From positions 20,603,913-20,667,912 of the forward strand of contig CM022673.1 in assembly GCA_012295275.1 (NCBI GenBank): a DNA stretch of 64,000 nucleotides, written 5' to 3'. The notes under the pieces were generated by a model. The model saw nothing but the letters and a program-made list of their open reading frames with translations, was not told the DNA's origin and made no database searches. A program made the translations under genes and the position numbers. This stretch comes from Chrysomallon squamiferum. Taxonomy: Eukaryota > Mollusca > Gastropoda > Neomphalida > Peltospiridae. Below, in pieces: positions 1 to 64,000 of the stretch (within the stretch, counting starts at the first letter, position 1; each line of letters starts with the position of its first letter).

Positions 1-31
<31 letters not shown>

Positions 32-1258
32 AATAAATAAATAAATAAAAATTACTAATAAAGTATAAAAGTACAAAATATATTTATTGCTGACTTAAGC
101 AAAACACTAAAAAAATAATAAAGCATTTAAAAAAATAAAGCATTCATGCTCTTCCAAAATATTAAATAAATCAAATTTTTGTAAAAAATACTCAGACAAA
201 AACATAATTTCTTAGTGAACTACTTCAAACAAAATTATAAGTAAAATAATTTAGATGCTGACTGAAAACTATCAAATAAATTTTATTTAGTGAATAATAT
301 CTATCATCAAATTATATTTTATTGTTGTTGTTTTTAAAAAACAGCATATTAAAATGTCTTAGTAACATAATCTTTCAAATATGAAAAACAGATTGAAATA
401 TAAAATATGTTAAAATATAGCATTTGTACAGTATGCAGCTAATTATCTTTAGATTAACATCAGGTTGTTTGGATTTTTAACATTTCATTTTTTACTGTGT
501 AACAGAGGTGCACAACACACTGACACATGAAATTACATAATGTGCTGTTAACTTTATCTCATTTAAATCAACACACAAAACAAGGTTTTAGTCTGAAGAA
601 ATGTGAAAAAAAAATTCATTTACACTTAATTTAATGGGTTTAATTCACACCCTAATTATGAAATTATTTATATAAAACAACAAATAAATAAATAAATGGA
701 CTGAAAAGGGAAATGGGCATGAACTAGTAAATAAAAAATAAAATAAATTTATTTTAAAAATGTAAAATATTGCAATAAATCAGCATGGATGCATAGAAGC
801 ATACAGGGTGACAAATGTATGTTTACACTAATTTTAATTTTCAACAGGGACCAGTTATAAAGCATGAATCATGCATAGGTGAGATTTCCAAACAGGTATG
901 TGGATACTTGAGGTTTGATTTAAAAAATAATTTAAAAATTAACAGTAAACTTTTTAATAATAAAAATATATTCTTTTAAAAATAAATTTTATTTAACTAA
1001 AATAATGAATTTTAAAAATAATAAAATTTTAATAACAATAACAATAATAAAAATAACTAAAAGCATAAAAAAAAAAAAAAAAATTTGAAAACATTGCGCA
1101 AACAAATCTAACATCCACTGCAACTGGTGTTTTGTTTTGTTTGTATTTTTCTAAAAAAAAAAAAAGCGGCTGAAACAAAATTTGCCTACAGACGCTATAT
1201 GAATCAAGGTGAAGGTTAGACTAGGTGTGCCCAACTCACACCAAATTGTTGTACTCAC
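1..1258. other. Non-coding, TnI intron
   Basis: Very AT-rich. A (TAA)/(TAAA) microsatellite occupies about 1-50 and an A run about 1067-1083. No troponin I exon was seen here on the minus strand, so the inhibitory region lies beyond the window. Confidence 0.6.
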
Positions 1259-1302
1259 AATTTGCCTTTGGTATCATTAACTTTGAGAGTTAATTCATTG
1301 AT
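1259..1302 (-). CDS. TnI: TnI exon 13b, alternative 44-nt exon
   Basis: TTCAG acceptor, 44 nt, GTGAGT donor, encoding INELTLKVNDTKGK plus two bases. It is closer to the usual family sequence (I-EL--KV-D--GKF) than exon 13a. Splicing both copies together would shift the frame, so they are expected to be mutually exclusive. The following exon should supply the rest of a Phe or Leu codon and the inhibitory peptide. Confidence 0.9.
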
Positions 1303-4300
1303 CTGAAAAAGAAACCAATGATGTTAAATACATTTTTCTAAAATTAAATACTTACAATTTGCCTTTCGCATCATTAAATTTGAGTTGTAAATTATTTATC
1401 TGCAAGAAAAAGCAAAGAGAAAAAAATTATACACATAGTAAATAGAGATTTCTTAAACTTTGATGATGTTTTTCTTTGTTTTCCTTTGTTTTATTTTTAA
1501 AAATAAGAACAAATTTTAAAAAGTAACTTTGTCCTTACAATTTTGAAGTTTTAATTCAAAATGTAGATAACATGTATGAATGCAAAAACTCTTGTTTTTA
1601 TTTTTTATTAGTATTTTTAGAAAAATCTTACAAGTCTTACTCAACAAACAAATGATTATAAATTTTTAATTAGCTTTTAAGAAAATACATGGTTAAAAGT
1701 ATTTGAAGTGTAACAAATTTAATTTTAAAAATTACTGAGAAAACGTAAAGAATAATTTAATATAAATTTATCATAGTTCATGTTGCTTTAATTATGAGGA
1801 ATTAATATTATTACAGATATAGCAATGGATTGTACAAAAATACCTACTAATAAAAAAAAAAGTGTTACATATTTAAATCAATTATTGTAATTCTCAATTT
1901 AAAAAACAAAAATCAGAATTTATTATTATTATTATTTTAATATCAATGGTGGAGTCACAGTTATTGGTGGATTTTTTATTTAATAAAAAATATGCTGCTT
2001 TTAGCAGTGATGTATTTGCTCTAGGTGTAATTTCATTATTTATACTGATCTTTTTATATAACTATTGTTTCTTTCTGTATAACTGTTACTGACATTAATA
2101 TGTCACTGTGTTATTAATATAATTATATCATTGTACTATTAATATTATTAATATTATTAATACTACTACTGCTACAACAGGATACCTCAAAGTCTTGTTT
2201 CCTGATTTTCACTTCCCAGTCAAAGACCTCCTCCTCCAAAACACATATTTTATTATGAAGTTTCTTGCACAGTTGTTGAAGGTCGGCTGTGAAAAACAAC
2301 ACATTCAGTTTTCAGAGACTGTTTTACAAACATAGTTGTTAAATGCTGTAGATGTGGCTAGTTATATAAAACAAAAACAGTCTTAGTAAATTCAGATGTC
2401 AACTGATAATACACTGAACTCTTTTAGTAATTTTATCTTTTAAGACTACAGATTGACAGAAGATAAGAGATCAGAATTTATATAGACTATGAACAAAAAT
2501 ACATTTGATAATACATTTTTAATCCAATATAAATATTAGTAGCATTACTTAGATAATTCATATTAAAAATATGAGTTATGTTGTGACAGAAAAAACATCT
2601 GGTCAAACAAATTGAAACCTACATTAATATTAATTTCCTGATTGATGAAAAATTACTGATCACTGTGATGTCAGTTTACTAAAATAATATAGTGTGTAAA
2701 TATTCTCTTTTGTATTTAATTAAATGCTAATAAGGACCTTTACACCTTTACTAAAAATATTTGTAAACATTCATTCATTAAATACGATATATTTTCTTGT
2801 ACATATTACTTTTTGTTAAGTGAAAAAATCTGACTGATTATCAAAACACTAGTATTAAAACATTACAGAAAATAATTTAAACACTTTCCAAATTAGAAAA
2901 GCAAATCTTTAGTTACTTATCAGTAGGTTTTCATAAAGTTAAACATATTTAGTAAAAATCCATAATAATTTATTAAAATGTTTTTAAATAAAGACATTAG
3001 AACATAATACATGTACATACTAATCTAGATTTTTTTGTTTAGCAGCTTTTGTTAATGTGAATAGAAAATAGAAACAGTAGAGAAAGCACATTTTATGAAA
3101 TAAATAACATTAAAAATTAGAAAAAGGAAATAAACAAATCATATTTCAAAGTAAATTAACTGAAAAATAATCAGACAAAAATAACCATTCTAATTAATCA
3201 CAATATACATCAGAATAGTAACTTGATTAATTATAGCCTTTGTTTCAAATAATTATTACATGTCAATTAAAAATAATAATAAAATGAAAAAAAAAAAAAG
3301 TGCATAAACAGATTTGCGTGGACAAAAAATAATAACAAATAATAGATAATAAAATATATGCTTATGGCTACAATTAAATAAACCAGAGTTTTAATAATAG
3401 CTATAACATACCAAATATACTGATGCCAAGCACAGGAACAATGCTCTTAATATTTAACATACACTAAGGGAGTGTAAGGATAATTGTTACAATAAGGAAC
3501 TTTAAAAATATTTGACTTAGTTACACAAATTACAAATAAAAGTGTACTTACTGAAATTAATTATAAAGTAAGGATTGGCAGTGATTTACAATTATTTAAA
3601 TTATGATTACAAATACTAAGTTAAATGTAGGATTTGTGTTAAGGTAGTGGATGGATAAAATGTTTGAGAAAAATATAAAACAAAAGCCAGGGAAATGCTG
3701 TTTTCAGAATATTTACCTACACAATGCATGGTGAAACTTTCATATAATTAACATTACAGTGAGGTTCGACAGATATTTAATTCAACTGTTTTATAAAAGT
3801 GATGACCTTTAACATTGTAGATTATAATGACTGGGTTGTCTTGGCATTTAGAGGGCTTGTACCTAAAAGACTGAGTCATCAAGGCATTCAGGGATATATA
3901 CTCAAAAGACTGAGGCATACAATGTATTAGAGGACGTACTCGAAAGACTAAGCCATCAATAAACTGGCTATATTAGTAAGAGATAATGTGGACGTCGGTT
4001 TGGAGATTTTATTTTGATAAATGAATGCAATAACAAATGGATAAATAGCTGGCATATTATATTTTGTGGGGTGACTATTATGGATATTTTAAATCATGAT
4101 TTGGCTACTTTCTCCTTTTAATGTCATGTTGTAGGATTTCCCATGTTCAAGTTTATGTTGTCTATGGCAAAGTGACATTGTCCATCAGTATATGTGGTAA
4201 TGTTTTCTATGTGGTAGCTTAAGCAAAATTTTAACATCACCCAACGGTTCGAGTAGATCAACCTACCAACTGCAAATACAAAGATTCCTTTAAAGTTAAG

Positions 4301-4338
4301 CTACTGTAATATATACATAAACATATAAATATCATCAT

Positions 4339-4372
<34 letters not shown>

Positions 4373-4962
4373 GTATTGTTTTATAATTATTAATATAAGT
4401 ATATATCACTGGAGGCATAATTGTTTTTTTTATATATATGAATATTCTAATGGTCCAGGAATTTCATGTTCATAATATTGAATTTATTTATTGTTTATTT
4501 ACACAACAGGAAGTTTTATATCTGCTTACCTGAATATTCAAAAGGTCCTTGATTTTAAAGTTTCATGTCTACTTTTATATATATATATATATCTATATAC
4601 AAACACACACACATAAATGTATGGATGTATGTGCATGTGTCCATTTTGCCTGTATCAGAAATAACAGTTTCATTTTACAGACAACACTGAATATTCTATG
4701 TATATAAAAATTGTAACTCTCAAAATGTAAATGAATCTGTACAAATTGCTTTATACCTTGGTTCATTCCAGAGGTCTCTAATTCTGGTACCTGGGCGTTG
4801 ATGAACTTTTCTTTTTCCTCTGCTTTCCTCTTCGCCTCATTTCTCAAATCTTCAGCAGCCTTCTGCATGATGAGTTTCTGCAACAGGAAACAGCACAGAC
4901 ATTAATTCCCATGTAATGACCTTGCTTCAACTACAGCATATTTTTCTTTTCATTTTACATAA

Positions 4963-5035
<73 letters not shown>

Positions 5036-5615
5036 TTAAGACAAAGAATTTAATAAAATAAAAATTAATTCAGTCTCAAAATAAAAAATATTATATCTTA
5101 AAAAACATGAACTTCATTTTCTGAAATTAATCAAATATTTATTCCAAATTAGAAATAATAATGATTATAACAGAACTTATTTAATAAATTCAACAAACTC
5201 CATTCAGTTTTCACATTTTGTTTCATTATAAAAGTTATTTTTATAAAGGTTGGTTCTTATTTTAGAAACATGACTCAGAATATTTATTTCCATTATAAAC
5301 TAACCCAACAGAAAAATTCACTTATTTATCAGTCCTTCTAAATTTTCAAACACATTAATTTTTCTATAATTTATTAGCAACCAATCATCTATGGACACTA
5401 GCCTACATCATACACAGAATTACAGCTACTTGTCTTTTGTTCCATCCATGCCAATCCCTTCCATAAATAAGGCTTAATTTCTCCCCAAGTCAATAATTCA
5501 GATCATTAAAAAATATACATATATTTTTTTTTTTTATCTTATTTCAGTTTGTAAGAAAACAGGTTAACAAAAAAAAAAATCAATGTAAATGTAATATAAA
5601 CATACAAACAGTAAC

Positions 5616-5664
<49 letters not shown>

Positions 5665-7949
5665 GTGATAATAATAACAATCATACACAATCCTAAGATA
5701 TGTATCAAATTAATTTCCTACAGGCATATAAATAATGATTGAATGATAAAATAAAGTATTTTGTATAAAAAAAAGACCAGCGGATGATTCATGTTTGTTA
5801 GAAATTTTTGTTTTGTTTTTTTCTTATTTAAAGAAAATACACAATGGTAAATAATTAAATAAAATAATTTCAAAAGATAAAAAAAACTACTCATATATTA
5901 ATAAGCCAGTATCCCAGTCTCAGTGTTGTAACATAAAAAGGTTTTATAAGAATAAAAAAAAATCAAATGTGTGTATAATATATAAATATATTAATTGACA
6001 AATGAGTGAATAACCATGCCAACAAAAAGCCTCATAAAATTGCAAGTTAAAATTATTGCAAACAGAACATAATTCTGTTAATACAATCACTAGATGTATT
6101 AATTAATGAATTAATTAATTATTCAAACAGCTCGTTATTAGTAAAGCAACCTTAATGAAAATTTCTCCTACCACAAAATAAAATATAAGTAACAAAATGG
6201 GCTACAAAAAAGTATTAAAAAGAACAAAAAAATTATTTTTGAAATAAACATGTTATTTTCCTGACTACAAGCTCTCAAAAGAGAAATTATTTTAAATAAA
6301 TAATGAGCCATGGCTTAATGTTTAAACAAACAAAAAAGATTATTTTAATTTTTTTATTATTATCATTACTATTTCAGTTACTGTTGCCATTATGATTATT
6401 ATTATTGCTGCAGTTATTATTATCATTAGACTATTTATTTATGACCTGACTTACTCTTTTTAACATTTTGATCTAATTTTGATTTTGATAAGTGAGGGGC
6501 TGTTACTGGTACAGAATGGAGAAAGTTGGGGTTTCGATATACCTTAAGAAGCTTCTTCTTTTCAGGTGAAAGGCCACCCAGACCTTTCCTCTTTCCCTTC
6601 TTCTTCTTTGCTTCCTCCTCCTTCTTTCGGCGAGCTTCCTGGAGTGGGAGTCGAAGAGGAAGTTAAATACAGATGCATTATGGTAAAGGGGGGTTAAATA
6701 GCAGGCCAGTTGTTTCTCTTAATAAAATATAATTAAATACTCACACTTCCTTTGGTATTGCTGGTTTCAAACATCTATTTAATAGGAGCTTAAGGAAACA
6801 ATATTATTACGCAACTGATATAATGAAAAAATAAATAAATATATTAAAAAAGATGTTTATGAAATTAATAAGAAATACAATTTATGGCTCCAACAGTCTT
6901 TTTTTTTTTTCTTTTTTTTTTTTTAACCCAGGTTTTGGTTATTGAACTGAAAAAAAGTTGTTGTTTTTTATATTAGCTATGTTTGTATATAAAAATGTAT
7001 GTAAGCAATTTCTGAGCATTTTTTTTTTAATCTGACAGAGCTAGGTTTCAGTGCTTAAGAATGCAAGATGGCTGAACCAACTTTTTTGAAAGAAGCTGGT
7101 CACAATTAAAGCTTGAAAATTTGAAAATATAAAGAATTTTTAAATGTAGAAGAAAGGAGAATAAGACCTAAATAAATGTAGATAATTTTTGTTTTATATG
7201 CCAGGCCACAGAGGAAATAGTTTAAATGAAAGAGAGCATTTTAAAATCTTTTTTCTGTTTTCTTTATTCAGTAAAAGATTTAGATGTTATTAGCACAAAT
7301 ATTAGTGTATTAGGCATCTAATCTACAAATGTGACAACATGAGAGTGTGTGAGCACATACTGACAGACAGACAGACGACAGGACAGCAGAGCCAAAGTGC
7401 AAGGTGTCAGACAATAAAAGGGGGACCCGTGACCAAAACACAGGCGAACGATTTTAGTAAACTGCAAAATAAATCATTTTAACATTAAAACTAAATTCAT
7501 TTCCGCTCATTTCAGATAAAAAAAATTTTTTTAAAAAGGAAAAAAAAGTTGTAATTATTGATGAAAATATTTTACACCAGTTTACACCAGTTTTGTTTTT
7601 ATTTTTATTGTTCTTTTTTGTCAAAATTAAATTATACCATTATTAAAATTGAAAATAAAATCGTATATATAAATTTCTGATGGGAATTTCTTTTTATGTA
7701 ATTCTGAGCGAAAATAAATTCAATATTATGTTTGCAAGACAATGAACAAAACAACATGACCTGTTTAGCGGCAGGCAAGATTTGGCGATTTACAGTTAGG
7801 TCTGGTTGCCAGCCATTGCTTCCAAAAGCTTTTCTGTATATTTATTAAGTTAATCTCTCCCAGGTATTTTAATCCTTTTATTCCGTTTGTTTTAATTTCA
7901 AAAAATATTATGGAACAATCTTAGTAAAAAATGACTGAGAAGTTATAAG

Positions 7950-7981
<32 letters not shown>

Positions 7982-10900
7982 AAACAGAAGAATTTATTGT
8001 AGGTTTCACTAGCTTTTCAAAAAAAAAAAAAAAGAAAAAAAAACAAACAAGAAATTTATAAATAGTATAAAGGACAACTTAATTCATCTTAATGGTATAT
8101 TTAAATACTGAATTATAATGTAAAGTAATTTATTTTTCCTATTTAAAAATAGAAAAGACCATTTCAAACCTTTTCTCAATATAGTGTTAATTATGGCAAT
8201 AAAATTTAAATAAAGAAGTTAGTAAAATGGTTTTTATAAAATAATAAATAGAGAAGCAATAGAATTTTTTTTTTTTTTTTTTTTTTTGTCTTAATGAAAA
8301 AAAAAAAAAAAAAAGAATAAAAAAAATGAAAAAAGATGAAGTTATTCAGCAGTTACATGACATCCACTGGATTTCTCTCTGCACCTCAAGTTTTTGTTTT
8401 CTTTATTTTCTTTTTTCCATTTTTTTCAATTTTTTTTTTTTTTTTTTTTCAATCTAAAAAGAAAGCTAGGCATGCCTATTTCTGATGATGTATTGGAATT
8501 GCAGCTCTGTTTAGGATTATCAGTCCTTTTGGTCTGTACAAAGTCTTGTTTAAATTTACTAAACTGGTGTAGAAGAATGTGGCTGGCAAATAAAAGATTG
8601 TGATTCATGCCCTGACTGGTGGAAAATACAAAAAGAACAAAGTTACTTCCTGCATCTCAAGCCTGAAACCCTGCATTTCTGCCATTTATTACTTGTCACA
8701 TGATTGCTTTGTTTGCAAATTATTTCTATCATGAGACTTGCTTATGTCTTTTCAAAGAACATTTTGCTATAAATATTAAGGCTACTAAATGGGGGGAAAC
8801 TAAAGACAAAATATATTAAGTATAAGATTTGATTTTGGTGTTTCTGTTTCTTCTGTTGGGTTTTAAAAATTTCTTTTTAATAAAATATTAGTTAATTTTA
8901 ATCAGTTAACTAAACTTCAACTGGCTATCAATTACAGATTTATTTTTAAATAAAATATAAACAAATACCTATGGCTGTCTTTTTAAAAGTGTGATTCATG
9001 TTTGTGTTATGATTTTAAACCAGTTGTTAAATTTATTTTAAAAACAAAGATTTCTTATTTTAAGAAGCTTTAATAATTAAAAAAAAAAACCATTAACTGC
9101 ATTAATTTAATTTTGATACCCATTAAGACATATGAATTCTTATAATTAGATATTCTCTGGTAATACAATGGACTTTAATGGAAAATATGCCAAAAGATAT
9201 GGTTCTTAATGTATATATTAAACTTTAATTTACAAAATATTCTTAATCTGTTACAAATCTGTCAGAAAAGGGTTTTAAAGTTTTGCAGGGTTTTAAAAAA
9301 AGTACAAAAACTGAAAACATGAGCAAGTCTCATCTAACCCTGTTGCAAAAAACACAATGATGCAATTAGACTTACCTCCTCCTGTTCCTGGCGTTCTCGT
9401 TCTAATCTTTCCTCTTCCATTCTGGCTTCTTCTTCCTAAATACGAACAGATATATTAAATTTAACATCAAAACTTTACAGCTTTTGCTTACAAAACATCC
9501 CAACGTCTAATCTTAACTGACAAAGGAAATATCTCAGCAAATTAATCAATGAATGATTCTCTACAATACTTCGAAATATCCTGTCTTCTGCACTGATTGT
9601 TCTGAACAGTTCTGCTTTCAACACAGAGCTGTTTATTGTTTCAGCAGGAATGTTATTGTTAAAATGTGAATTCATAAAGAATATTTTAAAAATAATCCTC
9701 AAAATTTGTTGGTGTAAATTCCAAGTCTGAAAACTTAATGCTTTATTAATCAGCGCAGTAATATGTCATCTTGAACTAGATTTCTGTTCCTGTCATCATC
9801 ATATTTACAGAATCCATTACATAAGATCAATATCTGAAAAATATCATTTCTAGATTTGAATTTTCAGTTTGCATAAAGTAAAACTGTGAAAATATAGCTA
9901 TCTGATTTGTCAAAGCTGTGGAGGTCAGATGCAGATCTGACTAAAATTCTAATTATGTAATGTAACATGCTTATGATAAAATTCACTGAATAACTAAATA
10001 TGTTAATCCTTCAATGTTTAAGATTGATTAAAAAAAATATATACATATATAAAGTTTAGACCCCCAGAGTTTGATAAGCATGTTCTTGCACTAATTCTTT
10101 GGAATATGTTTCATCAATAAAAAGAAAAATCTGGAAATATAGTAATTTCATAAACATTATTTTTTTAATTATAAATTTTTCACTTACCTGTTGTAAAGAT
10201 GATTTTGGAATATGCTGACTGATATATCATGCAAATTTATTATTTAACTTTTTTTTTTTAAGGTTGATTTTGCACTGGCATGCATTAATATTTACTGAAA
10301 TGTATTAACATGCATCAATATGTGTTAATATTTACTGAAACTATTAATATTCAACAGTTTGTATTAATAGTTACTGACATGTATTAATATTTACTGAAAT
10401 ATATTACATGCATCAATATGTGTTAATATTTACTGAAACTATTAATATTCAACAGTTTGTATTAACAGTTACTGACATGTATTAATATTTACTGACATAT
10501 ATTAACATGCATCAACAAGTATTAACATGCAAATCTTGAGAAAGACTGTTTATAAAACATTTGGTATATTTTTCACATGACCAGCTAAACTAAAGTTAAA
10601 AACAAAATGTAACTGCTTCAGTCTTTACTGATACTGCACATTCTAAATAAATTAGTGTTTTTTAAAAATAACTCTGTAAATTTTATTATCTTTAAAATGT
10701 AAATGAGAATGATAAGAAAATGAGAAATGTGCATTATGGCAAAAATACTAAATGGTATGAAAAACAGTATGTTCCAGAATAATAATAATAAAAAGCCCAA
10801 CAAACACTATTCACCATAAATAAATGGATGATATCAAAAATCTTTTTGAAAATAAATCACCATTAGCAGAATAATTTTAAAATGTGGCCAATTTAAATAA

Positions 10901-13900
10901 AAGTTATATATTTTTCAATTACATTATAATAATAATAATAAAAAATTATAATTAAAACAGTAAAAGCAAGATACAAACAATTCATGCATTTATACCTATT
11001 TACATGTTTTTCAATGTCCTGAAATAAAAGAGTAGATATTTATGTTAAAAACTAATGATCTATTAAATATTTCTTCTGATATCTTGAATATATTAAATGC
11101 ATTTAACATTTATAAAAAGATCCCCAAAACCCACCAGGTATCCAATTGTAAAATAACTTTAAAGTAAAGCAGATACATTCAGAGGAAGACTTACATTATC
11201 TGCGGTCAAACTTAAAGCAGCTGATGATGACAAACTTTGTGTGGATTTACTTAGTGTGGGTTGAGACCAAACAAGACCTTTGTCAATTTCCTCTTGAGTA
11301 GCATTCACTGCAAGTGAATTTATGTTAAGCACGTTGTCACAGTTGTTGCTTTTTACAACACAACACGATGAAGTCTTTAAGCATTGCATTTCAGGACACT
11401 GATTATTGTTACTGTTTGTTTTGAAATTATAAAACGATGATGATCTTAATGCCGGTTTGCTACTCGTTTCAGAAATTGATGACTTTTCCTGAGTCGTGTT
11501 ATCAGGAATAGATAATTCTAAGTTTTTACTTGTAACGAAACTCTCTGTTGCCAGTTTAAGCTTTCTGTTAAAGTTTGTGTTTCTGGTTTCAGCCATCTCA
11601 ACACTTCTTCTGCCTGTTCCTACATCATTCTTAGAGTTTAATCTATTCTCAGCAGAGCCTTCACAGTGTCCTGATAAATGACTTTTGCTCACTGGTTCTT
11701 TTAAAAGTTTCTTTTGTAAACGAGGAATTTTACTTTGATTTGTTGTGTTTCTTAATTCAGAAGAAACATCATCTGATTCAAGTCTTCCAGAAATGTTTGT
11801 AAAGTATGTTGCTGAAGAAAACAAATGATTCTGCTTCTCTTGTGTGACTCTGTGGTTTAAAAAATCTTCATTTTGCAGTGGTTTTGTATATTCTTGACAG
11901 TGCGACAACAAATGTTTGTGACTGTTCAGTGTTGAAGAATCACTTACTGAGGAAATGTTATCTGTATTTTTTAATTTTCCAATAATACCCTTCACAAAAG
12001 AACCATGAGAAGGTATACATTTTTCTTGTTTTCTGTCATCTTCCTTGAACACTTCTGATTGGTGGTTTACTGTATCAAGCAAAACTTCACATTTTGGAAT
12101 TTGTAAATCCTTGTGTGTTTTTGAAGTTGTGGTAGATGGATTAGTCATGGCTGAATGATTCTCAGAATTAACATCTCTTTTGAATTTTGATATAATCTTT
12201 GGGATGAGTTTGCTAGAGTAAGCAGCACTTAGATTACTTTTTGAAGCTGGTTCACAAGATTCATTAAGTGGACTCTCAGTAGACTGCATCCTAGGTGAGA
12301 AAAGTGAACTGTTTGATTTGAAGGATTCGGACATGAAAGGACTTGATGAAAAACTTTCACGCCTTGACTGACTCTCTTCAGAGAACTTTTTCTGTAGTTC
12401 TGAAATATCCAAACCTGATGATAATCTTCTAATCTGCATCCTCCTCTCAGTTTTAATACTTTCCAGTCTGGATGCCTCATTTTCCATTAAATCTTTAGTC
12501 AGCTGTTCAAATTTCTCCAACAAACTAGCAGTATAAGCATTCTTACTGGACATATTTTGAGAAGCAGAATCACTCTGAACTTGCAGTTTCTCAGATGTTA
12601 AAACACTGCTTAATTTTGGACATGATTTGGAATGTGTTAAGCTGCTTTCTGGTAATGGAGATGAAAGACATTTATTTTCATGCAAATAATTTTGAGATAC
12701 TTTGTTTTTTATTGGTTTCAAACAGTTTTTTTCGTTCCCTAATTCTAGATTGTAATCTGACTCTGATTGTATCTGCTTATCAGTGGATGTCCTGGGTACT
12801 TCTTCTACAATATCAGCAACACTTTTAAGGTCATTATCATTAAATTTTTGCTTCTGCAATTCCAAAGGCTCAGTTATTTGTTTCCGACTCAAAGAAGGAT
12901 CTGATGATTTTCGACTATTAAATTTGACTGGTTTATTTTTCTGCGGGTTGCCATCATTTTGCAGATTACTGAAAAATCTGGATTTAAAATCTGAAACTCT
13001 AGAACCAGAAAGTGATCTTCGTACTGGTTTTGTTTTAGCTGCAATTTGTTCAGCAGTTTCTGTAACCTCTTTTGACATAGATTCAAATCTTTCTAATAAA
13101 GCAGTGTACTTTGACTGGGACTTGAAATTGTTTTCATCAACTTTTGGTTTATCTAATTCTAAGTGTAAACCTTGTTTGGTTTCAGTGATTTGAAAGTTAT
13201 TAATTTTAGGGTTATTTTCAACAATATATGTTGTGTTTACTTGATCTGTTTTGTCCTGTGAAACGTTCTTTCTAGTTAAATTACTATAACTCAGCCTATG
13301 ACTTAGTTTCTGTTCAATGTCTGCTTTAGATTTTACTGGTTGAAGCATTTTCACTTCATCTTTATGATTTAAATTCTTCCATAAAGATTTGTTATTTCTG
13401 TTGAAACTGTCTTCTTTGAGCTGGCTGAAGTGTTTTCCACTGTCACCTGTTTCAACAGACACTGAGGCCAGATTATTTTCAATGGTGTCTTTACTTTTCT
13501 CACTTGTTGCTACATCTGCGTTAAAATTCTCAAATGTTTCAAAAACAGGGGTTATTTCTTCATGTTTGCTTGAAATGTTTGTTTGCAGTGCAAAATCATT
13601 TTTATACTTTTGCTTTAAGACATTATCTTGTTTCACTGTTAAAGACACATTTCCAGAAATCATGCTTAAATGTTTATCTGCTAAGGACACATTACAAGAA
13701 ATCAAATGTTGGTCTTTTAAAGATATATTACCAGAAATCATGACACTTTCATAATCATCTTTTGTAAATTTTTCTTCTTTTGCCTCTTTGCTTGGAAATG
13801 ATTTGTTAGAAAGTGATTTAATATTTTCTATCCTTTGCAACAAACTTGAATTTCCAACAATTGGCTGACTGCTAACAACTGGATGATCCTTTGTAATCTG

Positions 13901-16900
13901 ATATATCTTGGAATCACTGACTTGCTTATCAGATTCAAAACTGCTGGTTTTCTGATGTGTCCATTTTTCAAATGGATCATCATCATCTAGACAATATTTC
14001 TCCCGAACTGTCAGTACCTTTTTATCAGTTCTTCTTTTAGGTTTCATTTCAGGTGAAACCGATCTCTTGCCTGCCACTTGGACTGCTTTCCCCACCTGCT
14101 GGACCTGGTCATTTAAAGTGCCCAGGAGCTGGTTTGAGTTGTGCCTTGCCCTGATAACTCCTACAAGTTCCTTCTGTCTTTGTTCACGCAAAAATTTCTC
14201 CTTTCTCACATGACTGAGAGTAGATGCATAATCATTGTTAGACTTTGGATCTCTTAATTCATCATCCATGCATATTGTGTTACCTCCTGATATATTTTCC
14301 ATATTTTTAGTTGATGGAATAAACATTGACCTAGTTCTTAATAACCTGCGACTGCTACGTTCTGATGCAAAGTGTTGTGGTCTTCCCTAAACAAATATCA
14401 ACACTATTGTTAAATCATTGTACAAAAATATTAGCAAGCAAAAATACAGAGAAAATAACTTTCTAGAAAAACAATTAACATATAAAAATTGTTATGTCAA
14501 TAAGAATTTTAAAATTAAAAAAAAAAAAGAATGAAACCTATTAGATAATACATAAAAATAAAATTTAATCTGTTAATTGCCTTATTAAATATGAACAACA
14601 ACTACACTCACACTATCTTCATGACTACTAATTCTTCTTTTCTCCAGAGAAACAAGACTGGATGGAGTCCAGTCAGTTTGTGTTACATCAAGTTCTGGAA
14701 CACTTCTACTGAAATGTTTCATAGTGGATAGTTCTGAAGGTAACAGTGAAGAGCTCTGATATGAAGAGATGGTCATTGATTTTTCTGAGCTCAAAGACAA
14801 TGCTCTTGCTTTGTCTGAATAATGTGATGATCTGTTCAGACAGTCATTGTTCAGTGGAGACTGCCAAGGTTTAGCTGTTCTGTTTAAAATCTGAATATAA
14901 TGCTCTGAGGAATGGTCCTGAAGTCTGTCTAGTCTGCAGTCACTTCTGTAATAAGAAATATGATTGCACAAAGCTGGTGAGCTCTGTGTTTTCAAAAATG
15001 TATGACTTCTTTGACTTGCTCTGCTTCTGGAACTTTCTGTGTTAATACCAGATTCAGAAATGAAACTAGAATTAGGAGAAAAATCAGAAGAAGCAAGGAC
15101 AGAATTTTCTGAGCTGTCCAAGCTGAATTTATGTTTCAAGTATGTGCTTATCTTTGGCACTGATGAATGCCTCTTTCTCTCAGTTTGCCATTGGTTTTGG
15201 TTTGAAATGGTGTCTGTGACATGACTGCTAAAGACTTCACTGTTACTGTTTTCATTTGAAGCTGGAAGAGAGCCACGATGTATTCTTAGCCAGAGTGGTA
15301 GATGTGATGGTTTCTGACTATCTGGTGATTCTGTTTTCTCAAGCCTATAACCAGGAGAAGAAAAAGATCTTCTTTGTTTTAGTGACTCCAGCTCAGTCTG
15401 TTGATGTTTCTTAAATTGTTTATCCCATAATTCACATTTTTCCAATTCATCAAAAGGAGGAAGGACCTTTCGACCAATCATCATGACTGATTTTTTAATT
15501 TCTTTTATTTCTTCTCTAGCATTGATATCCATTTTATTTTCAGCATGTCTTTCTGATAAAGCAGTAGAAGCAGAAGCTGATGTTTCAGTTCCTGTTATTG
15601 GAATGTAACCCAAAGAATCCAAATTTCCATATTTGTCTATATTTGACAAAGATGATGAAAAGGTTCTTGATATTAAATCAGTTATAGGATTTTGAAATGG
15701 AACAGCATAAGCTTTGGTCATTAAATAGTTTGAAGTGTTCACCCTGTTTGGTTTTACTGGGACATTTTCCACCATTTTCTCTAAATAAGCTCCAGCAGAA
15801 GCTTTCAGAACAGTCTGGGCTTCATTATTGTATTTGTCTGCTGAACTTGGTCCTTTCTCTTCAACAAGTTGAGTTTTGTTATTAGGAAATGAACATGGTT
15901 CATAAGCAGATGTCTGTTTTGAAGACAGATTACTCACACTGGACACTGAGGTCATGTACCTTGGAGATGACACAAACACTGAACTTTCTACTGGTTCTTG
16001 CATCTCTATTGTCTGCACTGAGAAACCTTTCCTTCTTGACTGGGTACCCAATGTAACAACTGCATTAGTATTTACTTGTTTTACATCATCTGTTTTTCTT
16101 TGGATATAGGAATTATGTTCTATATGTTCACTGTTCTCTAATGTTGAATACGTATTTTTGTTTTCTTCAGAATTAAATATACAAGATGAATCTTCACTTG
16201 TAACATTTTCACCATCTCTGTCATTTTTTAACATCTTGCTACTTACTTCTGTTTCAGGATAATAAAACTGATTACACAATCTGCCACAGTCTGGAGATAA
16301 AATGTTACTTCTGACACTAACCACAGAAGTTTCCTCATCTCTCTGCTTAATTCCCACACTTGAGATATTCACTTCATTCATTACACATCCAGAATCATTA
16401 TTTTCTGTCTGTAGTTTTTCTGCTAGTTCACCATTTTTGTCTAAGGTGTCTTGTTTCTGCTGTTCTTCAATAGCTGCAAAATTTTTGACACTGTCTGTGT
16501 CACTCACTTCATCCTCAATCTCTGTATTTTCATTTGTATCACATGTTCTTACTGAAACTGACAGAATTTCACTTCCAATGATGGATTCCAGGCTGGTTGC
16601 TGAGCCTTCACATTGTTGTGTTCTGCTGATCACTTCCAGAAGTGCATCATCATCCTCATCATCACCATCAGCAACAGATTCTTTTGTATTCACAGAAAAC
16701 TCTTCACTGTAACAAAAACTGCCATTGTTGTTGACCTCAAAGTTGCTTCCTACCTCTTCACTTTCAGTTGCTTCATTGATTGTTTCAAAATGATCTGCAC
16801 AGTCCTGCCAAGGAATCTGTTCCCCAGAATAGCCACAGCATTCACACACTGATTTATTCTTAACATCATTTACCACATCATCAAACTGTCCTGGAGGATC

Positions 16901-19900
16901 AATGCAGTCAGCCTCTTCAGAACAGTCCTCATTGTTTGTAGCTGTACCGGCTGGGTTTTCTATCCAGATTGGAGTCACTTCAGCTACAGTTGAAGGTGAA
17001 TCCAGAAAATCAATCTCAACATCCAGATAAACTCCATACTTCACAGAATAATCTTCATCATTCTTATGACCAGCAGGAGAAACATCTAGACATGTGTTAT
17101 CAGAAAAGTCGGTTTCTTTCTTAAATATATTAAGTCCATCTTCTTCTTTTGCTGATGACAAGGAATTTGTGGTGTCTGAAGTATCAAAGTCATGACTGAG
17201 AAGGTGCTGCTGATGTTGCTTACTAACTGGAGGACAATCTAAACTGAAACAATCCATGTTAGGAAGACCAGCACATCTGTCACAGGCATCAATTGTCTCA
17301 ATACTTGAAGCTGTTTCAGAAGCATCATAATTAGCCACAAACAAACATGCTTCACTTTTCCAGCTGGACAGAGTTCCAACTTCTTGGTCATTAAAGTCTG
17401 AACCATCAAAGCTGTGACTTGAAGTCTTTAAACTATTTCCACCACTACAGTTAGATTCACACTGTTCCTCACAGGTTTGTAAAATCTTGTTCTTTATTTC
17501 AGCTTCATTTGCAAATAAAACAGAGCCATAATTTTGACACAGAATCTTTTCAATGCTCTGCAAATTTTGGTTATTTATTTTTGCATCATTTTCTGACAAA
17601 ACAGAGTTACTGTTTACCCCTTCATCTACAAATAAGACAGACTGAGGTAAATGAGATTCATCATTTTGCCTAGGAACCTGCTGCCCAGATTCCCCTGTTT
17701 TACAATCTGATTCAGTTGAACAATCATTCAAATGACAGTCAGCATCCAGACTGTTGTAAAATGCTAGAGCAGCTTCATTGCTTTCAACTTTTTTTCTTTT
17801 AATTTTGAAATAATATGATTTACTATCACCAGCCTTGTCATTTCCATACATAACATTATGCCATATTTCATCTGCTTCCTACAAATTGCATATCATGCAA
17901 ATAAAAAAGGCAAAAAGGTATGTTAGTAATCCATGCAACAATTTTATAAAATAAAACCTATACAACAAACATGATAATTTAATTTCTTTAAATTTTAATA
18001 TTATTATTATTATTATTGTTATTATTATTTTTTATTTTTTATTTTTTTTAAAGATATCTGATCATGGCAAGCAGAAAGCTGTAAATGTAAGCAATTGTTT
18101 TCATTTTAACTAATAATTAAAAAATAATTTATATTTGTTTTATACATATTCTCAAAAAATTTAAATGAAACATTTACTACTAATCCACCAGAAGTGCCAA
18201 AATTCCACAATGACAGATATGAAAGTATACTTTGAAAATACTATACACTTGCTTCTTTATATCATGCATATTATAAATGTTCATGCATACAAGAACACTC
18301 TCCATGCATCCTTACCTTTCTGTTCTTTACAGAGAATCTGCTTTAAACTTATACTTTAAAAGCTTTTTTTAAAATGTACACACATTTTATATACTTGTAC
18401 TTTATCACTTACCTGGAAGATATGTAGTCTAGCCCATAAAAAAAAAAAAAATACATACTATCATAATACTTTATATAAATGTGTTTGTGTCTACATCCCA
18501 CTGCACCTAGATGTTTAATATATTATGTGAACACACAAAATGTTTTATATCAACCACGTTTTGCACAGCATTCATCTTGTATCAGTCAAGAAACTAATAA
18601 AACATCAGATTGTGAAATGTTTTCATTCTTTCATTGCTGGATGTTTCAAATTCATTTATTCACCATACTTATTTTACCTACCTTGCGTTTTCTTTCTTCT
18701 TCCTCTCTCTTTGCTCGTTCTTCTTCCTCTCTCCGTCTCTGCTCAGCCTCCTGTCGTTTTCTCTCCTTCTCCTCCTCTCTGCGACGTTCTTCTTCTTCTT
18801 CCTCTTGTTGCTGCCGGCGACGCTCGGCTGCTTCTGCTGCTGCTGCTTCCTGGGCTGCTGTGTCGTCTGTTGATGGTTCCTAGCAAGGGTCAAAGGTCAA
18901 AAATGATTATAAAATAACCTAGTGTATGTTTTCAGATGTTTTGTTTATTTTTAATTATATATATAAAACAGTTATACAAAAAAAAGTAATGGTAATAATT
19001 AAATCATAATTTAAATAAAATATTACTTTATTATTCCCATATTTATAATGATTATAAATGCTAATATCAGACTAAATAATTTGAACAAATAAAAAAAAAA
19101 CACTGAAAATAAACTGAAACAAGTTTGTCTGAATAAGTGAATAAAATTTTACAAAAAAGTAAGTAAATAAACTGAAGGTAAAAGATCAATTCAGAGATAT
19201 TACTTGTTTTTAAATTCTTAACTCAATTCAATGTTACATACAGAAAATAAATATCTGAAAGAGAGAATTTGAAAGGTAAAGAATGAGATAAAGAAAGAAT
19301 AGCAAAATAAGTAAACATTTTAAAGTATAAAGACAAATGTACACACTTTATGGGAAAATAATAAATTAACACCATTAATTTTCATCCTTTACAACATAAT
19401 TGATAATCTTTTCTAACAATATACTCAAAAATAAAATTTGTTAAAAATAAGAAAAATTATCCTCTGAAATCTTAAAGAACCAATGAAACATGAATTACAA
19501 AAACTAATGATTGTTTCACTTCTGTAGTTTATGTTGTTTCTATCATTCCAATATATTCAATCAAGTTAAATTAAATAATAATTTAAAAAATATGTAAAAA
19601 CAAATAATTTTCATTATTATATTACTAAATTATTTTTTCATTCAATTTTAATTCTGTTTTCTTAAATTTTATTTATTTTTTTTCTGTAAGTCTACTACTA
19701 TGTACTATTGTCTACAAAACAGTCAGTGGATAAGGTTCAGGTAATAGCAGTAAAAGACTGGCATAAACAGGAAATACAAAATAATCAAATGGCTGCAATG
19801 CTAACTGGTTTTAAAACTAGGACAGGTGTTGAAAAGGAAACTGATTAACTAACACAAATAAGGTGATCACAGGACTGTGTATTTAAATATTTAAATATTT

Positions 19901-20687
19901 ATGCTACTCTCTAAACAGCAGTGCCAGGATGACAATACACACTTAGTCTAGATCTAGCACCCACAGAATACACCAACCAAACAAACCTCCTGTTTAGGTT
20001 CTTCCTTGGGTGTTTCATCCTGGTTAAATTAAATCAATTGTATTTGTTATAATTCTAAATAATTAAGTATTTGTTCAAGTTGTATTTTTATTACACTGAA
20101 TAAATTATATTTGTTAAATAGAATAAAACATCAGAATAATGTAAAATTAAGAACATTGTATAACACATGCTTTAATATTCTCTAAAATTAAAACATTAGC
20201 TAAATGAAACTAATATAATTAATGCATGCTTTGTTTTATTTTGTTTTTTAATTAAAAAATAAAATCATTAATTAAAAATAAAATAATATTAATGATATAG
20301 AATTTTATTACATTGTAATGTAAATACTGAATTAAATTTTAAACATTTAATTTTTTTCTGAAAGTCAGTTCATGATGAAGGAAAATTGGAGTAATCTCCC
20401 TTTAAAAACATATAACATTTATCTCAGGGAAGACACAAAAGAGCATGACAGTACAAAATACAGTGCAACACAGAATTTATAGCTAAACATACATTTATGT
20501 TAATATAAATGTTTTAATTATAAACTGAATTTCAAAAGAAAGTAAACTATATAAACTGCTTGTTTTCAAAAAGTAAAATAATAATTTTGTATCTGTAATA
20601 TTATAGTCAGAACCAAATTTAGAAATTTGTATCTTAAATTATTTGTATATCTTTAATAATTGTATTCATATTGTCTTCCTTATTACA

Positions 20688-20723
<36 letters not shown>

Positions 20724-23700
20724 TGACACAATTGTTATTTGATATTTCTTTGTACAGAAAAATGATTAATTAAAATATTTGTTTGAATCACGGCAATGTT
20801 TTCTTTAAACTGTAAAAACATATATTTAAAAAGATAATAAAGGTAATAATAAATGTGAAATTTATAAACAAATGGGTTATAAAAATCAATTTTATATTAC
20901 AGACAACAGAAATACAAAACATCTACAAGCACAGGCAGACAGCGAGACAAACACATCATTACTGACTAAGCTTTCAATATATTCTTCATTGGTTTGGCAT
21001 TAACATGGTTAAAATAAATGATCCACGTCAGTAAACCTTTGAAACACCTAGAGACAGTAATTTACACACGTCATGTCTTAATACAGGTTGATGTTCAGGA
21101 GTAGGGCCCACATAACTATTACCTTTTATGTGTTGGCAAATTTCATGCATAGGTGGGCATGGATTTTTACTTTGTTCTTTTACAGTGAAAAAAAAACAAT
21201 GGAGAGGCACATAGAGACATAAAACAACTAATGCAGAGTTATAATCAAATTATATAAGACACAGACTGACTTATGTGAGATAGTTTATTTGATGATATTA
21301 TAGAGATATACAAACAGATAAACATACATACAATAACTAATCAGATGATTTAATAAAGCACAGCTTGGTCTGTCTGTATTCGACACAAACATTAATCTGT
21401 GATATCACTTACTATGCATCAGCCTCACAAATATAACTAATCTACAACATATGACTTTCTACAACATTCTAGCATATGTCAGATACTCATAGAAGACATA
21501 AAACACAGACAGACAGACAGACGGACAGAGAGTCATTGATCTGTGACATGATTTTAAGGCATGAGCTCAGGTGTTCTGAGAGTGTTACAACAATCAGACG
21601 GAACATTCCGGTATTTACCTCGGTATCCCCACCCCGTCTCCTACGACTACGAGTGCTTGTTACCTCCTGAAAAGTGACCATGGTCAATACAGAAAACAAC
21701 AAAAACAAAAACTAAAATCACTGTAAAAAGTGATAAACAAAACTTAAACATAATTTCATTATCAGAGTTGAATTTTTCTCCATTTGTAATTTTTTTTAAA
21801 TATTACTTAACAAAGGCAGGATAAAGATTATTTATAATTCAACTTTGATAATGAAATGTTATTGCAAACAAAACCATGCAGAAACAAAACAAGTGTCAGT
21901 TTGTTTTTTCAAAGAGTTTTCTTTTTATAATAATAATAGTGTTTTAAAAATTAGTTACGCTGATGATGATCTGTATTTTGCTATTATATCAGTTACAGTT
22001 TTAATTTTTTGTCTCGAAATCAAAGTTTATGATCTTACAAAAGCCGATAAAATACATATACTTTTTTAAAAGAAAAATTATAATAAATTAAATTATAAAA
22101 CTGATATTTTGGAAATAAAGAAAAAAGAAGAAGAAACTGAATGTCAAAATATTTTTATCACACACTGGTAAATATTGCATACTTTTGTTAAAGTGTACAT
22201 GTGATGACAGAAAAACCAGATTATGTACTAGTATATGATAGATTCATATGTTTGTTTATTGTTATTGGACACAACAATCTTAGATAACAATAATATAAAA
22301 TAAAAGCATAATATGATAGTGGAATCTGAGACTTTCATATTGTTGTTTTTTTCTGTTTAAATTTCTGTATAAATTTTTATATAATCTTTGCAGATTTACT
22401 TTGATGTAGAATAACAGTGTTTGGAATGATACATGTAGGTAAAGTGACATTCTTTGGACTGAAATTTTATTATCATATTTTATTATTAAAAAAGATTGAT
22501 GTTTATTTAACAAATATATAATTCAACTGGACTGTTCTTTTCATATCATCAAATATTCACTTTAACCAAAGTTGTTTTAATCAAAGCAAATAAGATTTTA
22601 ATAAATTCACAAATATCTGACTTTAGCAGCTTTAAAACCAAAAGTTTAAAATATTAGTAAGAACCACCAAAAAACTGAACATTTGAATTTCTTCGGCCAA
22701 GCTTAAAATTACTTTTATTTTGCAAAACTTTTACAAACTAAATATATATTATTTTCATGTTGTGATTTTTCTTTTATATTTTCTTATTTTGGAACATGCT
22801 GATGCTTGAAATGTAAGGATAAGCCAGAACAATTGGTTACACCTTCAGTTCAGTTCAAAAACATCTAATGTTTATTTCTTGTTGTGACCAGACTGTTCAA
22901 AAACTGATAAAGATATTTACTTTCCTATAGTTCTCTCTTACTGATAACTGTATATTATCATTATAAAAAAATACATACTTAATAAACATTAATATTAAAT
23001 TAATTAATAATTTGCTAATGGAGTGAATATAGCCAAAACAAGCTGAATTTAGCACCAAAAAGATTTAAAACGATTGCTCCACCCACCAATTTACATTAGA
23101 CTTTGTCTTTTAAGTTTGGCCTTAGATCCTCATAACAGATATATATGTATGACAAAAACTGAAACTCTGAAATTAGAAAACCGTAACAAATCTACTATAA
23201 CAATGTCCTAGGTAAGAGAAACAAAAAAGGTTTTGGATGGTTCACCTCTGCAGGAGCTTCGTCCTCACCACCACGGTTACGCCTGCTTCTTCGACTAGTA
23301 GTTTCTTCTTCTGCTGGGGTCTCGGAGGCTCTGCAAACAACACATTTCAACTTTTATAAAATAATTATTTAATCAGTCTTTAAGATAAAGTGAAAATTAA
23401 AATGTTTTGTTACAGTTTTTCAGTTGTTTTGATGAAACCTGAATGAATGTTAAAAATTAAATTTCTATGTATCAATCTGTTGGTCTTTGCACTGTTATTT
23501 TTTTTTTTACATATTTATTTTATTATATTTTATTTTATTTTATTTATCAATGTCACATTTAGGTACCTGTAAATTAATATTTAATTATCATTATATTTTT
23601 TGATGTATCTTATCATTTTAATTACATAAAACTGAAAAATTACCTGATCTATGATTTGAAAAAGAGAAATCCAAAATTATGTTTTAGATTTAGAAATATC

Positions 23701-26700
23701 TTTATTAAAATAATGATAATAATAAAATCAATCCTTTTATACTACATTTCAAGTCAAAAATAAATAATGTTAACAACATATTAATTAAATTATTCATCAT
23801 TATTGTTATTAAGGTAAATGAAATAAAAATAATGTGAAAAAACTGGAGTCAAACACACACAGTAGGATTATTATCAGTAATCACAACATGCGTAAAAAAA
23901 AGAAGTAATTTTAGATAAAATTTATAATTATCTTTATTTCAAATTCTCTGATCTGCCATAAATAAATGAATTAATCATTTTTTTTGTAACTCTTTAACTT
24001 ATTTTAATATTAGATATTAGATATTTAATATTAGAATAATTTATAAAACTTTTGTCAATAAATGATTATTTAAATGATTAAACCAATGTTTTACATTGCT
24101 CAGGTTACTTTTATAGATTAGCAAAAAGTGGTCATTTATATTAACTTTCCCAGAGACAGAAACACATAACTTTGTTAAACCAGACACTTATCATTTCTAA
24201 AAGGGAAATAATTCAGTCAGTACATCAAGTAGGATTGATTCTGAAACCCAGTAATTCTGTAACACATAACCCTGAAACCTTCAACTGATATTTTACCTGC
24301 AGGTAATCTGATGGAATGAATGAATGATATGATTAAATGATTAATTACCCAGTATGTTTTCAGTAAGTTAGAACAGAAACTAATGAGATGTTTATGATAA
24401 AGTTGGTTTCAATCAAGCCTGTTTAGATTATACATAATTTAAATTAAACAAAAATGATATCTATTTTTACATAAATTCTGTCATTTATTTTATTTTATTA
24501 TATTATTGTTTGATTATTAATTAATTTATTTATTTATTCACTCATTTGTTTTTTATTTTTTTCTAAATTTGATTTCTTAAAATTATTATTTTCGTTTTTT
24601 ATATTATTTTTAGAAAAAACAAAAAAACAAAACAAAATAAAACATGAATATATGGTTTCCATTTCATGAAAAGTGATATGTTTGTTATGTTAAAAAAAGA
24701 AACTTCTTACAACTGTTTGTTGAGAAACAGAGTATATCACTGGAAGATAAATTTGCCTTTAAAAATGTCAGTTTATATTTTATTTACATAGTTTGTTGGA
24801 AAAGATAAGCAAAAACATTTTTTACAAATGAAAATGTAAAAAAAAAAAATTTAAGAAATAAAAACCTAGTAAAAGATTTTCTTTTTAAAGTTCTTCCATG
24901 TATTGAAGACTGTTAAAAAGAAAATAATATAACAGAATACCATACTTATGTGAAAATATACTGCATTTAATTATCTGGGCAATAAAAAAAATAAATCTTA
25001 AATAGTATACCATACAAGAAAAGATACGGCAGTAAAAAACAAAATAACATATTTATTTGTTGGAGAAAGATTACAAGAATACTACACCACATCTGACACA
25101 GAGCAGAAGAGAAAAATGTTGGCACTCTGCCAGAAGTTCTTGCCTGAGTCGAGCTTCTCTCCGCTCTCGCCTCCTTCGCTCAAGGTCATCCTCACCATTA
25201 ATAGTACTAGACTCACTTGCGTCTCTACATTAACCACACAGAAAAAACATGTTAAGCCACACAGGAGATGATACAAGCAGGGAGGAAAGAAACAAAAATG
25301 GCAAAAAGTTCCTGGAAAACAAAATCTTCAAAACCATCCATAAAAATAAAATAAAACAAATTAATGCATTGAGTAAAACAAAAACAGGAACACAATTAGG
25401 TTTTGTTGCAATCCATGTGGAGAATTAATTATGCATGAGGTGCAGTTAGATTGTTTTTGGATTAAATATAAGGAAATTTATCCTTTTTGTTAGAAAATAA
25501 AAAAATTTGCTGCATTGTTGTTATATCAATTTCATAAAAAGAAGTATTACATTTCTTTTTTTTTACTCTTTTTTTTGATAATCTTATAAAAATACATACA
25601 CCTTTTATATAAGCATGAATGATTATTTTTTTCTATCAATAAAAATAAAATTATGAAAAAACATAATAATTCAACCAAACATGGATCCAACAAATGAAAA
25701 ACCAAAGAAAGCCACATCAAATTATAATTAAATCATTGCTCTTCATAAAGGGCAGTTTCAACTGCACAGACTAAATTAATTTTATATACAAATTATTTCC
25801 ATGTTACTGTTTTATTTTATTTTAATAATACCACATTTTCCTGGTATAATTCTGAAAGAACTGTAAAAAATCCCTGATTTCTATGATAAGGCAACTTAGA
25901 AATAGTTCATCATCTATAACTACATGGGTTTATTATTTTATACCATACTTTACTTTTAGCTACTGCTGGCTTTAAGAAACTGATAAAATAATGACTTGAA
26001 AAATACAAAATCTATTTAGTCTATGCCTCCATCACAGTCAGTGAGCAATGATAATTATTCACGTGGAATTTCTTTGGTTTCATATTAAATGTTCAATTTA
26101 TTTTCATATCACTATTTTTAATTTTATTATTATTTTTTTATCACACATGACTGTTCTTAAAGGGAATTAATCAAACATGAAATAAAGAAAAGGGAAGTAA
26201 ATCAGATAAATTTCAAACAAAATAATATAAAACACTGTTAAAAAGATAAATAAGGAAAACTAAAAATATAAAAACTGAACAATACTTTAGAAAAGATTTT
26301 TCATCTAAATTTGTGAAACTTTACATATTCAAAATATTTTATTTTCAATTTGTCATTTATTTTTAGATGTCCACAGTAGATAAGTACTGAAGTTAATTAA
26401 TTTATATTCAAATGTTCTTAAAGCAGAATTTTTCATATAGTTACAAAAGAAATTAAATTAAGTCTATGTACAAATATTATAATTATGTGAAACTGATTAT
26501 GTTATATTGATCAGGTAAAATAATATTTATTAATAAGATGCAGTCATTATGTATTTTCATATGTTGCTTTTTTATTTGCATTTGTGTCCAGGAACTTGCA
26601 TGTTTGTGTTAATGAGTTTGTGTATGTATAAGTTTATTCAGTAAGTTAGTATTATACTACAGTTCATGCATATATGCATATGCATACATACATAATATTG

Positions 26701-29700
26701 TACTTCATTTTACTTATATATTTATGTATGTATATATGTATGTATGGATTTATATATGCATACTTGCATATATATATTATAATGTTTGCTTATTGCATAA
26801 TATGTATGTACGTGTAGAATATTGGTTTGTACATGACAGTTTCACTATGGTGTCTTCAGATAACAAACAACACTATGAATTCCTTTTATCTCCACAGTCA
26901 CGTGAACACTGGCCTCTCTCTGGCACAGACATGGGCTGCAAGTGCTCTTCTCCATTAGCTACTCATATTTACAGCATCGTGACATAACAGCCTGTATCAG
27001 TTTCAAGGATCTTGGCATACAGTTAGATATGCTAACCATCAGGTACTCCAGTTCATGTAACTAGTCCCAGAATGTCTGCTGGCACAAACAAGCCAAACTG
27101 CACAAGGAATGCATAAAATTGAAGCACTGTCCATAAACATTTCCCTTTGGTCAGAGTTTATCTTTCAGGATTATACACCTGAGAAATGTATTTCCTTTTT
27201 CCTGTAATGACAGGAACTATATCCTGGGTCCATTGCCATGGAAACATCAGAACATATGGTTGAGATATGCTAAGATATGCTCCACTACACATACAGTAAA
27301 TAAAACATCAAACTTTTGTTGGTGAAGGGGGCAAAAAAATAATAAACAGAATTAACTGCAGAAGCAAACAAACTCTAAAATGACAGGAAAAAAGAAATCT
27401 CCTCAAAGCCAAATATTTACTGTTAAAGTTAAATTTTTTGATACCTTTCTAGCAGATGGCCAGTTGTTGTTGATTATTTTTCCCATTATTTTTATTATTA
27501 CTATTTTTGTTTTTAGTTTTAGTAGAATCTGTAGTAGACATGTTAGTTAAGAAATACTACCAGTCTCAAAACATCTACTTTAGAAATTTGACTTTTCCTG
27601 TGTTATAATTTTATGATTATTACTTTTTCTCTTTTTTCCTATTTTTTTCTTCAGAATACAAATTTGAATAGAAACAACCCTTTTGTCTATACTTAATCAA
27701 GAAACACTGAGTAACTGCTATAAGGAACCCAATTCAAAGAACTGAAAATAAATCCAATTTTTAATAACTTGATTAAATTTATAATCAATTTAGCAAAGAT
27801 AAGTTTATGCCCTATTGTGCTTGACAAAATGTGTATTGTTTTCCTGCACTATGGTTAATATCCTCATTTACATTTTACAAGTAACAGCGAACTAACTGAT
27901 TTTAACTTATAAAACATATTTATATCTTTCAGACTGTAGAGATCTTCTTTATTCAGAAATCATTTTTAAAATTATAACTTTTCCACTATTTTCATAAAAG
28001 CTAATAAGACCATTTTCAATTACTGTTCAGACTTAAAAATTTATAAGAATAAATGTCTGAACAGATTAGCTTAAGATGTGACAAATGAAGATCAGTTACA
28101 TCTCAGTTATCAAACAATAAATGGGATCCAGAAACCATGAACCCTTTCATTCATATTTGTTCATACACTGAGGAAACTTTTCTGTAACTAATGCTAATCA
28201 TTTAAAAAAGTAGTACAATACTGATAAAAATAAAAATGTTCAGGAAAATTAATAAAGAATAATCAAAGTCCAATACAGATAGAATCAAATCTATAAAATG
28301 AATAAAATAAATATTAAAAAAATCTATAACAACTTAAACAAACAAAAAAAAAACACCCACAAAAACATCCACCAAATTTTTTCCAGAAGCATTTACTAAA
28401 TGAACATCAGAGTAAAAAGTAAAAATCACACAAATAAATTAATAATTTTTACCTTCAAAATATTGTCCAGGATTCAGAAAAGATGACAAAGTGAAATGCC
28501 GAAAGGAAATGAGAGCCTTACACCCTACAGAAGACTCTTCACACAGGAAAGATAGAAAACTACTGACTGAAGAACAAACTCTATGGCAGTCCTACAGAAT
28601 GACCTGTCAACCAGCCAAGGACCAGCTACCTTATTGAGATGTGCAGCCAGCAAGTTGTGGCAATCAACACTCCCGGAAACAAGAGCATATCTCATTACAC
28701 TCCTGTCCCCAAAAATAGATTCCATCATAACAATAATATGCACACACATACAGATTTTCTGAGGCATGCCGGTCATGCATTTGTCCTTTCCACGAGAGTT
28801 GTTAGAAACTAGATATCCTTTTGACCAGATGACATTTTGGCCCAAATCACCAGTGCACTAAACATTTAGACAGACATTCCACAGACCTTTCACTACCAGT
28901 CTGCTAATTAACAATCCAAGAAACAGAGAAGACAGTTGATCAGAATTCATTAAATATCATTTGTAAAACCTTGAGTCACAAATGATGACAAAATTTTAAT
29001 ACTTACTTTTAAAGATGACAAAGATGACAAACACTGTGTTGTTCTGACTCTAAGCAGCGTGTGAGGATAAAAAGAAAAGTGTTAAGGAGAAAGGCAGGTG
29101 GTTATGGATTGAGAAACCTGATCTGTGAAAAAACGTCAGAGGATGCAGTACACAGAGCTGCGGGGATATTTTCAGGTAAGCAACAAATTGTTTATGATAA
29201 TTTTTCCTTCAACTGACTTCTCCAGAGCTTCAGAAAAAATAATTCCAGCCTTGTAAATAGGCTTTAACAATACTCTTTGTTACTAAAATGACTTTTAACA
29301 TGTTTTAACAATATTCTTTGTAATGTTACAGTTTCAACATGTTCTAACCATAATCTTTGATAATGAAACAATTTTTATGAAGTTTTTTTTTTCAACAATA
29401 CTCTTTCATAATGTAAATTTTTCACAATGTTTCATAACCTAAAACTCAACAAACAGGAATTAATAAAAACTGCTAAAACCCAAGTAAATCACACTGATTG
29501 TTATATACTGTATGCAGCCAAAAGAATACCAGTTATGATACATAATTTTAAAAATAATTTTGGTTCCTTGGTTGGTCACAACTGAACATGCCAAATTTGT
29601 GTAAAAGGTGGGTAGACTGTATAACGTTATGATTGAAAAAACTAAATCAGAAAACCATATTTATATCTTACAGCAAAATAATTAAAACACATATCTTTTG

Positions 29701-32621
29701 ATTTTTTTTTTAAACTCATCTTTTATTAATCTGATCCTATAAGTGAGTGTAATTAATTATTCATCAAAGAGTTGATAATGAAACTAAACATATCTTGTAT
29801 TATGTGTGTTATTTTCCAGCTATTGTTCTTACTAGATTCCATTGTACACCAAACAAGCAGTGATGAAACTAGACTCAGTGAATTATGTTACATTACTCAT
29901 TAAACATCCAGCAATGAAACTATATAATGTGTGTGTGTGTGTGTGTGTGTGTGTACCATGAATCTATGTATGTTTAACAGAGCTAATGTGAATATGTGTC
30001 CAGTGACTCTCTACTGGTGTTTGAGTATGTCTGTATATGTGTGAGAGATTTGTGAAGTAGTGTGTGTGTATGTGTGTGTGTGTGTGTGTGTACTGACAAG
30101 ATAATTCCTTAACGTAAGATAAATACATCTGTAATACAATGAATACAGACTGATGTTAGTTAATTAATAATGTATCTTTATACATACCTACTAAAATGCA
30201 ATTTATTTACTGTGATATACATTATATTATGCAAGATGCTTATTTATAAAATATATATATAGATTTTAGTTTATAAATATGTAAGAAATAGATATATATA
30301 TATATAAAGAAATGTATATTATAAGTGTTTTGATAGATAAGATATAAGAACATTAAGTTATAAGTTATATGTATTTGTATTTGGAAGATATATAAAATAG
30401 AGTAGAAATGAATATTTGAAATAGAATTCTTACAGGTATCTCCTCCAGGTGCTGGTTCTGAAATGTGTACATTGGTTAATGAAAACTCATCATTGTTAAT
30501 TTAAATTGCTTTTCTGATCCTGCTTTAATGCTATAAACAATTTTTAAGACAAAAATGTCTAAAACAACAACTCAAACCTTTATCTTGAGATGTCTGATAT
30601 TCAAAGACATTATTATTACATTATTTTATTTTATTTAATAGTTTTAAAGAATGATATCACTGTTTCAAACTGGATTATATATGTTTGTTTTCACCTTACA
30701 ACGTTCAAAAAGCTGACACCTGTTTGTTGGAAGTCTGAAGTATATAATTAAAGTTCCACTCATTTTATTAGATTTAACAAGTTTGAGTGCCTGCCAAACT
30801 TCACTTCACTTACTGCTTCAACAAGATAATTAGAAACCAAAACTAAACAAGTTAATTTTTTTTGCATGTAAATCATTTTAACAGTTTCACTGTTTCATAC
30901 ATGATATCTATATCAATCTGGGTCAAAGGCCAAGGTCATTTTCATAGTCAAAGATGAAAGTTAAGGTTGTTAATGTTGTGATGACTTTTAAGAGTATTTT
31001 CAAATGTTACAAATATTGTTTATCAGTTTCTGCATATCTTTAGAGTAAATATAAAATAAAGTAAAACTGAATTTAAAAAATGATGATAAATCTGATAAAT
31101 TAATGATATGAAATATCCAGTAAATTCTAAAAAAACCACAAGAATAATACTAACAAACTATTACAAGAAAATAGTTTCTTATTTTCCTCCTATATTTTTA
31201 TTTATTGTTATTATTATTGTTATTTTGTTGTTGCTGGTGTTGTTGTTGTTGCTGGTGTTGTTGTTGTTGTTCGTTTATAGATAAATATCTGATTCTGTAA
31301 TATTTTCAGATATAGAACATATATATCATTTTGGAACATTCTCATTCTGAGTGTAAATATCTGAAAATGTTTTTGACTGAGGCACTGAACTAATATTCTA
31401 CCCCAATCATTTCTATGAGACAACTTTCTGTGTGCCAAAATAAATTGCATAAAATTTATGTCATAATCACTTTCTAATGTCCCATTAGATTTGTTAAAAA
31501 CTTTTGAATACAAACAAAAAGATACCAATTTGCTGACAGTACTATTTCTTGCATAAATTTGGTAATTTATTTATTTTTATTTTTTTCTAAAACCTCCACA
31601 GATGAATAATGAGTTAAGAATGATAATATATATACTGTTTATCTAATATTTAATACTTCTATAAAAAACTGAAAAAAAAGAAATAACAATTTGATACATA
31701 TATGTTTGATATGAATAATGACATAAGTTCAAAATTCATTATGATATATTTTAAATTCTGTATAGTTCAATGATTAAATTCTTAAATCTTTTGTGTAGTG
31801 GTAAGTAAATACAGCCTAACTGTATGTTACATATTTCCTGTCACTCTAGCAATCTGTCTTTGCTAGTAAGTTAAATCTTTTTTAGTAATAATCTCTTGAA
31901 GGTAATTTAAAGCAGATATTTTCTCTTTTATTAAGGCATTATTTTGTACATATAAAAATTAGAGTGAAGGGACACATTTCTGTGTATAAAATGATATCAC
32001 AATAATTGAAAAAATTTCAGTAATCACAATTCCTCATCAATGTACTGTTTTATTGTCCTGCTTTATTGCTATAAGTGATTGGACAGGAGGTATAAAGTTA
32101 CTTTGAATTAAACACATTATATTCAGGCTATCTGTAAAGCGGCCTACAATACTTTAACAATCCCAGTAATACTTTAACTTTTTTTATTATATAAGAATTA
32201 ATAAAATGTAATGTAGGTGTATAACAGCTTCATAAAAAAATAATACAATAAAGGTTAATATAAAATTTTAAAAATTTCAGGAAGCATTCACAGATGCAAA
32301 ATTTCATTAAAATGCTGTAAACAGGATGTAAAAGGGTAGCATGCAAATAAAAAAATAAAAAAAGCATAGAAGCAAACAAATGTAAACAGTTTATTATGAA
32401 CTGGTTCTAGATTGGGTAACTCTAAACAAATTAAACACAGACTGGTTCTCATTCTTTATGAGTAACACCATCAACAGTAAACAGTTGATTTAGTCTGGTG
32501 TTCTGTAAGGGGATAAAAAGAAAATTATAAACAGTAAAAAATGGACTGGTACTCACTCTGTGTCTTCACCTCTTGCCCGTCTGCGTCTGCGTGCCTCGCG
32601 GCGCTCTTCTGCGGTGCTCAT
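1259..32621 (-). CDS. TnI: Troponin I gene (3' end outside window)
   Basis: Troponin I is the inhibitory subunit of the thin-filament troponin complex; it binds actin-tropomyosin, troponin C and troponin T. Exons read on the minus strand join in phase. A basic/acidic extension (MSTAEERREARRRRRARG...) and an E/R-rich coiled-coil stretch are followed by the conserved core: GLSPEKKKLLK, KLIMQKAAEDL, ADLQQLCKKLH, VFDWEVKIRKQDFE and INELTLKVNDTKGK. These match the troponin C/T-binding helices and the approach to the inhibitory region. The inhibitory peptide and C-terminus are not seen and should lie left of position 1259. Without giant exons 7-8 and the 27-residue cassette exon 2, about 283 residues are encoded here; with exons 7-8, about 2,436. 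Long N-terminal extensions are known in mollusc troponin I. Family assignment is confident; isoform content is inferred. Confidence 0.93.
1356..1399 (-). CDS. TnI: TnI exon 13a, alternative 44-nt exon
   Basis: TGCAG acceptor, 44 nt, GTAAGT donor. From phase 0 it encodes INNLQLKFNDAKGK plus two bases. It is a near-duplicate of exon 13b (35 of 44 bases identical). This segment leads into the inhibitory region. Confidence 0.87.
1400..2185. other. TnI intron
   Basis: AT-rich intron between exon 12 and exon 13a; nothing else recognised. Short TTA and ATT repeats near 1921-1935 and 2140-2170. Confidence 0.7.
2186..2286 (-). CDS. TnI: TnI exon 12, troponin T-binding coiled coil
   Basis: 101 nt from CACAG to GAG|GTATCC; starts in phase 1 and ends in phase 0. 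It encodes ADLQQLCKKLHNKICVLEEE followed by VFDWEVKIRKQDFE, matching the conserved ELQ-LC--LH and Y/FD-E-KV-K motifs of troponin I, which pair with troponin T. Confidence 0.95.
3829..3960. repeat. Degenerate 38-40 bp tandem repeat
   Basis: Units begin GACTG/GACTA at 3829, 3869, 3908 and 3946, so spacings are 40, 39 and 38 bases. Each has a conserved 'AAAAGACTGAG-CAT' core and diverged middle. Located in the TnI intron between exons 11 and 12 (2287-4756), which otherwise shows only AT-rich sequence and a T32 run at about 4339-4370. Confidence 0.7.
4757..4877 (-). CDS. TnI: TnI exon 11, IT-arm helix
   Basis: 121 nt from TGCAG to CAAG|GTATAA; starts in phase 0 and ends in phase 1. It encodes KLIMQKAAEDLRNEAKRKAE followed by EKEKFINAQVPELETSGMNQ. 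The LIMQKAAEDL helix and the VPEL...G turn are diagnostic of troponin I. Confidence 0.95.
4964..5035. repeat. (ATT)n microsatellite
   Basis: About 24 uninterrupted ATT units in the TnI intron between exons 10 and 11 (4878-6542). A second related tract of AAT units lies at 5616-5663. The rest of that intron is AT-rich with nothing recognised. Confidence 0.95.
6543..6638 (-). CDS. TnI: TnI exon 10, start of conserved core
   Basis: 96 nt, phase 0-0, between CCAG and AAG|GTATAT. It encodes EARRKKEEEAKKKKGKRKGL followed by GGLSPEKKKLLK. The SPEKKKLLK segment is the conserved lead into the first troponin C/T-binding helix of protostome troponin I. Confidence 0.92.
6639..9375. other. TnI intron with homopolymer runs
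   Basis: Intron between exons 9 and 10. It contains A30 (about 7950-7979), T and A runs at about 8265-8314 and a T19 run near 8431-8449. The short open frames near 8.4-8.6 kb are carried by these runs. No exon with paired splice sites was seen. Confidence 0.6.
9376..9435 (-). CDS. TnI: TnI exon 9, 60 nt
   Basis: TTTAG acceptor and GAG|GTAAGT donor, phase 0-0, encoding EEEARMEEERLERERQEQEE. It continues the charged helix of exon 6 so smoothly that exon 6-to-9 splicing is very likely the standard muscle form. Confidence 0.87.
10188..10214 (-). CDS. TnI: Candidate 27-nt TnI microexon
   Basis: Acceptor AGTCAG, then nine open codons in phase 0 (HIPKSSLQQ), then a strong donor CAG|GTAAGT. Length and phase fit between giant exon 8 (or exon 6) and exon 9. 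The upstream pyrimidine tract is poor, so use is uncertain. Confidence 0.5.
10271..10530. repeat. Minisatellite, about 98-bp period
   Basis: ACATGCATCAA recurs at 10308, 10406 and 10505 (periods 98 and 99). The two full units are nearly identical. Each unit contains internal TATTAATATTTACTGAAAT sub-repeats. It lies in the intron between the candidate 27-nt exon and giant exon 8. Confidence 0.85.
11195..14386 (-). CDS. TnI locus giant exon 8 (1,064 codons)
   Basis: A 3,192-nt open exon. The TTTAG acceptor leads directly into GRPQHFASERSSRRLLRTRS; the donor is AAT|GTAAGT; phase 0 at both ends. Only a 225-nt intron (14387-14611) separates it from giant exon 7. The N-terminal part has a basic helical segment (KEKFLREQRQKELVGVIRAR) and a DDPFEKW motif. 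A three-unit short repeat and two copies of a YTA..LLE.FE...RR.LS module follow. The rest is Ser/Lys/Asn-rich and likely disordered. No catalytic domain is visible and I do not recognise a named family. The 3' splice partner is probably the 27-nt exon at 10188-10214 or exon 9. Confidence 0.8.
14612..17878 (-). CDS. TnI locus giant exon 7 (1,089 codons)
   Basis: A 3,267-nt stretch with no stop. It starts immediately after a TAG acceptor in phase 0 (EADEIWHNVMYGND...) and ends at a strong donor, AGT|GTGAGT, again in phase 0. The product is Ser/Asn/Asp/Glu-rich, probably disordered, with no transmembrane segment, signal peptide or enzyme domain I recognise. It has an acidic N-terminal two-thirds with Cys clusters (CDRCAG, CECCGYSG) and a more basic C-terminal third with RRSFSS, KRHSS and RRISS motifs. 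I do not recognise a named family. Phase and position make it an in-frame insertion in troponin I. An independent nested gene using a local start is the alternative. Confidence 0.8.
17879..18681. other. TnI intron before giant exon 7
   Basis: 803-nt intron. It holds two minus-strand mini-exon look-alikes: 18413-18428 (16 nt, T tract plus TAG, then CAG|GTAAGT) and 18316-18337 (22 nt, GCAG, then AAAG|GTAAGG). Neither preserves the frame alone or together. They could be non-coding first exons of an independent giant-exon transcript, or chance. Confidence 0.35.
18682..18879 (-). CDS. TnI: TnI exon 6, Glu/Arg-rich helix
   Basis: 198 nt in phase 0-0 between CTAG and AAG|GTAGGT. It encodes EPSTDDTAAQEAAAAEAAER followed by a long E/R/K/Q run ending EEERKRK. 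The composition predicts a single charged helix or coiled coil, typical of invertebrate troponin I/T extensions. The next exon is either giant exon 7 or exon 9; both start in phase 0. Confidence 0.88.
18880..19986. other. TnI intron
   Basis: AT-rich intron between exons 5 and 6; nothing recognised. Confidence 0.6.
19987..20019 (-). CDS. TnI: TnI exon 5, 33 nt
   Basis: Bounded by CCAG and GAG|GTTTGT, phase 0-0, encoding DETPKEEPKQE. The donor is weak (GTTTGT), which fits an alternatively included microexon. Confidence 0.75.
20020..21618. other. TnI intron
   Basis: Intron between exons 4 and 5, with an (AT) tract near 20689-20710. A short minus-strand open frame near 21.0-21.2 kb has no ATG and no convincing splice pair, so is not called. 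Confidence 0.6.
21619..21666 (-). CDS. TnI: TnI exon 4, 48 nt
   Basis: Bounded by TTTCAG and GAG|GTAAAT, phase 0-0, encoding EVTSTRSRRRRGGDTE. Multiple of three, so skippable without frameshift. The TS-RSRR-RGG core repeats exon 3, suggesting exon duplication within the extension. Confidence 0.82.
21667..25143. other. TnI introns flanking exon 3
   Basis: Apart from exon 3 (23246-23330), this stretch is AT-rich intron with short A and T runs. No repeat family or additional exon was recognised. Confidence 0.55.
23246..23330 (-). CDS. TnI: TnI exon 3
   Basis: An 85-nt exon bounded by TGCAG and GAG|GTGAAC. Starting in phase 2 it reads ASETPAEEETTSRRSRRNRG then GEDEAPAE and ends in phase 0. It can join exon 1 directly (giving E-A-S-E-T-P) or exon 2. 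It contains one copy of the basic RSRR-RGG module seen again in exon 4. Confidence 0.85.
25144..25224 (-). CDS. TnI: TnI exon 2, 81-nt cassette with GC donor
   Basis: Acceptor TAG after a pyrimidine-rich tract, then 81 nt open in phase 2-2, encoding DASESSTINGEDDLERRRR followed by ERREARL. No good GT donor follows; the splice site appears to be AG|GCAAGA, a GC-AG type. Length is a multiple of three, so inclusion or skipping keeps the frame. Charge pattern matches the rest of the extension. It is likely an optional cassette. Confidence 0.65.
25225..32556. other. Large TnI intron
   Basis: About 7.3 kb between coding exons 1 and 2. It holds the possible 24-nt exon at 30434-30457, an X-box-like ATTGCCATGGAAAC at 27232-27245, (GT) tracts at 29928-29954 and about 30060-30090, and a GTT/GCTGGT repeat at 31226-31271. 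No other gene seen. Confidence 0.55.
30434..30457 (-). CDS. TnI: Possible 24-nt TnI microexon
   Basis: TTTCAG acceptor, 24 nt, then CCT|GTAAGA. Between exon 1 (phase 2) and exon 2 or 3 it would add E-TSTWRRY-L in frame. It is about 54% GC within a very AT-rich intron. The site is short and could be chance. Confidence 0.33.
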
Positions 32622-32652
32622 GATTGGTCAGAATTGGTCAACTAACGAAACT
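32557..32652 (-). CDS. TnI: TnI exon 1 of the coding series, with start codon
   Basis: The acceptor AG at 32653-32654 is followed by a short 5' leader, then ATG at 32621-32619. Coding sequence 32557-32621 gives MSTAEERREARRRRRARGEDT plus two bases, ending at a GTGAGT donor (phase 2). Because an acceptor precedes the leader, at least one non-coding exon must lie upstream. The start is chosen as the only ATG in the exon leading into the charged extension. Confidence 0.85.
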
Positions 32653-33058
32653 CTGCAAAAAACAATAAAAAATTAATTAATACTTTAAACCATTGGTTAA
32701 AAAATATATATTTTTCCTGTAATATTTGTGAATGAAATATATATAAATTCTTAAATATAAATAAATAATTAATGAGTTAGACTATTTCCAGTTCAAACCA
32801 GTGTTCAGAAAATCATTTTATCAGAGTATATGTTTTTCTCTGCAGTGAGTGATGTTAAAATTAATATTCATTCATTTCTTTAAAACATAAATTTGCATAA
32901 TATTATATACTTCATTTTATTAATTTATAAATACTTGTGTAATTAATTAATCAGAAAACATTAAGTCCAAATGTATTTGTGTGTCTAGATATGTCAATGT
33001 ATATGATGTATGTGTTTATATTTTGCTTATATTTAGTTCTTGTACATTTAAATGTGTA

Positions 33059-33090
<32 letters not shown>

Positions 33091-33590
33091 GTGAGCAAAA
33101 TAATGACATTCAACAAAATAAATAAGAGATTTTGTTTTTTTCTTTTTTGAAAGTGTTTTTTTCTATCAAGTCATAAGTATCAAATATTAATTCAGCATCT
33201 ACAAACACACATCTCTGTGTTTATTAACAGCATCCTTTAACCAGTGCTACAGTTGTGTAACAGTATTTGATACAGACAACAAAACTAATTGAATTATTCT
33301 ATCTCTGACTACTGATGGCTGGATATAAACAGTACTCAGTAGTCCATCCCATCTGGCTACAAGACCAAACACAGATAACATAGATATCATGTTACTCTAA
33401 CTCACAGAAAACAACCAACTCCCCCTCAGGTGTTCAGATAACACCACCCTACTTCTCCCCTACTCCCAATCCTTCCTGCCACTTTCTATAAACATTTCTC
33501 AACAACTTTCAACAGATTATTTCATTTACAGGCTGCAAAAATTTGGTGGTAAAATTATTCTATCTGCCATCTTGTTTTTGCTTTTTGCAG

Positions 33591-33606
33591 GTTGCCATGG
33601 TGGCAA
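33591..33606. promoter_or_regulatory. X-box-like motif beside YY1-like site
   Basis: GTTGCCATGGTGGCAA is a partial X-box palindrome. A YY1-like GCCATCTTG lies 17 bases before it at 33566-33574. Both sit at the start of a GC-richer island (about 33.56-33.75 kb) in an otherwise AT-rich intron. Confidence 0.35.
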
Positions 33607-33642
33607 AAACGGGCACTGGTACAAGTGTTGGGAAAGGCTTAC

Positions 33643-33704
33643 TAAATAAGGCATTGGCATCGCTAAGATGGAGCCAGAGTGGAAGCCGATGCGGCTGTCT
33701 ACCA
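33643..33704 (-). other. GC-rich exon-like segment in TnI 5' intron
   Basis: On the minus strand: CATAG acceptor, 62 nt, TTTA|GTAAGC donor. Sequence is markedly GC-richer than the surroundings. It might be an alternative 5' UTR exon. On the plus strand the same island reads MVAKTGTGTSVGKGLLNKAL and stops 17 codons later, too short to call. Confidence 0.28.
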
Positions 33705-36634
33705 CTATGAGAGGAATGCACCATCAACAGCAGATATTAGGTTTCTTCTGTGTAGGTGCTCTCAGAAAAAGCCAGTAACATTTCATCAGCTTATTGTATT
33801 TATAACAGAGCACTGAGGCTGCTGAAGTGAAGAAATGTTAGAAAACTGCCAGTATTTAGTTCTTTTTTCAATTTTTTCTGTACATATATTATCCTTAATT
33901 TTATTAAATGGATACATATTCTCACATTGCAGCCATAAATTATTTTAAGTTATAACAATATTAAAATCTACAGATATTTTTTTTATATATATATTTCAAA
34001 AGGTAAATTCAGGTAATCATTGATACACAGCTGTGAAAAATAAATAATAATGTATCTTCCATTTTATTTATTAAAATTGATTAAAAGAAAAAACTACAGC
34101 TTACAGCTCCCATAACAACTTAAAAATACATGACATGATAAACAATTTTTTTTTTTAAAGTGATCTTATGTTCAGAACATGCTTATGGGAAGTTTTCCAG
34201 AGTTCAATTTATATCTTAATAATCTACAGACATATCAAAATTAAAAACCAGGAGCTCATAAAATACTAAACTTTTCTGGACTTTCTCCAACCCAGTTAAT
34301 TTACTGTAACATTAAATCAAACACTTCCTTTCAAGATGTGTAAATTAAATTTTTGTTATCAATGTGCGTGTGTGAAGGATGGGTTGAAAAAACAAAAAAG
34401 GAGCAAAGCACTGGTAAGAATCTGAGAAGAATGGTAAGTAAAGTATGGATACTGAATGAAATGAAGAACGAAGATTAAGTTTAAAGTGAAAACCAGTGCC
34501 AAATTTTGCTGATATGAATAAAGTCATTTTATAATTTTTAATGATAGTTTTATTTAGTTCGAAATTTAGCAAAAAATTCTGAAGCTTGCAAGGATATAAA
34601 AATTATTTTATAGTGGCTTATTTTAGATAGGGAAAAGTTAAAAAGAAACCCACCTGAAAACACTAATTGTTAATTTTAAAAGGGGAAGGGTGAATTAGTT
34701 CAGTGACAAAAATTCCTAACAGACTGAGTGAGTCCTTTGCACAGTTCGAGCATCCTCTGTAATAATTATTAGATTGTTTTCTATTTCTAGAAAGAAATTA
34801 TGTTTTCAACATAAAATCACCAACTAACAACTGCCAAAGAAGAGTATTATAATTTAAATTTTTTAAATTTTTATTTATTTTTATTTTGTAATGTGGTACC
34901 AATACATGAATTTTTAACTGACAATATATATAAATGTTAAAATATTTTTATACCAAACTGTATTTAATTACCATTCAAAATATTTTGTTTATTGTATACT
35001 TTGAAATAAATTATAATTCCTGACTTTTTTGTGAATGTTTTTGCCAAAGTAACTGTTGGCTTAGCTTTTTAAAAAAATATATATTTATAGATATTATTAT
35101 AAATCCAGAATTTATGTCAGTAGCCAGCATGTCTAGTCCTGGCAGGCATGCTGAAGGTAAAAAGGTGAAAGTTACTGCGAGCTTAGCGGAAGAAGTCCTT
35201 GGAACTTTTTTTTACTGTTTACTGCATGTTAATGATGTTGTAAATTTATTTGTTAATTAAGAATGTGGTTTTACAGTTATATAGATATTTTGAAAGTGTT
35301 TCATGCATGAAGCTACTTTTGCCATTCATAAATGACTTAATTTACTAAAAGCACTTTTGAAAACTTACAGTTAGATGATAAATTTGACATAGCAGGTTTG
35401 GAATATATTTGGATCCAGGGATATTCACATCCCAACTGCATTCTATTTTTTTAAAGATTATTCATCTTGAGAGAGCTGTCCATCAGCTTTTGTGAAATCA
35501 CAGGTCTGATCTAACTGGCCTTTCTTTTTTATGTTTATATTAATCACTACATTTATTATTTATATTAATATAGCACAGTTACTAATAACATTGAAAATAA
35601 CATTACTGTGAAAATTATAACGGGAGTTAATAACAATACTATAATACTGAACATTATGGGCTTTTTGTTGCAGTATTTTTTTTTTAAAATGTTACCTTCA
35701 ACAGACACACACAAATATCTTTGCAGTTAGACAGCACACACCATAAATTCTGGAGCAAACAGAAATAAACCCACATGTATCAAAGATGCTAATAGTCTAC
35801 AGAAATTCTGGCACAAAGACAAAATACAGAGACAATTTCTAATGAAACAGAACATCTTAGATTTTCATTTACCCAAAAAATTTGTAAGCACTGTCAAAAC
35901 TATATGAATAACTTCATGGTACAAAAAGTAACATATTCATGCTGGCAGATGATTTATTTTTAGAACTTATTGCACTATTTGTTCAGTATTAATTTATAAT
36001 AGCATTTATGTTGTGATTTGTTAACTTATTTCAGTATGATGTATGACTACTGCCATAGCTGTGTACACACACACACACAATTTTACATAAATAGATACAC
36101 AGAGGCACATACAACATATAATACACATACAATATCACTAATATATATTTGGGAGTTCATTAAATAAGGATGGTCCATTTCATTAATTAATTTAAATTAA
36201 TAGCATCAGTTTCTTAAAATATATTGTTTTATGTTCAGCTTATATTAAACACAAAATATCACAAGTATATTATATCTCTGACAGTATCATTTAGTTACAT
36301 AATCATTTTAACAGCATATTATTATTATTATTTGTTTTTTGAGTTTATTTTTTTGATATTGTATTGTCATAATTAAATAACACATAATCATTTTTTTTTA
36401 TCTATTTATCTTATTTTTATTTAAATCATTTATAATTTGTTAAAAATCACAAAAATTAAAACACTTTTTTTCAGGATAAAACTTAAATCAAAATAATAAA
36501 GATTACCAAAGAGTAATTATATAATGAAATAATTTTTGAAAATTAAAAATGAATAAAAGAAAGTTTAGAATAGACAGAGATAACAAAAGAAACTTGGTCA
36601 ATTCTTATAAACATATTTTGCAGAATCAACTTAC

Positions 36635-36860
36635 TTGAAGAGAAATACAGGCTGCTACACTCCAAACCACAGATCAAAAGAAAAGATGCTACCTCCTACA
36701 CCACTAGTACCTGAATGAAAATCTCTACTGTTCCAATAAGAAATAATGGACTACCTTAACAGAACACCACAAAGAAAACCCACAGTAGATCAGAACAGTG
36801 TGTGTTACTTCTGACTGCTGTTTAGAAACTAGTACCACATGTTAGGTAGCAGACAGCCAC
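36635..36860 (-). other. TnI: Candidate 5' UTR exon of TnI
   Basis: A TTCAA|GTAAGT donor ends a candidate first exon at 36635. A TATATAAG box at 36886-36893 (minus strand) would place transcription start near 36860. Because coding exon 1 begins with an acceptor, an upstream non-coding exon is required. This is the nearest combination of TATA and strong donor that I can see. The exact start is inferred. Confidence 0.4.
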
Positions 36861-36885
36861 ATGCTCAAATTCCATGAAGGGCAAA

Positions 36886-36893
36886 CTTATATA
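36886..36893 (-). promoter_or_regulatory. TATA-like box, candidate TnI proximal promoter
   Basis: TATATAAG on the minus strand, in a locally less AT-rich stretch, about 25-30 bases upstream of the candidate 5' exon. TATA-like words are frequent in AT-rich DNA, so support comes only from the adjacent donor and orientation. Confidence 0.35.
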
Positions 36894-37663
36894 CAAGTTA
36901 CACAAGCCCAAAGTGTCTTGTTAAATGACCAGGCATTGGAGCATTCAGTGTAACTATAACCACGTCCAATTTGGGCTTTAAATCCACATTAATTAGATAA
37001 TAATAGAAGATCAAATTAACCATGTGCTCATGGCAGAAGAGCAATGTCTCATGTTTCTTATGCTGGCAGTGAACATTTTTGTTACATCAGTCATGCTTTG
37101 CCAGCCATTATCTCTTGTCCTGATAAAATAATATTTTAATACAGATAATCTTGTGATCATGCAGGGATGTTTAATATCAGTACTGCTGTGGCAACCATAT
37201 TTCACTGCTTATTTCAAACAAAAATAACACGTGAGTTATAATTCAAGTACAATCCACTTTTAAAAATAAATTGTTTTTTATTTTCTGTGTTATGTACTTA
37301 TATAGACTATATGTATGAGGCAGCAGCAGATTTTCTTTCCCTTTTGAACTTTGTCTGCACCTCAATAATAATAAACTTTATAAAAACTTTAGAAAAGCAA
37401 TCTTAATGCGTAGAAGAGTTGGAAATTCCTGCCTGAAAGTATTTATATATTAATATTGTATGAGGTGATATTTGTGCAGATATTTAAAGAGAAATAAGTG
37501 TAAAAGAGTTTGGAATTCTGAGAAAAAATAATGTGTATAAAAATAAACTTTTAAAAAATCAGGTGTTTTGGCAGCCAGCCATGATGAATGTAGTCTTTAA
37601 ATAAGACGGGTAACATTATTGGAAGACACTTTCACCTCCACTCTGAAGCAAAACCATCTGTGG

Positions 37664-37677
37664 GTTGCCATGGAAAC
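37664..37677. promoter_or_regulatory. RFX-type X-box
   Basis: GTTGCCATGGAAAC matches the X-box consensus (GTNRCC-N-GYAAC type) with one deviation. It is followed about 80 bases later by GCCATCTTG (YY1-like, 37759-37767), and lies about 0.8 kb upstream of the candidate TnI proximal promoter. Confidence 0.4.
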
Positions 37678-38180
37678 ACCCATGTAATATATATCAGCAT
37701 CTGTTCATCTTAGTGTATGGTCCCTGTCATATACCTAATTCTACATTTTGGAAATATAGCCATCTTGTTTCTGTTCACTTTTACAAACTCACTGGACCAA
37801 ATAACACATTCCACAACAATGATTCATTCACATAAGTGCTATATTTATAACTTTGAAATATAAATAAAGCAAAATAAGAAATGTTTATTTTTAACTTAAT
37901 TTAATTAAATTTAAGTGTAAAAGGTTGAGAAAAACTCTGTTCTAAGTTCAGCCAGTTTATGTATAATGTCTTCTTTTCATAATCATATAACTTTATTAAT
38001 TTATTAAGAAATATGTCAAGTTTTGATCTAATAATATACTATAATTAATGCTTGCTGAACTTATTTGTTTATTTTAATTTTATGTGTGTGTGTGTGTGTA
38101 AATTTATATTGATTTATTTACTTATTTTATTTGTTTATTTATAAATAATAAAATATGATACTCATCTTTAATAATAATAA

Positions 38181-38211
<31 letters not shown>

Positions 38212-38635
38212 TTAATAATATCAGATGCTCAAATGCATATATCCATCTCTATAATTAGCTGAGATATATCCTATTCCAACCGTACACACAACTGATATTT
38301 GTGGTACCTTTTTTTAGTGCAGAGTGAATGTTGCCAAATTTTTTATAATATATTAGATCCTGTTACATAATTTTTCCTAACAGCACTGATATGTATTTAA
38401 TCAAAACAAGATGTTTATTGATATAACAGAGAATGAGAAAAAGAGAGACCAAAAGAATGACAGGAAGAGAATAAATTAATAACAGAGATAAAGTGACAGA
38501 ATACAGGGAAAAAAATAATAAAAGGAAAGAAAGTAAATGAGAAATGGTGTAGAGGACTGAGACAGATAGATAAGAACTAGTGAGAAAGGGAAGAGAGAGA
38601 GTGAGATATAGACAGAGAGAGAGAGTGAGATAGAG

Positions 38636-38743
<108 letters not shown>

Positions 38744-41700
38744 TAACCAAATAAATAGATAAATAAATAAATGTCAAGGCAATGTGTTTAGCTTTTAGAA
38801 ACAATAGAATTCTGGATAAACATCAAAAAAAAGAAAAAAGAAAAAGGAGATAAAAATGCCTTCATATTGTACTTTAGAAATCAAGATCACCTTCAACATT
38901 GAGATCTTGGTGTACCTTTCTTGGTTGCATCCCAAATAACTCTGAAATCTGTTACAGATGGAGATAGGCATTTCTGAAGATACTGGGTCCTTTTGATATA
39001 CAAGTGTTTGATAAATAGAATTACAGCACTGGCACAATCTGATAAACCAACAAATTGTTTTCTTTACAGCATTTTAAACAATTCACTTACTTGAATTATG
39101 GATTCTGTAATATGATTTCTAATCATTATTTCTAATCAAACCTTTTTTTTTTTTTTTGATTGTGGCAAGGTATCATCTAAGTGTGTGCATTTGTGACTAC
39201 ACGTTTAACTTTTTATCAAATTTTTACAACACTCCAACCTGCAAAATGTAAATGTCACTAAGAGTAACAAACTGATACACCTTAACAAAATATCATATAT
39301 TGGTTATAATAAACTTAATAATTATATGTTAATTAAAAGGTTTTAAGAAACAAATGGTATATATTAGGGTTAATATTATATTCAGAAAAATAAAAATAAA
39401 AACATAAAAATAATTTTAAATGTTTCAGGTTTTATAATTCAACAATTTTTCAAAGTTTTTGAATTAACATACTTGATAAAAAATGTTTCAGGTTTCGTAA
39501 ACTTTCTTTGAATTTATAAATAAAATACTTGTAAAGTTTACTTTTACTTTAAGAATGTTTATTTTACATAAGAGCACAAGCTTTTGGTTTCCTTTCCTTT
39601 TTTAAAATATATTATGTTTTCTTCTTGTAAAAAATAATAGAAAAGCAAAGGATGAAATGTTCAAGATAAACCATATTCCAATTTATAAGAAAAGAAAAAA
39701 TGAAGAAGGTTGAAAAAAACAAAGCTGGGGAAAAAAACAAGAAGAAAAGGAAGAAAAAATTATTAAAAATAAAAACTTTAAAAAAATCAACTGTAATAAT
39801 GTTATAAAAACTTCAAGAAGAAACAAGCATATTTCTGAATTGTCACTTGACTGAAAACCTATCATTTATAATTAAAATAATTATTAGTGAAAAGTTGTCT
39901 GGCCTTCAAGGGGCATCACTCCAACCTGCTCCAGATGGTGTTACCACACTGACTGTAATCAGGATGATCTGCAGGCAACACACATGGTTATATGCTGAGT
40001 GCCAGCCAGAAATGTGCACATTACTTGAAAATACACTTTCTGCTATAAATAACATTTATTACTTCTGACATTTTGTATGCACATCTTTTTTGTAAAAAGA
40101 GAGTGAGGTGGAGTAGGAAGCATGAAATAGAGAATTTTTAAAAATATCACAGAAAATATTTTGACATTTTCATCACACACTTTTGTCCACTTTCTTAAAA
40201 CAGGAAAAAATGAGAAAGATAGGAGTAAATATTCTTTGAAAAAAGAAAGACAAATAAAACTGATTAACTGAAGGCTATGGTTTATGATTTTCATTTTTTT
40301 CTGAAAGACACATATATAAAAATGTATACATAAGAGTTATGTCCATGATGGAAGGATGTTAAAAATTACCAAGGCCAGAACTATAATCAATAAGGCTGTT
40401 TTAAAAGCAGCAGCAAATTTCATTTCATATTTGTCCTGTCTAGTAAATTAATGTTAAAATTGACTATTAAACAAATATTCATTCATTCAAAAATGAAAAA
40501 CAACAAAAAGAGATAAAATGGTTAATCCTGTTCCACTGAGCTGTTTTATTCACAAAAAACTTGCTAGAAATCAAATGTTCTGAGAAAAGAGCACAAAATT
40601 AGTAATTTAGCTAAAATATGACTAATATTATTGCAGTCAAACATTTGATATTGTAAAGATCATATCTGATAACAGATAAATAACTTTTTCACACAAGAAC
40701 TTGTATAATTTGGCAGAAATCCATTTATTTAACCAGATATTTCTGCATTATATATAAAATATATAGTACTGACCTTTTATTTTTATTTAAATGTTGCACT
40801 ATTTAAATGTATTTTGGTAATCACTTAAACTTATACTTCATCTTATTTATTTTTATGGATTATATTCTACTTTAAACAAGAGTTTCATCTTTGACATAAC
40901 ATTTTTGCAACCAGTTATATTTTAAATTTCAGAGTTAAAAGATCTAGGCCCTATAAGACTATTTTTTTTCTTTCTGATGATAAATGATTTTAATAACTTA
41001 GCCATGACCTCGAAATACATTTCTGTTTAAGGCTTTTTGGCATCTTGGTGTAACAGTTCTTTTTACGTTTCACAGATTATTTTTTTAAATGTTTTTTTTT
41101 TAGGGGGGGCAATTTAATTAGGAATTCTATTTCTTTTTGAAGAGGTTATTATATTATTGCTGACATTTTCTTATCATTATTTATACAGTATTAGTAGTAA
41201 CCATAATTATAAAAGTATTACTGATTGTAGTATAGTATTAGAATTTTTATTATCATAATTATTATTATCATCATCATTTCTTAACAGATTAAACCAGCCA
41301 AGGAAAGGTCAATGAAAGTTAACTAGAAGTTCTGCATTATGCAGAAGTTGCCAGACTAAAACAAGATAAGCAATTATTCCAGGCATTTACACTCTCCAGT
41401 AAAAATTATTCATGGTGCAATTGTTTCTCTAAAATTCTTCTTAACTAATGACGTATTACTGAAATCAAGACATTCAGTTTTTTTCTAATTATATTTCAAA
41501 GAAAACAAACTGAAATTAAAAATAAAAAAAATCATTCTGAAGGCTGGCCCTTATCATTTTTGACTCCTAAATCATCACTTGATGGAAAATTTCTAAACCA
41601 AAAAATTAATCTAAAGTATCTTTTTTTGATTGATAGGTGGCACTGTTGATACAGTATGCTGCAAATTCCATACAAAATCAGCTGAAGTCTATTTCTTTAG

Positions 41701-42152
41701 GACTTGTACTTCTTCAAGAAGTGTTAACTATAAATTCAAATTTCTAATTGGCTTTGTATCTTATCATTTGTAATGCAATTCATCTGGAAACGTCACATCA
41801 CTGAAAAGCAACCATGATGCAGATGTAATAGCATTGATACAATAAAATGTTTCACTATGAGAGAAACTAGTGGAAACTTCCTTATTAGCTGTGATGGCTC
41901 CATTTCTGAGTTATCAGTTGCAGGTGAAATCCAGAGGGACAGAGCATTTTCCTAACACTAGAATACAAATGGAAACACATCTGGACCAGAATCAGTTCAG
42001 TTACCCACAGTCTGGACTGATGTTAATTCCTTTACCCACACATCTGGAAGGGTGTAGAATGTTATTTTGGTTTGGAAGGGAGGGTTGTATTTATGTCTTC
42101 ATAAATGTGAAGTGTTATGAGATGTGAAAGAATTTGTGCATTTCAATAGGGG

Positions 42153-42191
<39 letters not shown>

Positions 42192-42473
42192 ATGGATTTT
42201 TTTTAACTATTATTATATTTGTTTGTTTGTTTATAAATATATACATGAGTGAAAAAACAAAAATAAAAATCCTCTCTGGACTATATTATTCATCACTGTG
42301 TTTATGATACAGTGTTTATGAAGTTATTATTTCAAGTTTGAACTGTAAAAAATAAACAAAAACCCCAGTATATTACCATTTGAAATTCTAATGTTCGTTA
42401 CAATAAACACATTGATTAAATGTTATTTTATATATGTATAAGTTGGTTTGTAATAAATGTAGGAAATACTCAC

Positions 42474-42534
42474 AAATGAAGCAATGGAATGCTGGGGAAA
42501 GTACACTGACTGAGTATACCAACACCAAGGTCCC
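42474..42534 (-). other. Candidate non-coding exon, minus strand
   Basis: A long T tract ending in CAG (minus strand), 61 nt, then TTT|GTGAGT. Well-formed splice sites and a local rise in GC suggest a real exon. It could be a 5' UTR exon linking a distal promoter at about 47.3 kb to troponin I, or part of a non-coding transcript. Confidence 0.4.
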
Positions 42535-45500
42535 CTGAAAAAAAAAAAATTATTTTATAATACATCTAAAAAAAATAATTATTCTCATTTGGTAGTAACT
42601 CTGTCTTGAGAAATATCATTATAATGTTAGTTTAAAAAATCTACTACTGTCGTTCAGTATAAACAATTCTTACTGAACATTTATTACCAGTTCCAACAGA
42701 GTTCCAATTTATGTTTTATGTTCAAACGTACCTTGAATATATCTTTCATACATAGAATATGAAGCCATGTTTTTTCTAAACTTTAATAATCATTTCTAGT
42801 AGCACTGAATTTCTTTTAGTTTTTTCATTTTTTGTTTTGTTTGGGTTTTACTGCTGTTTCTTTCATCTCTTTCTCTTTTTTTTTTTTTATTGTTTTATTA
42901 TTATTGTTGTTGTTGTTGTTGTATATTTGTTATGTTGTACAATTAGGTGTGGAATTAAGCGGTTAGTCAGAACACTGGTTAGGAACTTAGACTGCATGCA
43001 ACGTCATGCTGCTGCCTACACAAAGTTAATTAAATCCCCATTAAACCTTATTCTTTAAAATACTCTAATTAACTAACACTAATTTTATTAACATCATTTA
43101 CTGTGATCCCAAGGTTACTCTTTATTGGTTATAAGTATTTTTCATATGTAACAATGTTGAAAATATCTCTACATTTAGCAAACAAAACAAAACAAAAACA
43201 AAAAAAAAAAGAAGAAGAAAATAAAAAGAAGAAATTTTAAACATCTAGAAATAGTTTGACATGATGATGATTAGCTGCCTCAAAATCTGCAGTCTTATGA
43301 GTATTTATAGAGATATTTTCTCTCTCAGAAATCTGGGATGCATTGTCCCTGAAGTATGAGGCACTGAGTATCCAGTGCTAATGAAATGACTTGTATATAC
43401 AGATGTCATATCTGTTTAACAAATTAACAAAGAATTAAAAAAAAAGTGTTTAAATAAATTATTTATAGACAAGAGATAGTTGATAAAACTTTTTCAATTT
43501 TAACTTTTTCTTAATTTTCACTTCTTTTATTTTGTTTTTTTACCATCAATATTGTTGCTTTTGTTTGTGTGTTTTTTTGTTTGGTTTGTTTTCTAAAGAA
43601 TATTTTAATTATAAAGCTATTGTAGTCACTGTGAACTTTGTTGATTACCATGTTATAATGTGTGTGTGTGTGTTTGTGTGTATAATCACACACGCACACA
43701 CTAAATTTTTCTTTACATCTATAAGTATGTAATTAATTCCAATAAATATGTTTGAAGAGAAACTACAGAAGAATTTTCATTATTTTTTGGTACATAGTAA
43801 ATTAATTTCCAACAGTACCTTGTTTCTTCTATTTTTTTTTTTTTTTTTAAGGTATGGTGATAATAATAAAAAACATAATAATAACAAATGACAAAGATTC
43901 AATGTATATATATATACCAAAGCAAATAAAACTCTTGTGAGGTTTTATGATTACTGGATTCTGATAAATAATTATTAAATTTAGAAACTTACCATTTCCA
44001 TCTGAACAAGTCACATAATTTCAGTTACATTTTCCATCTAAATTGAAACACTTTTCAAAAGACCGTGTTGTAGCTACCACAACATTTTATGAAGTTTATA
44101 GGAGAAAAAGATTTTAAACAAAATTATTAATATTTCTAACAAGACGATATTCTGTATAAAAACTTATATCAAAAACAATCCTGCATTTCAAACATTTTCC
44201 TTGTCTGCACTACCATGGCTGTATTCATCCCATTTGGCATATGTATGCTTGTTAAGAAGATTACTGTACAAAATGGCTGTGATATATTAAAGATAATCTG
44301 TGCTAATACAGCATAATCCTGACTTACTCTATACATGTATGTTCATGAGAACTGAAACATGTTCAGCAGAGTAACAGAATTGCCAAATATGACTAAGGTA
44401 TTTTAAGGCCAGATATTGTTTTTGTTCAAATAAGGAACATGGAATTAAAATAATATTAATGTTATTTCTTGAAAACAAAATAATAATTTTAAGTTAATAT
44501 CTAAGAATAATAATTATTAATGATGCTCCTCTCTCCAGAATCTAGATTATACAAAATTACATTAATTATATTTAATGTTTCAAATAATCTCCTAAATTTT
44601 GTGATATATAAAGTAAGTCTGCCTGTGTTATTTGATAAAGTAAAATCTTTGCAAATAACAAAGTATCAGAATCCTTGAGAATGACTTGTGTTTTGTTTTA
44701 TGATTCATTTTACACATATAAAAGATAAAAATATTCCTGAGTGATTTATTTAGCATCGATATATTAGGCATACCATAAACATCACTTTAATCAAAATAAT
44801 ATACATGCACATGCATGTATATACAAATATAGTGTTGTGTGTGTGTGTGATAGAGAGTTTAAAATTTTAAACTGTGGTTCTTGATGAAATTGAAATTTCA
44901 GTATCTTTTTCAGAAATAACAGAACAAATCAACTGATGTTGTTCACGGAACATTTAGTCATGTGCAACCCTTTAGCACTAGCCAAAATATATTTTACACA
45001 GTTGCACTATCTTTATCTTAGTTAATGGCTTCTGCTTTCACCATAAACAACAGCAGACAGGAGAAGTGATTCTCCAGTACAGGTTTTCTATCAATTTTTC
45101 CATGTCAATTATTATCAGCAGCTATTCCTAGCATGGACAGTTGCCAAGCTTTCTTTGCTGTTTTTTCAGAAGTTATTTTCATCAAGGCAGGAATGTTTCA
45201 TCCCCCTCATGGTTTTTAAAACCAGTGTATCTCTGGTGCCACTAAATATATGCATTTACTTGGAGACTGGTAAAGGAGAAAATAAAAACAAAGTTTAAAA
45301 GCTTGCAGAGTCCAATCTGATAATTATCTTTCAACAAGGGAGCTTTGGGGGTTCTGGCAAAGTAGAAAGCTTTATCTCACTATTCTGATTTTTAAATCTT
45401 GATAAGAAAATTAGCTGTGAATAATATGGAGCTTTTAATTCTAAAATTATCTTTTTCTGTCTTATTTTATTTTTATGGGGTTGGAACTAAAGTTCACAGT

Positions 45501-46946
45501 AGTTTTTAAGGAACATTCAAAGACAGTATTTAGATAGATTTATTTGACCACATAATGTGCCATTTTGTTCACCTTTCTTAATATATATATGTGTGTCATA
45601 CATTTCAATTTTGTGTGAAACAAAATCACATGCTCAAATGCCACTTATTGAAAAATGGTTTGAAGGTTTGTTCCAAACCACTATCTTTGTTTTTCAGTTC
45701 TAACTTTACTTATTTTTCATGTACAAGAAAATGCCAATCTGCATTGATGAACAAAAAACAAGGTTTGAGTCTGTATGTATTTTTCCATGTCTCACCTGTA
45801 GTAATTAAAAAGCAGTGACCAATAAATACAGTGGTCAGGAAGCACTTACTACTAAGTAGCTCAAAGTGCATAATGTGGCATGAACAGCAGCACTAAGTGC
45901 CAGATTGTGATTAACCAAGAGTGACAAAAACTTCAACCTTTTCCATTAGCAGGAAAGAAAAATATGGTTTTGGTAGCTACTACTTAAAAAAATAAAAAAT
46001 AAAATTTTATTATGAATAAATAAATATCAGCAAGTCTTTGTGAGGTCTTATTCTCTTCTTGTTTTTAATTGACTCTCTTTCTGAAGAAATACAAACATGT
46101 CACCAGCATTTATAACTTAGAATTTCAGTTTTTTTTCGCTTTTTATTAAACTGAAAACAGTTTTACAAAAGCTAAATATTTTGCACCTAATTAGAGTTTA
46201 GAAATTCAGATTTTTTAAAAATAACTAAATATAGTTCAGAGACTACTTAAAATTACTAAAAACATAATAATAATAAAAAAAATTAAAAATTTATATAATT
46301 GGCTTGGCCCTCCTGACATCCCCTTTGTTAAATATTATTTATGAAAAAAATTGTTTTAGAAAATGATAATAACAGGGGCAAAAAAAAAATAAAAAATAAA
46401 AAATTGTTTATAATAATAAATAATTTAAAAAAATTTAAAAAATTAAAAAATAATAATAATAATAATCAAATTTAAAAAAATAATAAAATAAAAATATTAA
46501 AAAATAAACAAATTAGCTAATACTGAAAAGAAAATCTGTAATGGCCAAAAAATGAACATCTATGGAAAATTATAAAAAAAATGTAACAAATACAAAGCTA
46601 ATGAAAATGTTAAAAATAAATTAATTACAGAATGCAACAGAAAGATACTTCAATTTAAAACAAAAGTTTTATTGCTTACTGTTACAGAAATGTTAATGAT
46701 ATATTAAAGTTAAGTATTTTTTATTTAAAAGTAATACAATTAATCCAAAGAGTTTAGAAAAGAGATTTTTAATACACAGGTACATAATACACAGTTGATG
46801 GTTATGGGATTATTGTTAAAGCCTGCTGATCTTTAAAACGTTTGTAAAACTAATCCATATTTATTATGCAAGAATTTAACACAGCGGGGACGTAAGCGGA
46901 TTTTGCCCTTTTTGGCTCTAGCACAGCGCTTGTGGAATGGGTGCAA

Positions 46947-46954
46947 TGACGTCA
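46947..46954. promoter_or_regulatory. CRE palindrome
   Basis: TGACGTCA, the complete CREB/ATF binding palindrome, in the CpG-enriched patch and downstream (minus sense) of the candidate first exons. A perfect 8-mer with two CpG-context bases is uncommon in this AT-rich DNA, but function is inferred. Confidence 0.4.
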
Positions 46955-47135
46955 TAGATATCACAGAGTGACCGGCGATCGGCATAATATCCAGTAATAA
47001 GTAATTGCTAATGCTCGCAAATGGGCACGTAAAACATGAATGAATATAAAAAGTGTATTAAAAAAAATAATAATGTGTGTATATCAAAACGTTAATTCAT
47101 TGAGTATATTGATATAACATAAGAGAGAAACTTAC

Positions 47136-47176
47136 CAGATGTGTAGGCGAAATGTTCCAACAACAAGATGCAACTT
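47136..47176 (-). other. Candidate exon behind CpG-enriched promoter
   Basis: TCTTTTTCTCTCGCAG acceptor, 41 nt, then CTG|GTAAGT. Just upstream on the same strand an AAAAG|GTAACT donor ends another candidate exon at 47232, leaving a 55-nt intron. The upstream open frame has no ATG, so I treat both as non-coding or 5' UTR. Confidence 0.42.
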
Positions 47177-47231
47177 CTGCGAGAGAAAAAGACAGTTATA
47201 ATAAACCAAAGAATTAAAGAGTGGGAGTTAC

Positions 47232-47313
47232 CTTTTAGGACTTTTCTGGGGCGAATTACAGACCCACGTGAACGAATAAGAATATTCGATTGGTTCTTGG
47301 AAACGTCAGTCAA
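47232..47313 (-). other. Candidate first exon, minus strand
   Basis: Ends at AAAAG|GTAACT, paired with the acceptor at 47177-47178. The frame is open for at least 80 nt but starts with no ATG. The 5' limit is unknown; the end given is arbitrary. It lies inside the CpG-enriched patch with a CACGTG E-box near 47264. Confidence 0.35.
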
Positions 47314-48423
47314 ATATTCTTTGATGGGGTAAAAAAAAACGAAGAAAAGAGGATTTAATATTTCTAAGTTCTATGTATATACGTGTAAAACAGTTTTATT
47401 TTATTTACTATACTTAATGGTAAAAAGAAGCGAAAAAGTTTATGTTTCAAAACAAGCAAATTGGTTTTAAATTCTGCAAAACTGTAATGCAGTCCATACC
47501 TTATTTATTATTATTCCCGAGTAGTCGAGGTTCAAATATGGTAATGAAAACTTAGACTTCTGTGATTGCCAAATACCGCCTTGCGTTCATCGCTATCGAA
47601 CATTAGTCAGTCTTGAACCCTCTAACAGCCTATTGTGTTCTATATTACTTTTGATGCATTGTATCTAATTTTGTAACGATATTCCGTGCAATTTTAACGG
47701 AGCGACGTTTTTATTCTTATATGTAACTTCGCATATAACTTTCAGAAAGAAATGTGTTAATTACGAAAAACAACAACATAATAATAATAATAATAAATTT
47801 TAAATAAAATAATAAAAAAATAATTTAAAAAATAATAATAAAATAAATAAATACCCCCTACTTTTCAATACTCAAATATGAAGTATTTTGTGCGTGCGCA
47901 CACGCTGTGTATTTATTATATTTAAATGTACGTATGTCTATGTGTGTGTATTAAATAACATTTTTATGTGCATACGCAGTTGTTTAAAACTGGTCTATTT
48001 ACTTATTTATTAGTTTTCTGCCAATTACTAAGCACATTTACTGTGAATTTACATTAAAAACGCGGATTTGTGTTAGAGTTTAATATTATATTATTAATCA
48101 GAAGGTACATTTGGGACGTTAAATCATTGTGCCGTCACACACACACACACGTTCCTCCCAAGAGCTGCAATAATTCAGTGAGAAACATTTTGCCATATAT
48201 TGCAAAGTGATTAAATCGGTAAACTGATATTACTATGCATATACATTAAAAGAAATTGTTCAGAAACCTAGCTGAAATAAAAACATTCAGTTTTAACGAG
48301 GAAGTTAAACAAGTGATCATCTGATAATAAACATTTCATATCTGTATAATAACGGTTGTTAGATGTAAAAAAAAATATTTTTCTCCCCCCCCCATAAATA
48401 ATAAATAAATAAATAAACTTTAC

Positions 48424-48710
48424 ATCATGCACCAGAACGACAATGCTAGATCTGGCGGCGCCCAGGTGGTAAAGGTTTTTCTAGGGCAGCTGAACATCGA
48501 TATGTTGCAGTGGCCTGCAGTGTCACCCAGTGTTGCACCAACAGAGCACGTCTGTGATGAGATGCAATGTCGTTTAGGTGCGCTGCCTAACCAAACCAGC
48601 CGCTGAAATTGTCAGCACTGGCTCAGATCTGGATGAACATTCACCAGGCATTCTTAAACATTTTGGTAGGTTATCTGGGACGACAGTTCCAGGCACTTAT
48701 CGATGCATAA
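48424..48710 (+). pseudogene. Decayed Tc1/mariner-type transposase fragment
   Basis: Reads HQNDNARSGGAQVVKVFL, then LNIDMLQWPAVSPSVAPTEH. This is the C-terminal DDE region of Tc1-like transposases (family pattern DNARPH, LPWPA-SPDLNPIEH, WDE). The second Asp (NDNAR) and final acidic residue (PTEH) remain. A TGA stop at about 48604 and a frame change follow; the next frame gives LAQIWMNIHQAFLN and LGRQFQALIDA, the usual C-terminus. Upstream transposase sequence and terminal repeats were not found. It is a dead copy, plus strand, in intergenic or 5'-intron DNA. Confidence 0.8.
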
Positions 48711-51249
48711 AGTGATTATGTGCGCGATACCTGTTTTTCATCCCCAAAAATAAGTGAAATGACGAGTTTTAAATTTAATTAAAGTTTTGCAGAATTCCAT
48801 ATTAAACAATACTATCTGAATTTCTTATGCCTTGAAATTACGGTTTTATCAACATGATAATCATATACAGTTGCTGTTTTCCCACTAGTGTATCATCATT
48901 TATAACAAAGAATAAAAAAAAAAAAAAAAAACAAAAAAAAAACCTGCAACAAAACATATCCGTTTCACAGAAGTCATTGCATACTTGTAGATGTAATTTT
49001 TGGACAGTGGTAGAAGCTTTAGAGCCCTCTATGTGCAACATCCTGAGGAAATTGTCAATATATCGTAAAACTATTTCTTTGTTGTTATACTTCATTTTTA
49101 AGAAAGGATGGTTAAAATAATAAAAAAAAAAAATAAATAAATAAAATAAAATAATCCACCCTTCAAAACAAAATTCCAGATAGAACATATATCTTGAAAG
49201 TATACTTATTTCTACTTATTACAAATGGTACATGTTAAATTATTGTTTTTAGTTTATAGGTACATTATATGAGAAATAGTTTTACAAATTAAACACAGGG
49301 TTTTTAAATTATATTAAAAAAGCAAAGGAAGAAATGTAAATAATTAGAATAAAAAAGCTTTGCTGGTTCTTGGACACTATTTACTTTTAAATTAGTCATT
49401 TAACATCTAACAGTGATTGGTTTGCTTTGAAAACAAGTTCCTGAAAATTATTTGTAATACGAAAGAATAAAAGTTGATTCAACTTACAATATCGTCACAG
49501 AGAATTATTTTTTACATTATTATTACTATTATTATTATTATTATCATTATTAAATGTAAACAGATTATTAAAGGCTCATAATATGATGGAACAGTTAACC
49601 TGAATTTGTATAGGGAAACATCTTTGTAATTATTAAATTATTTTGATGTATTTTTAGTTGTTACGATTTAGATAATACTTTATTGGTGCATTTAAATTAA
49701 ACCAAATAAACAAAACAGAAAAATAATAAACTATATATTAAATGATTTCTGTTTTCTTTTATTTTTGTTTTCCTGTAAATAATTAAAAACACATTCTTCA
49801 AAAATTATTTATTTTGTTGGCATCCAAAAAAAAATATGTAAAAAACAACAAACAAATTAACTGAAATATCATCCATATCATAATTTATACTTTAAAAAAT
49901 AATAACTAATAAATAATTAACTTTAAAAAAAAAGAAAAAAGAAAGTTAGATAATTAGGAGCTGATCCACATCAGAAGTCATTAAATATCTGTACGTCATG
50001 TCAGCTGTAATACAATGATTCTTCATGTTGGTGAGATAATTTTAAGATTAAAATATACGTTACAATAAGAAAAATTATCCTAAATATATATTTTTTGATA
50101 CTTCAAAAAAACTGTTTTATTTATGTAGTTGGCGTTTTCATTTGCTAATAAGATACATTTCTATAAGAAAGGAAAATTTGTAACAATGCACAAAAAAGAA
50201 AAAGAAAAGAATACTCAAAGTTTATTAATTCTTGGATTTCAACATTTGCTGTATGAAACAATGGAAAATCATGATCTTGCTGCTTCTCTACATTGTTAAT
50301 TGGTTGATATACTTTATTGTTAGCAAAGATTACTCCAAAAATAAAATGCTGTAGTATACAATATATTATATAACTGAAAGACGCTTCTCTTGATTTTTTT
50401 TCTTTTTAAGAAAAAGAAAATAATAAAGTACATAATTTTTAAATTAGATCTGTCCTCAATATAATAAATATGTACAACTAATAATAACTGTAAACAAACA
50501 CACACAAAGAGAAAGAAAAAGGTTTTATTTTGATTGCATTATTTATTTGTTATGAAAATATACTTCATAAAATTCAAAATACTGTTATTTATATTAAATA
50601 CTGACAAATATTTCACTAAAATTAAATTTCACTATATTGCACAAAAATAGAAAAGTCACTAAATTCCATAAAACTTGAAATACACATTTCATTATTTCTT
50701 TCTTGAGACGATACGCACAAATTTTCTTCAAAATGCTAATAAGTCTGTCAAACTATACTAACAATTTAATAAGACTCTGATGAAAAGCACATTTTTAATT
50801 TTCTTATCTGACACTGGTAAAAACATTTCTTAATCAAATGCCAGATTCAGTTCTGCAATTATGGTATCAGTGACTGAGGGAACCTGCCCTACTACTTTGT
50901 TTTTTCATGTCTAGCTCACTATTTAAGAAGTTTCATATGCCTGCATTTTTACACACAGTGTTTCATTTGATATTCAGAAAATAATATCAATATTAATATT
51001 AACATAACCGATAATGAAATGCAGGTTTGTAGTAAACATTATCTGAAGACTGGTTGTATATAAACTGCTAAATAAATATTTCAAACAGGCTTATAAAATA
51101 GGCATTAAAAATATATAAATATTGTATTTTTTAGTGGTTCTTCTTAAAAAGGTAAATGTTACCAACTCTGGATCAAAATAGTAGTCCAGAGTATTGTTTA
51201 ATTTCTTCACTATTGTCTGTATTGTATACTGATACAGCAGAAAGTTGAA
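48711..51249. other. Intergenic, 3' flank of ACP1
   Basis: AT-rich, with A runs near 48909-48942. It includes the phosphatase 3' UTR (extent unknown) and one copy of a 24-bp repeat at 50368-50391 also found at 53821-53844. Confidence 0.5.
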
Positions 51250-51333
51250 TTACTTGTCATACATTTCCAAAAAGCTCTTACAACATCTGTAACATTGTTC
51301 ATAAACTTTTTCAAAGCCATCTATAGTCCCAGC
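51250..51333 (-). CDS. ACP1: LMW-PTP exon 6 with stop
   Basis: 84 nt, AGTIDGFEKVYEQCYRCCKS then FLEMYDK and TAA. It matches the family C-terminus (F..VY.QC.RCC..FLE). Several AATAAA words lie downstream on this strand, so the poly(A) site cannot be fixed. Confidence 0.93.
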   Translation of the reverse strand, partial: AGTIDGFEKVYEQCYRCCKSFLEMYDK

Positions 51334-54300
51334 CTGAAATTTTAAAAAGAGGACAAGATAATAATAATAAAACAACAAAAACAAATTAATTAATAAGGAG
51401 AAAATGTAAATAAAAAACAACAAAAACAAATTAATTAATAAGGAGAAAATGTAAATAAAAAACAAGATAAAATCTAAATAAAATCTGCTACAAAATTGAA
51501 AATGCACTAAATAAAATCGTCTTCTTTTCCTATTTCATTTCTTCATTTATAAACATTAAGAAATTCTTCAACTTAATTCATAACTATGTGAATGCAAATG
51601 TTACCGATGTAATGTACTAACTGTTTATAAGAAATGATAATTTGAGCCTAGCAAAATAAAAAACAACTGATATAACCAAAGTATCATTTTAGTACACATA
51701 AAAAAGAATTAATTGATCATTAGTAATGCATGGAACAGCAGTTTTTACCTCTATTACAGAATCATATGTGTCATTTAATAATAATCATTATTATAAATTT
51801 TATCTATTCACTGACTTCTGGAGTAAATATAATCATATCTAAATACAAATATGCAGTTATTCAACTACTATTAATCTGTCTTTCTCACAAAATCATCCCC
51901 AAAACACACACAAACAGACAGACGAAATTGTAAGCAACATAACAGGAAAAATTTACTTACGAAGTAGGGATCGACTATAACTAATTCTTTCTGTGGATCA
52001 AATTCTCCTAATAACTTTATCTTTGCTTTGAATGGTGATTTTGGCTTAAAATCTTCAATGTCACTGGAAAAATAAAACTGACACAAATAAACTCAAACAG
52101 AAAAGCAAGCATTATTATAGTAAACTATCTTGAAGAAACAAAAAACCCCACAATAACAACCATAACCTTTTATGCAATTAACCAGATTTTTATTACTATT
52201 TATTTCCAAAAGAATACATCACTGTCATAAGTCTGTGTTTTATGATAATTACTTGAGTCTATGACAAGAGAGAGAAAAAACCCAAGAGAATGTGTTCAAG
52301 CCACAATTTCAAAATATGAAGATGAAATTAAAATAAACTGAAGCATAAAGGACAGTGAATGTGCTGTGTTGCCTGGAAATGAACTAAAATCTACATAATG
52401 TGATATAAATATGTAGCTAAAATACATTTTTCTTATTTTAAAGTTATAATTTGTATATAATTGTTGTTTTACTGTATAAAATGCAAATAGATTATTAAAC
52501 ATTCACAACATGTAATAATTAATTGATTGAAATATGTTTACATTAAATACTAGTGTATTAAAGTATGAAAGCTTCATTTGTTTTCACTAACTTTAACTTG
52601 TGTTTGTTCTATACATGTGAATGTCACTTTTCCCTCGGAAATGCAAACTAATCTTGTAATAATCATTTATACATGGATGATAGAAAATATTATCCTTACA
52701 TTTTCCTCTTTCATACTCATTACAAAACTGTTCTGGCACAAAAAAAAAGAAGAAAAAAGAAGGAAAATGAAGCCATCGTTATATTTCACCAGATTGTTTA
52801 TTATTTTCAAACTTTATTATTAGGAAACATTGTTCTTATCATATAAAAATTCATCTTTTAGTTTATAAAATGTATTTAGGCTATTTGTTATACAATACTA
52901 CTGCTACATAACAGATAGTAGTTAACTCAGGGCTTCATACCCTTTGTAAATTCTAAGTACTTCCAGATTGTAAATTTAATTTTTGTTCCAGCTCCCTTCT
53001 TTGATTATAACTCGAATTTCTTTGTCATGCACAATTATACCTCAAATTCTGTTGGTCCATACCAAAAATATATTCAAATTTGTCAAAATCATCTGTCTTG
53101 ATCTGAAATACCCAAATGTATGCATCATTATTTAATTTAAAAAATTCTAAAGATAATGACTAATATAAATAGTGAAGAAGAAGAGGAAGAAGAAAACTAA
53201 ATTTTGAAAACAAAACTAACAGCTAATAATAGTCACCATCATACAAATATCTATTCTTTAAACCTGCAACAAACAATTATTACTATGAAAGATAACAGGA
53301 TTAAACTGTGTATTTAAATTAAAATCAAAATTAAAAAAGAAAAGAAATACCCTAAAACATAAGGATCTTGGATATATATTCTGTAATAATCATTTAAGAA
53401 GTAAGTAATAAGAATGTAAACAAATAAAATATACAAGAAGCTAACTGAACCAACCTGTCTACCAGTGTGTTTATAACTTTTTATGCCATTTTTTCTAAGT
53501 ATCTTCATTGTTAATTCATGTGGAGGACTACCAATAAACCAGTCACCAATGCCAGCACTGTCAATATGCCACTGAAAAAAAGGTTTTAAACACTGTGTGT
53601 GGGTGTGTATATTTAAAACTATTATTATGAAAGGAAACACAAAAAACTATGTATAACCAAAAGTTCTTTTTAAAACTTAAAAAAAATAAAATAATAATAT
53701 AATAATAATAATAATAGAACATAAACAACAATAAATATAATTTTAAATACTTAAACAATAGTTATTTTGAAAATATTTACCAATCATTCAAAAATAGTTA
53801 AGACAGTATACACATTTTACATATAACTGAAAGACGCTTCTCTTAATGAATCATGCATTTCACTGAAGGGAAATAACTCTCTACACTGTTTTCAAATTAA
53901 AGAAAGAAAATAATAATTAAAAAAAGAAAACATACATAACCTATTGTGAAATATTTTTTAAAATTTGTATTAGGTCAAAAGTGCATTTAATAAATGACAA
54001 ATTTAATGTTTTTCAACTAATGGGAAATAGATGTATGGGGAGTCTAGGGAAGTCAATGCTGTGATACCTCACGGTACATACTAATAGCCCATAATTAATT
54101 CTTCAACTGAGAATCAATAATTTTCACATTTTCTGCTATCAAATTGTAAATGCTACATCATATTGGTCTATGATAATGTACTGTAACCAGTTTTGTGCGT
54201 AATGAATATTTTATAGATAAATCGCAAGAATCAAGATGTCTATTCCAATTTTAGAGTTGATACATACTGCAATAACATGAAATAGACCATTTTTTAATAA

Positions 54301-55533
54301 AAGTTGAAATGAACATAGATAAAAGATAGATATATATAGCAAATGAAAATAAAATAAATAAAGTATACATTATACCTGATCAGCTTCACCTTTTTGTACA
54401 ACTAAGTGGTGCATAATTCCTTCTGCCATTGTTGAACGACATATATTACCTTTAAAAAATTAAAAATAAAATTTAAAAATGTAGTTTATTTCAAGTGGAT
54501 TCACCAGACTTGCAGTTACTCTTTTACTCTCAATACTTATTTCTGAGATAACAGTAAAGAAGCTTTTTGCTTGTGTAATAAATCAGAAAATAGTGTATGT
54601 TGATTAATTTTATTTACCAGACTTGCATGGACAATATTTAAAATATAAGTATATACTGTTTATAAGAAATGATAACTTGTGCCAATTAAACTAAAAACAA
54701 TGGCACATATGTACAATGTTAAATAAGGAGGTAGAAGGTATCATGCAGTTTAAACAGTCAGCTGAGTTTTTACTAAATATTTTTGTAAGACTGCTGTTTT
54801 GCTACTAGTGCAGCTAAAAAATGGTCATATAAAACTATTGATGACTGCATGACAGTAGAACCTAGAAGAGCATTTAAAGCAGCTGGATCCATCTGGTAGC
54901 AAAGGGGGTGGACCAAACTCCTTTAAAGACAAATGGCACTATCCAAATATTCCTTTTAAACTAAATTTTAATATTTTTATATATATTTTTAAAAATTAAG
55001 AATGTATGAAAATATATATATATATAAAACAATGTAATTATAAAGTACATATGATACATTTCGATTATTTCTTCTTACTGCCAAATATAGTTATATTAAT
55101 ATTTACTTTATTATATCTTTCTTGCTTTTTAAATAAATAAATAATGAAAAATAAATTTGTAAATAAAATCGAAGTTATTTTTTACTATTATTATAAAGAA
55201 TTAGATGTATTTATATATAACAGGGATAAAACAAAAGAAGCATTAATACATTATTTATACAGTAATTTACTAATTATTATTAACTTATGACAACTTATGT
55301 TATCTGTAAATTCAGAAACTGATCAAAATAAAAATGAAATATGGTGTGAGACTTTTCAAGTTAAAGTTCTTAAACATATGCTATTAATATTTGACTCATT
55401 GACACCAAAAAATAATGAACTGGAAACTGAATGACATTAATATTAAATTGTTTGTTTCATTTTATTTGTAAGAAAATTTAACACTACCTAGACAAAAAAA
55501 CAAAACCGATTTCGTTTTGCCGGGATCAGCCAT
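51250..55533 (-). CDS. ACP1: Low-molecular-weight protein tyrosine phosphatase
   Basis: Cytosolic class II phosphatase that hydrolyses phosphotyrosine through a cysteinyl-phosphate. Six coding exons: 55488-55533, 54376-54449, 53455-53571, 53041-53102, 51961-52063 and 51250-51333 (with stop). All junctions keep phase and give 161 residues, close to the family's ~158. The P-loop C14-LGNIC-R20-S21 follows strand VLFF, preceded by MADPGKTKS. WHIDSAGIGDWFIGSPP matches the DSA...G.PP region. FDKFEYIFGMDQQNL matches the FDYILCMDESNL region. The general acid is D131 in DPYF, with EQCYRCCKSFLE at the C-terminus. The substrate-specificity loop (AGIGDWF) differs from the vertebrate isoforms. Head-to-head with the LIX1L gene. 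Confidence 0.95.
51371..51465. repeat. 45-bp tandem duplication in ACP1 intron 5
   Basis: A unit starting AACAACAAAAACAAATT at 51371 recurs at 51416 almost unchanged, so two copies lie just upstream (minus sense) of the final exon. Confidence 0.85.
51961..52063 (-). CDS. ACP1: LMW-PTP exon 5
   Basis: 103 nt completing a Ser codon, then DIEDFKPKSPFKAKIKLLGE and FDPQKELVIVDPYF; donor TTC|GTAAGT. Contains general acid Asp131 in the DPYF motif. Confidence 0.93.
53041..53102 (-). CDS. ACP1: LMW-PTP exon 4
   Basis: 62 nt, IKTDDFDKFEYIFGMDQQNL plus AG; acceptor TTTCAG, donor GAG|GTATAA. Conserved FDK..YI..MD..NL segment. Confidence 0.93.
53455..53571 (-). CDS. ACP1: LMW-PTP exon 3
   Basis: 39 codons, phase 0-0, WHIDSAGIGDWFIGSPPHEL to KHTGRQ; acceptor TTTCAG, donor CAG|GTTGGT. 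It matches the variable loop and following helix of the family. Confidence 0.93.
54376..54449 (-). CDS. ACP1: LMW-PTP exon 2
   Basis: Completes the P-loop: GNICRSTMAEGIMHHLVVQK then GEADQ; donor CAG|GTATAA. The CX5R signature is split across introns 1/2. Thr replaces the usual Pro after CRS. Confidence 0.93.
55488..55533 (-). CDS. ACP1: LMW-PTP exon 1
   Basis: ATG at 55533-55531; encodes MADPGKTKSVLFFCL plus one base; donor CTAG|GTAGTG. It carries the start of the P-loop (catalytic Cys14). Confidence 0.92.
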
Positions 55534-56512
55534 TTTTATTCCCAGAATTCCGTTCCAGAAACTTTGAGATTGACTGGTTTGCAGGCCTAACTTGCACCTG
55601 CAATGTAAAATAAATATTAAAGGCGCTTCAAAACAAATATTAGTCGGTTCACCTAATCCAATATAATGGCATCTTGAAAGACGGAACTAACAAAAGATGT
55701 CTTGTTTATCATTTTTTATGACTGGATACCATTCAATTGCCTAAATTGTCCCCAGTATTGAATGGTTTGGATCGTACTAAGTAATTTAACGTATTCAATG
55801 ATATTGGTGTAATAACTAACATATTATGCGGTTTGGAAGATAATTCGCTTTCAATGGCATGCTAACTCAGTAAGTTACTGAGTTAATCATTAATGTTACA
55901 GTTCTACTACTCAGACTACTTTTTATTAGTGTTAGTTGTTAAAATACTTGGACATTCATCATATTGTAAACAATATTTTAAAAATTTTGATAGTTAACAG
56001 GAACATCAAGTCAACTATTACTGTTTTGTAGTGACAGTAGCATAATATATGCACTGTTATTGTTAAGTGCTCTCAGTCTCAAAAGGTAAATACCTAAATC
56101 GTTTAAAGTTTAAAGTTAAATTTAGATTACTGTCATTCAGTGCAGATCCAAGAATGATAACGAAAGAGTCTACTGTCCAGGTAAAGCATTGTGAATGTTA
56201 TCCATGTTCAGTTGTTGAGAGTTACATTTCAGTTTGACATTTCAGTGTTAAATAAACACTTGCAATGGAGCAGTGAAATTTGTTAAATGAGAATTCTTTG
56301 CTTTGTGTTTAAATGAACTAATGTCAAATCTCTGAATTTAGCTCTTTTTCTGTCTGTCAGTTAATTAACTGAAATTGATTAAAGTTAATGACATTTCCTA
56401 TTTGGAATTACAAATAAGTAGTTATTCACATATATTTTTATTTTAGATCATTTAATTGGTGGATGAAAAGATGAGTTTATTTCATGTCATCCTCTTCACA
56501 TATTTAAAGTGA
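55534..56512. promoter_or_regulatory. Divergent promoter region between ACP1 and LIX1L
   Basis: The two start codons face away from each other, 979 bases apart. The gap holds the phosphatase 5' leader (up to about 55.6 kb), probably a LIX1L 5' UTR exon ending at CCAG|GTAAAG (56180) or AAAAG|GTAAAT (about 56084), and the acceptor at 56445-56446. No TATA box is obvious at a fixed distance. Confidence 0.5.
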
Positions 56513-62497
<5,985 letters not shown>

Positions 62498-64000
62498 TGA
62501 AGACATTAATTGCTTAACTGAGAAAGAATTAAAACATAGCTTCATATAAACTAAAGTGGTTGAAGAGAAAAAACATATTTTCATTTAATTTGGCCATCTG
62601 AAACAGCTGCACACTGCACTCTTTGGTTAACCCAAGTGACAGTATAACTTTATTAAAACGTTTGTTTGATGAAAAGAAGTCAATGGCTGTATCACTTGTT
62701 TTAGAATGTGAAAGTATAAGACTGTTGAAGATTCACTTGTTTAAGTATTAAATCACAGTGAATGATTCATCATAAAAACTTATTTTCAGACAGAGAGATT
62801 CTGATATTTATTACTAAGCAAATATTTACACACAAAATTATCAATATTAATTAACAAGAAATATTTAATATGTGTTGCTTTTTTACAGAGTTTGTAGTGT
62901 TTTAAAATGATTAAGCACTGAGGAGATAGAGCACATTCACACTGAAAGTAAACCAAATCTTGATCATGTCATTAATACTATGCATTGTCAGCGATAATCT
63001 GTCAGAATCATCAAATGTGTGTAAATACAACTTGGTACTTAAAGTCAGAAAAAAAAAAAAAAATGTGTTAATTGCTCACTGTGACTGACGAAAGACTAGG
63101 CTAGACCTATTAATAGTATTATTTGAAAGCAAAGATAAGAAAATTAAAAATATATGTTATGGAATATTCAATGCAGCAACATTTATTTAATTTTATTATT
63201 TTTTTTATAACAATTGTATTTAATAAACAGCTAGTGTAGACATAATGATTCAGTGAAGAAATTTTAAAAAAAACAGAGTTAAATTGTGCATATTAATATT
63301 ATTTTAATATATATATGTAAACTAATTAAAAAGGCTTATTTGGCTTAGGTATCTATCTTGTTTGTTACCAGCAAATCAAAGATGCCAAGTTGAATTTCTT
63401 TGATAATAGGGTATTAAGAAATATGGGTAAAATGTTTTTTCGGTTTTGTTTTTCTTTGTTATTTTTTGTAGCAAAACATTTTTATTTTATTTTAAGAATT
63501 ATTGTTTGTAATGGATATTCCTTGCTTTTTAGAAAGAGTAGATGATAAAAAGCTTTACTTTTAGGCTTGTAAAAAATCTGTTATGTCTGCAACAAAAGAG
63601 GCAACTCAGTTCCAAATACAAAATGAAAATAATGAAATTATTTGACAGAGCTTTTTATGTGTAAAATTGTTATATTATTACTTGCATTTAGTAATATTGA
63701 AAAATAAATGAATTAATTAATTAACAAACAAACAAACAAACAAATAATAATAAAAAACAAAATTATTATATTATTATTGTATTTATATAACACCTTTGCC
63801 ATACTAAGTAAGCTTTACAATTTAAACTAATAAACTAAAATATAAAATAACTTGGACATAAACATATTAAAATAAATGTAAACATCATGATGAATATGTT
63901 GAAACAGTGGTAAACATAAATGTCACATTTTAAAATTGAAAAACTATAAACATTCAAGAATCGTAACTTAATGTTGTTTATTATCTTGTAATAATAATTT
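62498..64000. other. LIX1L 3' UTR and downstream flank
   Basis: AT-rich, non-coding. Contains an A run at about 63050-63063 and ATTA/CAAA repeats near 63712-63743. No further gene starts before the window ends. Confidence 0.6.
63222..63227 (+). terminator. Candidate LIX1L poly(A) signal
   Basis: AATAAA about 725 bases after the stop codon. Other AATAAA words exist in this AT-rich 3' region, so the choice is tentative. Confidence 0.3.

Follow-up and report, generated by a model that had tools for sequence, protein, structure and literature searches.

Troponin I (TnI) is a well-studied small muscle protein. The locus analysed here, a window of 64,000 nucleotides from Chrysomallon squamiferum, raises the question of whether this protein can also be made in a giant form, since two stop-free blocks of more than 1 kb (referred to here as G1 and G2) lie on the minus strand within a single intron of a TnI gene. 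A preliminary description of the locus had proposed that both are spliced into the TnI message, leading to a protein of more than 2,400 residues. We have examined the host gene, the two blocks and the introns on either side of them (Table 1).

Table 1. Features of the TnI gene and of the intron that houses the giant exons, in the direction of transcription
Feature	Position	Strand	Content	Basis
TnI initial coding exon	32557..32621	(-)	MSTAEERREARRRRRARGEDT + 2 bases, phase 2 donor	start-exon scan, sequence; in-frame join to next exon
TnI exon, charged extension	25144..25224	(-)	GC donor	sequence and frame
TnI exon, charged extension	23246..23330	(-)		exon scan
TnI exon, charged extension	21619..21666	(-)		exon scan
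TnI exon	19987..20019	(-)	DETPKEEPKQE, 33 nt	sequence and frame; splice sites weak
TnI E/R-rich exon, directly upstream of giant exons	18682..18879	(-)	phase 0-0	exon scan, splice scores
Giant exon G1	14612..17878	(-)	3,267 nt, 1,089 codons, phase 0-0	open frame; relative P0002, E 5.3e-127
Giant exon G2	11195..14386	(-)	3,192 nt, 1,064 codons, phase 0-0	open frame; relative P0001, E 5.4e-87
Possible microexon; alternatively, beginning of a rival terminal exon	11004..11018	(-)	15 nt; as terminal exon, stop at 10893	acceptor 5.7
Possible microexon	10188..10214	(-)	HIPKSSLQQ, 27 nt, phase 0	strong donor 9.3, weak acceptor -0.8
TnI exon, directly downstream of giant exons	9376..9435	(-)	EEEARMEEERLERERQEQEE, phase 0-0	exon scan
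TnI core exon	6543..6638	(-)	EARRKK...KLLK	Pfam Troponin on joined exons
TnI core exon	4757..4877	(-)	KLIMQKAAEDL...	PDB match 3tz1_B spans joint with exon 6543..6638
TnI core exon	2186..2286	(-)	DLQQLCKKLHNKI...	exon scan; Pfam Troponin on joined exons
TnI core exon, alternative copy a	1356..1399	(-)	INNLQLKFNDAKGK	
TnI core exon, alternative copy b	1259..1302	(-)	INELTLKVNDTKGK	length and phase as in copy a

The host gene and the joined reading frame

The flanking exons, when joined, match the Pfam Troponin profile (PF00992) with an E value of 1.9e-24 at residues 196-288 of a 288-aa piece, which establishes the TnI identity already assigned to them in the preliminary description. The match covers positions 1-94 of the 134 in the profile; the remainder, like the TnI exons that follow 1259, falls beyond the left edge of the window. 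The joined exons also gave 24 distinct matches to PDB sequences at E <=0.01, 16 of them named TnI (best 6.3e-14) and eight TnT (best 6.5e-06), and the TnI peptide 3tz1_B is identical to the protein of the window at 21 of 23 residues. The host of G1 and G2 is a genuine, mollusc-like TnI gene.

The intron that houses the two blocks is in phase 0. Rebuilt from its Met (32621) to the edge of the window, the TnI frame runs without a stop for 310 residues if G1 and G2 are left out, and for 2,463 residues if they are included, the latter being a lower bound because the last TnI exons lie outside the window. The insert amounts to about 2,153 residues and the giant form would be roughly eight times the size of ordinary TnI. 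The proposed size of more than 2,400 residues is supported as far as the open joined frame and the conserved coding exons (see below) are concerned, while the two outer joins (18682|17878 and 11195|9435) are what we infer. Among the papers listed in the literature searches, the titles and abstract openings report neither a giant nor a large-exon mollusc TnI.

Two giant open frames with matching phases

G1 and G2 correspond exactly, in coordinates, lengths and open frames, to what had been described. The frames that contain them, measured from stop to stop, have 1,097 and 1,075 codons and are the longest in the window, where the next in rank has 146, and with base-shuffled stop frequencies the log10 probability of such frames is about -36.5 and -37.0, in agreement with the earlier expectation that they are not due to chance. 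Both lengths are multiples of three and, with the splice sites assumed, both exons are phase 0-0. The phases match those of the host intron at both ends as had been claimed, with the reservation that each block starts right after an in-frame TAG (62 of the 397 stops in the three sense frames of three sampled introns are TAG) and the AG of this bounding stop is itself the phase-0 acceptor, which makes the phase at the acceptor partly automatic. On the scale used here, the acceptors of G1 (-1.5) and G2 (0.9) are weak and the donors (2.8 and 3.1) are fair; the other TnI exons that were scored range from -0.1 to 8.1 for acceptors and from -1.0 to 8.4 for donors. The first nine codons of G1 are weakly coding-like (13.4% of stop-free non-coding windows of nine codons score as high) and are followed by a Met at codon 10.

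In composition both blocks stand apart from the rest of the gene. The A/T ratio is 1.28 in G1 and 1.49 in G2 and the purine content 55.4% and 56.7%; in the rest of the gene, sampled on the sense strand as 80 overlapping windows of 3 kb, the highest values are 1.06 and 52.1%. Purine richness is, however, usual in coding sequence. Motifs of the GAAGA type reach 15.3 per kb in G1 and 13.8 in G2 vs 4.7 in three introns. The A content (35.4% and 39.3%) lies above the 33% used as a criterion for giant coding cassette exons, which alone means little here, since eight introns span 28.0-38.0%.

The encoded segments are rich in Ser. Of the long disordered scaffold proposed for them, the disorder is predicted from composition, by a narrow margin, and the scaffold role is what we infer for such an arm. 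No Pfam domain was found above the cut-off in G1, G2 or their relatives P0001 and P0002; below it there were matches to PCC in G2 (E 0.048) and to ERp29 in P0001 (E 0.02). Comparison with PDB sequences identified no known domain either, with no match for G2 and a single one at E 0.73 for G1. Internal repeats were discarded, as BLASTP gave no pair within either exon at E 0.5 and did not list two stretches of G2 that look alike to the eye. A sequence link between the two exons was equally discarded, the only pairs across exons being two weak ones between species (E 0.37 and E 0.45). An enrichment in kinase-type sites was also rejected: in 10 tests (five motifs in two exons) the shuffles were surpassed once, by R..[ST] in G2 (17 vs a mean of 10.0, P 0.013).

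Conservation of G1 and G2

A protein search of both exons, proposed in the preliminary description, retrieved one relative for each from a database of 5.8 billion proteins, in which only the candidates sharing most words were scored (7,999 in the search that yielded P0001 and 7,995 in the one that yielded P0002). P0002 was the sole match found for G1 and P0001 the sole one for G2, with 43.1% and 38.4% identity, respectively, over aligned columns, and there are long identical runs between the blocks and these proteins, e.g., VKYGVYLDVEIDF and RMQIRRLSSGLDI. At the sequence level, G1 and G2 are therefore conserved protein-coding sequence. Since the entries of P0001 and P0002 each give a single contig 15,214 bases long, probably the same one, the two blocks are probably conserved as a pair. 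The homology of G2 extends to DN|VS (GTAAGT) in the window and to DD|VS in P0001, which fits a phase-0 donor common to both species. At the end of G1 the homology fades 24 residues (window) or 14 residues (P0002) before VS, so that a shared donor is only plausible there. In bacterial/archaeal and viral contigs, 33, 11, 115 and 15 pattern matches were obtained in the searches for relatives of P0001 and of G1/P0002, none of them confirmed. A search for the full-length giant TnI (303 candidates) found only P0001, in a database that may lack spliced mollusc proteins.

How the giant exons may be used

Our reading, to which we give slightly better than an even chance, is that G1 and G2 are tandem giant cassette exons that give rise to a giant TnI which is rare or limited to certain tissues. 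In most transcripts regulated splicing of 18682 to 9435 would leave both out and produce an ordinary TnI with the charged N-terminal extension of invertebrates; some transcripts, probably in one cell type only, would include both, placing some 2,153 Ser-rich residues between this extension and the troponin core. The resulting protein would keep the core for thin-filament binding, and its mostly unfolded arm would bear short conserved islands that bind partners. That this mollusc has a TnI of 2,463 residues or more, generated by in-frame inclusion and carrying a long disordered scaffold arm, seems to us just on the probable side.

The main rival, which we consider unlikely, is that both blocks belong to a separate gene nested on the same strand, which would have a promoter of its own within the 803-nt intron preceding G1, and a separate last exon. 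It could start, for example, at the Met of G1 or in an unseen first exon, and end past 11195, for example through the acceptor at 11018 (stop at 10893, AATAAA at 10687) or that at 9611. The introns of such a unit, 225 nt between G1 and G2 and 176 nt from G2 to 11018, would suit a compact separate gene, the other TnI introns measuring 0.8-7.3 kb, and a Met stands just ahead of the conserved block in both species, although in P0002 it is only the predicted start. At the upstream side, the 803-nt intron holds four readings from an ATG to a donor (two distinct donors), three of them in phase 0, but the codon scores of all four (-7.0 to -9.3 bits) are those of non-coding sequence. At the downstream side there are five AATAAA/ATTAAA signals and the acceptor at 11018 (5.7), but the 41-codon terminal reading from this acceptor scores -21.0 bits and contains a Tyr run derived from a TAT repeat, and acceptors as strong occur about 0.55 times per kb and strand in the window. 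The short end at 9611 is coding-like (6.3 bits over 16 codons), but its acceptor is weak (1.6) and the stretch from its stop to 9436 has no listed AATAAA/ATTAAA. Nine acceptors from 11195 to 9435 exceed 1.5, and when all are read in phase 0 it is the TnI exon that scores best (21.5 bits); besides 11018 and 9611, the non-TnI ones gave +0.6 (10589) and otherwise zero or negative values.

Two mixed arrangements appear improbable. In the first, transcription would start in the intron before G1 and continue through G1 and G2 into the TnI core, giving a giant TnI devoid of the charged extension; the weak acceptor at 17878, the Met at codon 10 and the phase-0 donor of G2, which keeps the frame into the exon at 9435, are consistent with it, but codons 1-9 of G1 score closer to coding than to non-coding and no tested feature marks a promoter. 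The other, to which we give even less credence, would join the charged extension to the giant exons and to a last exon of their own, i.e., extension and arm without a troponin core. The phase match at 18682|17878 allows it, as do the acceptors and AATAAA signals past G2 and the coding-like short end at 9611, but the strongest of those acceptors leads to codons that look non-coding. An artefact, whether from frames open by chance, a decayed insertion or a chimaeric assembly, is very improbable: we found no point in its support, chance open frames are rejected by a probability of ~1e-36 each, and long relatives of both blocks exist elsewhere.

Comparison with known systems

Nested genes resemble G1 and G2 in being long A-biased coding units in a host intron, the A-bias being common to nested genes. 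The differences are that here both ends agree in phase, that a first exon with coding-like codons was not found and that the candidate last exons are weak. Even if they formed a nested gene, there would be about 2,150 conserved coding residues without a Pfam match above the cut-off.

This TnI shares the Troponin domain (PF00992) and an N-terminal extension with other invertebrate TnI proteins, namely mollusc TnI and the sea urchin HpTnI. HpTnI has ~52 kDa, a length called unexpected and blamed by its authors for earlier failures of detection, so that long TnI extensions do occur (PMC5341096). Unlike HpTnI, the insert alone has here 2,153 residues and is placed between extension and core. If the giant form is real, gel-based work can miss such forms of TnI, and thin-filament regulation could be physically tied to other structures via one subunit.

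The ordinary form of the NAC alpha subunit is small. Its muscle-specific splice variant skNAC is reported to be made by inclusion of a large exon and to reach at least residue 2187 (PMC10340688). In contrast to G1 and G2, the skNAC exon is called Pro-rich, and its host is not a thin-filament protein.

A further parallel is with the giant coding cassette exons of ANK3, ANK2, MAP4, MAP2, MAPT, NIN, MPRIP, NASP and CLIP1, repressed by SAFB; those bound by SAFB in human are described as A-biased (except MAPT) and purine-rich, and the MAP4 exon as restricted to muscle and heart (PMC10901741). Like them, G1 and G2 are very long, in-frame, A-biased and purine-rich coding exons in an ordinary gene, and the known cases yield a giant, often tissue-specific isoform. 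Unlike in those cases, the host is a troponin, there are two giant exons in tandem and inclusion is predicted; if it does take place, a troponin would join the few genes known to have giant coding cassette exons.

The troponin I gene and the giant exons in its intron

The model of the troponin I (TnI) gene, on the same strand as the two giant exons (G1 and G2), was built by an exon scan and by reading by eye. The joined exons match Pfam Troponin (1.9e-24) and 21 of 23 positions of one stretch agree with PDB chain 3tz1_B (Troponin I), a scallop peptide, which points to a mollusc. From the first methionine the frame is stop-free both without and with G1 and G2, giving 310 and 2,463 residues, totals that exclude the last TnI exons, located beyond the left edge of the window. 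Use of the apparent GC donor at 25143 joins the frame exactly to the next exon. The two tandem 44-nt exons (INNLQLKFNDAKGK and INELTLKVNDTKGK) have the same phase and are likely a mutually exclusive pair, since the 53 nt between them are probably too short for both to be spliced together; the fly TnI gene also has mutually exclusive exons. A LIX1 (limb expression 1) gene lies at 56500-62500 on the opposite (plus) strand, with Pfam PF14954 at 1.6e-72 and 3.8e-18 in two of three pieces scanned.

Features of the TnI gene region
Feature	Position	Strand	Remarks
Start exon	32621-32557	minus	
Exon	25224-25144	minus	apparent GC donor CAG/GCAAGA
Exon	23330-23246	minus	exon scan / by eye
Exon	21666-21619	minus	exon scan / by eye
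Exon	20019-19987	minus	exon scan / by eye
Exon	18879-18682	minus	adjoins G1 on upstream side
G1	17878-14612	minus	open end to end, 1,089 codons
G1-G2 intron	14387-14611	minus	225 nt, multiple of three; 52.4% T
G2	14386-11195	minus	open end to end, 1,064 codons
Exon	9435-9376	minus	next TnI exon downstream of G2
Exon	6638-6543	minus	exon scan / by eye
Exon	4877-4757	minus	exon scan / by eye
Exon	2286-2186	minus	exon scan / by eye
Alternative exons	1399-1356 or 1302-1259	minus	44 nt each, one or other likely used

The giant open frames within a TnI intron, reported in the preliminary description as too long for chance, hold and are strengthened. Over the 64-kb window their stop-to-stop frames (1,097 and 1,075 codons) are the longest, the third having 146. 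With stop codons as frequent as in base-shuffled sequence (0.0743 and 0.0770 per codon), frames this open have a log10 chance of -36.5 for G1 and -37.0 for G2. The intron between them has a stop at its ninth codon and, if retained, would truncate the protein after G1.

Conservation

A protein database (about 5.8 billion proteins, E up to 10) returned a single relative for each exon, P0002 for G1 (1,250 aa, E 5.3e-127; identity 43.1%, 430/998 aligned columns) and P0001 for G2 (1,272 aa, E 5.4e-87; 38.4%, 387/1,007). Identity is clustered in islands (e.g. SSWKSEACLFV, VKYGVYLDVEIDF, GNSSLLQRIENIK, RMQIRRLSSGLDI) separated by gapped, poorly alignable stretches. Judged from these alignments, G1 and G2 are conserved coding sequence. 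Each relative is listed with one contig of 15,214 bases, which makes a shared contig, and with it conservation of the pair, probable. Searching with a conserved part of G2, with lengths restricted according to the joined 2,153 aa, gave P0001 alone among 303 candidates. Two stretches of G2 (13114-12370, minus), SKYTALLERFE...RRSLSG...SDFKSRF and AYTASLLEKFE...IRRLSSG...SELQKKF, resemble each other to the eye and belong to its better conserved parts; BLASTP reported no repeat there.

Exon ends and phase

Reading through past G2 gives VSLPLNVSALL (from GTAAGT) in the window, and P0001 ends in LDLDD followed by VSIS, with homology extending to that point, as expected of a shared phase-0 GTNAGY donor read through. 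In both species, therefore, a further exon apparently follows G2, a conclusion drawn for P0001 from the protein. Past G1 the readings are VSVVVVHI (GTGAGT) and, in P0002, VSVFVLSIYF..., but recognisable homology stops at PELDV/PDLDV, 24 (window) and 14 (P0002) residues before VS, so that a shared donor there is no more than plausible.

Both exons had been described as phase 0 at each end. At their starts this is automatic, because an in-frame TAG directly precedes each and the proposed acceptor AG is that of the TAG (62 of 397 stops in three sampled introns are TAG). The independent evidence of phase is the G2 donor only, worth by estimate perhaps a factor of two. The acceptors score -1.5 (G1) and 0.9 (G2), against -0.1 to 8.1 for the other scored TnI exons. 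The nine codons of G1 that precede its first methionine lean towards coding (1.97; non-coding mean -1.97, G1 mean 3.32; 13.4% of non-coding windows score as high), and codons 1-10 of G2 score 3.37 (6.5% of windows as high).

Cassette exons or a separate gene

We slightly favour G1 and G2 as cassette exons of TnI, and a giant TnI protein is, by a similarly narrow preference, the best reading of the sequence. A separate same-strand gene nested in the intron is rather unlikely; in its favour, introns of the G1-G2 unit are short, at 225 and 176 nt, and a methionine stands shortly before the conserved block. Such a gene would have its own ends. In the 803-nt intron before G1, four readings lead from an ATG to a donor that scores above 2; three of them overlap and are in phase 0, and the four score -7.0 to -9.3 bits. 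A hybrid, with an alternative promoter, is less probable still.

Downstream, the nine acceptors scoring above 1.5 between 11195 and 9435 were read in phase 0 as far as the first stop and their codons scored. Over 33 codons the TnI exon at 9435 reaches 21.5 bits. The acceptor at 11018 is the strongest (5.7; the window has 0.55 acceptors of that strength per kb and strand), and its 41 codons give -21.0 bits, with an AATAAA at 10687. The acceptor at 10589 gives +0.6 bits over 25 codons and the remaining five 0 to -11.1. The weak acceptor (1.6) of 9611-9561 (minus) opens a coding-like reading, NCSEQSVQKTGYFEVL and then a stop (+6.3 bits over 16 codons), with no AATAAA or ATTAAA listed from that stop to 9436; it may be a competing terminal exon or a coincidence, and a short separate last exon is a possible alternative end. 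Two candidate in-frame microexons, 11018-11004 (DIEKH) and 10214-10188 (HIPKSSLQQ), both minus, each combine a strong splice site with a weak one.

Composition and known systems

When 80 overlapping 3-kb stretches from the rest of the gene were measured on the sense strand, none reached the A/T ratios (1.28 and 1.49) or the purine contents (55.4% and 56.7%) of G1 and G2, the highest values being 1.06 and 52.1%. GAAGA-type motifs in G1 and G2 are about three times as dense as in three introns. Purine richness is common in coding sequence generally. Giant cassette exons are repressed by SAFB proteins, which vie with SR proteins for purine-rich RNA, and A-bias is common to nested genes too, according to the parts of PMC10901741 consulted. 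The composition is thus compatible with a SAFB-type cassette model, without proving it. Under the cassette reading, the usual TnI transcript would skip G1 and G2, and a cell type with weaker repression would include them. Of the long disordered scaffold proposed earlier, disorder finds narrow support in charge-hydropathy values (0.416 and 0.400) just on the disordered side of the boundary (0.438 and 0.421). The inserted part has 15% serine and no Pfam match above the cut-off; putative partner-binding sites are best sought in its conserved islands.

In the literature covered (troponin I with molluscan or giant-exon terms, mostly outside subscription papers) no report of a giant TnI was found. 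A scallop muscle paper, in the part seen, handles troponin I as an ordinary subunit (PMC5963113). In the sections seen of PMC5341096, protostome TnI has an N-terminal extension, and that of the sea urchin protein, about 52 kDa, is called unexpectedly long. Giant protein-coding cassette exons are described as a category (ANK3, ANK2, MAP2, MAP4, MAPT, NIN, MPRIP, NASP, CLIP1), the MAP4 exon being used in muscle and heart only, in the text available of PMC10901741, and giant ankyrins show that an exon of this kind may be of ancient origin (PMC5135030, in part). These exons are A-biased except in MAPT (PMC10901741, same sections), and G1 and G2 are likewise.
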